Made by a program: the position numbers and the translations under genes. Positions 1-64,000 of a stretch of DNA of 64,000 nt are shown one piece after another; the stretch's first letter is position 1, and each line of letters starts with the position of its first letter. The notes beneath the pieces are model-generated. The model was not told the DNA's origin. It worked only from the letters and a program-made list of their open reading frames with translations, and did no database searches. The DNA comes from Microvelia longipes (taxonomy: Eukaryota > Arthropoda > Insecta > Hemiptera > Veliidae), in the NCBI GenBank assembly GCA_018340805.1, contig JACMZG010001914.1, forward strand, positions 44,237,407-44,301,406, in the 5' to 3' direction.

Positions 1-40
1 CGAACAGTTTAAAAGTAAGGATTTGTCGGTTTTTACCAAG

Positions 41-90
41 CATCATGTTCCGACGGAATCTTTACCTAACCACTCCTCGTATGCCGTGAC
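41..90. repeat. Dispersed repeat fragment, copy 1 (also at 2271-2329)
   Basis: A stretch of about 50 bases containing ACGGAATCTTTACCTAACCA and CTCGTATGCCGTGACTAA recurs with few differences at 2271-2329 in the same orientation. The match stops at GACTAA, where copy 1 runs straight into an inverted-repeat-bounded segment while copy 2 runs into unrelated DNA. The family is not recognised. Confidence 0.6.
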
Positions 91-611
91 TAAGGATCTT
101 GAATAAAGGGGATGACGCACTAAGTCGATTTACCATACAAACAAGTGAACCCATCGAAAACCAGAAAATAGAGAGAATTCAACACAAAACACACGTCAAA
201 AACCAACTGCACATGCTTGGTACAAACCGAGCATGCTTACAATTCTTAAAACAGCGCAGGTCTTAAAATTTAGAGGCAAACTTACGTCACAATGGTTTCT
301 ATTGTTTATTGCTTGAGAAGGTTATAACAAAACACGCTTAAATTATCACTCACTGAAGAGGCAAAGTATATTCCAAAATTTAAAATTATATAAGCACAAA
401 TGACTTAACAAGCACCACAAATGTAACAATCACAAGAAGAAGAAAGTTGAGAAGCAAACTCGACAACCTTGCTACATAACCTGCGTTTGGCGCTTTTTTC
501 ATTATAATCAAGGGAAAGGGGTAAGTTTGCTTCTAATTCTCTATCTCATACAACTTCCATGGGGTCAGAAAAGTTCCTTAATGCGTCATTCCCTTTATTC
601 AAGATCCTTGG
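91..611. mobile_element. Segment bounded by about 26-bp inverted repeats
   Basis: The left end GGATCTTGAATAAAGGGGAT (from about 95) is the inverse of ATTCCCTTTATTCAAGATCC near 587-608, and the match continues inward over GACGCA. A weaker inner similarity (AGAGAATT on both arms) supports a fold-back element. It abuts the repeat fragment 41-90 exactly where the second copy of that fragment diverges, which suggests an insertion. No direct repeat was found at the outer ends and no coding capacity is visible, so the superfamily is open. Confidence 0.4.
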
Positions 612-2270
612 TTTTTACATAAATCTGAAACAGACTCTCACTCACAGCACAGGCCATGCCTCTAGTAAGGGATATAGTAAGGGATAGCCTTTAGATTAAT
701 TAGCAGATTTAAAAATTGTTACTTATTAAATAAAGAGGAATTTAAAGGATGATTTAACTATGTTAACATTATATTTAAATCTTCCATAACTCCCCATGAG
801 TATAACTAAAATAAAATGATCATAGTTATGGTTTGTACCATTTCCTGTACTGTTTTAAATATTTTGTTGCCATTCCAGGTAGAATTACATTTTTCAGCAT
901 AACAATAGTTCAGTGATTCCTAGTTTTATTCATTTAGTTAACATATTTATTTATTTAGTATAATAGGAAGCTCTTTGTTCAGAATTTTCTGGGAAGGTTT
1001 ACAAACAATTTGCATTTGAATTTACGTCTAAATTGGTAATAAATGTTATAATTTTAAAATAGAAAAATTATTTGAATTTATATTTTGCCTATCAAGCTTT
1101 AGGTTGGTATGCCTGATACTGTGCTTTTATTTCTCACTGGAGCGAGATTGTTCTTTATATTTGTTTTTTGTTTTTACAGGGATTTTATTCCTTTGGATAT
1201 CCCTTGTTTGCCTAATTCAACGTTTCTATTCTATAATAGTGGTCTATCACATAATTTAGAGTTTTTTAAAGATAATTTTGTCTTATTCTACGGCATAGTG
1301 TTTTTACTTTTAGTTGGATATATAGTAATTCATTGTGAACAACTTATTTTTCTTGAAGTATTTTTTCGCTTACAAATCGATACTTAAATAATTAAAGACC
1401 CTCTCAAAGATTATCAGGCTCTAAAATGAAGACTAAAAGGATTCTTAGCGATGTAAAAAGTTTCGTAAAGATTTAAAAAGTAAAATTATCCTCATTACAG
1501 AGATTCCGGTTTAATCAAAACCGAAATATTGTTATTTCGCTCCGAGAATAATTACTGCGGTTAGATTCCTGGTTAAAATCACCGCCGGATTTATTTACCT
1601 AAACCCCCCAAAAAAATAATAACGTCCAGTTAATATTCAGCCTCGGAATACTAAGGGAGAGAAAAGATAAATAATATTACAGAGAGAAACAATTAATGTG
1701 AAAGTAAGAATTAAATATGTGAGCTAATAGCTTTCGATTTGCAATCTATATTAGAGCAACTAGATCGCTTATGACCTTTCGTTGTTATGTTATTATTTAA
1801 TTTAATTTTTTAATTTTTATAGGTTGTATTAATATGTAATTGATCATGATTAAGAATTTTACTGCTGGTTTATTTTAAAAATAATATTAATTATTCATAC
1901 CCCCTCCCCTCCCTCCGTTCCCCTCATCAGGACTTCTTTACATCAAAATTGTTGAAATAATTGTCCTCCATTTTTTCCCTAAAAACCTTGGTTGTTTTGG
2001 AATAATTTCAGGGTGGATTTTGAGACGGTTCCTCTAATTGTTTCACGAATTCATTAGAAATTCATTAAGGGTGATTTTGTTGAAAGTATAGAGAAGTAGG
2101 GGGGGGGGGGTGATTTTTTAGTATCTTTGCTTTCTTTTGTTAAAATTTGAAACTTATTAAAAGTATGATAGATTTGACTAGAGTTTATATTATATACTTT
2201 ATACATATTTTTAGAATCAGGTGGCTGTGCAAGATGGATCCCGCCCATCGCTTGGTCATCTGGACGACCT
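612..2270. other. AT-rich DNA with no recognised gene
   Basis: No exon-like open frame, RNA gene or repeat was recognised. The short open frame at 1109-1387 reads hydrophobic, AT-driven residues and matches nothing I know. A run of 12 G lies at 2099-2110. Confidence 0.5.
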
Positions 2271-2329
2271 TACAAGCTTCATGTTCTGACGGAATCTTTA
2301 CCTAACCACCCCTCGTATGCCGTGACTAA
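2271..2329. repeat. Dispersed repeat fragment, copy 2
   Basis: Second copy of the fragment at 41-90, with three or so substitutions visible (TTCTGACGG for TTCCGACGG, ACCCCTCG for ACTCCTCG). It ends at GACTAA followed by AT-rich DNA that is absent from copy 1. Confidence 0.6.
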
Positions 2330-3717
2330 CAATAATGATCAAATATTGTATTGTCTAAAAACTGTGTCCTAAATTTAACCAACACTTTAAGCATTTAGTT
2401 GTCCACAACTTGCTTATACAGACTCTCCTATAAACTAATCTCTGAAGGTGAAGGTCCGTCAAAAAAATTTTATTAAATTATTATGAGAGAGCTGTTGTGG
2501 TTTGTAACCCAGATAGCTTTGTGCTGTAGAATTTCATGACGCAGCATCTATTTTATAGCTTCCTCTCAGCAAACCTCTCTCCTGATTGTCTCTGGTCCTA
2601 GTTTTATTCTCCTTCTATGGTAGCTGGTGATAGTTCTGTTTTTCTTAACTTGTTCCTATCCATACTGTCGACTAAAGTATATAACTGCTGAACTAATTTT
2701 AGGTGAGAAAGTAGCATTTCCCAGATCGGTTGGTACTTAGTCATGAATTACAGCACTTTACCTGCCTAGGCAGGGAAGTAGCATTTCCCAGCCGCCCCTG
2801 TCTATGTTGGTAAAGAAAGTTAATAGATAATTTTTGTAAACATGATTAGTTAATAATAAAAAGCCTATTGAATTGATTTAATAATTTATATAATGAATAT
2901 TTACATTATTTAACTAACTAAAATTAAAATAAAACAATTTGTAATGTAAATCTTTAATTAGAAATAAGTTTTATTGATATTGAAGGCAACACTTTTTGTC
3001 TTGGGTTTATTATCTCATCTTTTTTTGTCATGTCATTTACTACTTTTATTATACGAACCCGTATTTAATCCAGTTTAAAAGTTAGCGTTTTGTGATGACG
3101 AACTTTTCGAAAATACCCCGCCGGATGTTTTGGAAATAGCTACAAGTGCCAAAGAGAGCCTACTACCCGGCAATTTGTTAACTCGTCTCTGTAATTTTGT
3201 ACCTATATTAATTAATTTTTTGCTTAAAATAAATAAAAATAACGTTTTTTTAAATAATAAATAAATAATTTCATTATTAGCATTAGCCAGCTGCAAAATA
3301 AGAAGTCCCACGAAAATATTAGTTATAATAAAACTAAAAAAACGTTTCCTTTGTTCTAAAAAGAAATAAAATAAATAATAGATTAAGACAGTAGAAGGAA
3401 TAAAACTTAATCAAAGAAGGGAAAAAATTTAATTTGATACTATAAAAGAAATTTATATTGAAAGAAAAATTATAATGATGGGGAATAATTTTCTGCTTTA
3501 TTATTTTTCTGTCCCCTGGTTATCTTATAATAAATATTTTATTTATTTATATTTTATTATCTTATTATAAATATTTGAACATTATACTTGATGAAAGTCA
3601 TTAGTTGAAAATCCTTGTTGTTAGCGTTGTCTTTTGTATTTTGTCCTTTGGAGATCTAGAGTTCGTGTCCTTGGTTAGGCTTTCAGTTGCTACAGAGTAT
3701 TATTTTAATACATGTAT
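2330..3717. other. AT-rich DNA with no recognised gene
   Basis: No gene or known repeat was recognised. Two short boxes containing AGTAGCATTTCCCAG recur at about 2711 and 2776, 65 bases apart. This is a minor local duplication. Confidence 0.45.
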
Positions 3718-4285
3718 TAGACCAAGAGCCCAGGGGTGTTTTGTTAATAAAAAGTGTAATGGCTGGAACCGGTCTCATTTTTTCGTAAATACCTTCCTGA
3801 ACAAGGATCTGCAATTCTGCCGACTCGTATCGGATGGGTGTCCCAGGCAGAACGCACTTTACATGTCAAATTTACCACCGAAGTTAATAAAAAGTGCAAT
3901 GACTGGAAACGGGTTTAATTTTTCGTAAATACCTTCCTGAACAAGGATCTGCAATTCTGCCGACTCGTATCTGATGGCGTCCCAGTCAGAACGCACTTTA
4001 CATGTCAAATTTACACCCAAGTTAACAAACAGTTTAATGGCTGGAACCGGTCTCAATTTTTTGTAAATACCTTCCTTAACAAGGATCTGCAATTCTGCCG
4101 ACTCGTATCGGATGGGTGTCCCAGGCAGAACCTTTGACACCTAAAGTGCGTTCTGCCTTGGACACCTATCCGATACGAGTCGGCAGAATGGCAGATCCTT
4201 GTTCAGGAAGGTATTTACGAAAAATTGAGACCGGTTCCAGCCATTACACTTTTTATTAACAAAATACCCCTGGGCTCTTGGACTA
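3718..4285. mobile_element. Fold-back DNA transposon (MITE family M1), copy 1, internally duplicated
   Basis: The ends are TAGACCAAGAGCCCAGGGGT and, inverted, CCCTGGGCTCTTGGACTA. The two halves are reverse complements of each other through the GTATTTACGAAAAATTGAG and GGTGTCCCAGGCAGAAC segments. A 3-bp direct repeat TAT lies immediately outside (3715-3717 and 4286-4288). This copy is longer than its relatives because the left half is repeated about three times: the box AAATACCTTCCTGAACAAGG recurs at about 3787, 3927 and, with one change, 4065. It has no transposase. Short open frames such as 3605-3928 and 3859-4140 only read the repeat and are not genes. Confidence 0.85.
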
Positions 4286-5182
4286 TATGGCCAGACTTTC
4301 TTTAATACTTAGGTTGACAGTTGCCTCCTTTCTGCACCAGTTACGCCGATATGGCCCATAAATTTGAAATAGGTATTATTGTTATCATCATTCCTTCCAC
4401 TAATTCTCATACATAGGGCTGGTAGATATATTTAGTAGGGGTGGGATCTATTTCCCTAGGACTGTGTCATGTCAAATGTTGCATTTTCTTGCTGACAACA
4501 TTGTCGAGGACATTTTGTCGTTTAATTCTTTTAGAAAAATGTCCTCATTAGATGGGTCATTGTATTAAAATTACTGTGCAAGAAATCAAAACCTTATCGA
4601 GGACTAATTTTATGAATGGGTAAAAATGGTAAGACTTTAAATTTGAAATGTAAGAAAGGGGTTGATAAAGAGGTGAATAGAGAAACGCTGCGAGGGCTAA
4701 ACCTCGCCACAGGGGGGATCCAAAAAGGCTCAACATTTGCATTGCTAATGGAAGAATAAATGGTGCTAATCGCTGCAAGATTTCCACAATAAAGAAGCAG
4801 ATGAAACAAAAAGAGCGTTAAACTTAGAAACAAGATTTTCTTAAGCAACTCCCCGAGAAAATAACATTAAAATTTTTATTGTTAGTGAAACTTCTTTTTC
4901 GAAAATTTCACGTTCTGGTTGAATTTTCTTACGTAACCTTTTACAATAAGGAAGAGTTGTGGTTGGTGGGTTTAAACTTGAAAAACCACTCAGACAAAAG
5001 AGTCTAACACTTAAAATTTAATTACGTAGAAAATCTGTTTTTCTTTTAAAACTTCTTTTGATACAGTTCTAAAAGGTAAGATATATAAAACTCGTATTCT
5101 TACCGTAACAAGTCCATTATTATTTGAAATAATCTTCGTGTAAAATCTAGTAAATTGTTTTTACAATTTTTTTTTAAAAAAC
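4286..5182. other. No recognised feature
   Basis: Unique-looking AT-rich DNA. The short frames on the minus strand at 4557-4848 are hydrophobic and overlap one another in two frames, with no recognisable domain. Confidence 0.4.
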
Positions 5183-5560
5183 GTACACAAGTCATTCAAT
5201 AAAAATTGAACTAATGCTGATAATGAAATGAAACTAGGCACATATGTTAGTCTGATACATAGTCACATGCGTGCCTAATCTTTATGATTTGGGACATGAT
5301 TTTTTTTGATTTTTCGAAATTTTTGCTGAGTCATTGTTGCGGGAAAAAATTCTTTTTCGAATAGCACAACTACAGCGGTACACTGATTTTTGTACAAAGT
5401 CTCAACTCTCTAGCATAAATACACTGGGAGCGTTACGATGATAACACACACACACACACACACATATACAGACGGATAACTTTATTTTAAACCACCCAGG
5501 AGGTTTTGGATTTTTTTGCAAACACAATACTTTTCCTATATACCTACGGTATAAATGAGG
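5183..5560 (-). repeat. Dispersed repeat RA, near-complete copy, minus strand
   Basis: Read on the minus strand this copy runs: a GGTATAT box, GTATTGTGTTTGCAAAAAAA, a (TG)n tract (about 5443-5464 on the plus strand), ATCATCGTAACGCTCCCAGT, then ACTCAGCAAAAATTTCGAAA, and ends with TAATGCTGATAATG-type sequence near 5220 on the plus strand. The same order of boxes is seen at 10620-11345, 14540-14900, 34800-35240, 35770-36360 and 61600-61850. It has no coding capacity, and neither ends nor target duplications could be fixed. The family is unclassified. Confidence 0.65.
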
Positions 5561-6731
5561 AAAGGAAAACAAAAAGTTATCTTTGATGAAATAAGTATAG
5601 TGGTACATTTATCTGATCCACTTCATCGTAAGATTCGTCTACCTACCCCCACTCTTCTTTTACTCGTGTTACAGCGCTTCTTAGCCGCTTCAAAAAATGT
5701 TGTAAATATATATTCATTTATTCATTTATTTATTTATTTATTTATTTACCATAAGATGCTGGGTGATCTACTACCTGTAGTTTCGGCTCATTTAGATCCA
5801 ACATGTTTATTACAATAGAGCTTTAAGTTGATTACTAACAGCTTTTATTAAAGTCTACTTATCTAATTTACCCTTCAGTCAAAAGTAAGGTTGGGAAATT
5901 GATAAAACTTGATTCTCTTTTAATCTACAGAAAAAAAAACTGTGATGTTGACTACCAAAGTCTTTCGATAATCCTCCTAAAAGAAGTTAAGGATTAAGTC
6001 AACAAAAAGGCACCATCTTGTAACCCCTATGTTCTTTCTTGAAATCCTTCCAATTTGTCCTTCTTACATCTGACAAACTCATCCCCCAAATTCTTTTTAT
6101 CTAACCTCAAGCCACTGGCAACCTGGATAAACTTATAAAGCCTTCCATATCCCTTTATATAAAAACTTACCTTCTGGCAAAGTATTTTTTCTGTATGGTT
6201 TTCTCAATAAATATTATTAAATATAGAACCCCCCTCGATAAGGGTTCTCGAGAAATAAGTAAAAAGGGATATCTCAAGAAAATAAAGTTTAGGGGGGATC
6301 CCCAAAAGTGTAATGTATTTTAAAACTCGATTTTCACTTTGTAAATTTTCTTTTTCCGACTTTTTATCCGGGGAAGCTTATGGTCCAAAGGATTTATTTA
6401 ACTTTATTGGTTTTATCCTTCTATACTTATTTTTCCCTTTAAAAATTTTCTTTAGCTTGAAAAGGGAAACATGCAGGAAATATATTTATGTTTGTATAAT
6501 CCCATTTTGATTATCGAAAGATTAAATAAGGATAAAAACGTGAATGTTTCATTTCTTGGCTTCGCCGACTCATCTCACATTGGTTTATTACTCAACATCG
6601 GATGAAGTACTTCAGTAAGGTCTATCTATTTGTTATTATTTTGTATGTTATGTTTCCGCTCTTAATAAACCCTCACAGCTTCATTCGGTAAGACGAAAGC
6701 TCGCGCTAGATGAAGCTCTCTACTTGCCAAG
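5561..6731. other. No recognised gene; (ATTT)n microsatellite at about 5708-5748
   Basis: The only structured sequence is the ATTT tetranucleotide run. The open frames at 5555-5818 and 6313-6510 are low-complexity or hydrophobic and match no family I recognise. Confidence 0.4.
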
Positions 6732-6866
6732 TCTTCGCTGTAGATGACACAATATAATTGTGCGAGAGACACCAAGGAAATGTAACAAGCAAAATGCAAT
6801 GCTACATCTGGGAACTGTTCTATTATTCGACATAAGTCATCATTGATAGCTCGACATAATGTCCCG

Positions 6867-6907
6867 CTCTGTTTCGTTACGTCTAACTCATCAGGGCACC
6901 GACAAAG
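6867..6907 (-). ncRNA. Hammerhead ribozyme core, H1 copy A, left arm
   Basis: On the minus strand the order is CTTTGT (stem III 5' strand), C (cleavage nucleotide, giving GTC), GGTGCC (stem I), CTGATGA (core), GTTA-GACG-TAAC (stem II with a 4-nt loop), GAA, then ACAGAG (stem III 3' strand). All invariant core bases of a hammerhead are present. Stem III has six pairs including one U-G, and stem II has four. Cleavage is predicted between the complements of 6901 and 6900. The topology is that of a type III hammerhead, as in the tobacco ringspot satellite ribozyme. Stem I is only 6 nt, however, and cannot form a normal hairpin, so pairing with a second molecule is the likelier active form (inference). 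Confidence 0.75.
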
Positions 6908-7238
6908 CCTGAACTCACTCTGAACTTCAATTAAATTCGAAGAATATAATGTGAAGTACTTACCAGAGACGAGCGGTGCTCTCTTACCGCCATCATGCAT
7001 GGCAAGCAAAACATATATCATTTTGATGCTACCGAGTTTTCCAAAATATGAATAGTTGACACAGATTATCGCACAATTATATTGTGTCAACTATTCATGT
7101 TTTGCAAAACTCAAATAGTATCAAAATGATATATGTTTTGCTTGCCATGCATGATGGCGGTAAGAGAGCACCGCTCGTCTCTGGTAGTACTTCACATTAT
7201 ATTCTTCGAAATTAATTGAAGGTCAGAGTGAGTTCAGG

Positions 7239-7279
7239 CTCTTTCGGCGCCCTGATGAGTTAGACGTAACAAAACAGAG
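7239..7279 (+). ncRNA. Degenerate hammerhead core, H1 copy A, right arm
   Basis: Inverted counterpart of the core at 6867-6907. CTGATGA and stem II (GTTA/TAAC) are intact and stem I is the fully self-complementary GGCGCC. Two key positions are changed: the cleavage triplet reads TTC instead of GTC, and the GAAA box reads AAAA (position 7271). This arm is predicted to be inactive. Confidence 0.65.
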
Positions 7280-7460
7280 TGGGACATGACATTATGTCGA
7301 GCTATCAATGATGACGAATGTCGAATGATGGAACAGTTCCCAGATGTAGCATTGCATTTTGCTTGTTACATTTCCTTGGTGTCTCTCGCACAATTATATT
7401 GTGTCAACTATTCATGTTTTGCAAAACTCAGTAATATCAAAATGATATCTTCGCTGTAGA

Positions 7461-7792
7461 CTTTAAAATTTGAAGAAATCTGTTGTATCTTCGTTTATAA
7501 AAATACTTTATTAGGATAACCATGAATCTAGCAATTATTCTTGGATGCTTTTTGCCATACAAATCTCTAGGCATGTAGGTGTACCACTATGCAGTGGCGT
7601 CATTTGTTGGCGCCGGTGCTCAGATTACCTTATGGCATTTCGGGTCATTGCCGACTGAAATAGTTTCTTTTTTTATTTTGTTATAGGAACTATTAGTGAA
7701 CACATCAGAAACAATATAGGTCAAGACCTGCGTGGCTAGAGGAAAGTGCACAGAAAACATCTGTGACTAACGGTCATTTGTCGCTAGCCTTA
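7461..7792. other. No recognised feature
   Basis: Short unique spacer between the H1 element and the second M1 fold-back element. Nothing recognisable was seen. Confidence 0.4.
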
Positions 7793-8091
7793 TAGACTTT
7801 GGTCTAAGCTAGCCCAGGGGTGTTTTGTTCATAAAAAGTGTAATGGCTAAAACCGGTTTCAATTTTTCGTAAATACCTTCCTGAACAAGGATCTGCAATT
7901 CTGCCGACTCGTATCGGATGGGTGTCCCAGGCAGAACCTTTGACCCCTAAAGTGCGTTCTGCCTGGGACACCCATCCGATACGAGTCAGCAGAATTGCAG
8001 ATCCTTGTTCAGGAAGGTATTAACGAAAAATTGAGACCGGTTCCAGCCATTACACTTTTTATTAACAAAACACCCCTGGGCTCTTGGACTA
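7793..8091. mobile_element. Fold-back DNA transposon M1, copy 2
   Basis: A simple two-arm palindrome of about 300 bp. The outer left end is altered (TAGACTTTGGTCTAAGCTAG), but the match to M1 resumes at CCCAGGGGTGTTTTGTT. The right end is CCCCTGGGCTCTTGGACTA. A 3-bp TTA direct repeat flanks it (7790-7792 and 8092-8094). The arms meet at about 7945 around AACCTTTGACCCCTAAAGTG. No coding capacity is present. Confidence 0.85.
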
Positions 8092-8094
8092 TTA

Positions 8095-9829
8095 GCAAGG
8101 CAAACGGGGCCGCAAAAATTGTTCAGCCTCTTATATTTTTTATTATGTATATTTAATTATTCAGCTTTTTAATTTAGAGATATCTCCTATTTAATTTTCT
8201 AAAAATATTTTGGAGGCTTTAAGACAACTATAACCAAGAATGACAGCGGAAATATTTTGGTTTTGAGAAAATTGATAGGTCTGTTAATTAATTAATTATT
8301 GCCTGGTTATACCTGTGATCCCTGTTAAATTTGAAATCGATTTCGTTAGAAAAATAGCCTGTTTCTATAGCTTTATTTAAAATGTAATTCTACTTACAGT
8401 TAATTATTCATTATTTTATTAATTTTTATCATTAAAAGCCAATTCCACTCAATATTTCAGCTTTTTTTAACCATTCAATTTATTGTTTTACATCGGTCTT
8501 ATATTATGATGAAAAGAAATAACACATCAAATTCAACACGCATGGATCATAAACTCAATCATTACGTTTTGAATCCAAAACATCAGTTGAAAAGGAAATT
8601 GAAAATACAGACTCGGAAATGAAACGGTATTGAACTCCCTTTGTCCGCCTCGTGTTATGCAATTGATATGGACATCAAAAACTAAATTTAAGCCCTGTAT
8701 ATGACTTGCTAAAGACTTGGAGGAACTACGTAGTGAATGCAGTAAAACCTATCACTGCGTTAGAATCTACTGGTGTTATTTTATTTTATAATGTTATATT
8801 TATCCGCTTTATATTTGTGTATTTCATTGGAAATACATTATAGCATAGGGGGATAATACATATTTTTGCTGAAAAGAACAAAATGTTTTGTGTTATTTAC
8901 CAACGTACTCTTGTTTTTATTTATTTTTTAGCCTCATGGAGTTATTATTAGACTCGGTTAATTGGGAGAAGTTTCTGACGTTACCACCAATCTCTTAGAG
9001 GAAATTCGAGCTGTACTATAACCCTAGTTTGTTTGCACACAAAATTGAAAATGCAAAAATACCCGGAGGAAAAGGCCCTTGAAAATTCCATTTAAACTTT
9101 TTATAAATCAGATATAACATAGCGAACTTTAAATGCTTTAAATTAAATCTCTTTTATAAAAAATTATTTTCAAATAGAAAGAACCTAATAGGGTTACGGT
9201 GAAATTCAATCGATCTTCGAGGGATTCCGTATCAGAAAAAAAAAACAATCGGAAATACAGCCGTTAATGTTAAAATGGATCCAAGAACGATAAAATATTA
9301 AATATCTTTAATACTTGATATCAAGATTATTCATAGAGTAGTGGATATCTAGAGCATTCCCTTTGTATAGAACTGTATTAAAGGACTCTATTAAGGACAA
9401 AACTTATATAATACACCCCTATTATTCAGGTAGCATATCTAATGTCATTTAAACATCTATGCTAAGTTCGGTCATATCCCAGGTATTTGTAGAGTAGATA
9501 ATAATATAGAGAGAAGCAATTTCTAAAACCCTACGTGACAAACTGTCCCGGTACCCTCTGGTTGTGACCGAGTTTCAACAGATCAGATATTCTCGGGGTA
9601 CCTAGGGGAGTACGGTTGCAATTTAGGAAAATTGCTAAAAACCTTCCCTGATATTACGTACTATACCATGACTTGAGTAGTTTCCATCCTGATACGATTT
9701 GACCTGACCAGACTAGCTTTCACCTCCACTTGTCAATATTCCGAATAAAACAATTCAAATTTATAGGGTTTCCTATTACTCTCGTACAACATTAAAGCTA
9801 CACTTATTGTATTAGATAAGTATAAGAAA
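8095..9829. other. No recognised gene
   Basis: AT-rich sequence without a supported exon, RNA gene or repeat. No open frame above about 60 codons is present. Confidence 0.45.
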
Positions 9830-9920
9830 TTAGATAAGTTGTTGTTGGTTCTTATATCTAACGTGCTGGTTGGAAAATAGTTTTATGACGTCATTACCTG
9901 TCAATAATGTAGGAAATTTA
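9830..9920 (+). repeat. Dispersed repeat RA, short fragment
   Basis: Contains GGAAAATAGTTTTATGACGT and CATTACCTG as at 11010-11040, followed by AATAATGTAGG. Only the central part of RA is present. Confidence 0.5.
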
Positions 9921-10233
9921 TGTGATGTGTCACTTAATTGTTATGATTTTGTCTTGTCATATTTATAAGTTATTATATTTAAGTTATGTAACAAGGAATA
10001 ATATTTTGATGGATTTGAGATTTTGCACGAGTGTAAACAAAACATATATAAAACTTATTAATATATATCATTTGATACTACCGAGTTTTGCAAAACATGA
10101 ATAGTTGACACAATATAATTGTGCGAGAGACGCCTAGGAAATGTAACAAGCAAAAAAGCAACGCTATATCTGGGAACTGTTCCATCATTCGACATTCGTC
10201 ATCATTGATGGCTCGACATAATGTCATGTCCCA

Positions 10234-10274
10234 CTCTGTTTCGTTACGTCTAACTCATCAGAGCACCGACAGAG
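10234..10274 (-). ncRNA. Hammerhead ribozyme core, H1 copy B, left arm
   Basis: On the minus strand: CTCTGT, C, GGTGCT, CTGATGA, GTTA-GACG-TAAC, GAA, ACAGAG. Stem III (CTCTGT/ACAGAG) is six Watson-Crick pairs, stem II is four pairs, the cleavage triplet is GTC, and all core bases are conserved. Stem I is the 6-nt GGTGCT, one base off the self-complementary form. This is the best-preserved core in the window together with 6867-6907. Confidence 0.78.
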
Positions 10275-10309
10275 CCTGAACTCACTGTGTGACTGAAAGT
10301 GAGTTCAGG

Positions 10310-10350
10310 CTCTGTCGGCGCCCTGATGGGTTAGACGTAACGAAACAGAG
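10310..10350 (+). ncRNA. Hammerhead core with one core change, H1 copy B, right arm
   Basis: CTCTGT, C, GGCGCC, CTGATGG, GTTA-GACG-TAAC, GAA, ACAGAG. All stems and the GTC site are intact and stem I is perfectly self-complementary, but the last A of CTGATGA is G (10329). That position is invariant in hammerheads, so activity should be lost or much reduced. Confidence 0.7.
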
Positions 10351-10599
10351 TGGGACATGACATTATGTCGAGCCATCAATGATGACGAATGTCGAATGAT
10401 GGAACAGTTCCCAGAGGTAGCGTTGCTTTTTGCTTGTTACATTTCCTAGGTGTCTCTCGCAGAATTATATTGTGTCAACTTATTAATATGTCTGTACGGC
10501 ATTAAATAACCTAAATACTCACCTCTCAGCTCATCAGTAATGCACCTTATGATATGGTTTGCTTGAAGCAATCAGTGGGGATCGATACAGCTTTGTTTC

Positions 10600-11345
10600 T
10601 TTTTAGTTTTCCTGAATAATTTCCTAAGTCTGTAGGAAAGTATTGTGTTTGCAAAAGGATCCGAAACGGGGATTGTACCTGAATTATTGTTGCAGGTGTT
10701 TTTAAGGTCTCTTAAGTAGTTTTCACAAAGTTGTCAATCTGAATATGTATAGGTGTTTTATAAGCATTCATGTACGTCATTTATGCTAATTGATTTTATT
10801 TTCTATCTTGTTGAATGTTATGTTGAAAATATTTTCATTTTGGTTTGACTTTTCTATTGCTTCAGAGAATTTCTTTCCTTTCCTTAACAGTTTGTAATGA
10901 AATCGAAATATGGAGTGATATTTATTTTCAAAGTTCCTCCGATAAACACGCTCATCATACTACGCTCAATTTAGTGTTCTAAATTAAATCTTTTGATCTA
11001 GTTGTGCTACCTGGAAAATAGTTTTATGACGTCATTACCTGACCATAATGACTCAGCAAAAATGTAGAAAATTCATAAAACGCGGGAAAATGTTTAGATT
11101 GATTAGAGATTGAGTGTTTTCAGTCATATGTAGGAACAACATATGTGTTAAGTTTCATCCAATTATCAGCATTAGTTTAAGTTTTATCAAACTGTATACG
11201 TTCTTTCAAAATTATTACAGATTAATAAATAATCCAATAGAGTTAAAAATTGGTACGAATGTATCTCTTTACCAAGTATATAAGTATACGAGTTTGCTTT
11301 AATACACCAAGTCAATATTTGGTTTTTACTGAATCATAAATGTTA
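10600..11345 (+). repeat. Dispersed repeat RA, copy with internal unrelated segment
   Basis: The left part (about 10630-10770) has GTATTGTGTTTGCAAAAGGA, AGGTGTTTTTAAGG and TTTTCACAAAGTTGTCAATC. The right part (about 10990-11345) has GGAAAATAGTTTTATGACGT, ATTCATAAAACGCGG and TTATCAGCATTAGTTTAAG. Between them lies the segment that also recurs at 12111-12268, so either RA is composite or it was interrupted. There is no coding function. Confidence 0.6.
10804..10960. repeat. About 160-bp duplicated segment, copy 1
   Basis: Nearly identical to 12111-12268 in the same orientation, sharing TCTTGTTGAATGTTATGTT, TTTTGGTTTGACTTTTCTAT and GAAATCGAAATATGGAGTGA. The match ends after GTTCCTCCGATAAACA. Confidence 0.75.
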
Positions 11346-12110
11346 AGCAGCATCAACGAGGTCAGTTCTTTGGTAGGTGAGCGCTCTGAATAAAAAGGAA
11401 GTATTTACTGTTTGAAATATTTTAATATTGAAGGACGAGCATTAAATAAGTATTTTCGAGTATACTAAGAATACTTAGATAATACTAAACATTTTATCAT
11501 ATAATTGCAATAATCAGAATAATTTAAGTTCCACTACTTGAAACCTCTTATTTCTCACTTAAATCAACTTAACAAATTTCCTTTATCAATGTAGATCTTT
11601 TATTGACCAAGATATTTTTCCTTAAGTAAGTGTCAAGTTAAGATGAAGTGTATAAGTTAATAAATTTTCACCTCGTTAAAGGAAAAGTACATCATTAAAT
11701 GTAACGTTTATTTAAAGATGTGTTATGGTAAATATTTAATTTATTTTTTATTTTCCCTTTGCAGAGGATGTTTGTTTTTCTTTTCTAATTCTTTATTTAC
11801 TCTATAAAGTTTTTTTTTCTTACCTCAGTACTATAGCAAAGTATTTCCAAACCCTCTAAAGTAGATCTTAGAGGAATCTACCCTTAAAATAACCTGTCAA
11901 TCAGTTCGATCCCTTACTTGAGGTTTTTTTGCTGCGAAAATCTGGTGTTGGTAAAAGTAAAGAATCTACCGCTATAACTTAAAGAAACAAGGCTCTCTGT
12001 CAGAGACTGAGTAGTGGCGCTCGGGTGCTTTGTATTTATTCAGCATGACAAGGATTTTGTGTATTTTTCCATTATGTACTTACAATCTACAGTTGTGGAA
12101 GCTCTCTAGA
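11346..12110. other. No recognised feature
   Basis: AT-rich DNA without supported gene, RNA or repeat. Confidence 0.4.
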
Positions 12111-12268
12111 TATCTTGTTGAATGTTATGTTAAACAGATTTTCATTTTGGTTTGACTTTTCTATTGCTTCAGAGAATTTCTTTCCTTTCCTTATCAGTTT
12201 GTAATGAAATCGAAATATGGAGTGATATTTATTTTTAAAGTTCCTCCGATAAACAGGTTCATCACACA
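12111..12268. repeat. About 160-bp duplicated segment, copy 2
   Basis: Second copy of 10804-10960, about 1.3 kb away, with a handful of substitutions. It ends at a perfect hairpin (12265-12294). Copy 1 reads on into CGCTCATCATACTACGCTC, a related but unpaired sequence. Confidence 0.75.
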
Positions 12269-12294
12269 ACGCTCATCCTCCGATGAGCGTTGTG
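12265..12294. repeat. Perfect hairpin, 13-bp arms with 4-nt loop
   Basis: CACAACGCTCATC, loop CTCC, GATGAGCGTTGTG. It sits at the end of the duplicated segment and could mark the terminus of an element. Confidence 0.7.
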
Positions 12295-12416
12295 AATCAG
12301 ATGTGATGAGGAAAAGTTCCGAGGTTCTCCGTACCCGATTTGTATTAATATTTCTTATTTTTGACAAAGACTCCCCAACTAAAAATTTAAAATCATTGAA
12401 AAATAATTAGAAGAAG

Positions 12417-12600
12417 TTAGCATGGAACACAATATGGCAAGGAGTACAATATGGCATAGAGTCGTGGAGTACAATATGGCATGGAGTACAAGTTAGCATG
12501 GAGTACAATATGGCAAGGAGTACAATATGGCATAGAGTCGTGGAGTATAATATGGCATAGAGGACTTTATGGCATGGAGTTAATGGGAGTACTATATGAG
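12417..12600. repeat. Tandem repeat, 75-bp unit made of GGAGTACAATATGGCA boxes
   Basis: GTTAGCATGGA recurs at about 12417 and 12492, giving a period of about 75 bp. Each unit is built of smaller boxes of the type GGAGTACAATATGGCA. About two units plus a decayed third are present. Confidence 0.7.
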
Positions 12601-12701
12601 ATCAAAAAATGTCCCTAGTTTCATTTCAGTTTCAGCTATAGTTCTTCACTTTGTTTCCAATCATATAAATACGTTTTTTTAATCGATAATCAGAAACATT
12701 A

Positions 12702-13163
12702 TAGATCAAGAGCCCAGGGGTGTTTTGTTAATAAAAAGTGTAATTGCTGAAAACCGGTCTCAATTTTTCGTAAATACCTTCCTGAACAAGGATCTGCAAT
12801 TCTGCAGACTCGTATCTGATGGGTGTCCCAGGCAGAACGCACTTTACAGGTCAAATTTACCACCGAAGTTAATAAAAAGTATAATGGCTGGAAACGGGTT
12901 TAATTTTTCGTAAATACCTTCCTGAACAAGGATCTGCAATTCTGCCGACTCGTATCGGATGGGTGTCCCAGGCAGAACCTTTGACCCCTAAAGTGCTTCT
13001 GCCTGTATACGAATTGGCAGAATTGCAGATCCTTGTTCAGGAAGGTAGTTACAAAAAATTGAGCTTATAATAAAAGGCTATAATAATATAATAATATAAG
13101 GCTTATAATAATATAAGCCATTACACTTTTTTATTAACAAAACACCCCTGGGCTCTTGGTCTA
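12702..13163. mobile_element. Fold-back DNA transposon M1, copy 3, with duplicated left arm
   Basis: Ends TAGATCAAGAGCCCAGGGGT and CCCCTGGGCTCTTGGTCTA, with a 3-bp TTA direct repeat on both sides (12699-12701 and 13164-13166). The left arm is present twice (boxes at about 12769 and 12910), as in copy 1. The right arm is interrupted at about 13065-13120 by short TATAATAATATAA repeats. The frame at 12725-12913 reads the repeat only. Confidence 0.85.
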
Positions 13164-13486
13164 TTATGAAAAGCCTTTATTTAAAAAACAAATTAATATT
13201 GACTATGGAGTTTATTATGAATTTATATACTAACAGTATACAATTATTTATAACCCAAATATATATACCTGAAAATGCTATTTTGTTGATCAGTCACTAG
13301 AATTTTAATATCAGGCAGGCAAAATTCAAAACACTCAGTCTGGTGAAGTATTACAAGGGTTTACAAGTTACACTAGAAACATATGGGTTTCACTTCAGGC
13401 TTAAACGCAGGTAAAACTTTATCCACCCGGTTACTTGCAATATTTGTCCATGATAATTATTTCCTTTTTAAGTTTTATTTATGGAC

Positions 13487-13524
<38 letters not shown>

Positions 13525-13536
13525 TATATATATATA
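13487..13536. repeat. (TA)n microsatellite
   Basis: Alternating TA interrupted once by AATA. It lies inside a frame (13383-13655) that is therefore not credible as a gene. Confidence 0.9.
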
Positions 13537-14045
13537 CATCGATTCCCCCTTCCTCTCTTCGACTTTTCAGGTTGAAATGTTCTGGAGATGTTTTATTTTT
13601 ATTTCAACCCTTACATTTCATTAACATTATTTTCTTTTATTTTATTATTAACTGAAAGTGGGTCACTGGTTTCTTGCTGAGGTAGAATGAAAATAATTTT
13701 CCTTTTCTATTTATTTAAATGATATCTAGATGTAGCCAGGGTGTTGACTCAGGCAAATTGCACTCATAATTTCTATGCCTACTTTTCACCTGCTTTAGTT
13801 TGAAAATAATCATTTTTTATTTCTTTTAACTACCGAAACAGTGTCTTGGTATCGATACATATGATATCTTAATTTTGATCCCTGATATGTCTTGTAAGAT
13901 TGTCTTGTCATAAGTAAGATTGTCTTGCCATAAGTAGGATTGTCTTGTCATAAGTAGGGATTAGGACCTGTATAATACATTATACAGGCCTGATCACAAT
14001 ACTCATGAAAACCTTTATTTACGATTACAATTATGAGGTGGGTAA

Positions 14046-14048
<3 letters not shown>

Positions 14049-14121
<73 letters not shown>

Positions 14122-14126
14122 ATTGT
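14049..14126. repeat. (TA)n microsatellite, about 78 bp
   Basis: Long alternating TA with AATA interruptions. Confidence 0.9.
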
Positions 14127-14539
14127 GAGCTGTGATTGACTAGTTTATGAAAATGACACTTAACGGACTAAACACAATTTATCTGCAATTTTGGTTTCAT
14201 CGTCTCATTTTAAAAGTATAATTTCATTAGATCAATAACCGCAAGTAGTTTTAAAATATTTTAGTCGATATATCTAATTAATCGAAAAATAACTCAATTT
14301 CTACTAAATAAAAAAAAACTTTTAAAAAATTTCCCTGAAATACGTGTTTTTACTTGCTTTAAAAGAGAAAGAATTGTTTTTGAAACAAATCAACAAATGC
14401 ATATTTTATAATTGCATTCAGGCATTTTGAAACGAGATATAGTCTATATGACAGTGTTTCCGTGAAAAAAAAATTTTTATTTTTCTTTATTGTGAAGAAA
14501 AGTATTGTGATAGCATTAAAATTCCGACACCGGAATTTC

Positions 14540-14900
14540 ACCTGAATAATCTGTTTAGCAGTTATTAAGACCTCCTGCGTGGTTTTTACAAAGTTATCAG
14601 TCTGAATGTGTATGTATATGTATGTGAATATATGTTATCTTTGTAGCTCCCAGACTGTTTATACTAAAGTGTTTAAACTTGATACAAAAAATGAATCTTT
14701 AGATCTAAATAAGCCATATGGAAAATTATTTTTCTATGACCTCAGAAACTGTCATTAATGTCTTTTCTTTAAAATCGTAAAACACAGACAAATGATTGGA
14801 ACAATACGAAATATGACGCGAATATAGTGCTGTGTAAAAATAACAAAATGTGCCGTGTTTTATCGTATTATCAGCTTAATTACAATTTTTATTGAATACA
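14540..14900 (+). repeat. Dispersed repeat RA, diverged copy
   Basis: Shows the RA order: CACCTGAATAATCTG, TTTTTACAAAGTTATCAGTC, a TGTATGTATATGTATG stretch, TTTGTAGCTCCCAGACTG, GAAAATTATTTTTCTATGAC. Diverged throughout. Confidence 0.5.
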
Positions 14901-15060
14901 ATGTCTACTTTTTTAAAAAATTGTAAATAATTAGAAAAAAAATATCTTAAATTTGGCATCTTTTTGTTATAAATAACACGAATATAATTAGGCGAGTAAA
15001 AGTTCTGAGGTATAGCCAAAACATTGGCTCTTAACTAATCACCTGCTCTATTGCAACAAA

Positions 15061-15543
15061 TCCTCTGGCATGAGGGGGACTCTCGGTTCGATCCTGGTCG
15101 GGGCCTCTAGGATTTTCATGCGAGGGGTGGTGCCTTTCACGTGCCGCCCTTTGATAGGGACGTTAAACCGGTGGTTCCTAGCCTGTGCGATGTCAGGTAC
15201 TCGCACAGCACCAAAGATCCCTAACCCTAAATGAACCTGGGTTTAGGCAAAATTGACGACCCTCAATAGTAGTTTATATTAAATATATATGTTTCTGCCT
15301 CATAGTTTCGAGAGCAGGAAATGCAGAAAACTGCCAAGAGCCTGTTCTGGCAGTGGGGCACGTGTTGTTTCTGGTTGAAGCTAGAGAACTTCAAGTAAAA
15401 AGTCACGGCTCTTCTGTAGGTTAGATGTGTAGAACACTATCGTCAAAAGGAGTCAGTAAAAAAGGCCCAACAAAGCTGCCGCCTACTTGCTAGGTGGTCT
15501 ATCACCTTTCCCTAATTAATATTACTATCCTTCTGGCATGAGG
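15061..15543 (+). mobile_element. tRNA-derived SINE1, 5'-truncated copy with target duplication
   Basis: The element body is about 15076-15526. It starts at the B-box region of the tRNA-like head (GGTTCGATCC, matching the Pol III B box GGTTCGANNCC) and runs through boxes shared with the copies at 17375-18058 and 30408-30976: GTCAGGTACTCG, AAAGATCCCTAACCCTAAAT, GGCACGTGTTGTT, CACGGCTCTTCTGT and AGAACACTATC. The flanks are TCCTCTGGCATGAGG (15061-15075) and TCCTTCTGGCATGAGG ending at 15543, a target duplication of about 13-15 bp with one insertion. The A box is absent, so this copy is truncated. Confidence 0.8.
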
Positions 15544-15607
15544 CACAGTAAACTCATGTTATAAGGACCCAGTCCCAAGTGCTTAGACTGAGGATCTCCT
15601 CAGTCTA

Positions 15608-15884
15608 AGCAGAAGGGACCTTAGAACAGTAACTGGACTATTGACTGGTCACTGTCACCTCTGAAAACATCTCCATACCATTGGTATCTTTAAAGATAAC
15701 CCAGTGTGTAGGCTTTGTGAATCGAAAACCGAAACTGCCTCTCACATACTTCTGAGATGTGAAGCCCTAGCCTTTTAAAGGTTCTCCAACTTTTGTAGCA
15801 GCACTCTCACTAAGTTTAACACCTACCAATGAATCACTGTTCAAGAAGATCATAGACCTAGTCCGGGGAAAAGGATTACTCTGA
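15608..15884 (+). pseudogene. Non-LTR retrotransposon tail: post-RNase H CCHC-like region, broken
   Basis: Translation from about 15611 gives residues resembling the end of RNase H and the cysteine-histidine motif at the C-terminus of I/R1-type ORF2 proteins: LRTVTGLLTGH, then a region with VCRLCESKTETASHILLRC (a C-x2-C...H-x4-C pattern) at about 15699-15758. A stop lies in the first segment (after HCHL) and another after EALAF. The protein resumes in a second frame near 15840 (FKKIIDLVRGKGLL, then stop at 15882). Only this fragment is present; the reverse transcriptase is missing upstream, where SINE1 lies. The sequence following it (about 16040-16125) matches 20510-20580, so a shared 3' end is likely. 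Dead copy. Confidence 0.7.
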
Positions 15885-16029
15885 CCTGAACCTATTGAGG
15901 AGATTGAACAATACATTTTCATTCGCAGTGCTAATAGGGTTCATCCACGACTCCAACTCCAAAACATAATATTAATATGTTTACTTCATCATTGTATACT
16001 TACAGTATTGGCTCTTGTCTGTATGAGCC

Positions 16030-16130
16030 ACATCATGTCCCTTTCTGATTTCAAGAAGTGCTCTTCGGTAGCTGATCATCGTGCATCGTCCTGTGTTTCT
16101 TTTTCTATGTGTTAATGTATATTTTTGTCT
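16030..16130 (+). repeat. 3' untranslated end of a non-LTR element, copy 1
   Basis: TTTCAAGAAGTGCTCTTCGG, GTAGCTGATCATCGTG and a later GTTAATGTAT are repeated in the same order in 20508-20580 (TTTCAAGTGCTTATTGG, GTAGCTAATCGTCG, ATCAATGTAA). It follows the RNase H tail fragment, so it is probably the 3' end of that family. Confidence 0.5.
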
Positions 16131-17365
16131 TTATGAATAGAGTTTTATATATATAGGTGTGTGTATGTGTGTGTTTTGCAATGCAAAAATTTAATTCAGT
16201 TCCAAATAATAGAAAACCTGTAGAAACTTTAAACTTTGAAGAAAAACTTTTTAATGAGGTTAGTGGTGTTAGGAAATGTTGCGTATGTAGAAAACTCGTC
16301 GTAAATTTCGGATTAGACCATACACTTCCGGTATTTTAGTTTAACGTATAAATCCTATTGGCACGGTATCAAAATAATCAAGGAAAAGCCTTTCCCAGGT
16401 TTGTAAGGTTTTGCTCTCAGGTTGTGCTAGCGTAAGGTCTCATAGTAAATCCCCTGTAAACCTTAATTCCATTTCCTCCAAGATTTAGACTTGTCCAAAA
16501 ACTTTAATCCATACCTTGGGGGTTTGGTTACTGATTTCGATACCCAATATTGGTATCTGTTGATCCCTTATCTTTGTTTTACTAACTTTACTTTGGGTTG
16601 AAATTGCCAGATGGTGGGATCTGATTAGTTACAGAATAAGGCTAACGAAATCTAACACGAAACACTGCAGCAAGATGTTTTATATTCTATTTCTAATTTT
16701 AGTCATTTAAATATTAAAAAATGTATGAATCTTTATCATGTGATGCTTGTTAGACTTCTTTTTAACTTCATAAACTTAAAAATCCGTAATTAAATTAAAA
16801 GAACACCTAATATCACCTAAGCAGAAACTCCGGAAAGACTAGCACTTTAATGGAAAATTTGCGAACGCGATGTGACACATTTCACTTTCTTATAGCAACT
16901 CTATATGTTATATATATTTGTTTGTCTGTAAAAGTATGTACCACATTATACTGCTTGAATCTTGGTCTACCCTGTTTTTATAGAAGTTAAATCAATATTA
17001 CTAAATGAGTTATTGATAACTTACTTAGTTAAGCATTTTTGCCATTTTTGTGGCCTTGCAGTCCTATTTAAAAGACATTAAAACCATCTAAATTTATGAA
17101 TAATTTTTTATAACAATTATTTTTTTCTGTTTTAGGTACTGACTTTATATAATGTCTCAACTTTTACGTAAGTTAAGAATAACTTTATTGGTTTAAACTC
17201 ATAATTTGTAATAGATTCTTATTGGCACGTTCTCGCAATACATTTATGAAGTAAATTGTAATTGGCGAGGGATATTAGTTACCTCACTGTCGTGGTTATC
17301 GTGGCAACCTGACCCTCTATAATATTGTTTACCACGCTATATAATAAGTACATCATTGAAGTTTA
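16131..17365. other. No recognised gene
   Basis: AT-rich DNA. The 60-codon frame at 16157-16339 has a CVCVCF start from a TG repeat and two CxxC-like cysteines (KCCVC), but no family was recognised. Confidence 0.4.
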
Positions 17366-18067
17366 AAGCTGCAGCTTAGTAGTAGTAGTAATATGGGGGG
17401 GGGGAGTGGCAGTAACTACCAGGCAAGTAGTCCACGTTGTTGGGCCCTTTTTGCCAGCTCCCCAAGATAGTGTTCTACTTCTTTAAATTTCAAGTGTATA
17501 GGTATATTTCATCTAATCTAGACAGAAGAGCCGTGAATTTCTATGGTTCCTTTCATGCTTTTTCAAGCAATCATACATATTTTCACTGACTATTATAGTT
17601 TAGTGAAAACTAGGAACAACACGTGCCCTCGCTGTTAAACCACCTCCATACACTTTAAACTTCAAGGCAGACACATTTATAGTATTATAATGAATCTACT
17701 ATGAGGGTCCTAAATTATTCCTATACCCAGTTTCATTTAGGGTAAGGGATCTTTAACGAGTACCTGACAAAGCACAGGCTCCAGACCACCGGTTTTACGT
17801 CCCTTCTGAAGGACGTGGTACGTAGAATTTTTATCTCTCTCATAAAAATCCCAGAGGCCCCGTGCTGGGATTGAACCTATGCCTACTAAATAAACTTGGA
17901 AGTTTAAAGTCCAATAATTCTGTTTATTGGCCGCGTACCTTAACCACTACACCACGGGCAAAGAGACTAAAACTATAGTTTTAGTCTCTTTGACCACGGG
18001 TGACACTTGGAGTGTCTCCGTCACTCTGACTCCAAGAGTCCGGGTGACTCTTTATTGTAAGCTGCAG
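17366..18067 (-). mobile_element. tRNA-derived SINE1, full-length copy on minus strand
   Basis: The flanking direct repeat AAGCTGCAG lies at 17366-17374 and 18059-18067. Read on the minus strand, the head contains CCCGTGGTGTAGTGGTTAAG (A-box-like, about 17940-17958) and a B box GGTTCAATCCC (about 17868-17878). These are followed by the body boxes shared with 30408-30976, including a 3' region with GGGCCCAACAACGTGGACTA and GGTAGTTACTGCC. The tail on the minus strand is a C-run followed by (TAC)n. Upstream of the A box the head is expanded by repeats of GTCACCCG and by a palindrome AAAGAGACTAAAACTATAGT and its inverse (about 17960-17992). It carries no protein. Pol III transcription from the internal boxes is expected for a SINE. 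Confidence 0.8.
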
Positions 18068-19529
18068 ATACAATAAAATATAAATAAGCCGGGTTTCGTC
18101 ATTTCTCTTAAAAGTGTTCAGTTTGTTTCACACTTGTCCCAAATAGAAATTAAATTAATTTAAATATTTTAAATATATAACTGCATATGCATACACTAAA
18201 CATACCTCTCATAATGCGTTTCTGAAATATATTGAAAAAAAAATCTGTCCAAAGCGCTATGTTAGGTTGTCAGGACCTGGCTAGAAATATACAGTCAGTT
18301 TACTCTTCAATTCTCGTTTGCAAACAATTTTTAAAAATTACTTGCTTGTTTATACTGAAAATAAATTGATTAATATAAATATATTATATATTTATTGTGA
18401 TGTGTTTGTTTTGGCTTGGTATGCTATATATTTAAAAAAACAAAAATATTCGTACCTTTAATCATACAATTTTGACAACTATAATAGCAATTAAACTCAA
18501 TAAATTTTATGTTTTTTGTTGTTCGATTGTGTTTATTTTCAACGTATTTTCAGAAAATATTAATTTAAATATTAAAAAAATATTTAAATTAAAAAGTTAA
18601 TAAAGGGAATTTTTATTTGAAAACGAAAATTGGATTTTATTTGGGTAATCAGGATAAATGGGGAATATATTGGTGAATCGGGAAATTTGATAATAAGAGA
18701 TAAAAGGGCATAATTAATTTTTTATTCCATACTGAATTAATTAATTCATAATTTTTATGGTAATTATAAATTTATTAGGTTTTTTTTAATTTTACGAAAT
18801 TATCAATTTTATCTACTAGTAATGGTTTTTATCAAAAAGTCGAATCAGACGTAAAATGTTGAGTTGCGCTGGCGCTTAACATGGTTTATGTTTCTACAAT
18901 ACATGTGGCAGTGGCGTCAGCTATTAGAAGCAAATGCTCTATAATGGAGACGTACATACGTCACTGGCTTTGTGTTCTTCTGGTCTTTATATGTCATTTT
19001 CTAGAAAATGACCACTAGAAACTATATTTTAAACCAAAATAAAATTATCCATATCTAGATATAAACATCAAACAAATCATAGGGACCGAATATTATTGTT
19101 TTGTATTTCATTTAATCTTACACCGGAATCTAAAAAGAGAGATAATGGTTTTTTTAAAAAGAAGTATAAACAAAGATTCCATTAGTATTATTTGTTTATA
19201 TAAACAATAAACATGATATAATATTGGAAACGCACTTTATAAGATTACAAGAGAAGCTTTAAAATATTCGTCATGCCTTGACTTGTCCAGTTTTTAAGTG
19301 GTTCTATGGATTCAATTATTAACTAATTATTGGATTTTAAGGCTCTGTCCCTTAGGGGGGGGGGGGTTTAAAACTTAATACATCTTCGATTTATATTTCG
19401 GATTATAGTTTAATACAAAAAGTCTCAACTTTATTTTTGAGTTTAGTTTATAAATAAAAACTGAAAACCTCTTAATAATATAAGGGACAGTCACTTCTTC
19501 TCTAGTTAATGTTATTCTCAAGAATAAAT
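18068..19529. other. No recognised gene; G12 run at 19355-19366
   Basis: Very AT-rich unique DNA with no supported coding or RNA feature. Confidence 0.45.
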
Positions 19530-19880
19530 AGAAATTATAACCATGTTATGATCTCTAATTATTATAAGTATGTTGTGATCTCTAATTATATATTATACAT
19601 ATGTTGAGATCTCTAATTTAATTATAAGTATGTTTGTGATCTCTAATTATTACAACTATGTTTGGATATCTAATAATTATAACTATGTTGAGATCTCTAA
19701 TTATTACAACTATGTTTGGATCTCTAATTATATATAAACTATTTTGAAGCTCTAATTATTATAACTAGTTATGATCTCTAATTATTTATAACTATGCTGA
19801 GATCTCTAATTATTATAACTATGTTATGATCTCTAATTATTATAACTATGTTATAATAGTTATTCCCTAGTTATAACATA
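19530..19880. repeat. Minisatellite, about 26-bp unit
   Basis: Degenerate tandem copies of the unit GATCTCTAATTATTATAACT plus ATGTTAT, about thirteen in number, with indels in most units. Confidence 0.85.
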
Positions 19881-19944
19881 GTTAATTTTAAGACTGCGGT
19901 TTATCTTTCTTATAGAGTTATAATATATTCGGGGGTAATTATAA

Positions 19945-20060
19945 TACACACACACCCACACACACACACAACTATATATATATATTATATCATAGATTAT
20001 ATATATATAATATAATTAGATATATATATATATATATTTAGTGTGTTAAATATATTATAA
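19945..20060. repeat. (CA)n and (TA)n microsatellites
   Basis: ACACACACACCCACACACAC is followed by TA-rich tracts with palindromic ATATAT stretches. Confidence 0.85.
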
Positions 20061-20169
20061 TATAATAATTTTGTTTGTTATTCTAATATAAAATTATGAA
20101 TAACTAATATTTTAAATACTTTGAGATTTGAGTTAATGGACAAAATAAATAGAAACCTAAATAGTTAAA

Positions 20170-20600
20170 TAAGAGACCGCTACGCAGTGCTGGCGATAGA
20201 GGGCCACTTTGCGAGGTCCCTGTTTTACCATAGGCCTTAAATTTTTCTACAATAGTTTATCTTGTCTCCTTTCTTCAGTCTTCTCGTAAAATAGATAACC
20301 TTTTAAGACTTTCGATCTTTGAAGCAGTGGGAGTCACTGGGGAGGTGATAATTGTGGCGCCACTCGACAGCAAGGGTCTGTTCTAAGCTTTCTGAAAGGA
20401 TCCTTTAACCCTCCACGCCTGGTCACATCTCCGTGGGTCAGAGCCTAGCATTTATCACCCTCTGCAACTTCGCATTAATTTTTCAACTTTAATTTCCATA
20501 CCTTTTCCGTTTTCAAGTGCTTATTGGTAGCTAATCGTCGTATATTGTCCAATTCTTCACTTTCTGCTTATCAATGTAAAACTCAAAAATATTTAAATAG
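20170..20600 (+). repeat. Relatively GC-rich segment ending in the 3' end shared with 16030-16130
   Basis: The last about 90 bases match the 3' end at 16030-16130. The preceding 300 bases (GAGGTCCCTGTTTTACCATA, GGTCACATCTCCGTGGGTCA) have higher GC than the surroundings and are probably more of the same element, but no coding frame survives. Confidence 0.4.
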
Positions 20601-22029
20601 TTGAACAGTAAGCCCTCCACCCAATAATTCATCTCTTTGAAAATTCTTTAGAATGAACCTAAATTTAGTAAAAATATATAAGTCAATAACTTAGCTTACT
20701 TTAGCTAAGTTAACTAACTTTGTTAGCTTAACATAGTTATAACTTTAGCTTACTTGATGCGAGTGGTCAGAAATGAAGCAGATCTCAAAGGAACTAATTT
20801 GACTGATGGTTACCCGATTTTACGATACTTCTCTCTCTGCCATCTTTATAATTATGACTGGATAATTTAGTTCCCCCCAGAATTTCCTCTTGCCTCAATA
20901 TAATCATATATAAACAAGGATATACTGTTATTGTTTAAGAAAACAGAGTAATATGTTATATTATCTCACTCTTTTTGGTAAAAGTTGTAATTTTATTTCT
21001 TTAGATCTTCGTTTTAAATAAAATTACAGTTTTAAACTCAAAAAACAAAGAAGAAGGAAAATTCTATGTATTTATTCCTTTTGAACTAATTCTTCCTTTC
21101 TTTAATCTTTTTATCTTTATTTAAGTTTTTTTTCTTTTTCTTTGTAATGTAATTGTTCCCAAATGAGTTGAAAACTTTGGTAAACTCGAAAAGGATTTCC
21201 TTTGCTCTTTTTTTTTAAAAAAAAAATATAATCAAATTCGGTTGTTTTTTCCGAGAAGGTTTTATTTTTATAAAGATAACGTCGATAATGTTCTTACTAG
21301 TTTTACTGCTCCGTGGAGTACGGAAAATATATTTTTAAGATTCAGTCAGTAAAGTTTGAAGTGTATTGGTGCTCGACGACAAAGCCGCAGTCCCTGTTAG
21401 CCTACACTAACACTCTGACAGGTCCCACCGGGACCTTTTTCCAAACACGATTTCGTGGGGTTTCTCCGTCCCAATGTTTAACTCAGCTCTAATTGAGGGG
21501 GCGTAGCGTAGTGTGGGGTGGGGTTGCCTTATTTCCCCGCCGGTAGTTTTGTCACGTAGTTCTACCCTTTCCAGGCCTCTCTGAGCAAAAACCTACAATA
21601 ACTATATAACTTTACAATTTCTATCGAACCTTAACAGTTCGCTTGAGAGCAAAGATTTTTTAAGGTATATTTATGAATAAAATATTTCTAGGACCGAATT
21701 ACTCCCTATTTATTTAAGAATAGAGGTTTGGAAAGAGTCAATTTGGCTGAGAGTTCTCTTGTAGTCTGACCTCCTTCTTTAAGATTTCACATCACGCTAA
21801 ATACAACAACATACCATAATTACAAAATGATAAAATCAATTCCATAAAAATAGTATTAATAGATACATACACTTTGTATTTCGTCTTATAATACGACACA
21901 CTGAATAAACTCAGTTGACACAGCGTGTGGAAATAAATGTAAGGGAGCCAATAAGTTAGTCCTGGATGTCAAAGCACGCTTTCAATATCAACTCAGGGCA
22001 ACATTATTGGTTCCTCAACACTATTTTCC
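20601..22029. other. No recognised gene; small GC-rich patch near 21370-21590
   Basis: Around 21410-21480 lies a hairpin-like GGTCCCACCGGGACC and a GC-rich stretch up to 21590, standing out from the AT-rich context. It could be a decayed element, but no family was recognised. Confidence 0.4.
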
Positions 22030-22049
22030 CGCGTTTTCAACTGCTTTTA

Positions 22050-22330
22050 GCGTGTGTCGTAAAGATGCCTTCGCTTTGTATTTCGTCTTATTAGAGCACA
22101 TTCGCTTTGTATTTCGTCTTATTAAGATGCACATCCGCTTTGTATTAGTCGAGTCTTTTAGAAGCACATTTCTGCTTTGTATTTTGTCTTATTAGAGCAA
22201 ATTCGCTTTGTATTTCGTCTTATTAGAGCAAATTCGCTTTGTATTTCGTCTTATAAGAGCACATTCGCTTTGTATTTCGTCTATTAAGCACGATCTGCTT
22301 TGTATTCGTCTTATTTAAAACACATTCCTT
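22050..22330. repeat. Minisatellite, about 31-bp unit
   Basis: Tandem copies of CGCTTTGTATTTCGTCTTAT followed by TAGAGCACATT, about nine units, decaying at both ends. A solitary related box (CTTTGTATTTCGTCTTATAA) lies at about 21872. The frame at 22007-22195 is a reading of this array. Confidence 0.85.
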
Positions 22331-22794
22331 GTACGTTTTTTCTCGTTCTTTTATTTTTATGATGCACATTTTCTCTTTTGAATTTCGGTTCTTGTTCGAT
22401 CGATTCAGTTTTTTTTTTCAATTATTTATGTAGTAAATATAACTATAGTGCTTGTAAGCTTTTAATCTTATGTCTTTTGTGTGTACATTTTGTTCCTTTT
22501 TGGTCTGAAATAACTTTCGAACGCTTGTATTAAAATCGAAGATTATAATTTGTATCAAAATCAACCTGTTAATGTCCTTAAATCCTGTTTTTAAGATAAT
22601 TTGACGTCAATAACCCACAAAAATCACCCCACAAACATTTCAAAATATCACAAATGTTAAAAAAAAGTGTTTGGATTGGGCTAAAATGTTTCATACACAT
22701 AAAAATAGCATTAATTTGATAGTTAGTTTTATCGTAATATTCATCGTTAGTCTCGGTTTTCAGTTGATGAACATTGTTTAATATTGTCAATAAC

Positions 22795-23230
22795 AATTAA
22801 CATGTCATTAGATTGAAACATATAGATTGTCAAACAAAACTATGTCATTCGATTGACAGTTATAATATTGCCAAACAAAAAACATGTTCTAGTTTATTTT
22901 GACTATATTATTTATTTGTTCAATACAATTATACTCATGTTATCGATTGACATTATATATGCCAAACAGAGACATGTCATCGCATTGAACTTATATGATG
23001 TCAAAGCAACACATGTCAATCAGAATTGACATAATATGTAAATCAAAACATGTTACTGATTGGACAGTATATGGCCAATCAAAACTGGTCATTCGATTGA
23101 CATATATATGATGTCAAATTAAAATCATGTCATTGATTGACATATATATTTGTCAAACAATAACTATGTCAGTGCGTACTTGACATTATTATGTCATAAC
23201 AAAACATTCTATCGGATTTACATAAATGTA
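22795..23230. repeat. Degenerate minisatellite, about 36-bp unit
   Basis: About twelve diverged units of the pattern CATGTCATTCGATTGACATA, then TATGTCAAACAAAA. The paired TGTCA/TGACA boxes give each unit a small inverted repeat. Confidence 0.7.
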
Positions 23231-24639
23231 AGACAAGTCTTAGAGGAATTTGACAAATAAATTTGATAAACTCACTAGGGGTCGGTGGTTCTTGATTGTG
23301 CTTGTGTTTAAAACACAAAAGTATTAGGTTACTACAAGATCATACAACAGAAACTTGGAAATCTCAAAAAAGTATTCCCAACTCAAATCAATGAGTTTGA
23401 TATTTGTGTACTAAAGCGCTACTCTTTAGAGCATATATTTAGCTACATAGTAGCTACGATGTCAACAATGTATTAACTGCTGACTAAGGTAGGACTTGCG
23501 TACTGACTTCTTATTGAAATATTATTACTTGTTTAGAGGACACTATGGTTAAATGTTTGAAACATCGAAAAAGGTAAGCCTGAACCACTTGCTCGTTGTA
23601 AAAATTATATATTGAGTTATATGCATATGAATAGAAGTTAAATTATTACATGAATTCAAAACTACAATATTCAATTGCGTCGGAAGCCGAAAAAATTGGT
23701 TTTATTATAACCTTTTATCTCATATAATGGTTAGAGGTTTCAATGCAGTGTTTCATCTATGTAGTTCCCTGAGAGTCTCCAAAATAATGAAGATTTCATG
23801 GACTCTTCAGTGTTAAGTTTTATAGTATTTATTGATTCTTGTATTGCTCCCTTCTATGTTAATGTATTTCTAATGGCTGCGTGAGTGTTTGTTATTTAAA
23901 CACTCTGAATTACAGAATTATTCATGAATAATATATGTTGTTGTGATCAGTGTTTTCTTTAATTAACTGTGCATTACTATATCAGACTCAGATTCGGCAG
24001 CAGTGTTAGGAAGTGTAGGGATAAGCTCGGTCTGAATGCGTTCTATGAATGCAAATTGAAATCCTGTATTCTATTTGATAACAATTAATATAACTTACCG
24101 AGTGGATTCTTCTGTCGTAAGAGTTTATGTCTGGAATTGTTTTGATAAACGGGCAGCATCTAAAATTACGCTATTTATTCGTATATCCTTGGTTTAAGGC
24201 AACGGAACTTTTATGCCTATTTACAGCATAATTAGAAAGAGTAAAAATTTCATAAACTGATTCTCTGTCTGGTATAATTAAGTTTTCATAGAATTTACAT
24301 ATTAACAAGGTTCGTCCTAATTACCTGCTCATTAACAGAGATCAAGAAAATTTATTACCTTCTGAAATTACTACGTTGGGTTGGACTACGTTGCAAATTT
24401 AGTTTTGTCCGCAACACTTTCATGGAATTATCATTTAACCTGGAAAAATTCAAGTTTAAAAAACGAAATCAGTTGACAGACGACTATTGATTGAAAACTT
24501 ACTTCCCTTGTTCCCTCAGTAACTAGGAAGTTTCTATTTTACTTTTACTTTCCTGTCAATATAAGTAAATGTTATCTCAGAAACAATCTAATAGCAAAAT
24601 TTCATCCTATTTATCCCATCGAGGCACTATAATGACGTT
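23231..24639. other. No recognised gene
   Basis: AT-rich DNA without an open frame above 60 codons and without recognised repeats. Confidence 0.45.
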
Positions 24640-25215
24640 CTTAGTGGTTTTAGCGAATTCCTTTTGGGAAACTTGTTAACAGGATTGGCGTCATGGCGGG
24701 AGTCGAACCTCGGACCATGACCAAAATCCATTTCAAAGGGACCTGATCGCGGAAAAAATTCGTTTCTCAAAACTTGCGCTAAAACCTTTAAAGAAATACC
24801 AACTGAGCTTAGTTTTGTATAATAAACAAGATAAATGTGTGCATTTCCTTAATACAGAAAAAATGAGTTACGAGTAGTGCTTGATAATCGAGTAACTGCT
24901 TAGTTTATAAAGCATAAACAGGAACCTTAGACAAGAAATAAGTTGTTAAGCACGGGAAGACGCATTCCAAAGAAAATTCGCCTGGCATGCGGACCACCGC
25001 GCCAGAATATTTTACTAATGCTTGATATATTTCCTCTTTGTTATCAATGAATAATTAAAATCAATTGCAAGAATTAAATAAAAATCGCTAAAAGATGTGT
25101 CTGTCATTAGATGGTGATGTCAAGTATACGTTTTCAATAGAAATTATATCAAAGAATATTTTGTTAGTTTTAGCGAATTTTCTTTGGAAATTCGCCTAAT
25201 GGGATATTTGATTAA
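24640..25215. repeat. Decayed tRNA-like repeat boxes
   Basis: CATGGCGGGAGTCGAACCTC (about 24690) is the inverse of a tRNA T-arm/B-box sequence (GAGGTTCGACTCC). Boxes of the type TTTTAGCGAATT...TTTGG with AATTCGCCTAATGGGAT appear at about 24648, 25168 and, inverted, near 24750 and 24975. A related GCTTCATGGCGGGAGTCG lies at about 54025. A degraded SINE or tRNA-derived family is likely, but no complete copy is present. Confidence 0.45.
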
Positions 25216-25979
25216 AATTGCTTAATATTATTAGGAACAACGATTTTTAGGGATCGGGTCATTACATTTGGACTGTGTTACTTTTGGTTGGTCTGTGTTA
25301 CTATGTAGCAGTGGATTAACATTAAGACACTCTGCGCCCTAAATTTGGAAAATTAGTAATAAAAGAGGGTAAAAAAATGTGTTAATAAAAAGAATCGGGC
25401 AATCAGTGCAAGGAAAAGAAGCGTCGCTTGATTGAGCCCCAGATGAACTCAAAGCAAAAAATTAATATAGGAAAAACTGTCATCTTTCTGTAAGAAAAGT
25501 CCTTTCCCCAATAAGAAACCCCTTTTAATTTATCATTTAAACATTAGCTTTTTTTATCCTTTCTCTGATTAAGAAAACTGTAACGGAAATTAATCAATTG
25601 GGGAGCCATGTTTTTCCTTTAAAAAAAGTCAGATAAAATGGGTGGTAAAAAAGAATAGAAGCATAAAAAATAACTTTTCCAATTTTCCGGTCTCCACCCG
25701 TACAACCCGCTGTCGACGGCTTTTCGACAGGTGAAAAAAAACTTTGTACGCGTGAGAATGGCAAGGTTTCCCCAATTTTTTTCAGGAGTACATCACCTCA
25801 TCCGAGGCTTTTACCGCCGCACAAGTTTTTAATTCCTTTGGACAGATGGAGGGGGGAATGTTGGTGTCGACTACTTTTACATTTTACAGGAAACCTTTTA
25901 TATGTATTTGGTCTTTTATTTCTATTGACATTTCTTCTTTCGTTTTCTTTGTAAATTTTATCTCCATTATAACCTTAGA
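25216..25979. other. No recognised gene
   Basis: Contains a slightly GC-richer stretch at 25690-25860 (CCGCTGTCGACGGCTTTTCG) with no coding frame or family recognised. Confidence 0.4.
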
Positions 25980-26514
25980 ATAATACTATATATATAGAAG
26001 GAGCTCAGGACCGTAAACACAATTTGTAATTCCACTGAACACGAAAGCCGTTGACTGGTGCACCTAAGTAATGCTGCCAACCTGACAACAAAAACATTAT
26101 TTTAAATACTTGTCATAAATAGCTACTAATGAAGAAAGGATCGTAAAGAACAAATATAATAACTTAAAACACCTGCTGAGTATTTATAAAAACTGGTCTT
26201 AGATAGCAAAAGGGGGCGGAATGCAAGAATCTACATTTAGTTGACGAGGACTACATTTTATATATAATTTTAATAAATACGTTAACTACAATTAAAAATG
26301 CTTTTAAATATTGTATTGCACCGATATTTATATTAGTATTTATGAATAATCAATCTATTAATTAATAATAGAACATAATAGTTCAGCAACCGAAGTATTG
26401 CCAACTTTTTTTTAGAAAATGTATATTATTAGGGGTGCAGCATTACTTAGGGTGACCAGTGAACCGCCTTTCGTTTATCAGTAGTGCTCCCTTCTATATA
26501 TAGTATTATTCTAA
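25978..26514. mobile_element. Terminal-inverted-repeat element, about 535 bp, non-autonomous
   Basis: The left end CTTAGAATAATACTATATAT followed by ATAGAAGGAGC is mirrored by GCTCCCTTCTATATATAGTA followed by TTATTCTAAG at 26489-26514. Inner similarity continues on both arms: the left arm has CCGTTGACTGGTGCACCTAA and AGTAATGCTGC, and the right arm has the inverse GCAGCATTACTTAGGGTGAC and CAGTGAACCG. TA-rich ends are compatible with a Tc1/mariner-type MITE, but no target duplication could be fixed. There is no transposase. Confidence 0.6.
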
Positions 26515-26613
26515 GATTAACATTTCTATTGGAGAACAAAATGTAACTGCAATTAAGACCAATTTTGTCTTAACTTGCGTGAAAATAAATTTGACAATTT
26601 ACTTGATTATAAA

Positions 26614-27112
26614 ATAAATTATAGAATATAATTGTGCAGAGACACCAAGGAAATGTTAACAAGCAAAATGCAATGCTACATCTGGGAACTGTTCCATCAT
26701 TCGACATTCGTCATACTTGATGGCTCGACATAATGTCATGTCCCACTCTGTTTCGTTACAGCCTGAACTCACTCTGTCCTTCAATTAATTCCGAAGAATA
26801 TACTGTGAAGTACTTACCAGAGACGAGCGGTGCTCTCTTACCGCCATCATGCATGGCAAGCAAAACATATATCATTTTGATACTACCGAGTTCTGCAAAA
26901 CATGAATAGTTGACTCAATATAATTGTGCGAGAGACACCAAGGAAATGTAACAAGCAAAATGCAATGCTACATCTGGGAACTGTTCCATCATTCGACATG
27001 TAGCATTGCATTTTGCTTGTTACATTTCCTTGGTGTCTCTCGCACAATTATATTGTGTCAACTATTCATGTTTTGCAAAACTCGGTATATCAAAATGATA
27101 TAAATTATAGAA
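26614..27112. mobile_element. Hammerhead-family element H1, copy C, with tandem plus inverted units and 13-bp target duplications
   Basis: The 13-mer ATAAATTATAGAA lies at 26614-26626 and 27100-27112, with mismatches immediately outside. Inside, the unit start (AATATAATTGTGC followed by GAGACACCAAGG) occurs twice in the same orientation, at about 26625 and 26917. This gives a head-to-tail repeat of about 291 bp. The second unit then folds back at about 27000 into an inverted partial unit ending ATATCAAAATGAT. The hammerhead is lost: TTTCGTTAC joins directly to AGCCTGAAC at about 26759, removing about 25 nt that hold CTGATGA, stem I and the cleavage site. Confidence 0.82.
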
Positions 27113-28269
27113 CCTATAGGAATTCTTCTATAGTTATAGAATCTGTAGAAATGATAAAACCTATAATTTCTGTCGCACTTTAGCCTAAGTAGTGAAATTA
27201 TAACAGACCTTTCGAATTAAAAAAATAATCGTTTATTCCTTCCTCTATTAAAACAATTTGTTTTTTCATAGTTTGTTCGTCGATGTACTTTGTAAATTGA
27301 AGATACCATATATGCTGTGTTCTTGGAGATGCATAGAGTTCCCTGAAATTCCCTTTTATGTCAAAAAGGCTTTCTCCATAAAACGTTTTTCTTGCTTTTA
27401 AATGAAGAACTAACACTAATGATTTGGTGTAAAATCATTTTAATTAATACAGAATTACACATTAAATAAAAAAAAAGAAACTAATTTGGTAATAAAAGAC
27501 AGTATTGAGCCCGCGGCCGGCTGGCCATGCTCCTTGGGTAATGTTTTTTGTCAGTAAATATGCTTATTTTAAAAGTATATTAGGCACTTATTAGTGACTT
27601 AAAAATAACTATGTTTATTTCACAAGTATATATAGAACCTATTAGTAAAGGAGTTGGAAATATGGAATTTAGTTGGTCAATGGAAATATTGAATTTTTGG
27701 TAAATTATTGATAGTCTTGGCTAAATATTTTATTTACCCTTCTAAGGTAAATTATGTTTAATTGGATAATTTCGAATTGTATAAATTGTTCCTGGATAGA
27801 GTTGCAAATAGATGGATATGTTAATTAAACATTTTATTTCAGCTCCCAGCGATTAGACTTATATTAGATTTTTCCTTTGTTGATGATGTTTGTTTGTTTA
27901 GATATTGTAGCCTCAAATAAAAATACTTAAATAATTTCATGAGTACATGTTATCTGTTAAATCATTGCTAAATATTTTAAAAACCTATAAAAATGCCGTA
28001 AAAATAGTTAATGGTTTAATAAAATAAATTGAATGTGACTGTATGATCTATTTAGAGGTCCAATAAATCCTATATTTAAAATATTAAAAATTGTTTTACT
28101 GAGATAAGTTATCAGTACGTAACCTTTTGACAGAAATATAGTTGATTTCTATGAGTTGAATATATCAGGGCACGACCTCACATTTGTTACGGGACCAGGG
28201 CATGACCTCACATTTATTTTAGGATGCATTTGATGATAATTTGATCGTAAGATATTATATGCTATATAC
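27113..28269. other. No recognised gene
   Basis: AT-rich. The minus-strand frame at 27198-27416 (72 codons) has mixed composition, but I recognise no family. It could be a relic of an element or a chance frame. A short duplication of GGGCA(C/T)GACCTCACATTT lies at 28169 and 28198. Confidence 0.4.
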
Positions 28270-28930
28270 CAGGCCTGAGCAAACTACGGCCCGCGGAGCA
28301 TTTTTATGTGGCCCGCGGGCAAAATTAAAATGTTTGAAAAAAGATAAAATAAATTAAAAATAATAAAAATTAGGTATATAAGGAAATAAAGTGTTTAATT
28401 CAAAATTATTATGAAAAGTTAGATTCAAGATAAGGAAAATGGATTGTTACTTTAACTTTAAAGTTGGTGAAACAAAAACTAGTAAGATAAAAACAATTAC
28501 ATAAAGAGCGGCCCCGCCTTTCATATCAATTCATTGTCGGATTTGGCGAATTCTAATTATTTTAGCGATTTTTATTTCACAATAATAAGATAAAAAAGCT
28601 ATTGCATTTGTGAATTGCCGAAAAGGAGTTGATAAAATACAATCCCTTTGATCTTTTATTTCATAGGAATACTTTTTAAAATTATTTTTACACCTAGTAT
28701 TCAAGCAAAATTTGTCTTCAGTATATTTCAAGATCTGACGAGACATTCCGTTTTGTTTTTCCGTTTAGTGCTAAGTTCCCCCAATCCTTATTCTTTGAGA
28801 ATAAATTTACTTTAGTAACACCAGCGTAACTGCGATTTGTTGCGGTTTAGCATGCTTTAAAATTTAAGGATGCGGCCCGCGACAGCTGTAAAAAGACTAA
28901 GGGCCCTTTCCTAGAAATGTTGCCCAGCTG
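28270..28930. mobile_element. Decayed hAT-like transposon with GGCCCGCGG subterminal boxes
   Basis: The left end CAGGCCTGAGCAAACTACGG and the inverse of the right end (CAGCTGGGCAACATTTC) both fit the hAT consensus CAGNGNTGGGCAA. The box GGCCCGCG occurs near both ends (28290, 28313 and 28873), a pattern familiar from hAT elements whose ends read CAAACTACGGCCCGCGG. The outside 8-mers are CTATATAC (28262-28269) and CTATAACA (28931-28938), an imperfect 8-bp target duplication. The interior is AT-rich. The minus-strand frame at 28531-28746 is the only open stretch and shows no clear transposase motif. Confidence 0.65.
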
Positions 28931-28948
28931 CTATAACAGATATTCACA

Positions 28949-28983
<35 letters not shown>

Positions 28984-30397
28984 TATATATTATATTATAT
29001 TATTATAATATATACATATACATATATATTATGTGTAGTTAAACAAAAAATGTAATCCTTTTGGCAGTGTAAGTGGGGGGGGGGGGAGGGTTATTTTAGG
29101 TTTCTTAAGCTCAAAAAATAGAAACTAGAAATAATAATACTCTTTTAAAATTATTTGAAATAAAAATCTATTGATAAGTTCAATATTATGATGTACTGTT
29201 GTCTCACAAATAGGTACAACCTGAAGCACTGTAATCTTTTCTTATCCATTTTTCGTTACGTTTGGTACTGGACTAGTATTATTTGATTGAGGACATGTGG
29301 TTTCCTATAGGGTTTCAGGTAATGACGCTTATATCGAGTAAAGCGGTAACTAAATCATGTCTCTCTATCTTACTATAAGAGTCAGTGTTGCCTTATATTA
29401 GGCAGTTGAGTGATATGCTATAAAATAAGAAAATGCAAGAAATATTAAAATGTATCTAGTCAAGCATATGGAGATTGGAGATGGATTTAAGAGAAAATAT
29501 ATTTCCTTTTAAATATTCACCTCAAATTGAAAAATAAAGGTGTCAGAATGTAGAATAGCGTATGTATTTAAAAACATCAAATAGTCAATTATTGATGTCT
29601 AAGAAAAATAAAAACAGAAAGGAAATATAGTAATGGAGGAAATATGAGTTTTCTAATGTATCTTAAAATGATACGTGAAGCTGTGTTTAAAATAATGATA
29701 TATTATTTCAAAAGATGAAATACGTATTCCACATAAATCTTCAACAAATCAAAATAAAAGAAAATATGAAGAATCGAAAATGTAAGGTATTCGTCTGTTT
29801 GGTTTTATATGCGGAGTCAATTCAGGAATCATATCGGTTTTATAGAGAAAAAAGAACTGATAATGAAAGAAAAAGTAGATATAGAGCTTTTCAGTGGATC
29901 GAGAAATGTTTGAAAATCCTCTCTAAGATCCTCTAATGTTTAAGAAGGATTTTCTAAAGGTTTCCACAACATTTCGAGAAGAAAATTTACTCCTCGCAAA
30001 ACATACGAAGTTACACCTCTGTATAGATTTTCAAAAATGCCGTTTCCAAAGAGGGAGCTTGAAAAGATGAGGTAAGTCCCAAAAAAAAAGATGAAAATAA
30101 CAGAGGGATATAGAAGATTTTTCAATTTATATTTTCTTCCGAGCCTATAAGAGCTTCCTTCTCCACATTTGTGTTAAAAGAAAAACCGAAGTCTATATTC
30201 AAGTTTAGAAAACATAAACCTGCGGTGGAGTCTGTTATCTCTGCAAATATCACTTTATAATATTTTTAGTCTTTCCCAGTAAAATGCCTTAAAGATTTTC
30301 ATTTTACACGAATTTTTATAAAATTTATTTTTATAAACCGAGCAGGTTGTAGTCACTGGAATGAGGCTTCCCAGCTTATCATTACTATATTAAGTTA
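28931..30397. other. No recognised gene; TA microsatellite at 28952-29030 and G12 run at 29075-29086
   Basis: TA-rich palindromic stretches and one poly-G run. The small frames at 29715-29936 and 29940-30125 overlap a weak inverted repeat around 29930 (TTGAAAATCCTCTCTAAGATCC and similar) and have no recognised domain. Confidence 0.45.
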
Positions 30398-31240
30398 TAA
30401 GCTTGTAACTCGGGAGTCACCCGTGGTGTAGTGGTCAAGGTACGCGGTCAATACACAGAATGAATAGACTTTAAACTTCCGAGTTTATTTAGTCATGATT
30501 TCATCAGTCATAGAGTTCAATCCCAGCTCGTGCCTCTGCGATTTTTATGAGAGGGATAAAAATTCTGCGTACCAGCCAGTGGTCTCGAGCCAGTGCGTTG
30601 TCAGGTACTCGTTAAAGATCCCTTACCCTAAATGAAACTGGGTATAGGCAAAATTTAGGACTCTCATAGTAGATTCATTATAATACTATATTGTTTCTGC
30701 CTTGTAGTTTAAAGTGTATGGAGGTTTAGTTTAACAGCGAGGGCACGTGTTGTTCCTAGTTTTCACTAGAATATAAGAGTCAGTGAAAATATGTATGATT
30801 GCTTGAAAAAAGCATGAGAGGAACCATAAAACTCCACGGCTCTTCTGTCTAGATTAGATGAAATATACCCACACTTGAAATTAAAAGGAGTAGAACACTA
30901 TCTTAGGGAGCTGGCAAAAAGGGCCCAACAACGTGGCCTACTTGCCTGGTAGTTACTACCACTCACTACTAATTACTAAGCTTGTATCTTATTATTACTA
31001 TGGTACATCATGACAAACTAGACAGATTGACTCAATCATATTTTTAACAAAGGTAATTATGTCAGTAAGCGAAAAAGTAATTCTTGAGTCCTCATAAACC
31101 TCCTTATAAACTCCTTATAAACCGAGAAGGTTGTAGTCACTGGAATGAGGCTTCCCAGCTTATCTTTACTATGGTACATCATGACAAACTGGACTAATTG
31201 ACTCGTTCGGAAAGCGAAAAAGTAATTCTTGAGTCCTCAG
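30330..31240. repeat. Local tandem duplication interrupted by SINE1
   Basis: TATAAACCGAGCAGGTTGTA, GTCACTGGAATGAGGCTTCC and CAGCTTATC at 30332-30390 recur at 31120-31175. TATGGTACATCATGACAAAC with AAGTAATTCTTGAGTCCTCA at 30999-31095 recurs at 31169-31230. A unit of about 170-200 bp was therefore duplicated, and SINE1 (30408-30976) later inserted into the first copy, between ACTATATTAAG and TATTACTATGG. Confidence 0.7.
30398..30986 (+). mobile_element. tRNA-derived SINE1, full-length copy with 10-bp target duplication
   Basis: The direct repeat TAAGCTTGTA lies at 30398-30407 and 30977-30986. The head has GAGTCACCCGTGGTGTAGTG and GTCAAGGTACGCGG (A-box-like), and a B box GAGTTCAATCCC about 80 nt further on, farther than in a normal tRNA. 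The intervening segment (TTTAAACTTCCGAGTTTATT) is shared with the minus-strand copy at 17375-18058. The body boxes are AAAGATCCCTTACCCTAAAT, GAGGGCACGTGTTGTTCC, ACGGCTCTTCTGTCTAGATT and AAAAAGGGCCCAACAACGTG. The tail ends in CACTCACTACTAATTACT. Best complete copy of the family here, about 570 bp. Confidence 0.85.
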
Positions 31241-32470
31241 CAAATAAATGAACCGACGAACAAGTATAGTTTGAAAATTCCAAAAACAGAGACATTTTTA
31301 TAGCAGGTGTAACTATGAAGTAGAGTGAAGCGGCATCGCTGCGGTGATTCATTTAAACTTACCTAGCGGAGCTACCTTAAACCTACTCTCTCTCGGTAAT
31401 CCTCGAGAACCAACTAAATAAATCCCTTGCGAAGCCTCGGTATTTAAATATTATGGTTCTCTCGTCTTTGACTTGACTGCCCAAGGCGAAAACCCTGCTC
31501 TTCTTCATTGGTAAGCAATTTACCATTTCAAACCAATGAAAACTCTTTACAGCCGTATTTTCCGAAAAAAATCATCAAAATCGCCATAAATATTAAGTTT
31601 TCTTATAACGATTTTTTTTCTGTCTTAGCAGAATAGTGCGGTTAATTTATCGTTTCGGCAAATGAAATAAAATTGATATTGCCTAAGCAATAAAATCCTC
31701 ATTTTCTGGTTTTTAGAAGCATTCATATAGGTACTTTCATGAGTACCTCAATAAGTAATTTGAATTGGCATTACCTTGAAATTAATAAAACATGCAATAC
31801 CTGATAACGTCAAAGTTATTCTGCTACTTTGAATATCTCTATTATATTTCTAAAACAGATATTTCTATTCCATACTCTTTGTAATACTGTATATTTTAAA
31901 TGATTCCTTTTAGGGAGGGGGGATTGAATTTCTTGTAGAAAACCAATTTTGTAATTTCTATTATAAGAAGGGAAATACATTATAAAGGAAATTTAGGGAA
32001 ATGTTTCTTTTCCTCGGAGAGATGCGCTGGTGAAGGGTTTACCCAAATCGGTTCGGAGCATTACTATTAGGGCCCTAATACTTTGATGAAATAAGAATAT
32101 TAGTGAAATAAAATGAAAGGAAACTTTTCCTTGAGATCCTTATTAAAATTAGAAACTTTTATTGGTGGTTTGATGAGAAAAGAAAATGGAAATATTGATT
32201 GAGGAGTGGAATTAATATTTTCATTATTATTTTACTGTTAAAAAATGATAATTTAGATTAAATTTGTTATAATTGTAACTCTACGTTAATGCTGGCACCG
32301 GGTGCTCGGGCTCCTATTATTATTACACAGAACCTTTTTTTTTAATAATTTGATATCTTCGATGTTGATTGAGGAAATGTGAGAGTGCAGGTAACAGCTC
32401 TCCGACGCCTAGTACGTTATAACACTGTTAATATGTCCTGTCCTTATCCATACTGTGAACTTTCTCCAGA
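31241..32470. other. No recognised gene
   Basis: No exon, RNA or repeat recognised. A modestly GC-richer patch lies at 31320-31445. Confidence 0.45.
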
Positions 32471-32600
32471 CAAATACTCAGGTCATCGTCTATTGCCCCT
32501 GTTATCCTATCATTGGTCCAACCACCTGTTCAGGCAAATACTCAGGTCATCGTCTATTGCCCCTGTTATCCTATCATTGGTCCAACCACCTGTTCAGGCC
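32471..32600. repeat. Tandem duplication, two 63-bp units
   Basis: CAAATACTCAGGTCATCGTC starts at 32471 and again at 32534. The two units are identical by eye, ending ACCACCTGTTCAGG. Confidence 0.9.
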
Positions 32601-32999
32601 TAGAGGGCTTAACATGCCTGGCTAGGTTACTGAGGTAGATAGAGCTGGAAATGAACCAGAAAAGTGTAGTGCGGACTGTATAGGATGTGTGGATTGAGTA
32701 AGATAGAATCTTAAAGCTAGACATAAACGAATTTACTAGTAAAATGATTAATATACTTCAGCTTAAGTAAATACAAAAATATGAATAAATATAAGATTTT
32801 GATATGTATCTAGAGGTATGCCTTAATCAAAAGATAATACATTCAAAAGATATCATCCAGCTCAATGCTTAATATGGAAGACTGCTATCTTTTATCATTT
32901 TTTGGATCCCTCATAGCATTATATTCACATATTTTCCCCATCTTTTTAATCTGCTTTTATAATAAATCAATTGTTTTTAAAGCTAATTATCAAGTTATT

Positions 33000-33125
33000 T
33001 ACAAAACCTCCCCCTGACGGCCTTGAGTTGGCCATGAGGTAGGCTTTGTAGTTATTTGCTGTATTTGTAAGAAAACAAAATTGTATGTAAATAAAGCTTT
33101 TCTTTCTGTTCTATTCTATTCTAAT
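33000..33125 (+). repeat. Probable 3' end of a CR1-type non-LTR element with (TTCTA)n tail
   Basis: TTGTATGTAAATAAAGCTTT is followed by a short pentanucleotide tail (TTCTGTTCTATTCTATTCTA). A small hairpin GGCCTTGAGTTGGCC lies just upstream. Short microsatellite tails after a stem-loop are typical of CR1/L2-type elements. No coding sequence is left upstream. Confidence 0.5.
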
Positions 33126-34339
33126 AGTAAAATTAGCAAGCGTAACCTGATTCTGGGTTTCTTAATAACTAATGACTAGTTAAATGAGCCAAACTGGCTT
33201 CTAGGATAATTGACCTAGTAACGTAGGAAATAAGAAAAGCCCTAACTTCTGGAGAGTAGAGGTGCTTTATACCCGCAGGGTGGTACATCCTAAGTACTGT
33301 GGAGTCCGTAGGTGAGGTGAAGTTTGTAGCCATATATCTCGGCCAGGACATCTGATACACTCCTAGGTATATCAGATGTCCAGCGGCATAACAAATAAAT
33401 TCTTAACATCGACAACTAAATACTTAAAATTTAAATGAAGCCGGAATGCGTGTACCTATAAGAATTTTCACGATGTACGCATTTTTTGTAACCTCCCTTC
33501 AACAGGTGGTTTCAATGGCTAATGTAGCCAACCATATGTGTTTAAAGTTGAATCTAAACAAAGACTCGTAAATCTTTGCGAGTCCTTGTTTAGGACTTCC
33601 CCTCTACGATGTCTAATTTGAACATCGAACGGAAGGATAAATGTAGACCTATCTGACCTAATAATTACATCGAAATAAATTCTAGCCTAGGGCATCAAAG
33701 GCGTTAGTAAAGAAATGTTTAAAAACCTAAACACCACCGAAATGGCGAAAAATCACATTTTTGAAAATTACAGCTTGTTACTGCGGTAGTATTGCTGGAC
33801 GGAATGAGCCGAAACTCTAGATATTTTGTTCTTTCAATATGTCTACATTTACATGAGCTGTACATGGCAGAGGATAGCCTTGGACAGAGAAGAGTGGAAA
33901 AGGTTGAGGAAATTATATTCACACGTATATTTATACAAAAACTAAATTTAATTTAATATTGTTTAGAGAATGAGATGAATGGAAATAAATAAATAAATTA
34001 AAATTAAATAAGTTAGATTATAATATTAAATAAACAGACGAACAAATTAATTAAAATAAATATAAACAACCTTAATTAAAAACATAAAAAATTTCAAGTA
34101 GTATAAACAATCAAATAGTAATATAACCAATAAAGTAAAAATAAAATAAATAAAACAAAATATAATTACGACACAAAATAAAATAACATTTTTGTTAGAA
34201 AATATGTAGAATAGTATAGTAATAGAAATAGAATATGTTATAATAGTAAAATTGTAAATTATATAATACAGAATTATGAAATGATTAAATATGGTAAAAA
34301 TTATACGTTAATTATTTAGTTTTATGTTATGTGTAAATG
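33126..34339. other. No recognised gene; hairpin at about 33343-33383 and A-rich stretch at 33950-34320
   Basis: GGACATCTGATAC and its inverse GTATATCAGATGTCC face each other across CACTCCTAG. The A-rich stretch may be part of the 3' region of the next element. Confidence 0.4.
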
Positions 34340-34485
34340 TAAAGTGGTAACTCTAAACCCAAAAGGGATACCTCGGCTTCTGGCCAATTTAAAATCAGAT
34401 TGTAAATATAAAATATAGATTGCATGTTAATTAAGTGTAGAATGTTGATTTTAATAAAAGGTTATTTATTTTATTTATTTATTTT
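34340..34485 (+). repeat. Probable 3' end of a non-LTR element with (TTTA)n tail
   Basis: CCAAAAGGGATACCTCGGCT and TCTGGCC are followed by AATAAAAGGTTATTTATTTT and then ATTTATTTATTTT, resembling 3' ends of Jockey/CR1-type elements. The coding part is absent. Confidence 0.5.
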
Positions 34486-34494
34486 AATATGTCT

Positions 34495-34735
34495 ACATTT
34501 CTTATAGGGATATCCTTCCCTATAAGAATTTGAATATATAGGGATATCCTTCTCTATAAGAATTTGAATAGGATATCCTTCTCTATAAGAATTTGAATAT
34601 ATAAGGATATCCTTCCCTATAAGAATTTGAATATATAGGGATATCCTTCTCTATAAGAATTTGAATATATAAGGATATCCTTCCCTATAAGAATTTGAAT
34701 ATATAGGGATATCCTTCCCTATAGGATTTGAACCT
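34495..34735. repeat. Minisatellite, 32-bp unit with internal palindromes
   Basis: Units of TATAGGGATATCCTTCCCTA followed by TAAGAATTTGAA, seven to eight copies alternating between CTTCCC and CTTCTC variants. Each unit contains the palindrome GGATATCC. Confidence 0.9.
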
Positions 34736-34799
34736 CCGACCTCCGTTAAGTCTAACTACTATCAAACAAATTTAATATTGATATAAATTGTTTTGAATT

Positions 34800-34905
34800 T
34801 ATCTACTCATCATTTATACCGTAGATATATAGGAAAAGTATTGTGAGACAGGGATTTCTTCTCAATTATCCGTTTCAGATGTTTTAGGACCTCTTCCTAA
34901 AACAT

Positions 34906-34960
<55 letters not shown>

Positions 34961-35240
34961 TGTGTGTGTGTGTGACTGATATCATCGTATCTCTTAATCT
35001 AATTATGCTGGAGCCTTGAAACTTGGAACAAAAATGAATTTTTAGGTCTTGTGTTATGTGGAAAATATTTTTTGAATGATTTTAATACGTCCTGTAAAAA
35101 AAACGTAAAACCAACACTGGTATAAACGTAATTAAAAGTCGTGATTTCACTTTTAATAAAGGTTAATTTTGCCATTAATTATTTCTAGCGTAACAAGGGG
35201 TTTTTAATTTTGTAGCTAATTAATTATTGGTGAGTGGAAA
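34800..35240 (+). repeat. Dispersed repeat RA, copy with expanded (GT)n
   Basis: TTTATACCGTAGATATATAG, then AAAGTATTGTG, then a long (GT)n at about 34909-34976, GATATCATCGTATCTCTTAA, TTGAAACTTGGAACAAAAAT. Same order of boxes as the other RA copies. Confidence 0.65.
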
Positions 35241-35769
35241 ACTATTAGTTGCCTAAGAGTTTGTTGGCTGTTAGTTTCAAAGTTTTCCTACTCTGTAAAG
35301 TAAAATTCTCATTCAACTTTAGTTCGTAATGTCTTAAAAAATTTAATAATTTGTTTATATAATACAAATGATTATAAAATAAATTTGAGGACCATAAAGG
35401 ATCAAAATAATGGCCATGTTAGAATCATGTTTATTTAAAAATAAACAATATATATTTACGTACATATGTATAGGCTTGGTACTTTACCTTGTTGAAAGGG
35501 CTATAAAACTGAGTTTCCTTTCACTTCCTTTGATTTTCCTATTTTCCTATTCCCAGCTGATTTTGCCCCCCAAGGATAATTCCCTGCTGAAAGTTGCTCT
35601 TGTTGAGTCTTATAATGTTTAGTTTGTTGCTAGTTAGCAATTAATAATTCAAAATCTTTATTCCTCATTCTATCTTTTGACCTTTCGTTAGTTTGGTTAG
35701 TTAAAATTTAAGTTTTATATATTGATATTCAAAGGTAGTTAAAGGTTGTTTTTCACTTTTTCTCTTTTA
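35241..35769. other. No recognised gene
   Basis: The frame at 35410-35622 (70 codons, start ATG) is hydrophobic in its middle and has no recognised domain. It could be a chance frame. Confidence 0.4.
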
Positions 35770-36360
35770 TACCGTAGGTATAAATAAGTATTGTATTTGT
35801 AAAAAATCCGAAACAGGGATGTCACCAGAATTATTCATTTCAGGTGTTTTTAAGGCCTACTAGTGGTTTTCTCAAAGTTGTCGATCTGTATGTGTGTGTC
35901 TGTTATCATCGTAGCGCCCAGTATTCATGTAATTTATGCTGAAAAGATGAAACTTTGTACAAAACTCAGTCTACTGCTGTAGTTTTGTTATTTGGAAAAT
36001 AATTTTTTATGGCGTCATTATCCCGCAATAATAATGCAGCTAAAATTTCGACAAATTATAAAACGCAGAAACATGATGTTTCTGTACATAATCAATTGAG
36101 ATTTAGCACGCTTATAGCCATGCATAAGGCTAATATATGTGTCAAGTTTCATTTCATTATTAGCATTAGTTTAAATTTTATTAAATGACTTGTTTACATT
36201 GTTTAAATAATTGGAAAAAAATCGGTAATTAATCTAATCAAGTTGCAATTTGATACAAGTGTGTACCATGACGTAATAAATAAGTACATCAAGTTTCGTT
36301 TTGATATGACAAGTATATCTATGGTTTTCGTTGTATCAAAAAATTTAAGCAGCATCTGGC
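35770..36360 (+). repeat. Dispersed repeat RA, near-complete copy
   Basis: ACCGTAGGTATAAATAAGTA, GTATTTGTAAAAAATCCGAA, TTCAGGTGTTTTTAAGGCC, TCTGTTATCATCGTAGCGCC, TTATAAAACGCAG, ATATGTGTCAAGTTTCATTT, ATTAGCATTAGTTTAAATTT. Longest copy of the family in the window, at about 590 bp. No coding capacity. Confidence 0.7.
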
Positions 36361-36399
36361 TTGGTCAGTGCCTGGATGGGTAAAAAAATGTATTTGTTG

Positions 36400-36720
36400 T
36401 AATACCTGAGGACGAGCGAAGTGAGTCAGAAGAGGTTTTGCTGTTACATTCGACGAATTGTGTATTCTGAGGATGAGCGAAGTGAGTCAGAAGAGGTTTT
36501 GCTGTATACATTCGACGAATTGTGTATTCTGAGGATGAGCGAAGTGAGTCAGAAGAGGTTTTGCTGTATACATTCGACGAATTGTGTATTCTGAGGATGA
36601 GCGAAGTGAGTGAAGTATACATTCGATGAGCGAGTGAGTCAGAAGAGTATACATTCGACTGTTCTTGAGCTGTATACATTCGACGAATTGTGTATTCTGA
36701 GGATGAGCGAAGTGTTTAGT
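36400..36720. repeat. Minisatellite, 62-bp unit
   Basis: Units of GAGTCAGAAGAGGTTTTGCT, GTATACATTCGACGAATTGT and GTATTCTGAGGATGAGCGAA. About four full units plus rearranged partial ones near 36600-36680. The minus-strand frames at 36365-36789 read this array. Confidence 0.9.
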
Positions 36721-37400
36721 TTTAGTTTTTGTTTGCAATAGTAGCTCTGAAACCGTAATGATGCGTTTATATGGACAGCAGTGGAGCACTACTAGGAAAA
36801 TGTTCCTATTGATAATTTGTTTACATACTATTACAGGAAAATTCCGCTTCTTCTGTTACTCAGCCAAATTTTCTTTACTTTTCATTATAATGAATATAGA
36901 GTGGAAATAGAGTACGAATGAAAATAGTAGCAATGCAAAGTACGCAGGCAAGAAAATATAGGAGGAAATCCAAACTATAGAGGAGGAATTTGTCAATATA
37001 CCTGCTCTATAGGCATCATCCTAACATTTTGTAAATAAATAAAATATTGAAAGGGTTCTTTGTTATGTTTACGTGGAAAGTAGGACTTTTCTTAAGAAAG
37101 AAACCTGAATATGGGATAGAAGTAAAAGGGTTAGAAGAAGTGGGTATTAGTATGTAAGGAAGAAGAGAAAGAAGAAGTGGAGGGAAACTTGGAAAGGGTT
37201 GGAAATGGAAATATAGCTGTATGAAAACCCTCTCTATATGTACACAGTAAAGTGTAAACAGTATTCAACTATAGAAAAGGTACTTACAAACAAGCTAAAG
37301 AAACGGATCCAACTATATAGGCAGGCAAGAGGTTTCGAGTTAAACAAATAGAATCTAAAGAGAGAATCAAGTTAGAATGAATTGAAGAGGAATTGAATTG
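36721..37400. other. No recognised gene
   Basis: Purine-rich plus strand (many GGAA/GAAG boxes) between two minisatellites. No frame or family recognised. Confidence 0.4.
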
Positions 37401-37770
37401 TCTATAGGGCAGCTGTGTAACAATGACTGTCTAGTTTAGGCAGCTATGGAACAATGGATGTCTAGTTTAGGTCAGCTATGGAACAATAACTGTCTAGTTT
37501 AGGGCAGTTATGGAGCAATGGATGTCTAGTGTAGGGCAGCTATGAACAATGGATGTCTGTGTGTAGGGCAGCTATGGAATAATGGATGTCTAGTTTAGGG
37601 CAGCTATGGAACAATGGATGTCTAGTGTAGGGCAGCTATGGAACAATGACTGTCTAGTGTAGGGCAGCAATGAAATGAAGGCTGTCTAGTTTTGGGCAGA
37701 TATTGAAAAATGACTGTCTAGTTTAGACAGATATGGAACAATGGCTGTCTAGTTTATGGCAGCTATAAAA
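37401..37770. repeat. Minisatellite, 32-bp unit
   Basis: Units of GTCTAGTTTAGGGCAGCTAT followed by GGAACAATGGAT, about eleven copies with GTGTAGGG and TTTAGGG variants. Confidence 0.9.
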
Positions 37771-37839
37771 GAATGGCGTAAAATACTAAAATTAGCAATG
37801 ATGGTCAAAAGGAGTTAAAGTGAAGTGTGCTGCTTTATT

Positions 37840-38065
37840 ATCATCTATAATCAAGAAGAAAACATCTATAATATTATCTATAATAAATAAAACGTCATCT
37901 ATAATAAAGAAGGAATCGTCTATAATGAAGAAGGTATCATCTATAATATGATCTATAATAAATAAGGAATCATCTATAATATGATCTATAATAAAGAAGG
38001 AATCATCTATAATATCATCTATAATAATGAAGGAATCATCTATAATATTAACTAAAATAAAGAAA
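37840..38065. repeat. Minisatellite of ATCTATAATAAAGAAGGA units, left block
   Basis: About eight short units of the type AATCATCTATAATA(AAGAAGG). The same array resumes at 39635-39885 on the other side of the Penelope-like relic. The minus-strand frame (37792-38091) repeats Ile-Asp-Asp and is a product of the array. Confidence 0.9.
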
Positions 38066-38267
38066 ACATTATCAACTGTATTGGTCTCCATAATAAGTAT
38101 AAGTTATGTGTTTAGGCGCTTAAGAGACAAAATGAAAATTTAGATGTTATATTTAAACAACAATATTTCGCTCTTCATCACACAGAGCATTTTCACGTTA
38201 TTAAAATATTTTAATAACTGTTGTTTAATACTGTTTTGGTAGTCACTGTTGTTCCTTTGTATATACA

Positions 38268-38301
38268 CTGTTGTTCTTTTGTATATACAAAAGAACAACA
38301 G
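38268..38301. repeat. 34-bp perfect palindrome
   Basis: The centre is GTATATAC; the arms are CTGTTGTTCTTTT and AAAAGAACAACAG, with no loop. A near-copy of one arm (ACTGTTGTTCCTTTGTATAT) precedes it at 38246-38265, so it arose next to a short direct duplication. Confidence 0.9.
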
Positions 38302-38539
38302 AAAAACCATAATTACACTCATTCTTTAAAAAAAAGGACATGCTCATACTCTTTTTTTATAGAGCCAATCAGCTCTTCCTTGCGTAAATCAACTATTACA
38401 TATGAGTTAGGGTCATTAAGTATAAAGGGTTATGGGGTCATTAAGGTGATAGGGTCATCAGGATAAGTGTGGAACTTATCTTAAATGCATCAAATTATGT
38501 TATAGCCACACTCATTTTACGTTTAATAATACCATTTAT

Positions 38540-39503
38540 AACATATTGATGGTTTACCTATGGGGGGGGGGGGCAGTATGTCAGTGTATCTGAGTGGAAT
38601 ATTTGTAAGCCATGTACTAAACACCATTCTTACGAAGACGAGATACAAACCAATTATAGTTTGTAAATATATTGACAATTTATTTTTGTTATGAGAGCTA
38701 GACATGAAGAATTTTTTATGAATAAATTAAATAGTTTTCACCCAAAATTTGAATTCACCGTTGAGAAAGAAGTAAACAAGATAATAGATATTTTGGATGT
38801 TACTGTTATTAAAACGGATGAAGGCCACTTAAAGACCAAGTGGAACAATAAAGTTAAACCATCCTCTAAGCCAAATTAACAATACTGCGGACAACTTATA
38901 CGACGAGCTATAGAGCTGACAGATGAAGAGTTATGATGGACGTCAAAACGATGGTTTTCAAAGAATTGCTGGTCAATTTTTTCCCAGTTAAGCATACAAG
39001 ATCACTCTGGTACAAGGCTCTAGCTCATATTAACAACCGCCTAATCGAGAACCTCAACTGGAACCTACTAATGCAGTGAAAAGTATTTATTCTGGGCTAA
39101 CATATATTATAGGCTTATTCCACCCTAGCACTATTAGTAGAACATTCAAAAAGTATGACTGCCCTGAAGTCAAATTTGGTCTTAAACCAGTAAATAAAAT
39201 AAGTAGATATTTTTTCACTGCTTTGAAAGATAAATGAAATATAAATGACAATATGAGCTTTGTATATTAATTTCTTTGCCATGACGGCCCTGGTCATGGC
39301 CCTGGACAAACATAACTTAACAGAAAAACTCAACATGAGGCTAATGTTAGAAGTATTAAAAATCATACAGCTTTAGCTAAACATGCCCATGAACCACACC
39401 ATAACTTTAATTTCGAGAAAACTAAAATTGTAGATCGTGAAAACAACAATTTCAGGAGACGTTTTCTAGAAGCCTTACATATATTCAATGAAATTATTAC
39501 TTA
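38540..39503 (+). pseudogene. Penelope-like element: reverse transcriptase and GIY-YIG remnants
   Basis: Segments in at least three frames follow the order of a Penelope-like (PLE) protein. At 38578-38694 the RT part reads MSVYLSGIFVSH (after a G12 run that replaces the expected MGSP-like motif) and then KYIDNLFLL, the YxDD box with the second Asp changed to Asn. A +1 shift leads to 38691-38879, with EEFFMNKLNSFHPKFEFTVE and NKIIDILDVTV, the RT region after the catalytic box. Between 38890 and 39060 are IELTDEE and, in another frame, MVFKELL. From 39122 comes FKKYDCPEV...FTALKDK. Near 39295-39503 come GQT, then HTALAKHAHE, NFNFEKTKIVDRE and FRRRFLEALHIFNE, which fit the GIY-YIG endonuclease end of PLEs. 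Stops and shifts show that it is dead. Known PLEs prime from a nicked target and often carry hammerhead motifs. The element is flanked on both sides by the same minisatellite. Confidence 0.8.
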
Positions 39504-39634
39504 AAATTTCTAGAAGGACTCTAAGGATATGAAAAAGTATTATGCAGGTAATTTAAATAACCTGAATTAAATTAGTCACTTTTGGTTGTTTTTCCAGTTT
39601 GTTTTATATATTTATTATTATTTTTTTATGTATG

Positions 39635-39885
39635 AATCATCAATAATAAAGAAGGAATCATCTATAATATAATCTATAATAAAAAAGAAATCATCTATAA
39701 TAACATCTATAATAAAGACGGAATCATCTAAAATATCATCCATAATAAAGAAGAAATCATCTATAATATTATCCATAATAAAGAAGGAATCGTCCATAAT
39801 AAAGAAGGAGTCATCTATAATATAATCTATAATAAGGAAGGAATCATCTATAATATTATCCATAATAAAGAAGGAATTATCACAA
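39635..39885. repeat. Minisatellite of ATCTATAATAAAGAAGGA units, right block
   Basis: About nine units, same sequence and orientation as 37840-38065. The two blocks were probably one array before the intervening 1.57 kb, including the Penelope-like relic, arrived. The minus-strand frame at 39618-39863 reads the array. Confidence 0.9.
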
Positions 39886-41680
39886 TTATATCAAAATGGA
39901 ATAAAATGGTGATATGAATTGGTGTAGTTAGTTTTTGGAAGGCGAAGAAAAGTTACCAGGCCTTTTGTTCCATTTTATTTCACAATTTTATTGTTTCGGT
40001 TTTTGGAAACCATTTGGACTTTTGAGAAGATTTATGGGCAAGTATGTAACATTAGGTTGTCTTCAGTAGGTTTTTGTTTGGTTGTGACGTCTATCTAATA
40101 CTATTTATACTGAGATAAGTTCTACTAATTTTAGATTAACGATTTCCTTTTGGTTTTTCTTTTATTGTGCTTGACAATAATGCATATATATTTAAATGTG
40201 CATAAAATAGAATTCCATTCCATGCCATAGATGATATGGATAGTTTAGGTTAAAGTACCTATTCAGCATGATTACACGCAATTGTATATTCCAAAGGGAT
40301 TAGTCAAAATCGAACTAAGTCGAATCCATGAATTCGACATAAAATTCAACGTGCACTTAACATTTGTCTCCCTCCATTCTATCTGGTTGCTGCTGGAAGA
40401 AAGCAACAGCATCCTTTATTCCCGATCCTTATCCAGAACTTTCCTTACAGCCCTGACACAAGTAATAATACCACAGACAACAATAGACCTAGTCAAGTGC
40501 TTAGTGTCCTGTCCAAAGCCTCTAAAGAGACTTCTAACAACGTGATTTCCAAGCTCCACATCTCTCCTTTCTCCCTACACTTGTCTTTTGGCTCCTCTTT
40601 CTCTCTGAATATATTTTTATGTTTCTTTTTATATTTACTGCTCTATAATAATCATGTTCTCTTTTTTTGTGGCCAATTCTTTTCTTTTTAATAAATTGCT
40701 CCTTGTTAAGACTTCTATTTGTTGTTTTTATGTTTATTATGTTTGTTGTCAGTGTTATCATTTATTTACTTTGTTCCGCTCTTAGTATGCGTGCGGCTTA
40801 GAAAGCTTGTATTCCAAGCAAACGAATTTATCAAGCGTATGAACTTTGTGACTTTTTTAATTTTGTTGTCACTTGAGGTCTGTTTATTATTTTGCAACTT
40901 GTGATTCTTAATATTATTTTTCTGATGCACTTTATGTTTTATTTTATTAATTTTCTACATTGTTTGTTGAGTAGACACAATGAATGTCGTACGATTGCCA
41001 GACGGCTCTGGTTGGCGGAGAATGTGAGTGGGAGAAATGTGAGAATGAGAGTGTTGGAGACAATGAAAGTAAATGAAAAACAAATAAAAAACAAAAACAA
41101 TCTAGTTGTTACATAGTTGAAGCAGAATACATTATGTTTATGAAACGTAATAATATAATTAACATTATAATTATTATTTAATAATAATTTACTTTCTAGT
41201 CTGATGACGCAGCTTAATTTCATATTTATGGACACGAAACAGAAACTAATGTTTGATTTCTCCAGATTGTGTTTTAAGCATTTATAAAGCTCGGCTGTAT
41301 CCCGACTGTTTAATTGTCTAATTTGATGTTTATACTGATACGCAGGTGTTTTTACCCGTAATAATGTTTATTCCCTACTTTGGTAAATTGATATCAGTGT
41401 ATAATTGTTGATATCTTGGAGAAAAATCTTTTCGGGAAATAGAAGTGAGTATGTCGTGGTAATCTTTCCGTCTCTTTTGCGTGTTTAGTTAGAATTAATG
41501 ATGAAACTAGTTAGTGTTTCTGCGCTGAGATAGTCCCCTCTATTAATGGCTTTTTACTCTGTGATTACGTGTTTTCCTTTATCTTATGTTGGAAATGAAG
41601 AGAGAAGTCTCTCCACAGATGATTTCTTATGTTTATGAACACTAGTTTCTTAAAAAAAAGTTTTATCATAAAATGGCGCT
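39886..41680. other. No recognised gene
   Basis: Several overlapping frames (40282-40545, 40497-40904, 40892-41235 on both strands) are AT-driven and lack recognised motifs. No repeat was identified. Confidence 0.4.
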
Positions 41681-41681
41681 T

Positions 41682-41944
41682 ATAATTGGTTATAAAAAAA
41701 TTAAAAAATAAAATGCCCGTTTTAGGGCCTTTCGGCCCATCAGGGTATTCACCCTGCGGGAACAACCTCAGGTGGGTTGCATCTACTACACTCTAAGAAT
41801 TAATTAAAGTTGGCGAAATCATTTTAATACAAATACTATTCATAAAATCTTAGAGCATAGCCCGGGCTGCGAACTCCGGACCTCCGGTGCCGAAATCGTA
41901 CGCCTTCACGATTACGGCCACGGAGGCAGACATAATTGGTTATA
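41682..41944 (-). mobile_element. tRNA-derived SINE2 with 13-bp target duplication
   Basis: The direct repeat ATAATTGGTTATA lies at 41682-41694 and 41932-41944. Read on the minus strand, the element (41695-41931) starts GTCTGCCTCCGTGGCCGTAA, with an A-box-like TGGCCGTAATCGTGAAGG and a B-box-like GGAGTTCGCAGCCC. The body continues to a perfect hairpin GGGCC-GAAA-GGCCC with a GNRA tetraloop, about 30 nt before the end. The last bases on the minus strand are T-rich (TTTTATTTTTTAATTTTTTT), so the tail is not poly(A). About 237 bp. A stem-loop near the 3' end is how several SINEs borrow the reverse transcriptase of a partner LINE; the partner here is not identified. Confidence 0.75.
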
Positions 41945-42009
41945 TCTGCACAAAATCAGAAACAACACTCTTCTTATGTAAGGAACTCCGAACACAAAAT
42001 AAGGTTTTA

Positions 42010-42719
42010 TAGTCCAAGAGCCAGGCCTAAAAAATGTGACTCATTTTGTACTAGTTCTAACTAAATGTTTCTGAATATACCTTAAATTATGAAGGAAAAG
42101 CATAGTCTGCCTATCCAGAGTGGAGCCTTGCCCAGAAATGCGCTCGCTTAAAATATTAGAAAACCGCACTAATTCTAGTTTTTTTTTGCAATAAGTGGTT
42201 CCCTGTGGGTCGGGTGCAAAACATAAACAGAACACTTTTAAAGCTAATATAATTTTCTATAAAACGAGTGTTAATTTGTCAAAATTGGATTACTCCAACT
42301 AAAGTTATGACATTTGTTAAATGGCCAACAAATCCATAAAAAGCCAATAATGTCATCAAAGAAATTCGCTGACTTTGCATAAATTAACGATTTTTTAGGT
42401 GTTTTTGGAAGCGCCATAACTTTAGTTGTAGACATCCGATTTTAATGATTAAACACTCGTTTTATAGAACATTTTATCACCTTTAAAAAATGGTCTCTTT
42501 ATGTTTTGCACCCGACCCACAGCAAACCACTTATTTCATGAAAACTGAAATTTGTGCGGTTTGATAACATTTTGAGCATGCGTAATCATATGAAAGGCTC
42601 CACTCTGGATTGTCAGATTATGTTTTTTTCTTCATAATTTAAGGTACATTTTTAGAAAATTTCGGTTTGAAGTAGTACAAAATGAGTCACATTATTTCAG
42701 GTCCGGATCTCTTGGACTA
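42010..42719. mobile_element. Fold-back DNA transposon M2, 710 bp, with TTA target duplication
   Basis: The left end TAGTCCAAGAGCCAGGCCTA mirrors the right end, which finishes GGTCCGGATCTCTTGGACTA. The arms match almost to the centre (about 330 bp each), sharing ATGTGACTCATTTTGTACTA, ACCTTAAATTATGAAG, TCCAGAGTGGAGCC, GTGGGTCGGGTGCAAAACAT and TTCTATAAAACGAGTGTT. The direct repeat TTA lies at 42007-42009 and 42720-42722. The terminal TAGTCCAAGAG is the same as in family M1, although the interiors are unrelated. There is no transposase. Confidence 0.85.
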
Positions 42720-42949
42720 TTACGTTTTCATCTTATTACTCCTGTATGTGACAGAGGTGAATAACATGTTATGAAGAAGTTAACGATATTATAGCATTCA
42801 AACAGTAGTAATGCCATGAGTGAGAGGCAGCTACGTCACTTGCTCTCTTTTTTGCTGACTCTCTAACATTGACAATAGACGATTAATGTATCTTATGACT
42901 CAATGTATATTGATTATGTGTCTGACAAAAGTATACATACTTTGTGGCT

Positions 42950-43039
42950 AATCTACAAAAGAGCATAGATTGAAGAACTATAACTACGAGTAAATTAATA
43001 TATGTTATAGTATTATAGTCGGTTATAGGTGTGTATATG

Positions 43040-43084
<45 letters not shown>

Positions 43085-43188
43085 TATATATATATATATA
43101 TATGGCTAATCTACAGAAGAGCATAGATAAAAAATTATAACTACAAGTATAGTAATATATTATAGTATTATAGCCGGTTATAGGTGTG

Positions 43189-43277
<89 letters not shown>

Positions 43278-43372
43278 TATATAATGGCTAATCTACAGAA
43301 GAGCATAGATAAAAAAATTATAACTACAGTATAGTAATATATGTTATAGTATTATAGCCGGTTATAGGTGTG

Positions 43373-43470
<98 letters not shown>
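42950..43470. repeat. Three tandem units of about 155-185 bp, each with a (TA)n tract
   Basis: GGCTAATCTACARAAGAGCA starts units at about 42950, 43104 and 43285. Each runs through TATAGTATTATAG, CCGGTTATAGGTGTGTATAT and then a TA tract (43042-43105, 43194-43285, 43377-43467). The first unit is the most diverged. Confidence 0.9.
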
Positions 43471-43739
43471 GAGACAGCTTTGAACTTTTCAGTCATTATA
43501 AGTATGTGAAAAATAAAAAATAATTCATAACTACATCTTATAAAAATTCAAGAATAATAAGAGAGAGAAAAATGACATAGCTAAAACCTAAAATAATGCC
43601 AAAGCAAATAAACTACCATGAAAATAAAGCTCTTCATAGCTTTATTTGCATTTATACTTATTTTAGATTTGGCTGGGTTTATCTTTTTACTTCTCTCTCT
43701 ATTATATTAATCTTAACTTTTTTTTATCAGGTGTAGCCT

Positions 43740-43870
43740 TATGATTTAGTTTTCTTTGTTCAGAAGGCACTGATGATGAGGGAAAAAGTTGAAAGCAGGC
43801 TCTGACAATAATTCTAATGAGTGGAGAGACCAGAGAGTTTGATAATTACTTAATACTTAACTTACGCTTC
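43740..43870 (+). ncRNA. Degenerate hammerhead-like segment (H4)
   Basis: CTGATGA at 43770-43776 and GAAA at 43791-43794 are separated by 14 nt (TGAGGGAAAAAGTT) in which stem II is poor. It is followed about 40 nt later by GAGTGGAGAGACC, a box also seen in the right arms at 59836-59845 and 62530-62540. The spacing resembles the arms of H2 and H3, so this is probably a single decayed arm. Low support for activity. Confidence 0.35.
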
Positions 43871-44308
43871 TTTTCCGATTGTGGAATAGGAGCAGAATCA
43901 GTGTAACATAACTCTCGTCACTGGCTTACGCTGTCATAGTCTAGTGACATCCATATGTATGATTAATAGATTCTCTTTGTCTTCAATTTTAATATTCAAT
44001 ATAACTTTTGTATTAATTAAAAAAACACTAAGAGATCTTAATTGGTAAAAATCAAAAATATAACTTTACTGTACGAAGTATGAAATTGGCAGTTTCTTGA
44101 CCATATTATTTCTAAATTTCCTGTTAAAAACTCTGTCGGTTATTTTAAGTCTTGTGTAGTATGTTTTTTCTTTCCCACTCCTACTCCTGGTGATAAAAGT
44201 ATAGTGTTCTCCCTGTAAGTTCATAACTGTCATTTTTTAAAACAGATTTTAATAAATATGTAATTGTTGCCGCTGTGTTCATCAGGTTAACGTTTTTAGT
44301 TTTAATAA
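43871..44308. other. No recognised feature
   Basis: AT-rich spacer ahead of the 34-bp array. Confidence 0.4.
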
Positions 44309-47300
44309 GGCGTTAAACACTATGATCTGCACCTTTACCGTTGGGCGCTGAACACTATGATCAACACCTTTACACCTGGGCGCTGAGCACTATGTTCAGC
44401 ACCTTAACCGTTGGGCGCTGAAGACTATGATCAACACCTTTACAGCTGGGCGCTGAGCACTATGATCAGACCCTTTACTGCAGAATGTAAACACTATGAT
44501 CAGCACCTTTACAGCTGGACGCTGAGCACTATGATCAGCACCTTTACAGCTGGGTGCTGAGCACCATGATTAGCACCTTTACTGCAGATTGTGAACACTT
44601 TGATCAGCACCTTTACTGCAGAATATGAACACTATGATCAGCACCTTTACTGCAGAATATGAACACTATGATCAGCACCTTTACTGCAGAATGTGAACAC
44701 TATGATCAGCACCTTTACTGCAGAATGTGAACACTATGATCAGCACCTTTACTGCAGAATTGAACACTATGATCAGCACCTTTACTGCAGAATGTGAAAC
44801 ACTATGATCAGCACCTTTACTGCAGAATGTGAACACTATGATCAGCACCTTTACTGCAGAATGTGAACACTATGATCAGCACCTTTACAGCTGGGCGCTG
44901 AACTATGATCAGAACCTTTACTGCAGAATGTGAACACTATGATCAGCACCTTTACTGTAGAATGTGAACACTATGATCAGCACCTTTACTGTAGAATGTG
45001 AACACTATGATCAGCACCTTTACTGCAGAATATGAACACTATGATCAGCACCTTTACTGCAGAATATGAACACTATGATCAGCACCTTTACTGTAGAATG
45101 TGAACACTATGTTCAGCACCTTTACTGTAGAATGTGAACACTATGATCAGCACCTTTACTGTAGAATGTGAACCTATGTTCAGTACCTTTACTGCAGAAT
45201 GTGAACACTATGATCAGCACCTTTACTGCAGAATGTGAACACCTATGATCAGCACCTTTACAGCTGGCGCTGAGCACTATGATCAGAACCTTTACTGCAG
45301 AATGTGAACACTATGAATCAGCACCTTTACTGCAGAATGTGAACATATGATCAGCACCTTTACTGCAGAATGTAACACTATGATCAGCACCTTTACTGCA
45401 GAATATGAACACTATGATCAGCACTTTACTGCAGAATGTGAACACTATGATCAGCACCTTTACTGCAGAATGAAACACTATGATCAGCACCTTTACTGCA
45501 GAAATGTGAACACTATGATAAGCACCTTTACTGCAGAATGTGAACACTATGATCAGCACCTTTGCAGAATGTGAAACACTATGATCACACCTTTACTGCA
45601 GAATATGAACACTATGATCAGCACTTTACTGCAGAATGTGAACACTATGATCAGCACCTTTACTGCACACTATGATCAGTACCTTTACTGCAGAATGTGA
45701 ACACTATGATCAGCACCTTTACTGCAGATCTAGCACCTTTACAGCTGGGCGCTGAGCACTATGATCAGAACCTTTACTGCAGAATGTGAACACTATGATC
45801 AGCACCTTTACTGTAGAATGTGAACACCTATGATCAGCACCTTTACTGTAGAATGTGAAACTATGTTCAGTACCTTTACTGCAGAATGTGAACACTATGA
45901 TCAGCACCTTTACTGCAGAATGTGAACACTATGATCAGCACCTTTACAGCTGGGCGCTGAGCACTATGATCAGAACCTTTACTGGAATGTGAACACTATG
46001 ATCAGCACCTTTACTGTAGAATGTGAACACTATGTTCAGCACCAGAATTGTGATCACACCTTTACTGTAGAATGTGAACACTATGTCAGTACTTTACTGC
46101 AGAATGTGAACATATGATCAGCACCTTTACTGCAGAATGTGAACACTATGACAGCACTTTACAGCTGGGCGCTGAGCACTATGATCAGAACCTTTACTGC
46201 AAATGTGAACACTATGATCAGCACCTTTACTGCAGAATGTGAACACTATGATCAGCACCTTTACTGCAGAATGTGAACACTATGATCAGCACCTTTACTG
46301 CAGAATATGAACACTATGATCAGCACTTTACTGCAGAATGTGAACACTATGATCAGCACCTTTACTGCAGAATGTGAACACTATGATCACACCTTTACTG
46401 CAGAATGTGAAACACTATGATCAGCACCTTTACTGCAGAATTGAACACTATGATCAGCACCTTTACTGCAATGTGAACACTATGATCAGCACCTTTACTG
46501 CAGAATGTGAACACTATGATCAGCACCTTTACTGCAGAATGTGAACACTATGATCAGCACCTTTACTGCAGAATATGAACACTATGATCACACCTTTACT
46601 GCAGAATGTGAACACTATGATCAGCACCTTTACTGCAAGAATGTGAACACTATGATCAGCACCTTTACAGCTGGGCGCTGAGCACTATGATCAGAACCTT
46701 TACTGCAGAATGTGAACACTATGATCAGCACCTTTACTGTAGAATGTGAACACTATGATCAGCACCTTTACTGTAGAATGTGAACACCTATGATCAGCAC
46801 CTTTACTGCAGAATATGAACACTATGATCAGCACCTTTACTGCAGAATGTGAACACTAGCCAGAATGTGAACACTATGTGAACACTATGATCAGCACCTT
46901 TACTGCAGAATAATGAACACTATGATCAGCACCTTTACTGTAGAATGTGACACTATGTTCAGCACCTTTACTGTAGAATGTGAACACTATGATCAGCACC
47001 TTTACTGTAGAATGTGAACACTATGTTCAGTACCTTTACTGCAGAATGTGAACACTATGATCAGCACCTTTACTGCAGAATGTGAACACTATGATCAGCA
47101 CCTTTACAGCTGGGCGCTGAGCACTATGATCAGAACCTTTACTGCAGAATGTGAACACATGATCAGCACCTTTACTGTAGATGTGAACACTATGATCAGC
47201 ACCTTTACTGTAGAATGTGAACACTATGATCAGCACCTTTACTCAGAATATGAAACTATATCAGCACCTTACTGCAGAATATGAACACTATGATCAGCAC

Positions 47301-47416
47301 CTTTACTGTAGAATGTGAACACTATGTTCAGCACCTTTACAGCTGGGCGCTGAACACTATGATCAGCACCTTTACTGTTTGGTGCTGAATACTATGATCA
47401 GTACTTTTACTGTAGA
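44309..47416. repeat. Large minisatellite, 34-bp unit, about 3.1 kb
   Basis: Basic unit GCAGAATGTGAACACTATGA followed by TCAGCACCTTTACT (34 bp), roughly ninety copies. Three main unit types occur: ACTGCAGAATGTG, ACTGTAGAATGTG, and ACAGCTGGGCGCTGAGC. The third type is followed by GATCAGAACC instead of GATCAGCACC nearly every time (around 44884, 45255, 45737, 45944, 46157, 46666 and 47104), so linked variants spread as multi-unit blocks. Units at the left edge (44309-44480) are the most diverged. The open frames on both strands here are consequences of the repeat. Confidence 0.95.
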
Positions 47417-48570
47417 TGGACAATGATATTGTAAATTATACTGAATGGTGTGGTTTAGACATAGACATTGAATCATCATCTTATCATGTTTTTACTTGAT
47501 AATGATTTTCTATTGACTTTTTGACGTTCACAGACTTATTTTCACCCTGTTCAATTTTACTGTCAAAAAATTCAATTTTATTGTCCCTTGCTACAATTTT
47601 TTTAAAATGTCACCAAATTCTGTGAACGTAATATTTGATCCCATGGAATAGATTTTTTGAAGAAGAAGAGCATAACGAAGCATCTAAATATTTTAAAGCG
47701 CCTGAAAAACATCTCAAGCCTCTAAGTCAAATAGAGACCGGAGCTATTTGGGCAATACGTAAAACATTGTCACAGAATACCCTTAAGGGCTAATGAAGTT
47801 TGTAATGTATAAGACATTTGAGACCTCACATGGATTGCAAGTTTTACAGTTGTAAACTATCACAAAGGAGTATTAAATTTACTTTAAACTCTTTTCCCTA
47901 TTTAATGAACGACCTATTGAACAACTTACAGAGTCTTAGTATGCCGCACCTTAAAGGGGGATTTATTCCCACTAAAAGAGGCATTTGCCTCAAACTTTGC
48001 CCAAAATTTTCTTGATATACTACTTACCCCCAGGGGACAACGGGATAAGAAAAGTTTTCGCCTTTAAGTTTTCACTTAGGTCTTCTAAAACTACTTAGCT
48101 ATCGGACTAAGCCAAGGAGACTTCGCGACGGAAATCCTAAAGTACAAGACACTTTATAACCTTCTCTTAAACCTTTTACTGCTCTGTTGATAATGTATTT
48201 TGACTATATAGTTGGCAATGCATTCAAATAAATTAAGTTGAAGAAGTTTTAAAAAAAGCATTGTAAACTTAATTTACCGCATTGGAGAAAAACTAAACCC
48301 AAAACAAATAGCAGGATATCTAAATATGAAGCTAACTTGACCCAGGTTAAATAAATCTTTCTCTAAAAGCTTTTGTTTGTTATAACTGCGTCATTTTCTT
48401 TTACAATAGCTGTAAGGATTTTAATTTTTTGCAAAATTGTATCCAAGGAAGTTATATCGAATTAGAAAAAGAAATCCATTTTTCCATTAATAAATGTCTA
48501 TTTGATTAAAGATACAACTTATAAATTTTATAAAATACATTTTCATAAAAGAATAAATGTTTCCACAAAT
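47417..48570. other. No recognised gene
   Basis: Spacer between the two large arrays. The frame at 47818-48015 shows no recognised domain. Confidence 0.4.
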
Positions 48571-49522
48571 ACAGCGTACAGCTGTATGTAATACACCAAT
48601 ACATCGTACAGCTGTATATAATACACCAATACAGCTTAAAGCTGTATGTAATACACCAATACAGCGTACAGCTGTATGTAATGCACCAATACAACGTACA
48701 GCTGTATGTAATGCACCAATACATCGTACAGTTGTATGTAATACACCAATACATCATACAGTTGTATGTAATACACCAATACAGCGTACAGCTGTATGTA
48801 ATACACCAATACAGCGTCCAGCTGTATGTAATACACCAATACAGCGTACAGCTGTATGTCATCAATACAGCTGTATGTATACACCAATACAGCGTACAGT
48901 CTGTATGTCATACACCAATACAGCGTACAGCTGTATGTAATACACCAATACATCGTACAGCTGTATGTAATACACCAATACAAGCGTACAGCTGTATGTA
49001 CTGTACACCAATACAGCGTACAGCTGTATGTATACACCAATAAGCGATACTGTATGTACAAACACACAATACCAAGCGTACAGCTGTATGTAATACTAAT
49101 ACCCGCGTACAGCTGTATGTAATACATCAATACAGCTACAGCTGTATGTCATACCACCATGTACAGCTGTATGTCATACACCAATACAGCGTACAGCTGT
49201 AATGTCTACACCAATAGCGTCAGCTGTATGTAATACACAATACAGCGTACAGCTGTATGTCATACACCAATACAGGTACAGCTGTATGTAATACCCAATA
49301 CAGCGTACAGCTGTTTGTAATACATCAATACAGCGTACAGCTGTATGTCATACACCAATACAGCGTACAGCTGTATGTCATACACCAATACAGCGTACAG
49401 CTGTATGTCATACACCAATACAGCGTACAGCTGTATGTAATACACCAATACAGCGTACAGCTGTATGTCATACACCAATACAGCGTACAGCTGTATGTAA
49501 TACACCAATACAGCGTACAGCG
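48571..49522. repeat. Minisatellite, 30-bp unit, about 0.95 kb
   Basis: Unit ACAGCGTACAGCTGTATGTA followed by ATACACCAAT, about 31 copies. The palindrome TACAGCTGTA is in every unit. The outer units are regular, and those between about 48860 and 49310 carry many indels. Because the period is a multiple of three, open frames of up to about 160 codons appear in several frames on both strands. None is a credible gene. Confidence 0.95.
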
Positions 49523-50506
49523 TGATGATTTCAAAATTTGAACGAGAAGTTAGTTTCATAATGAACTTGAAAATTCATCACTAATAGTTCATTACGTGCA
49601 CAAAACATTTTAAAATACAACAATTACCACTAATGAACCATCGATAACACATAAATGATTATAACTTTAGTGAGCGCCGTGGAATGATCTACAATATTAA
49701 CAACACCAACTTCGTCTTTCCACCAATAAGCTTTAATTTAACTCTGAGCAGAGTCGGCTTTCGGCTATAATGCCATCTACAGTGCCTAAACAAGTAACAA
49801 TCATAACTTAACAATATAACTTAATATAAATAACCTAATCTTAACATACTAAATAAAAGGTCCAAAAAAATAAAATACAAAGTTAATTTTTAAAAAAAAA
49901 GTTATATTAAGTAATATATCTGTGTGTGTATTTATGTATGTATGTTGCAACATCTGTCTTCGGTCTTGAATTCTCTTTGTAAATCTATTGATTTAATGCT
50001 TACAATTCCCCTAGGAGGAGTATTAGCAAACCCTAAGGATAATCTCAATTCAAGATAATATTAATCTTCTTTGCAAGAAGTTATGATTCGAATTAATTCA
50101 ACCGCTTTACCACTGTAATTTAACTGATGCAATTAGATTTAGCTTTAATTGTTATTGTCTCTTTTACTCTCCTGTTGTAATAATCGCTATTAATGTCAAT
50201 TGTGTGGCTTGCATGATCGGAAACCAACTGTTTAAAAAATATAACCTCGTGGAACTCGACCATGACTGTGACGGAACTCCATGGTCCTTTTTTTCTTTGA
50301 TCCTTCTCGCAATGGAACTAGACGAGATAACCTGTGGTTCTGTATGGGGTTTACGACAGTTTTCTGTCTGGTCGGTGGTCAAGTTATGTCATTTGTTTTG
50401 AAAGGGAAGTAAGGTCAGAGTTAAGTATTTGGTTGTCATGCGTGTCAAAACTTTTTTAAATTTTAGAGGTCTCTCGTTTGAGTCAGTGTTTACACGGTTC
50501 TCTATA
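49523..50506. other. No recognised gene
   Basis: AT-rich. Small frames at 50164-50401 on both strands overlap each other and show no known domain. Confidence 0.4.
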
Positions 50507-50799
50507 TTGTAGACCAAGAGCCCAGGGGTGTTTTGTTAATAAAAAGTGTAATGGCTGGAAACGGGTTTAATTTTGTAAATACCTTCCCGAACAAGGATCC
50601 CAATTCTGCCGACTCGTATCGGATGAGTGTCCCAGGCAGAACCTTTGACCCCTAAAGTTTGTTCTACCTGGGACACCCATCCGATACTAGTCGGCAGAAT
50701 TGCAGATCCTTGTACGGAAGGTATTTACGAAAATTGAGACCAGTTTCCAGCCATTACACTTTTTTATTAACAAAACACCCCTGGGCTCTTGGACTATTG
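50507..50799. mobile_element. Fold-back DNA transposon M1, copy 4, with TTG target duplication
   Basis: The element is 50510-50796, from TAGACCAAGAGCCCAGGGGT to CCCCTGGGCTCTTGGACTA, flanked by TTG (50507-50509 and 50797-50799). A simple two-arm palindrome of 287 bp with the arms meeting near 50655. Few changes between arms (for example TTGTAAAT for TTCGTAAAT), so it looks fairly young. No transposase. Confidence 0.88.
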
Positions 50800-53175
50800 T
50801 GTTTGATTTTTTGGTATTACTGAGGGAGTTTTTTAATTTTGATAAACATTTGATGTCAAAATTAATATGATCTTGAGAGTAATATTGATGTTGTAGTCCT
50901 TAATTAAGTCTTTAATTTGGTTATTGGGGTGCCCTATGTAAGCAAGAGAGTGGTAAGTTGGTATGTTGTTCCTAACCTTACCAGTATTTACTATAATATT
51001 ATCCTTAAATCTGGAAATACATACATTCCATAAACATACAGTCTGTAAATATACAGACCCATATGTTCTGAACATGACGCTTATGAGATCTTTTGTATGA
51101 CAAGAGTGAAATAAAAGAGTCGATTCATTTTTGATTCCAGTTCTTTACCCAGACCGTAATCTCTGTTCACATGAGAGAAAACTCGATTTAAGGCGATGTA
51201 TAAATTGGAATATTGGAGAAAAAGCGTTGAAAAATAATATTTTATGGATTTAATTTAAGTTTTGTTTCAAGCACTTGTAGAAATATATTGTATAAAATCA
51301 TTGGCTCGTCTGGAAAGTTTGAATTTGCGTGTTATACAACCAGATGTATCAATATTACTCTTATAGTGCCTCTTATAGTCTACTTTTATCATTTAATATT
51401 TTGGCCTTTAATGTCAATACTCCACTTAAAACTTTGTGAAACTAATTATTTTAGCACTGGGTTGATTTTAATATCAAGTTATCAGGTAATTTTATAATAT
51501 CTTTTGAATTTTCTTTTGCTAGAAAAATTATTCATTATATTTTTCCCTAAGTTTGTCGGGGGGGAAAGTTTAAAAAAAGGCTGAAAAACTTTCACAAGAA
51601 AAATGTTAAAATTTTTTTGTTGGCTCCTTATTTTGTTGCCCTTCTTATTTTTTAAGGCCCCTTATTTTTTACCCCCTCGTTTATAATGCCTCTTATTTTT
51701 TTTTACCCCCTATAATTTTGAGCCCTCCTATCTCTTTAAACCCCTCCCTGCCCCTTCCCTGCCTGTTAACCCCTGTCCGAAGATATCTGGCCTCATCTTG
51801 TAGCTTATACATTTTCATCCAATGAATTATTCGTTAACTTAATCTCGAATTTTTTATACAAGTTTATTTTTCAAGAGGGAGGGTTGGGGAAGGTGGAGTG
51901 GGGGGAGAGGGGGGTGTATGTTTAGTAAATTTACAGCGTATTTTTCCCTGTCTAAATTCATCTTTATTATAAAGATATCTCTAAAATGACTTATGTTAGG
52001 TTTATTTAATTAAATTGTTTATTTTTTTAATTTATTTTTATTCTTTTTTTATTCATTTATTAAAATATACATATAAATTTCTTAAAGGTAGAATTGGCGA
52101 GTATTTCGATATTTTTGTAGCTCCAGATTGAGCTACAAAAATATCAACTACCACTCCAATCTCGGAGTTGCCGAAAACTCCATAGTTTTACTTTAGAAAT
52201 ACTGTAAATCTCGATTAAGAATTTAGAAGTTGCATGGAAATATAAGAACTCGCTTCGTATTAATCGCAATGGCAGTGTTGTCATTGCTGTCTCTGTATAT
52301 TTATGTTTATATTTGACATATGATATCAATTAAAATCAAAATATTATAATGTAATAATTGACGAGTTTCCAATTGATTAAAATTGACTTTTCTCAGCGAC
52401 ATCGAAGCACTCTTACTTTGTTCTAGCTTACGCTCGTCTTTAGATGGCTATGATTTGATGTGCACGACTAATTGGTCTAGTATAAATAAAGAGGACTTTA
52501 TGGACTTGAAATGTTTTAGAACCAAATTCTATCAGTAGTTGTACTCCTACTTAGCATCCTTCGTCAATATTTTGTTTTAGTATATTTTTTTAGAGAATAA
52601 GACACATCATTTTAATTAAACTTTTATATAAATTAGTGTTTAATTCTAACTTCTTTTGTCATAATTTACTTCCAAATGAGGAAAATGTTGCTTTAAAACT
52701 TTCCATAACATTCTATGATATTATAAGAAATGAAATTTGCTTTTACCGAGTCCAATACTGTCTGCTGTCAGGCAAAGAGCATTCTTATGTTTTTGAAATT
52801 ATTATTTGTATTAATTATGAGCATTTGAAATACTGCAGAAAATTTTTCCTCTACAATTTAATTTAATTATAATAATAGTGAATGTGAAAGAGAGGAAAAG
52901 AAAATATTTAATTATCCAGCAATGTCATCACTCTTATATCTGTACTGATACTCCTTAGACTTGCAGTTATAGTTAGCGACTGCAAGTTCTTATGTTAGCA
53001 TTAAAAACATGTGACCTGACTTAGATAGATGAGACTAGAGGTGACTGCAGGAGGGCCTGAGAAAAGTCTGTGGATTAAACCGAGAGACCCGGTAGTAAAG
53101 TTACCGTACTATATTATAGGTAACAACAATTAGTTTGAACAGTTGCTGATACTACTACTACTAAGTGTCCTCTGT
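50800..53175. other. No recognised gene
   Basis: Contains a pyrimidine-rich stretch (51640-51790) with repeated CCCCTTATTTTT-like boxes, then a G-rich patch at 51880-51915 (GGGTTGGGGAAGGTGGAGTG), and the hairpin at 52108-52145. The frames at 51288-51497 and 52636-52866 are AT-driven with no recognised domain. Confidence 0.4.
52108..52145. repeat. Perfect hairpin, 16-bp arms, 6-nt loop
   Basis: GATATTTTTGTAGCTC, loop CAGATT, GAGCTACAAAAATATC. No neighbouring element explains it. Confidence 0.85.
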
Positions 53176-53179
53176 TACA

Positions 53180-53570
53180 ACCGAGCTGACGCCTCTGACC
53201 TTGCTGACACTTCTGACCCAGCTAACGCCTCTGACCCAGCTAACGACTCTGACCCAGCTAACGCCTCTGACCCAGCTAACGTGTCTGACTCAGCTGATAC
53301 CTCTGACCCAGCTAACGCCTCTGACCCAGCTGACGCCTCTTACCCAGCTGACACCTCTTACCCAGCTAACGTCTCTGACCCAGACCCAGCTAACGTGTCT
53401 GACTCAGCTGATACCTCTGACCCAGCTAACGCCTCTGAACAGCTGACGCCTCTTTACCCAGCTGACACCTCTTACCCAGCTAACGTCTCTGACCTAGCTA
53501 ACGCCTCTGACCCAGCTGACACCTCTGACAGCTAACCCTCTGACCCTCTGACCAGCTAACGCCTCTGTAT
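53180..53570. repeat. Minisatellite, 18-bp unit reading Asp-Pro-Ala-Asn-Ala-Ser
   Basis: Units of CTGACCCAGCTAACGCCT with ACGTGTCTGACTCAGCTGAT variants, about twenty copies. The 130-codon frame (53143-53535) reads the array as DPANAS-type hexapeptides after a hydrophobic start (LILLLLSVLC), but its first codon is TTG and there is no upstream ATG in frame nearby. A second frame is open through the same DNA as a Leu-Thr-rich protein. I treat it as a non-coding array, with a small chance of being an exon of a low-complexity secreted protein. Confidence 0.85.
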
Positions 53571-54329
53571 AATCTGTGTACAAAACAGTATTAATATGAA
53601 ACTAATTACATTTATACTTCTAAGAAGACCTCACACAAAAATGTTGCATGTGATTGTTAACATTAATATCTCATGTTTGCTTAACCGCTTAAGACATACT
53701 CCTGTGAATTATTTATTAGTAATCCCCATTCAACCTCCTTCCCCTACTGTTGCCTCCATTTCCCTGTAAAAGTTGACTTGATCTCTTACCTTTTACTTAT
53801 TTGTATAAATTTCCCTAATTAATATTCATTTGCTCATAAAAAGGTAATTTTGTGTTAAGTGAAATACTCGGGTTGTTGTAAAAATATTAAACATTTATGG
53901 AATACTTTTTATTAATAAATCTCTTGACCCTTAAACATTTGTTTCTTCTGTGAAATTTCTATGAACATTTAGCGGAGTTCTTTTGCGAGTTTCCTTTGTA
54001 AAAAATCCCTAATGGGATAGATAGGCTTCATGGCGGGAGTCGTCAATATCTCAAATATATTGTCACAATTCTTATAAAAAAAAGATTTTATATTTTTCTC
54101 GAGCCCTTTCAAAAATCGCAGATAGGGGTTTTCTAATTGTTAGCATCCTGAAGAGTTATTTGATAATAGTTTTCAAATGATAGTAAAACTTTGATCGGCT
54201 CCACTAACTATGTTTCATTTTATTCACCCTGGTAACGTCGAAATCACTCTCATTAAGCCACTTTATAAGCCACTCTATATTTACACCATTAAAGTCGTTC
54301 CATTGACTCTTCAAATATTAAGTCGGGTA

Positions 54330-54600
54330 ACTTCAGGCCATCATCCAGCTGTGTACAAGCCGTTATGCCTTAAGCTAAGCCATCATCCAGCTGATGCCAA
54401 GCCATCATCCAGTTGTCTATAAGCCACCCTAGCTAAACCCAAGCTATCATTCAGCTGATGCCAAGCCATCATCCAGTTGTCTATAATCCACCCTAGCTAA
54501 AGCCAAGCTATCATCCAGCTGATGCCAAGCCATCATCCAGTTGTCTATAATCCACCTAGCTAAAGCCAAGCTATCATTCAGCTGATGCCAAGCCATCATC
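54330..54600. repeat. Minisatellite, 64-bp unit, left block
   Basis: Units of AGCCACCCTAGCTAAACCCA, AGCTATCATCCAGCTGATGC and CAAGCCATCATCCAGTTGTC, ending in TATA. About four units. The block is cut at CATCATC (54600), where the retrotransposon begins. Continued at 58529. Confidence 0.92.
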
Positions 54601-54700
54601 CTGGTGGACTTTGGACTGTGAAACCAATAACAACGAATTTTTTTTTGCTCCGACTTTATTAATTAATTTTACAAGTTTTAATAGGTTTTCAATCTTGAAA

Positions 54701-55642
54701 ATGGCTTTTAAATGCGGAAAATGTGATCCGGAATGCCCGAGTGATGAAAACGAACCAACTATCGAGTGCGATATGTGTCTAAAACGGTTTTATCAGAAGT
54801 GTGCGGAAATTTCGCCTACCGAGTTGGCTTGTTTAAAACTAAAGAAGAAAAGAATCCTGAAATACATTTGTGATATTTGTTGGAATGAAAAATTTGACTC
54901 AAAATCTTCATTTGAAGACATCAAGAACGATTTAAATTTCTTAAAAAGTGAAATGAATAAAATGAATACATGCACCGAGAAGGTAGTATCGGAATTATCT
55001 AAAATCTCAGAAAATCAATTGGACACTACTGCAGTCTTAAAAAATGTAGCGGACACCAATGGAATTATCAATTTTCAACTAAAACAATTGTTAAATAGTG
55101 AAAAAAGTGACAAAAATAATACTTTCGTGCATGATTTCAAATCAAAAAAACAAGTTACTAATGATAGGCCCCCCTTAAATATTAATAAACCAGAAGAAAG
55201 AGCAACCGCAAATATTCCAGAAAAAAATATTGAGGAAAAAGAAGAAGAAGTGACCAGTGTAAACAAAACTAATGTTTTGTTAAGTTCGAATACCGTAAGC
55301 AATAGAAGTGCTACAAGTAAATTATTCGGTACTTCGGATACTACAGAATTGTTAACCGCTGTTAGAAAGAAGACCTTATTCGTGTCTAAATTAGATTTTA
55401 AAACGACTACGACCGAGAAAGTAGAAATGTTTGTCAGATCAAGAATAGTTAAAGACGATAGGCTTAGACGAATCTTAGAAGTGAATAGAATTGATGTTAG
55501 ATCTAATGATTATGCTGCCTTTTCCATAACTGTTCACGAAGAGATTATGAAGTTATTAATAATCCAACATTTGGCCTAGAAGAGTGATGATTAGACCTTT
55601 TCGTTTTTTTCGGAAGAGAAGTCTACCTCAAGATCGATTTTA
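54701..55642 (+). pseudogene. Retrotransposon ORF1 protein (zinc-finger type), frameshifted near its end
   Basis: The first ATG in frame is at 54701. The protein is open for 292 codons to the stop at 55577. Residues 3-60 hold a PHD-like cysteine array (CGKC, ECDMC, then FYQKC, later CDIC); the usual histidine of the PHD H-x2-C pair is absent, Tyr/Gln being found there. Residues about 65-130 are Lys/Glu-rich and probably coiled-coil, followed by a charged linker. Residues about 225-290 (TLFVSKLDF through YAAFSITV) resemble the C-terminal domain common in insect Jockey/CR1 ORF1 proteins. That domain normally ends with a WP-x-G-x-x-RPF motif. Here NIWPRRVMIRPFRFF is present at 55567-55611, but in another frame, so a one-base change near 55560 cut the protein short. 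The likely role in the intact element is RNA binding in the ribonucleoprotein. It precedes ORF2 closely. Confidence 0.85.
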
Positions 55643-55663
55643 GCAGATAATAAAGTAAAAGAT

Positions 55664-58448
55664 GTGAATATTGTAAATAGTTGTAAAAAACAAGTAAGTT
55701 CCTGTAAATATTTAAAGATAATGTACAATAATGCTCAGTGCATAAGAAATAAAATTGACGAAATTGAAGTTATTTCTAACTCAAATGATCTAGATATAAT
55801 TATGACGACGGAACATTGGTTAAAACCTGGTGAGAAGGATCTTTATAATCCAACAAATTTCTCTACTGCTTCCATATTCAACAGAGTTTTAAAGAAAAAT
55901 GGAGGTGCTATGATTTCTGTAAGGAATGGACTAGAATATAGATGTTTAACTAACATTACTAAGTTATCCAAAGAAGGTATTTGTGAAATAGCAGCGGTTG
56001 AACTCCACAACCCTAAAATGATTCTTGTGTGCTTGTATAGACCTCCAGGAAATAACTTCTGTGAGTTCCTTGAGACCATTGACAAACTTTTGCATAAAGT
56101 TAATAATAAAAGGATTCCTATAGCTATTGCAGCTGATTGGAATATAAATTTTTTAGATCATTCTTGTAATAAGTATAATTCACTTGTAAATCTTTTTTCA
56201 TCATATGGATTGACCTTTCTAGTGGAAGAGCCCACAAGAATTGATAAATGTATTGATAATATAGCTGTTAAGATTGACGATATAAATTTATTTACCACTG
56301 AAGTAAAAGACATAGACTTATCCGATCATAGCATAATTAATATTAAATTTTCACTTGTCGCGGAAGAGAGTCAAGTTAACACTACCTATAAGTGCAGACC
56401 TCATACTCAAAAAGGAATAGAGATGCTAAAAAAACAAATTAGTGAGTTTGATTGGTCACAATTATACAATGGTCAACAAGACAGTGATATGTTTAATGCA
56501 TTTTTGAATACACTTAAGAATTTTATGGATAAGTGTTTTCCTGAAAAACTTAAACATGTAAAAAAATGTAAAAGCAGCAAGTGGCTTAGTAATGAACTCA
56601 AAGAGATGAGAGATGAGGTTATATCTATGTATGATTGTTATAAAGACGATAAAATAGTTCTGGCTGGAAAGCATATAAACGCTGAGAAGTAGAATAGGAA
56701 AACCTGAAATTAACTAGGGCCTGTCATAATGCTAAACTTATTGATGAAAGCAATAATCCAACCAAAACTGCTTGGAATATCATAAGAGAGGAAACAGGTA
56801 AAAATAAAATTGACTCTATACATCAAAACTTATTGCCAGATCAATTTAATAATTATTTTATTGACTCAGCCGGTACATATGATGAAAAATAATGATGGGA
56901 TGGATGACTTGACACCAGTTCATAACAGCTGTACTCCTTTTTGGTTTAAACCTGCAACAATAGAAGAAATTAGTAACATCATCAAAAATATGAAAAACTC
57001 AAATTGCAAAGATGTTTATAACATGTCAACTAATTTACTTAAAAAATATCACCCTCATAATTGAACCTCTCACATACTTTAATTAATAAATGCCTTGAGG
57101 AAGGAACTTTTCCCTCGACTTTGAAAGAAACTAAGGTCATTCCTATTCATAAAAAAAGGAAGCAAGGATGATACTTCTAATTAAGACCAATATCAATAAC
57201 ACCAGTTCTGTCGAAAGTTTTAGAAAATATAATGAAAAAACAGTTAGTTGATTACTTGGAAGAAAATAAGCTCATTTCTAACTGCCAGTATGGCTATAGA
57301 AAAGGAAGAAGTACTACCACCGCTGTACTCAAGCTAATTGACTTGGTTATTAAATGCTTAGAACAATGTAAACATGCTAAAATTGACTGCTGTGATTTAT
57401 CCAAAGCCTTTGACCGTGTTCCACATCGGATTCTAATCAGCAAATGAGGAAACTTGGTATTACTGGATCAGCGCTTGACTTTTCAATCATACTTAACAGG
57501 TAGAACTCAGTATGTCCAGTATGGCGATAAAATATCTAGGAAACGGGCGGTACATCTAGGAGTACCCCAGGGATCTATTTTAGGACCAATTTTATTTATT
57601 ATAGCTGTCAATGATGTGGAGAAGTACTTGAAGGAGGTAGTAGGTGCTGAAGATGACGAAGAAATAATATTGTTCTGTGATGATACTAACCTGTGCTGCT
57701 CCGGATCAAACCTGAAAATGTTACAAGAAAGATCATTATTACGTTTACAAACAATAGAAAAATGGTTCATAAAAAATAATTTTATATTAAATAATGATAA
57801 AACTCAATCACTTACGTTCAGTTTAAAAACAGATGTGATGAATCAGCAATTAAAATTTCTTGGGGTTGTACTGGACTCAAAGTTGTCATGGAACCAACAT
57901 ATAGAGATGGTGTGTAAAAAAATATCTACTGGTATATATGTAATAAGCAAACTTAAATTATACTTGCCTGCTAAACATCTTTTAAGTATCTACTACGCCT
58001 TCATCGAGTCTCACTGTTGTTATGGATTGCTGCTATGGGGACATGTCAACACAGAAAGTATTCTGATTTTACAAAAACGTGCTCTGCGCATCATGGAAAG
58101 CTGTGATCAGAGGAGTCTTGTCGGAAGCTGTTCGTCAAGTACAAGATAATGACTATTTCAAATTTGTTTATTTTACAGTCACTTGTCTATGTGAAAAGCA
58201 ATTTTGATAGTTTTGTGAAGAATAATGATAACCATAACTATCCTACAAGATATAATACCAGGTTAGCAATACCAAGGCATAGGCTTAAGAAATCGGAGTG
58301 GAAACTAGTTTTGGGAATAAAGCTTTTTAACCACCTGCCAGAGGAAATTAAAATCTTGAATTTGAAATCGTTCAGTCAAGTAGTAAAGAATTTATTATTG
58401 AAAGAAGTGTTTTATAACGTAAAAGAATATTTAAATTTCAAGTTTTAA
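55664..58448 (+). pseudogene. Retrotransposon ORF2: APE endonuclease and reverse transcriptase, multiply frameshifted
   Basis: The first in-frame ATG is at 55721; the frame is open further upstream, so the true start is uncertain. Endonuclease (55721-56370): MYNNAQCIRNK (Asn), TTEHWL (catalytic Glu), LYRPPG, AADWNINFL (where GDFN is usual), EEPTRID, LSDHS (catalytic His). The frame breaks at about 56690, shifts again at about 56890, meets a stop at 57062, and shifts around 57165 and 57445-57480. Reverse transcriptase (56930-57900): SNCQYGYRKGRSTT (finger), CCDLSKAFDRVPH (motif A), GVPQGSILGPILF (motif B), FCDDTNL (motif C, Cys for the usual Ala), NNDKTQ (motif D), LGVVLDSKLSWNQHI (thumb). A last shift at about 58115 leads into the C-terminal part (58149-58448) with YNTRLAIPRHRLKKSEW and IKLFNHLPEEIK. 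No RNase H domain. All catalytic residues survive, but the breaks abolish expression. Confidence 0.9.
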
Positions 58449-58528
58449 ATATTAGATTTTGACAAGACTATTGTAACTTCAGTTACTTGTTAGTCGCTTC
58501 ATCCCATCTCATCTCATCTCATCTCATC

Positions 58529-58795
58529 CAGTTGTCTATAAGCCACCCTAGCTAAACCCAAGCTATCATCCAGCTGATGCCAAGCCATCATCCAGTTGTC
58601 TATAATCCACCCTAGCTAAAGCCAAGCTATCATCCAGCTGATGCCAAGCCATCATCCAATTGTCTATAATCCACCCTAGCTAAAGCCAAGCTATCATCCA
58701 GCTGATGCCAAGCCATCATCCAGTTGTCTATAATCAACCCAAGCTAAACCCAAGCTATCATCCAGCTGTCTACAAGCCGCTTTAGCTGAAGTTAC
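58529..58795. repeat. Minisatellite, 64-bp unit, right block
   Basis: Continues the array of 54330-54600 in phase from CAGTTGTCTATAAGCC, about four units, ending near TCCAGCTGTCTACAAGCCGC. Both blocks use the same variants (TAATCCACC and TAAGCCACC). Confidence 0.92.
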
Positions 58796-59132
58796 CAACA
58801 TCTACCGCGCAAGTATTCTTTTAGTTTCTGAGCCACTCGCTGATTTTTCACTTCATGTTAGTATTTTATATTTGATTCTGGATTTAAGACACTACAACAC
58901 CATACAATTGATCCTTCCCTATATGTAAAATATTAAATATATATAACAAATAATATAATATATATATATATATATATAAATATATATATATAGTAGGTTG
59001 TGATATATAATAAATTTTATATATACTTCTTAGACTTATAACTAATTTTCCAATACTATGTTTATTTCCCATAAAATATAATATTAAGGAATAATATATG
59101 AATAATTTAGTTATTATTTATTATTTTTTCCT

Positions 59133-59169
<37 letters not shown>

Positions 59170-59543
59170 GAAACTAATTTTAACTCATCTAAGATTTATA
59201 GACCAGTTCCGTGCATCCAAAATCATTATTATGTATTAGTTCTGACCGTTAAAAAAGAAGCTACACCGGCAGCTCAGTAGGTATAACAGAAGCTTTGTTT
59301 CCTCCACCAGAGAAGCTTCTTTATAAAGCTTTTTAACAGTATTTTCTCCGAAACTTAAATTAAAATTTAACTAGCAGTTAAAATATTTCTAATTTAAATA
59401 TAACTAAGTATTAAAATTGTTGGAATAATTTTGCTTATAAATTATTAAAGATTTCTTAGCCTTGTTTTAAAAATTTGTAATCAGGGTAGTGCAATCTTTT
59501 CGGGTCGGAATAATTAATTAATAATAAATTAAAAGTAATTAAC
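58796..59543. other. No gene; (TA)n at 58951-58992 and 59138-59165
   Basis: TA microsatellites in AT-rich DNA. The small frames at 58884-59280 read through them. Confidence 0.5.
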
Positions 59544-59862
59544 CTTAATAAGAGGAAGAAGTCTCTCGCACAAAAATATATTTCTTTTTAGGCAAAGCGC
59601 TTTCAACTAACATGAGGTCATCATCAGTGCTAGCCGTTGAATAAAGAAGGAGGGTGATAGATGAGTCTTACAGATCAATATCAAAGATAGACTTTGATAG
59701 ATATCAAAGAGTCTATCTTTGATATCTGATCTATAAGACTCATCTATCGCCCTCTTCTTTAATTCAACGGCTAGCACTGATGAGACTCTTGTGGTTTGAT
59801 AAGCGCTTTGCTAAAAAAGGAAATATAATTTCTTTGTGAGAGACTTTCCTCATTTTATTAAG
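59544..59862. mobile_element. Inverted hammerhead-like element (family H2)
   Basis: A fold-back segment of about 320 bp with ends CTTAATAAGAGGAA and, inverted, TTCCTCATTTTATTAAG. The arms share GTCTCTCGCACAAAAATATA (inverse GAGAGAC in the right arm), AAGCGCTTT, and CAACGGCTAGCACTGATGA with its inverse. The centre near 59705 is a further palindrome of GATATCAAAG and GTCTATCTTTGATAT. On the minus strand the left arm reads CTGATGA (59621-59627), then 14 nt, then GAAAGCGCTTTGCC (from 59604). This fits the small hammerhead variants with a self-complementary stem III (AGCGCT) known from Penelope-like elements. In the right arm GAAA is changed (GATA). No target duplication found. Confidence 0.6.
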
Positions 59863-60555
59863 ATGAACTCAATTAACGCTCTCCTTAGTTCTTCAGTAAT
59901 TACCTTCGTTATACCTGATCCTATATGTCGTTGGGTAGGACACATAGTAATAACCTAAGTTTTTCCGTAGATAACCTGATGTCCTGTCGTTTCAGAATAT
60001 AAAATGATATTTTCTGTCTCCATCTGTTTCTATCGAGTTGAAATATCAATGTCGGTTCGTGTCGAATCTAATTTCTACAGCGTTCACAGTGCGAGGTCAA
60101 GTCACTCACTTACTCTTCTCCTATATTTATATTATTCATATTACAATTTGCCTTGAAATAATATTTATTTGAATTTTTACAACACATATAATTTCTTCAC
60201 CTACTCTTTTTGCGAAATGAATTTATTGTAAATTATACATTTCATATGGGGTTGATATTCTATAAATATTTATCTTTTTCTTAATTAAAAACATTTTATT
60301 GAAAAAAAAGTGAACGAGTGAAAATTGTTTAAAAAGTTTGGCCCATTTATTTTTTTAGGTAACGCAGTAGGGAGGCGGAATTTAACGAGGAAAAGATGGG
60401 GGGGGGGTGTATTCATGTCTGGCGTGAAATTCCAGTTCCTTTATTATTAAAATAAAATAAAATTGAAACAATCACCTAAAGAGGTATTTTTTACGATTGA
60501 GTGTATATTTTCATATAATACATGATTTATTTAAAACCAGTGTTTTGAAAGAATA
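59863..60555. other. No recognised gene; G10 run at 60398-60407
   Basis: AT-rich spacer. Confidence 0.4.
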
Positions 60556-60559
60556 CTAC

Positions 60560-60780
60560 TGTAAAATTAAAGTATGTTTAACCGTAAATTAAAGCATGTT
60601 TAGACTCAAATTAAAGCGTGTTTAGGCTAAAACTAAAGCATGTTTAGACTTAAATTAAAGTATGTTTTGACTTAAACTGAAGCATTTTTAGACTCAAAGC
60701 AAAGCATGTTTAGACTCAAATTTAAGCATTTTTAGACTCAAATTAAATCATGCTTAGACTAAAACTAAACCAAGGTCAAG
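60560..60780. repeat. Minisatellite, about 21-22-bp unit
   Basis: About ten units of AAATTAAAGCATGTTTAGAC followed by TC/TT, with AAAACTAAAG variants. Confidence 0.85.
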
Positions 60781-61148
60781 AATAATGAAGAATTTAGACT
60801 TTATTATTTGTTAAGTGGAACATGTTGGAATATTAGTGGTTCTGGACTTATAAACATGATCTATCATAGCTTATATAGAGCATTAATATGTTACAGCACA
60901 TTAATGTTTTAAAAAAGCTAACAAACGCTTGTTTTTGACTCATAAGTCACTCTGATACTCTATCTTGTTTGGATTAAAGGATACATCAGTTAGACAGGAC
61001 TCTTTCTTCTCACGCTAAATTCTACTGAAGGCTAACTCTACGGTTTAAAAAATAAATAACTGATTATGACGAATGGTGTGAAAAGTTTTATTTAAAAGAA
61101 AGAGAAGAGTTGATAGACTGAAAAAAAGTTTTCAAAATAATACAGCAG

Positions 61149-61300
61149 TTCTATGTGGTTGAGAGTTGAGCACTGTGCTTGCGACCAGGATTTCTATGTA
61201 GTTGAGAGTTGAGCACTGTGCTTGCGACCAGGAGTTCTATGTGGTTGAGAGTTGAGCACTGTGCTTGCGACCAACAGTTCTATGTGGTTGAGAGTTGATG
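61149..61300. repeat. Tandem repeat, 43-bp unit, 3.3 copies
   Basis: TTCTATGTGGTTGAGAGTTG starts at 61149, 61192, 61235 and 61278, exactly 43 bp apart. Units end GCTTGCGACCAGGAG or a variant. Confidence 0.92.
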
Positions 61301-61599
61301 TTCTTCTAGTGTTGTTTACTGTAACTACCCAAATATATCCTGTATTAATTTTTTGTTTAATTATTATTAATGACGGTCAATGGTGTCAAGAAAGAAACAT
61401 TTTCCGAAAGACACTACTAGACCTTATAAGGATTGATTTTAGTACAAAGTTGTAAAACTCTATTTCTTCAGATCAAACACTCTGCAGGAGCCAAGTGGAT
61501 AACAGACCCACACACACCTAAATAAAGATACAGCTTGACAATTGTTTTAATAACTACTCAGGAGGATAGTTAGGTTTTATCTCGGTTTCGGAATGTTCG

Positions 61600-61850
61600 T
61601 GCAAAAATCATACTTTTCCTATATATCTCTGGCATACAGAAGGAAATAAAAAAAGATAAACAGTATTTTGCCAACAGTGTGCTGATTTTTGCAAAAAAAA
61701 GTTTTAAAATAAGCCCATTTTGATTCTTTAAAAAATACTAGGAAATTCATAAAACGCGGAAAATTGTTTTGATGATTAGAGCTTTGTCACGCATATACTT
61801 ATGTATAAAAACAACATATGTGTAAGTTTTATTTCATTATCTGTTGAAGA
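61600..61850 (+). repeat. Dispersed repeat RA, diverged copy
   Basis: TACTTTTCCTATATATCTCT, AATTCATAAAACGCGG, ACAACATATGTGTAAGTTTT and TTTCATTATC match the other RA copies. The first half is poorly preserved. Confidence 0.5.
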
Positions 61851-62291
61851 TTGCTTCAAGACAACAAATGTTATCTATCCTCATCCTCTAAGACTGGTGA
61901 TCTCTCGTAACAGAATTATTATATTGTTATTGTGCGGCATTGTTATCTACATAGAACTATACAATGCCTTCTTTTGTTTAATTTTCAGCTTTAATCCTTT
62001 GCAAACTGATTTATTTTATTTTATTTAATTAAGATAAATGAGAACAAGTTAATCCTTGCTTAGGACTGATAAATGCTTCGCTTTAAATACAAGAAATGTA
62101 TCTCTAGTTGCTTTGCTACAATGGTTTTGTAGTTAGTGTTTAGATTTATCCACCAGACCGTGCAGACTTTTTGTTTTCTGCTTATTGTATTTAGCCGAGG
62201 AAGGGACCAACGAGTTAGATGAATATTAAATAGCGAGTGTTGTTATTTAGTAGTTTTTCGTAGTTATTATTTGCCAAAACGTAACTGTTTG
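61851..62291. other. No recognised feature
   Basis: AT-rich spacer. The frame at 61801-62028 overlaps the RA copy. Confidence 0.4.
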
Positions 62292-62557
62292 CTTAATAAA
62301 AAGCATCAGTCTCTCCACAAAATATATTTAAAATAAGCAAACCCGGCTTCAATTAACTCACACAAAGGTCATCTTCAGGCGGTGAGAAGAGAATCCATTG
62401 AGCCTGTGAGTCCTGCTAGTTATGACTGCGAGCAAGGACTCACAATGCTCAATGATTCTCTTGCTCACCGGCCTGAAGATGACCTTTGTGGGTTGAAAAG
62501 CCAGTTTGCTTATTTTAAATATATTTTTGTGGGAGAGACTGATGCTTTTTAATTAAG
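62292..62557. mobile_element. Inverted hammerhead-like element (family H3)
   Basis: A fold-back of about 266 bp with ends CTTAATAAAAAGCATCAGTC and the inverse GACTGATGCTTTTTAATTAAG. The arms share TCTCTCCACAAAATATATTT, AAATAAGCAAAC, CAAAGGTCATCTTCAGGC and the inner GAGAAGAGAATC-type region. The centre (about 62425) has GGACTCACA facing its inverse. In the right arm (plus strand) CTGAAGA (62473-62479), GACCTTTGTGGGTT and GAAA (62495-62498) form a hammerhead-like core. Stem II is GACC/GGTT (one G-U), and a CCGG-type stem III is decayed (AAGCCAGTTTG). In the left arm (minus strand) CTGAAGA is at 62372-62378 and GAAA reads GAAG. CTGAAGATGACC near a GAAA box is characteristic of Penelope-associated hammerhead variants. 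Confidence 0.6.
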
Positions 62558-64000
62558 ATTTACTCCACTTGCGCTGTCTTATTCATAGTAATTAACTGCG
62601 GTTTTGCCTTGTTTCAGCTTGTATGTGATTTGTAGAAGAAATTTTTATGAATATTATGGTGGAGTTTTTGATATCGCGATTCAAAGTCCTGTAAGCAGCG
62701 CCACCTCGCTGATTAAGATATTGATAACGAAACGGGTGATCGTTGTTAAAGTCCTTATGGGCAGTTTGTTGGTTTTTTCTTATTTGTGACGATTATTTCT
62801 TTAATTTTTATCAAAGTGCTTTAATTTAATTTTAATTTTAGGGCATATTGAACTCAGTGAAGTCACTATTTCGTTGAAAAAATAGTTTAATGGGTTGCAC
62901 GAGTATTTAAATTAAGTGTATTTTAATAAGTTGAGTATAAATAAGATGGTGCAAATGAAAATATAGTGTTTTTTTTATATTGTTATTAATGTTACTTTTA
63001 AATAATTTAGTTTACACAACACATAATACCTTTTAATTGCATTAAATTGTTTAAATTCGTTTGTTACAGGTATTAAATTAACCTGATAACAAGCCGGATT
63101 TTACGTAATGTGTTTTATTTATCAATCATTTATTCTACACTCTAAAATAATAAATAACTCAATAATTCATGTTTGTAAAATGTTTGTTTAAATTATCCGT
63201 TTAGTTTAATTATTTCTGGGTTAAATCGACAATCCAAGTCTGTAGTGATAAGAGCCTGATTCTATATTTGAAATCCTGGATAATCGAGTACTATCTATGA
63301 AATATTGGCCATTTTTTTTTAGCACGATGGTCGTCTATTAGTTTTTATCATTATCACAATACGACAATAAAGGAATAAAAGAAATTTTCAAACGGCCTTC
63401 CCATGTAATAATCCTCTGATCAAAAAGATTTGATCACCCTTTCGTTTTCCCGCCATTGGTAATTGCAACCTAACAACTATCTCTTTGATCGCGAATACTG
63501 TAATAGTTTTTTATCAGGGTGGGCCACAAAAGTACAGTACATTTGCTAAAGATGTCCAAGTGATTGTAACATATGTGAATATGGTAGGTCGTTGGTCAAA
63601 CATTAATGGAGACTAAGATGTCTTTTTAATATAATACATCCTATTCAAAATATTTTAGAAAGAATAGCAATAACTTCAAAATTAAAATGTATAAAACAGT
63701 ATTTAAATTGTAGAAAGAATTATGTGTATTTTTGTTGTTGTTAACATATAAATAAACTAATTAAACTGTCATGTTGACTGAAAGACATTGCGAAGACAAG
63801 TGTGATTCCCAATAAAGTTAATAATTACCCATTAGACCGAGTAAATTGAAAAAATAAGGTATACGACAGCAAAACATGGAATATGTATAACAGCACATTT
63901 AATCTGCTCTTTGAAATCACCATCCTCTAAAATAATGTTCTTAATATTTGCTTAAAATAAAATCTTTGGCAATATAATAGATACCAACTGTCTTTTACAA
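62558..64000. other. No recognised gene
   Basis: AT-rich DNA with no supported exon or repeat. The 61-codon frame at 62604-62789 shows no recognised domain. The window ends in unique-looking DNA. Confidence 0.45.

Follow-up and report, generated by a model that had tools for sequence, protein, structure and literature searches.

A Small Repeat of Microvelia longipes with a Type III Hammerhead Predicted to Cleave as a Dimer and Its Likely Mobilization by Penelope-Like Elements

Introduction

Animal non-LTR retrozymes carry type I hammerheads (Cervera and de la Pena 2020, PMC7229834). In ordinary type III ribozymes, a 6-bp helix I accompanies a 4-bp/4-nt helix II (PMC7936874). In Penelope-like elements (PLEs), pLTRs can be inverted and lie head-to-head, one of the two bearing a 31-bp tail (PMC3846280). 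Reverse transcription (RT) of PLEs starts internally and both target strands are extended; in vitro, an Anolis PLE inserts without needing its hammerhead, and a PLE ribozyme was reported to cleave only with added protein (PMC11167929). A retrozyme review gives the mobilization of retrozymes by PLEs only as likely (PMC7761336).

Here we describe a repeat of M. longipes that is probably an animal retrozyme mobilized by PLEs, with a ~315-nt monomer and a type III hammerhead that likely cleaves as a dimer through a shared 6-bp helix I.

Results

Three Insertions of One Repeat

The window, that is, the whole stretch of 64,000 nt that was analyzed, contains three insertions (E1, E2, and E3) of one non-coding repeat. 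This repeat is a small element with thousands of genomic copies and a predicted self-cutting hammerhead RNA. The insertions, their hammerheads, and their target site duplications (TSDs) are as follows:

6732..6744, left copy of the E1 TSD, TCTTCGCTGTAGA
6745..7447, no single strand, insertion E1, antisense arm (~6741-7063) head-to-head with sense arm (7069-7448)
6866..6909, minus strand, hammerhead with complete core, helix I hexamer GGTGCC at 6895-6900
7238..7280, plus strand, decayed hammerhead copy, hexamer GGCGCC at 7246-7251
7448..7460, right copy of the E1 TSD
10052..10064, left copy of the E2 TSD, AACTTATTAATAT
10065..10476, no single strand, insertion E2, arms head-to-head, centre at ~10286-10298
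10233..10276, minus strand, hammerhead with complete core, helix I hexamer GGTGCT at 10262-10267
10308..10352, plus strand, decayed hammerhead copy with CTGATGG (A9 changed), hexamer GGCGCC at 10317-10322
10477..10489, right copy of the E2 TSD
26614..26626, left copy of the E3 TSD, ATAAATTATAGAA
26627..27099, no single strand, insertion E3, antisense unit and partial second unit, head-to-head with sense arm
27100..27112, right copy of the E3 TSD

An exact 13-bp TSD flanks all three insertions. Their ends correspond to monomer positions 21 and 61 (E1), 62 and 20 (E2), and 13 and 60 (E3). The sense arm of E1 continues into a second monomer, and a 25-nt deletion removed the ribozyme core from E3. 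Rfam matches to miRNAs in the foldbacks lie below the gathering scores and reflect the long inverted repeats; we do not regard them as miRNAs. A protein search with a non-LTR frame of the window gave no match.

Hammerhead Core

The two minus-strand cores, at ~6867-6907 and ~10234-10274, consist of GUC, six nt, CUGAUGA, a 4-bp stem II (GTTA-GACG-TAAC in both), GAAA, and a stem III of 6–7 bp. The order stem III, GUH, stem I, CUGANGA, stem II, GAAA, stem III is that of a type III hammerhead, and cleavage of the E1 copy is predicted between 6901 and 6900. Both cores are complete and keep every invariant base, as stated in the first-pass annotation of this DNA. The covariance-model search that it suggested for the window detects both: Rfam Hammerhead_3 (RF00008) matches them with 33.3 and 32.7 bits (E = 0.0027 and 0.0039), under the gathering score of 48.5, a value that consensus copies elsewhere in the genome, peaking at 37.0 bits, do not reach either.

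The same annotation had attributed the core to the arms in general. This is true of both minus-strand arms, whereas both plus-strand arms are decayed, with TTC replacing GTC and AAAA replacing GAAA in the copy at 7238-7280. Of the two loop sequences that it gave, GGTGCC is found at 6867-6907 and GGCGCC on the plus arms; the core at 10234-10274 has GGTGCT. Its stem III, CTCTGT/ACAGAG, has to be corrected to CTTTGT/ACAGAG, with one G-U pair, at 6867-6907. We rejected a type I reading of the monomer (GAAA with a downstream GTC and a 3-bp stem III), as no matching stem I strand is found on reading the sequence.

Copy Number and Consensus

In the source genome (664.6 Mb), a 28-nt pattern covering the core, stem II, and the 3′ strand of stem III has 9141 matches with at most three mismatches, and the reversed-pattern control has none. 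The exact sequence TCTGTC-GGCGCC-CTGATGA is present in 4433 copies. A somewhat longer pattern, counted for spacers of 7–17 nt only, has 96 matches, most of which show a small insertion or duplication in the GGCGCC region. Given 4433 exact copies versus 96 with a longer spacer, the six-nt spacer is the rule in this family. GGCGCC is the most frequent hexamer, in 63 of 95 aligned copies and in 131 of 187 ungapped copies with at most 9 mismatches in 46 positions. As about half of the latter came from places listed for the exact core, the 164 intact cores among them are an inflated figure. Among the 95 copies, which were not picked by their core, the core is intact in 73 and not intact in 22.

The monomer is 315 nt long with a GC content of 42.2%. 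Its longest open frame is 43 aa, and it has no RT and GIY-YIG frame. Monomers occur both head-to-tail, in tandem arrays, and head-to-head. The first-pass annotation had proposed weighing the conservation of the core against that of the rest of the unit; inspection by eye shows no stronger conservation of the core, which is expected of dead copies and uninformative for them, but lends no support either. In viral contigs, the pattern GTCGGYGCYCTGATGA has nine matches (seven identical, one close relative, and one unrelated), none of which shows stem III pairing by eye, and we attribute them to chance. More specific patterns had no match in viral contigs or in one prokaryote scan.

A Helix I Shared between Two Molecules

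Helix I has exactly six nt and forms no hairpin within one molecule, and its family consensus is the palindrome GGCGCC. As GGCGCC replaces the helix I hairpin, cleavage likely needs two RNA copies with a common 6-bp helix I. The combination of a type III order and a six-nt self-complementary helix I, first noticed in the window, holds for the whole family. The dimer would restore the helix I and helix II sizes of ordinary type III ribozymes (PMC7936874). The swapped dimer fold is nested, with a computed energy of −31.1 kcal/mol; a pair of hammerhead monomers lacking helix I reaches 2 × −7.8 kcal/mol. RNAcofold favors a different dimer by 2.5 kcal/mol, and the lone hammerhead strand folds preferentially as a non-hammerhead (−12.0 kcal/mol). 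A helix I shared in this way would have no loop, which leaves the loop I-loop II contact that is otherwise usual without an obvious partner.

Alternatively, the monomer might cleave by itself, with helix I either dispensed with or reduced to one G-C pair around a GCGC loop, perhaps with the aid of the PLE protein. The long stem III (6–7 bp) and the sound stem II would suit such a ribozyme, as would the protein dependence reported for a PLE ribozyme (PMC11167929). We nevertheless consider monomer cleavage unlikely: the one-pair form is energetically costly (−5.6 vs. −7.8 kcal/mol), and a perfectly palindromic hexamer has an estimated chance of ~2% at the given base composition.

The hexamer variants bear on this choice. 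GGTGCC retains six self-pairs with G-U pairing and GGCACC loses two pairs, both being CpG-decay products of GGCGCC. Genome-wide, we observed no bulk excess of the self-pairing variant (226 GGTGCC vs. 214 GGCACC, p = 0.60). This parity, in which the poorer self-pairer is as frequent as the better one, favors monomer cleavage; it also suggests that most copies decay without constraint. On the other hand, variants repeated inside single insertions are GGTGCC in five cases and GGCACC in none (p = 0.025, from the first 100 listed of the 226 and of the 214 places, with neighbors picked by eye). This small sample is suggestive of selection of the self-pairing hexamer and argues against monomer cleavage. 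Double compensatory changes confined to the hexamer were found in four rows of 70 distinct copies (AGCGCT, GACGTC, and GGTACC were seen), which is not significantly beyond the ~1.7 expected by chance in a hand calculation from single-change counts. AGCGCT occurs 19 times genome-wide, and seven of these occurrences belong to copies of a single diverged foldback. The intermolecular stem I put forward by the first-pass annotation is therefore backed by a nested dimer that is computed to be stable and has no significant support from bulk variants; we infer dimeric cleavage from the sequence and the computed fold.

Insertion Ends and Target Site Duplications

In the search that gave L010-L039, 40 of 3277 candidates were scored. 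Loci that repeated another one, read from the opposite strand (L015, L017, L019, L023, L024, L027, L029, L031, and L033-L039) were left out. L010, which is E2, was left out of the end-pair count and of the 187-copy hexamer count, and four of 40 clusters, cut by a locus end, were left out of the end-pair count. TSDs of at least 9 bp, expected by chance in ~5% of cases, flank 18 of the 36 resolved insertions and range from 9 to 14 bp. In each of these 18, both ends face outward; one lies at monomer position 13–23 and the other at 59–64, ~41 nt apart on the monomer. The other 18 resolved clusters have no 9-bp TSD, and 12 of them no end pair. The ends of L010-L039 are not an independent sample because these loci resemble E2. 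The loci L040-L056, matched by one arm only, supply 8 of the 18 insertions with such TSDs, and the end pair is present in 8 of 8. Most resolved insertions are head-to-head, and the position of the centre varies.

Long inverted repeats and tandem arrays could also point to foldback DNA transposons or MITEs, the tandem copies resulting from satellite expansion. This origin is very improbable given the variable centre, the variable TSD length, and ends lying at ~21 and ~62 rather than at one inverted terminus; furthermore, PLEs of the same genome have the same layout. A reading frame with RVT_1 and GIY-YIG domains is present elsewhere in the source genome, which has 63 GIY-YIG matches. Five of six PLE foldbacks, among 20 PLE loci, have one end 30–40 nt longer. 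These foldbacks were spotted by their PLE hammerheads, which are motif matches; Rfam detected no hammerhead in the two PLE loci scanned, and a PDB search with the PLE frame gave no match. From these sequence features, the repeat is likely moved by PLEs, in trans. The first-pass annotation had not recognized the carrier of the ribozyme as a tandem and inverted ~315-nt retroelement whose insertion scars resemble those of PLEs.

Of the 14 eligible insertions, eight carry a substitution that is common to every copy in both arms. Four of these (L032, L046, L048, and L055) have one that is absent from all other loci of the 18, and in the remaining four the shared substitutions are each found in two to five loci. 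A clean single-template signature is not present in every insertion, as L021, L053, L056, and L148 mix monomer variants. The shared substitutions fit a monomeric circle and hence unit-length cutting. They thereby speak against a vestigial ribozyme, that is, a hammerhead hitchhiking on a repeat that PLE proteins spread from read-through transcripts, although several RNAs from one source locus would explain them equally well. The 22 of 95 sampled copies without an intact core and the dispensability of hammerhead cleavage for PLE insertion in vitro (PMC11167929) are in favor of a vestigial ribozyme; the complete core retained in the consensus across thousands of copies makes it quite unlikely.

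The head-to-head arms themselves might have formed on a single cDNA, by self-priming or by a switch of template, and not by RT starting on both target strands. Self-priming on an antisense template has been proposed for the inverted repeats of PLEs (PMC3846280), and private substitutions common to both arms would agree with it. We regard this origin of the arms as fairly unlikely, because all 18 insertions that have a clear TSD end internally at two fixed positions that differ from each other, and because cutting and extension of both strands have been reported for a PLE protein (PMC11167929).

Discussion

For a PLE-mobilized retrozyme with a dimeric hammerhead, we propose the following cycle. 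Head-to-tail copies would be transcribed, and two hammerheads, neighbors on the same transcript or on two transcripts, would pair GGCGCC with GGCGCC while the stem III strands exchange partners. Each core would then cleave 3′ of GUC, giving monomers that may be closed into circles like those of other retrozymes. A PLE protein would nick both target strands ~13 bp apart and start reverse transcription internally on the RNA, extending one target strand from position ~21 and the other from ~62, before the two cDNAs join head-to-head. In its strictest form, in which two-molecule cutting through GGCGCC is obligate and makes the circles, the PLE protein copies a circle from both nicked strands at two fixed starts, and the scar is one circle read twice, this scheme is tentative and falls short of an even chance. 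If cutting does require two molecules, the element would sense its own RNA level or its tandem state.

The fixed short and long ends, which the repeat has in common with PLEs of its own genome, make PLE mobilization and the two-strand insertion model testable, and they would provide genomic evidence on what the retrozyme review presents as likely (PMC7761336). If our interpretation is true, it also adds a type III ribozyme to the animal retrozymes, which as a rule carry type I. Stem I sharing, which according to the first-pass annotation is not known to have been described, was not found in the literature that we searched; it would therefore be a new way to split a hammerhead between two molecules.

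Comparison with Known Systems

Like animal non-LTR retrozymes (PMC7229834), the repeat consists of non-coding monomers in tandem, each a few hundred bp long (150–450), with a GC content below 50%, TSDs of more than 4 bp, and one hammerhead per monomer; some of theirs, as in the axolotl, act better as dimers. It differs from them by its type III order and six-nt helix I, in place of a type I hammerhead, and by its mostly head-to-head insertions, half of which have a clear TSD and the fixed end pair. Plant LTR retrozymes share the type III order, the 4-bp stem II, and the 4-nt loop. However, their 6-bp helix I is a hairpin that makes loop contacts, their units measure ~700 bp, and they possess LTRs and 4-bp TSDs and are found in plants (PMC7761336, PMC7229834, PMC7936874). 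Type III hammerheads in animals are also those of HDV-like RNA and Diptera, with an enlarged helix I, the opposite of the reduced one described here (PMC7936874).

Completion of a weak stem between two molecules is known from newt satellite 2 and avocado sunblotch viroid, whose double hammerheads share stem III, whereas stem I would be shared here (Forster et al. 1988, via PMC3088659). In the small dimeric PLE hammerheads (Lunse et al. 2017, via PMC7761336), one stem is likewise reduced until shared, in a PLE context. Theirs is helix III of a type I hammerhead; here it is helix I of a type III hammerhead, and stem III keeps 6–7 bp. Finally, the repeat shares with PLEs the head-to-head ends, the 30–40-nt tail on one end, the TSDs, and the internal RT start (PMC3846280, PMC11167929), and it differs from them in having no protein gene and a ribozyme type of its own.

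Hammerhead Cores and Insertions in the Window

Three insertions of one noncoding repeat of about 315 nt (the monomer), named E1, E2, and E3, are each built from parts of this monomer placed head-to-head:

6745-7447, insertion E1, carrying an intact core
6867-6907, minus strand, intact hammerhead core, hexamer GGTGCC at 6895-6900
7238-7280, plus arm, damaged hammerhead core with hexamer GGCGCC
10065-10476, insertion E2, carrying an intact core
10234-10274, minus strand, intact hammerhead core, hexamer GGTGCT at 10262-10267
10308-10352, plus arm, damaged hammerhead core with hexamer GGCGCC
26627-27099, insertion E3, core lost through a 25-nt deletion

The hexamer lies between GUC and CUGAUGA, in place of a helix I hairpin. 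Along the transcript, both minus-strand cores begin with one stem III strand and GUC, followed by the six nucleotides, CUGAUGA, stem II (4 bp, loop GACG), and GAAA, and close with the second stem III strand. Both are intact, as claimed in the first-pass annotation. The hexamers that it reported, GGCGCC and GGTGCC, are those of the plus arms and of 6895-6900, respectively, but not that of 10262-10267. The Rfam covariance model Hammerhead_3 matches both intact cores, although at 33.3 and 32.7 bits, below its gathering score; consensus copies outside the window reach 37.0 bits. The missing helix I is a likely cause of these low scores.

E1 and E3 contain a head-to-tail stretch longer than one monomer. 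An exact 13-bp repeat flanks each of the three insertions; random same-size segment pairs in the window share at least a 13-mer in 2.7% of cases and at least a 9-mer in 5.0%; tandem repeats inflate both values.

A second family mixes tandem (138-bp unit) and inverted copies at 3710-4286, 7811-8092, 12694-13063, and 50510-50797. It gives sub-threshold mir-789 and mir-561 matches, and hammerhead core patterns had no match at these places. The window also holds non-LTR retrotransposon frames (54560-58149; RVT_1 above and Exo_endo_phos_2 below the cut-off), two satellite arrays at 44316-47416 and 48564-49521 (periods 34 and 30 bp), and a 712-bp inverted repeat with arms about 76% identical (42009-42720).

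A Family with a Six-Nucleotide Helix I

We searched the source genome of the window (664.6 Mb, 1470 contigs). With at most three mismatches allowed, a 28-nt pattern comprising CUGAUGA, stem II, GAAA, and a stem III strand is found 9141 times, and the reversed pattern not at all. The exact sequence TCTGTC-GGCGCC-CTGATGA occurs 4433 times, against 96 matches to a pattern with a longer 3' part and a spacer of 7-17 nt, the range counted; most of the 96 have a small insertion or duplication around GGCGCC. A helix I of six nucleotides is therefore a family trait. The consensus monomer (158 aligned pieces) is 315 nt long, with 42.2% GC and no reading frame above 43 aa. Arrays in one direction reach at least nine monomers among the matches listed.

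One copy (G000:C518:43674190-43674224) has a perfect hairpin, CCTAAACTGTTTAGG, between GTC and the core, two bases out of register with a proper helix I. The hexamer AGCGCT has 19 matches in the TCTGTC/CTGATGA frame. Seven places with this hexamer match E2 over one and the same range, each at 82% identity (L058, L059, and near C518:13108591, C518:51160110, C565:46071655, C1361:45597326, and C564:41678266); they resemble DNA copies of a single diverged foldback. The two that were read, L058 and L059, have damaged cores.

Insertion Ends and Template

Sampled loci contained 40 clusters of the repeat, four of which run off the locus end. Eighteen of the 36 resolved clusters have a target-site duplication (TSD) of at least 9 bp. 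In all 18 the arms face outward. One end falls within monomer positions 13-23, most often at 21, and the other within 59-64; in ten of the 18, the left end is the short one. Loci L010-L039 were picked by similarity to E2, so their ends are not independent of those of E2; among loci matched by one arm only (L040-L056), the end pair is found in 8/8 clusters with such a TSD. Among the 18 clusters without a clear TSD, six have roughly the same pair (L016, L020, L025, L030, L032, and L044) and 12 lack it (L021, L022, L042, L047, L049, L050, L052, L057, two each in L058 and L059). It is well supported that these are a mobile element and its scars.

In eight of 14 eligible insertions, all copies in both arms share a substitution. 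Examples are 197G>T (4/4 copies in L046) and 33T>G (4/4 in L048), each absent from the other loci among the 18 compared. Repeated reading of one circular RNA would explain such common substitutions, as would several RNAs of one source locus. Monomer variants are mixed in L021, L053, L056, and L148, so the single-template pattern is not universal.

Penelope-Like Elements

GIY-YIG domains gave at least 63 matches among the 150 of 842 candidates scored. At one locus, RVT_1 and GIY-YIG share a single frame, whose closest relatives are at 51%; the named ones are mostly from insects (e.g., Neodiprion, 39%), with some from sea urchin, crab, and sponge. On this basis the host is probably an insect or another animal. 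Motif matches at GIY-YIG loci point to putative hammerheads of the small Penelope-like element (PLE) type; Rfam reported no hammerhead at PLE loci L065 and L066. Twenty PLE loci yielded six foldbacks whose two arms both carry a hammerhead motif. In five, one end exceeds the other by 30-40 nt and a repeat of 11-13 bp flanks the foldback; the sixth sits within an AT repeat.

The PLEs described in PMC3846280 have inverted pLTRs, mostly head-to-head, with an optional 31-bp tail on one. In vitro, a PLE protein initiates reverse transcription internally, at two neighbouring sites, and both target strands are extended (PMC11167929). The scar of our repeat matches, its tail being about 41 nt long, from which we infer that PLE proteins insert it.

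Two window foldbacks, 59544-59862 and 62292-62557, carry PLE-type hammerhead motifs (about 59601, minus, and 62454, plus). Arranged like PLE ends elsewhere in the genome, they probably derive from old PLE ends; neither shows a clear duplication at its flanks. At 43770-43830, GTGGAGAGAC follows a core motif resembling that of PLEs (CTGATGATGAGG...GAAA). GTGGAGAGAC recurs close to hammerhead motifs of PLEs in L076-L078 and has a counterpart, TTGTGCGAGAGAC, on the antisense strand of the repeat near one insertion end.

A Predicted Hammerhead Dimer

A single molecule could form no more than one helix I pair, around a GCGC loop, at a computed energy cost. Two RNAs could instead pair through a common helix I of 6 bp, exchange strands to make two stem III helices, and each keep a stem II hairpin. 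This fold is fully nested, at -31.1 kcal/mol against -7.8 per lone hammerhead without helix I. It would restore the helix sizes usual for type III ribozymes, 6 bp for helix I and 4 bp with a 4-nt loop for helix II (PMC7936874). RNAcofold places an alternative dimer 2.5 kcal/mol below this one, and a single strand is computed to prefer another fold; the energies thus permit the hammerhead dimer without singling it out.

A bulk constraint on self-pairing would predict GGTGCC (six self-pairs) to be commoner than GGCACC (four). In the TCTGTC/CTGATGA frame there is no such excess genome-wide (226 vs. 214 matches, p = 0.60), a weak test because most copies are presumably dead. Among the first 100 matches listed for each, two or more copies within 700 bp occur in five insertions for GGTGCC and none for GGCACC (p = 0.025). 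Since a variant repeated within one insertion was probably on the inserted RNA, this is a hint that variants able to self-pair are more mobile. Palindrome-keeping double changes occur in the hexamer (AGCGCT, GACGTC, and GGTACC), and none was seen in the other stems; the hexamer double changes are not clearly above the single-change expectation (four rows vs. about 1.7). The predicted dimer is the best reading of the ribozyme anatomy.

Relationship to Known Systems

Searches of open-licence literature brought up no type III hammerhead whose helix I hairpin is palindromic or absent. Newt, axolotl, and PLE hammerheads resemble the predicted one in acting as dimers, but their common stem is stem III, whereas here it would be stem I. 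The repeat is similar to animal retrozymes in size, composition, tandem copies, and TSDs, although theirs are type I hammerheads (PMC7229834 and PMC7761336) and those described here type III. The repeat is likely a PLE-driven animal retrozyme, whose predicted type III hammerhead would share helix I between two RNAs.
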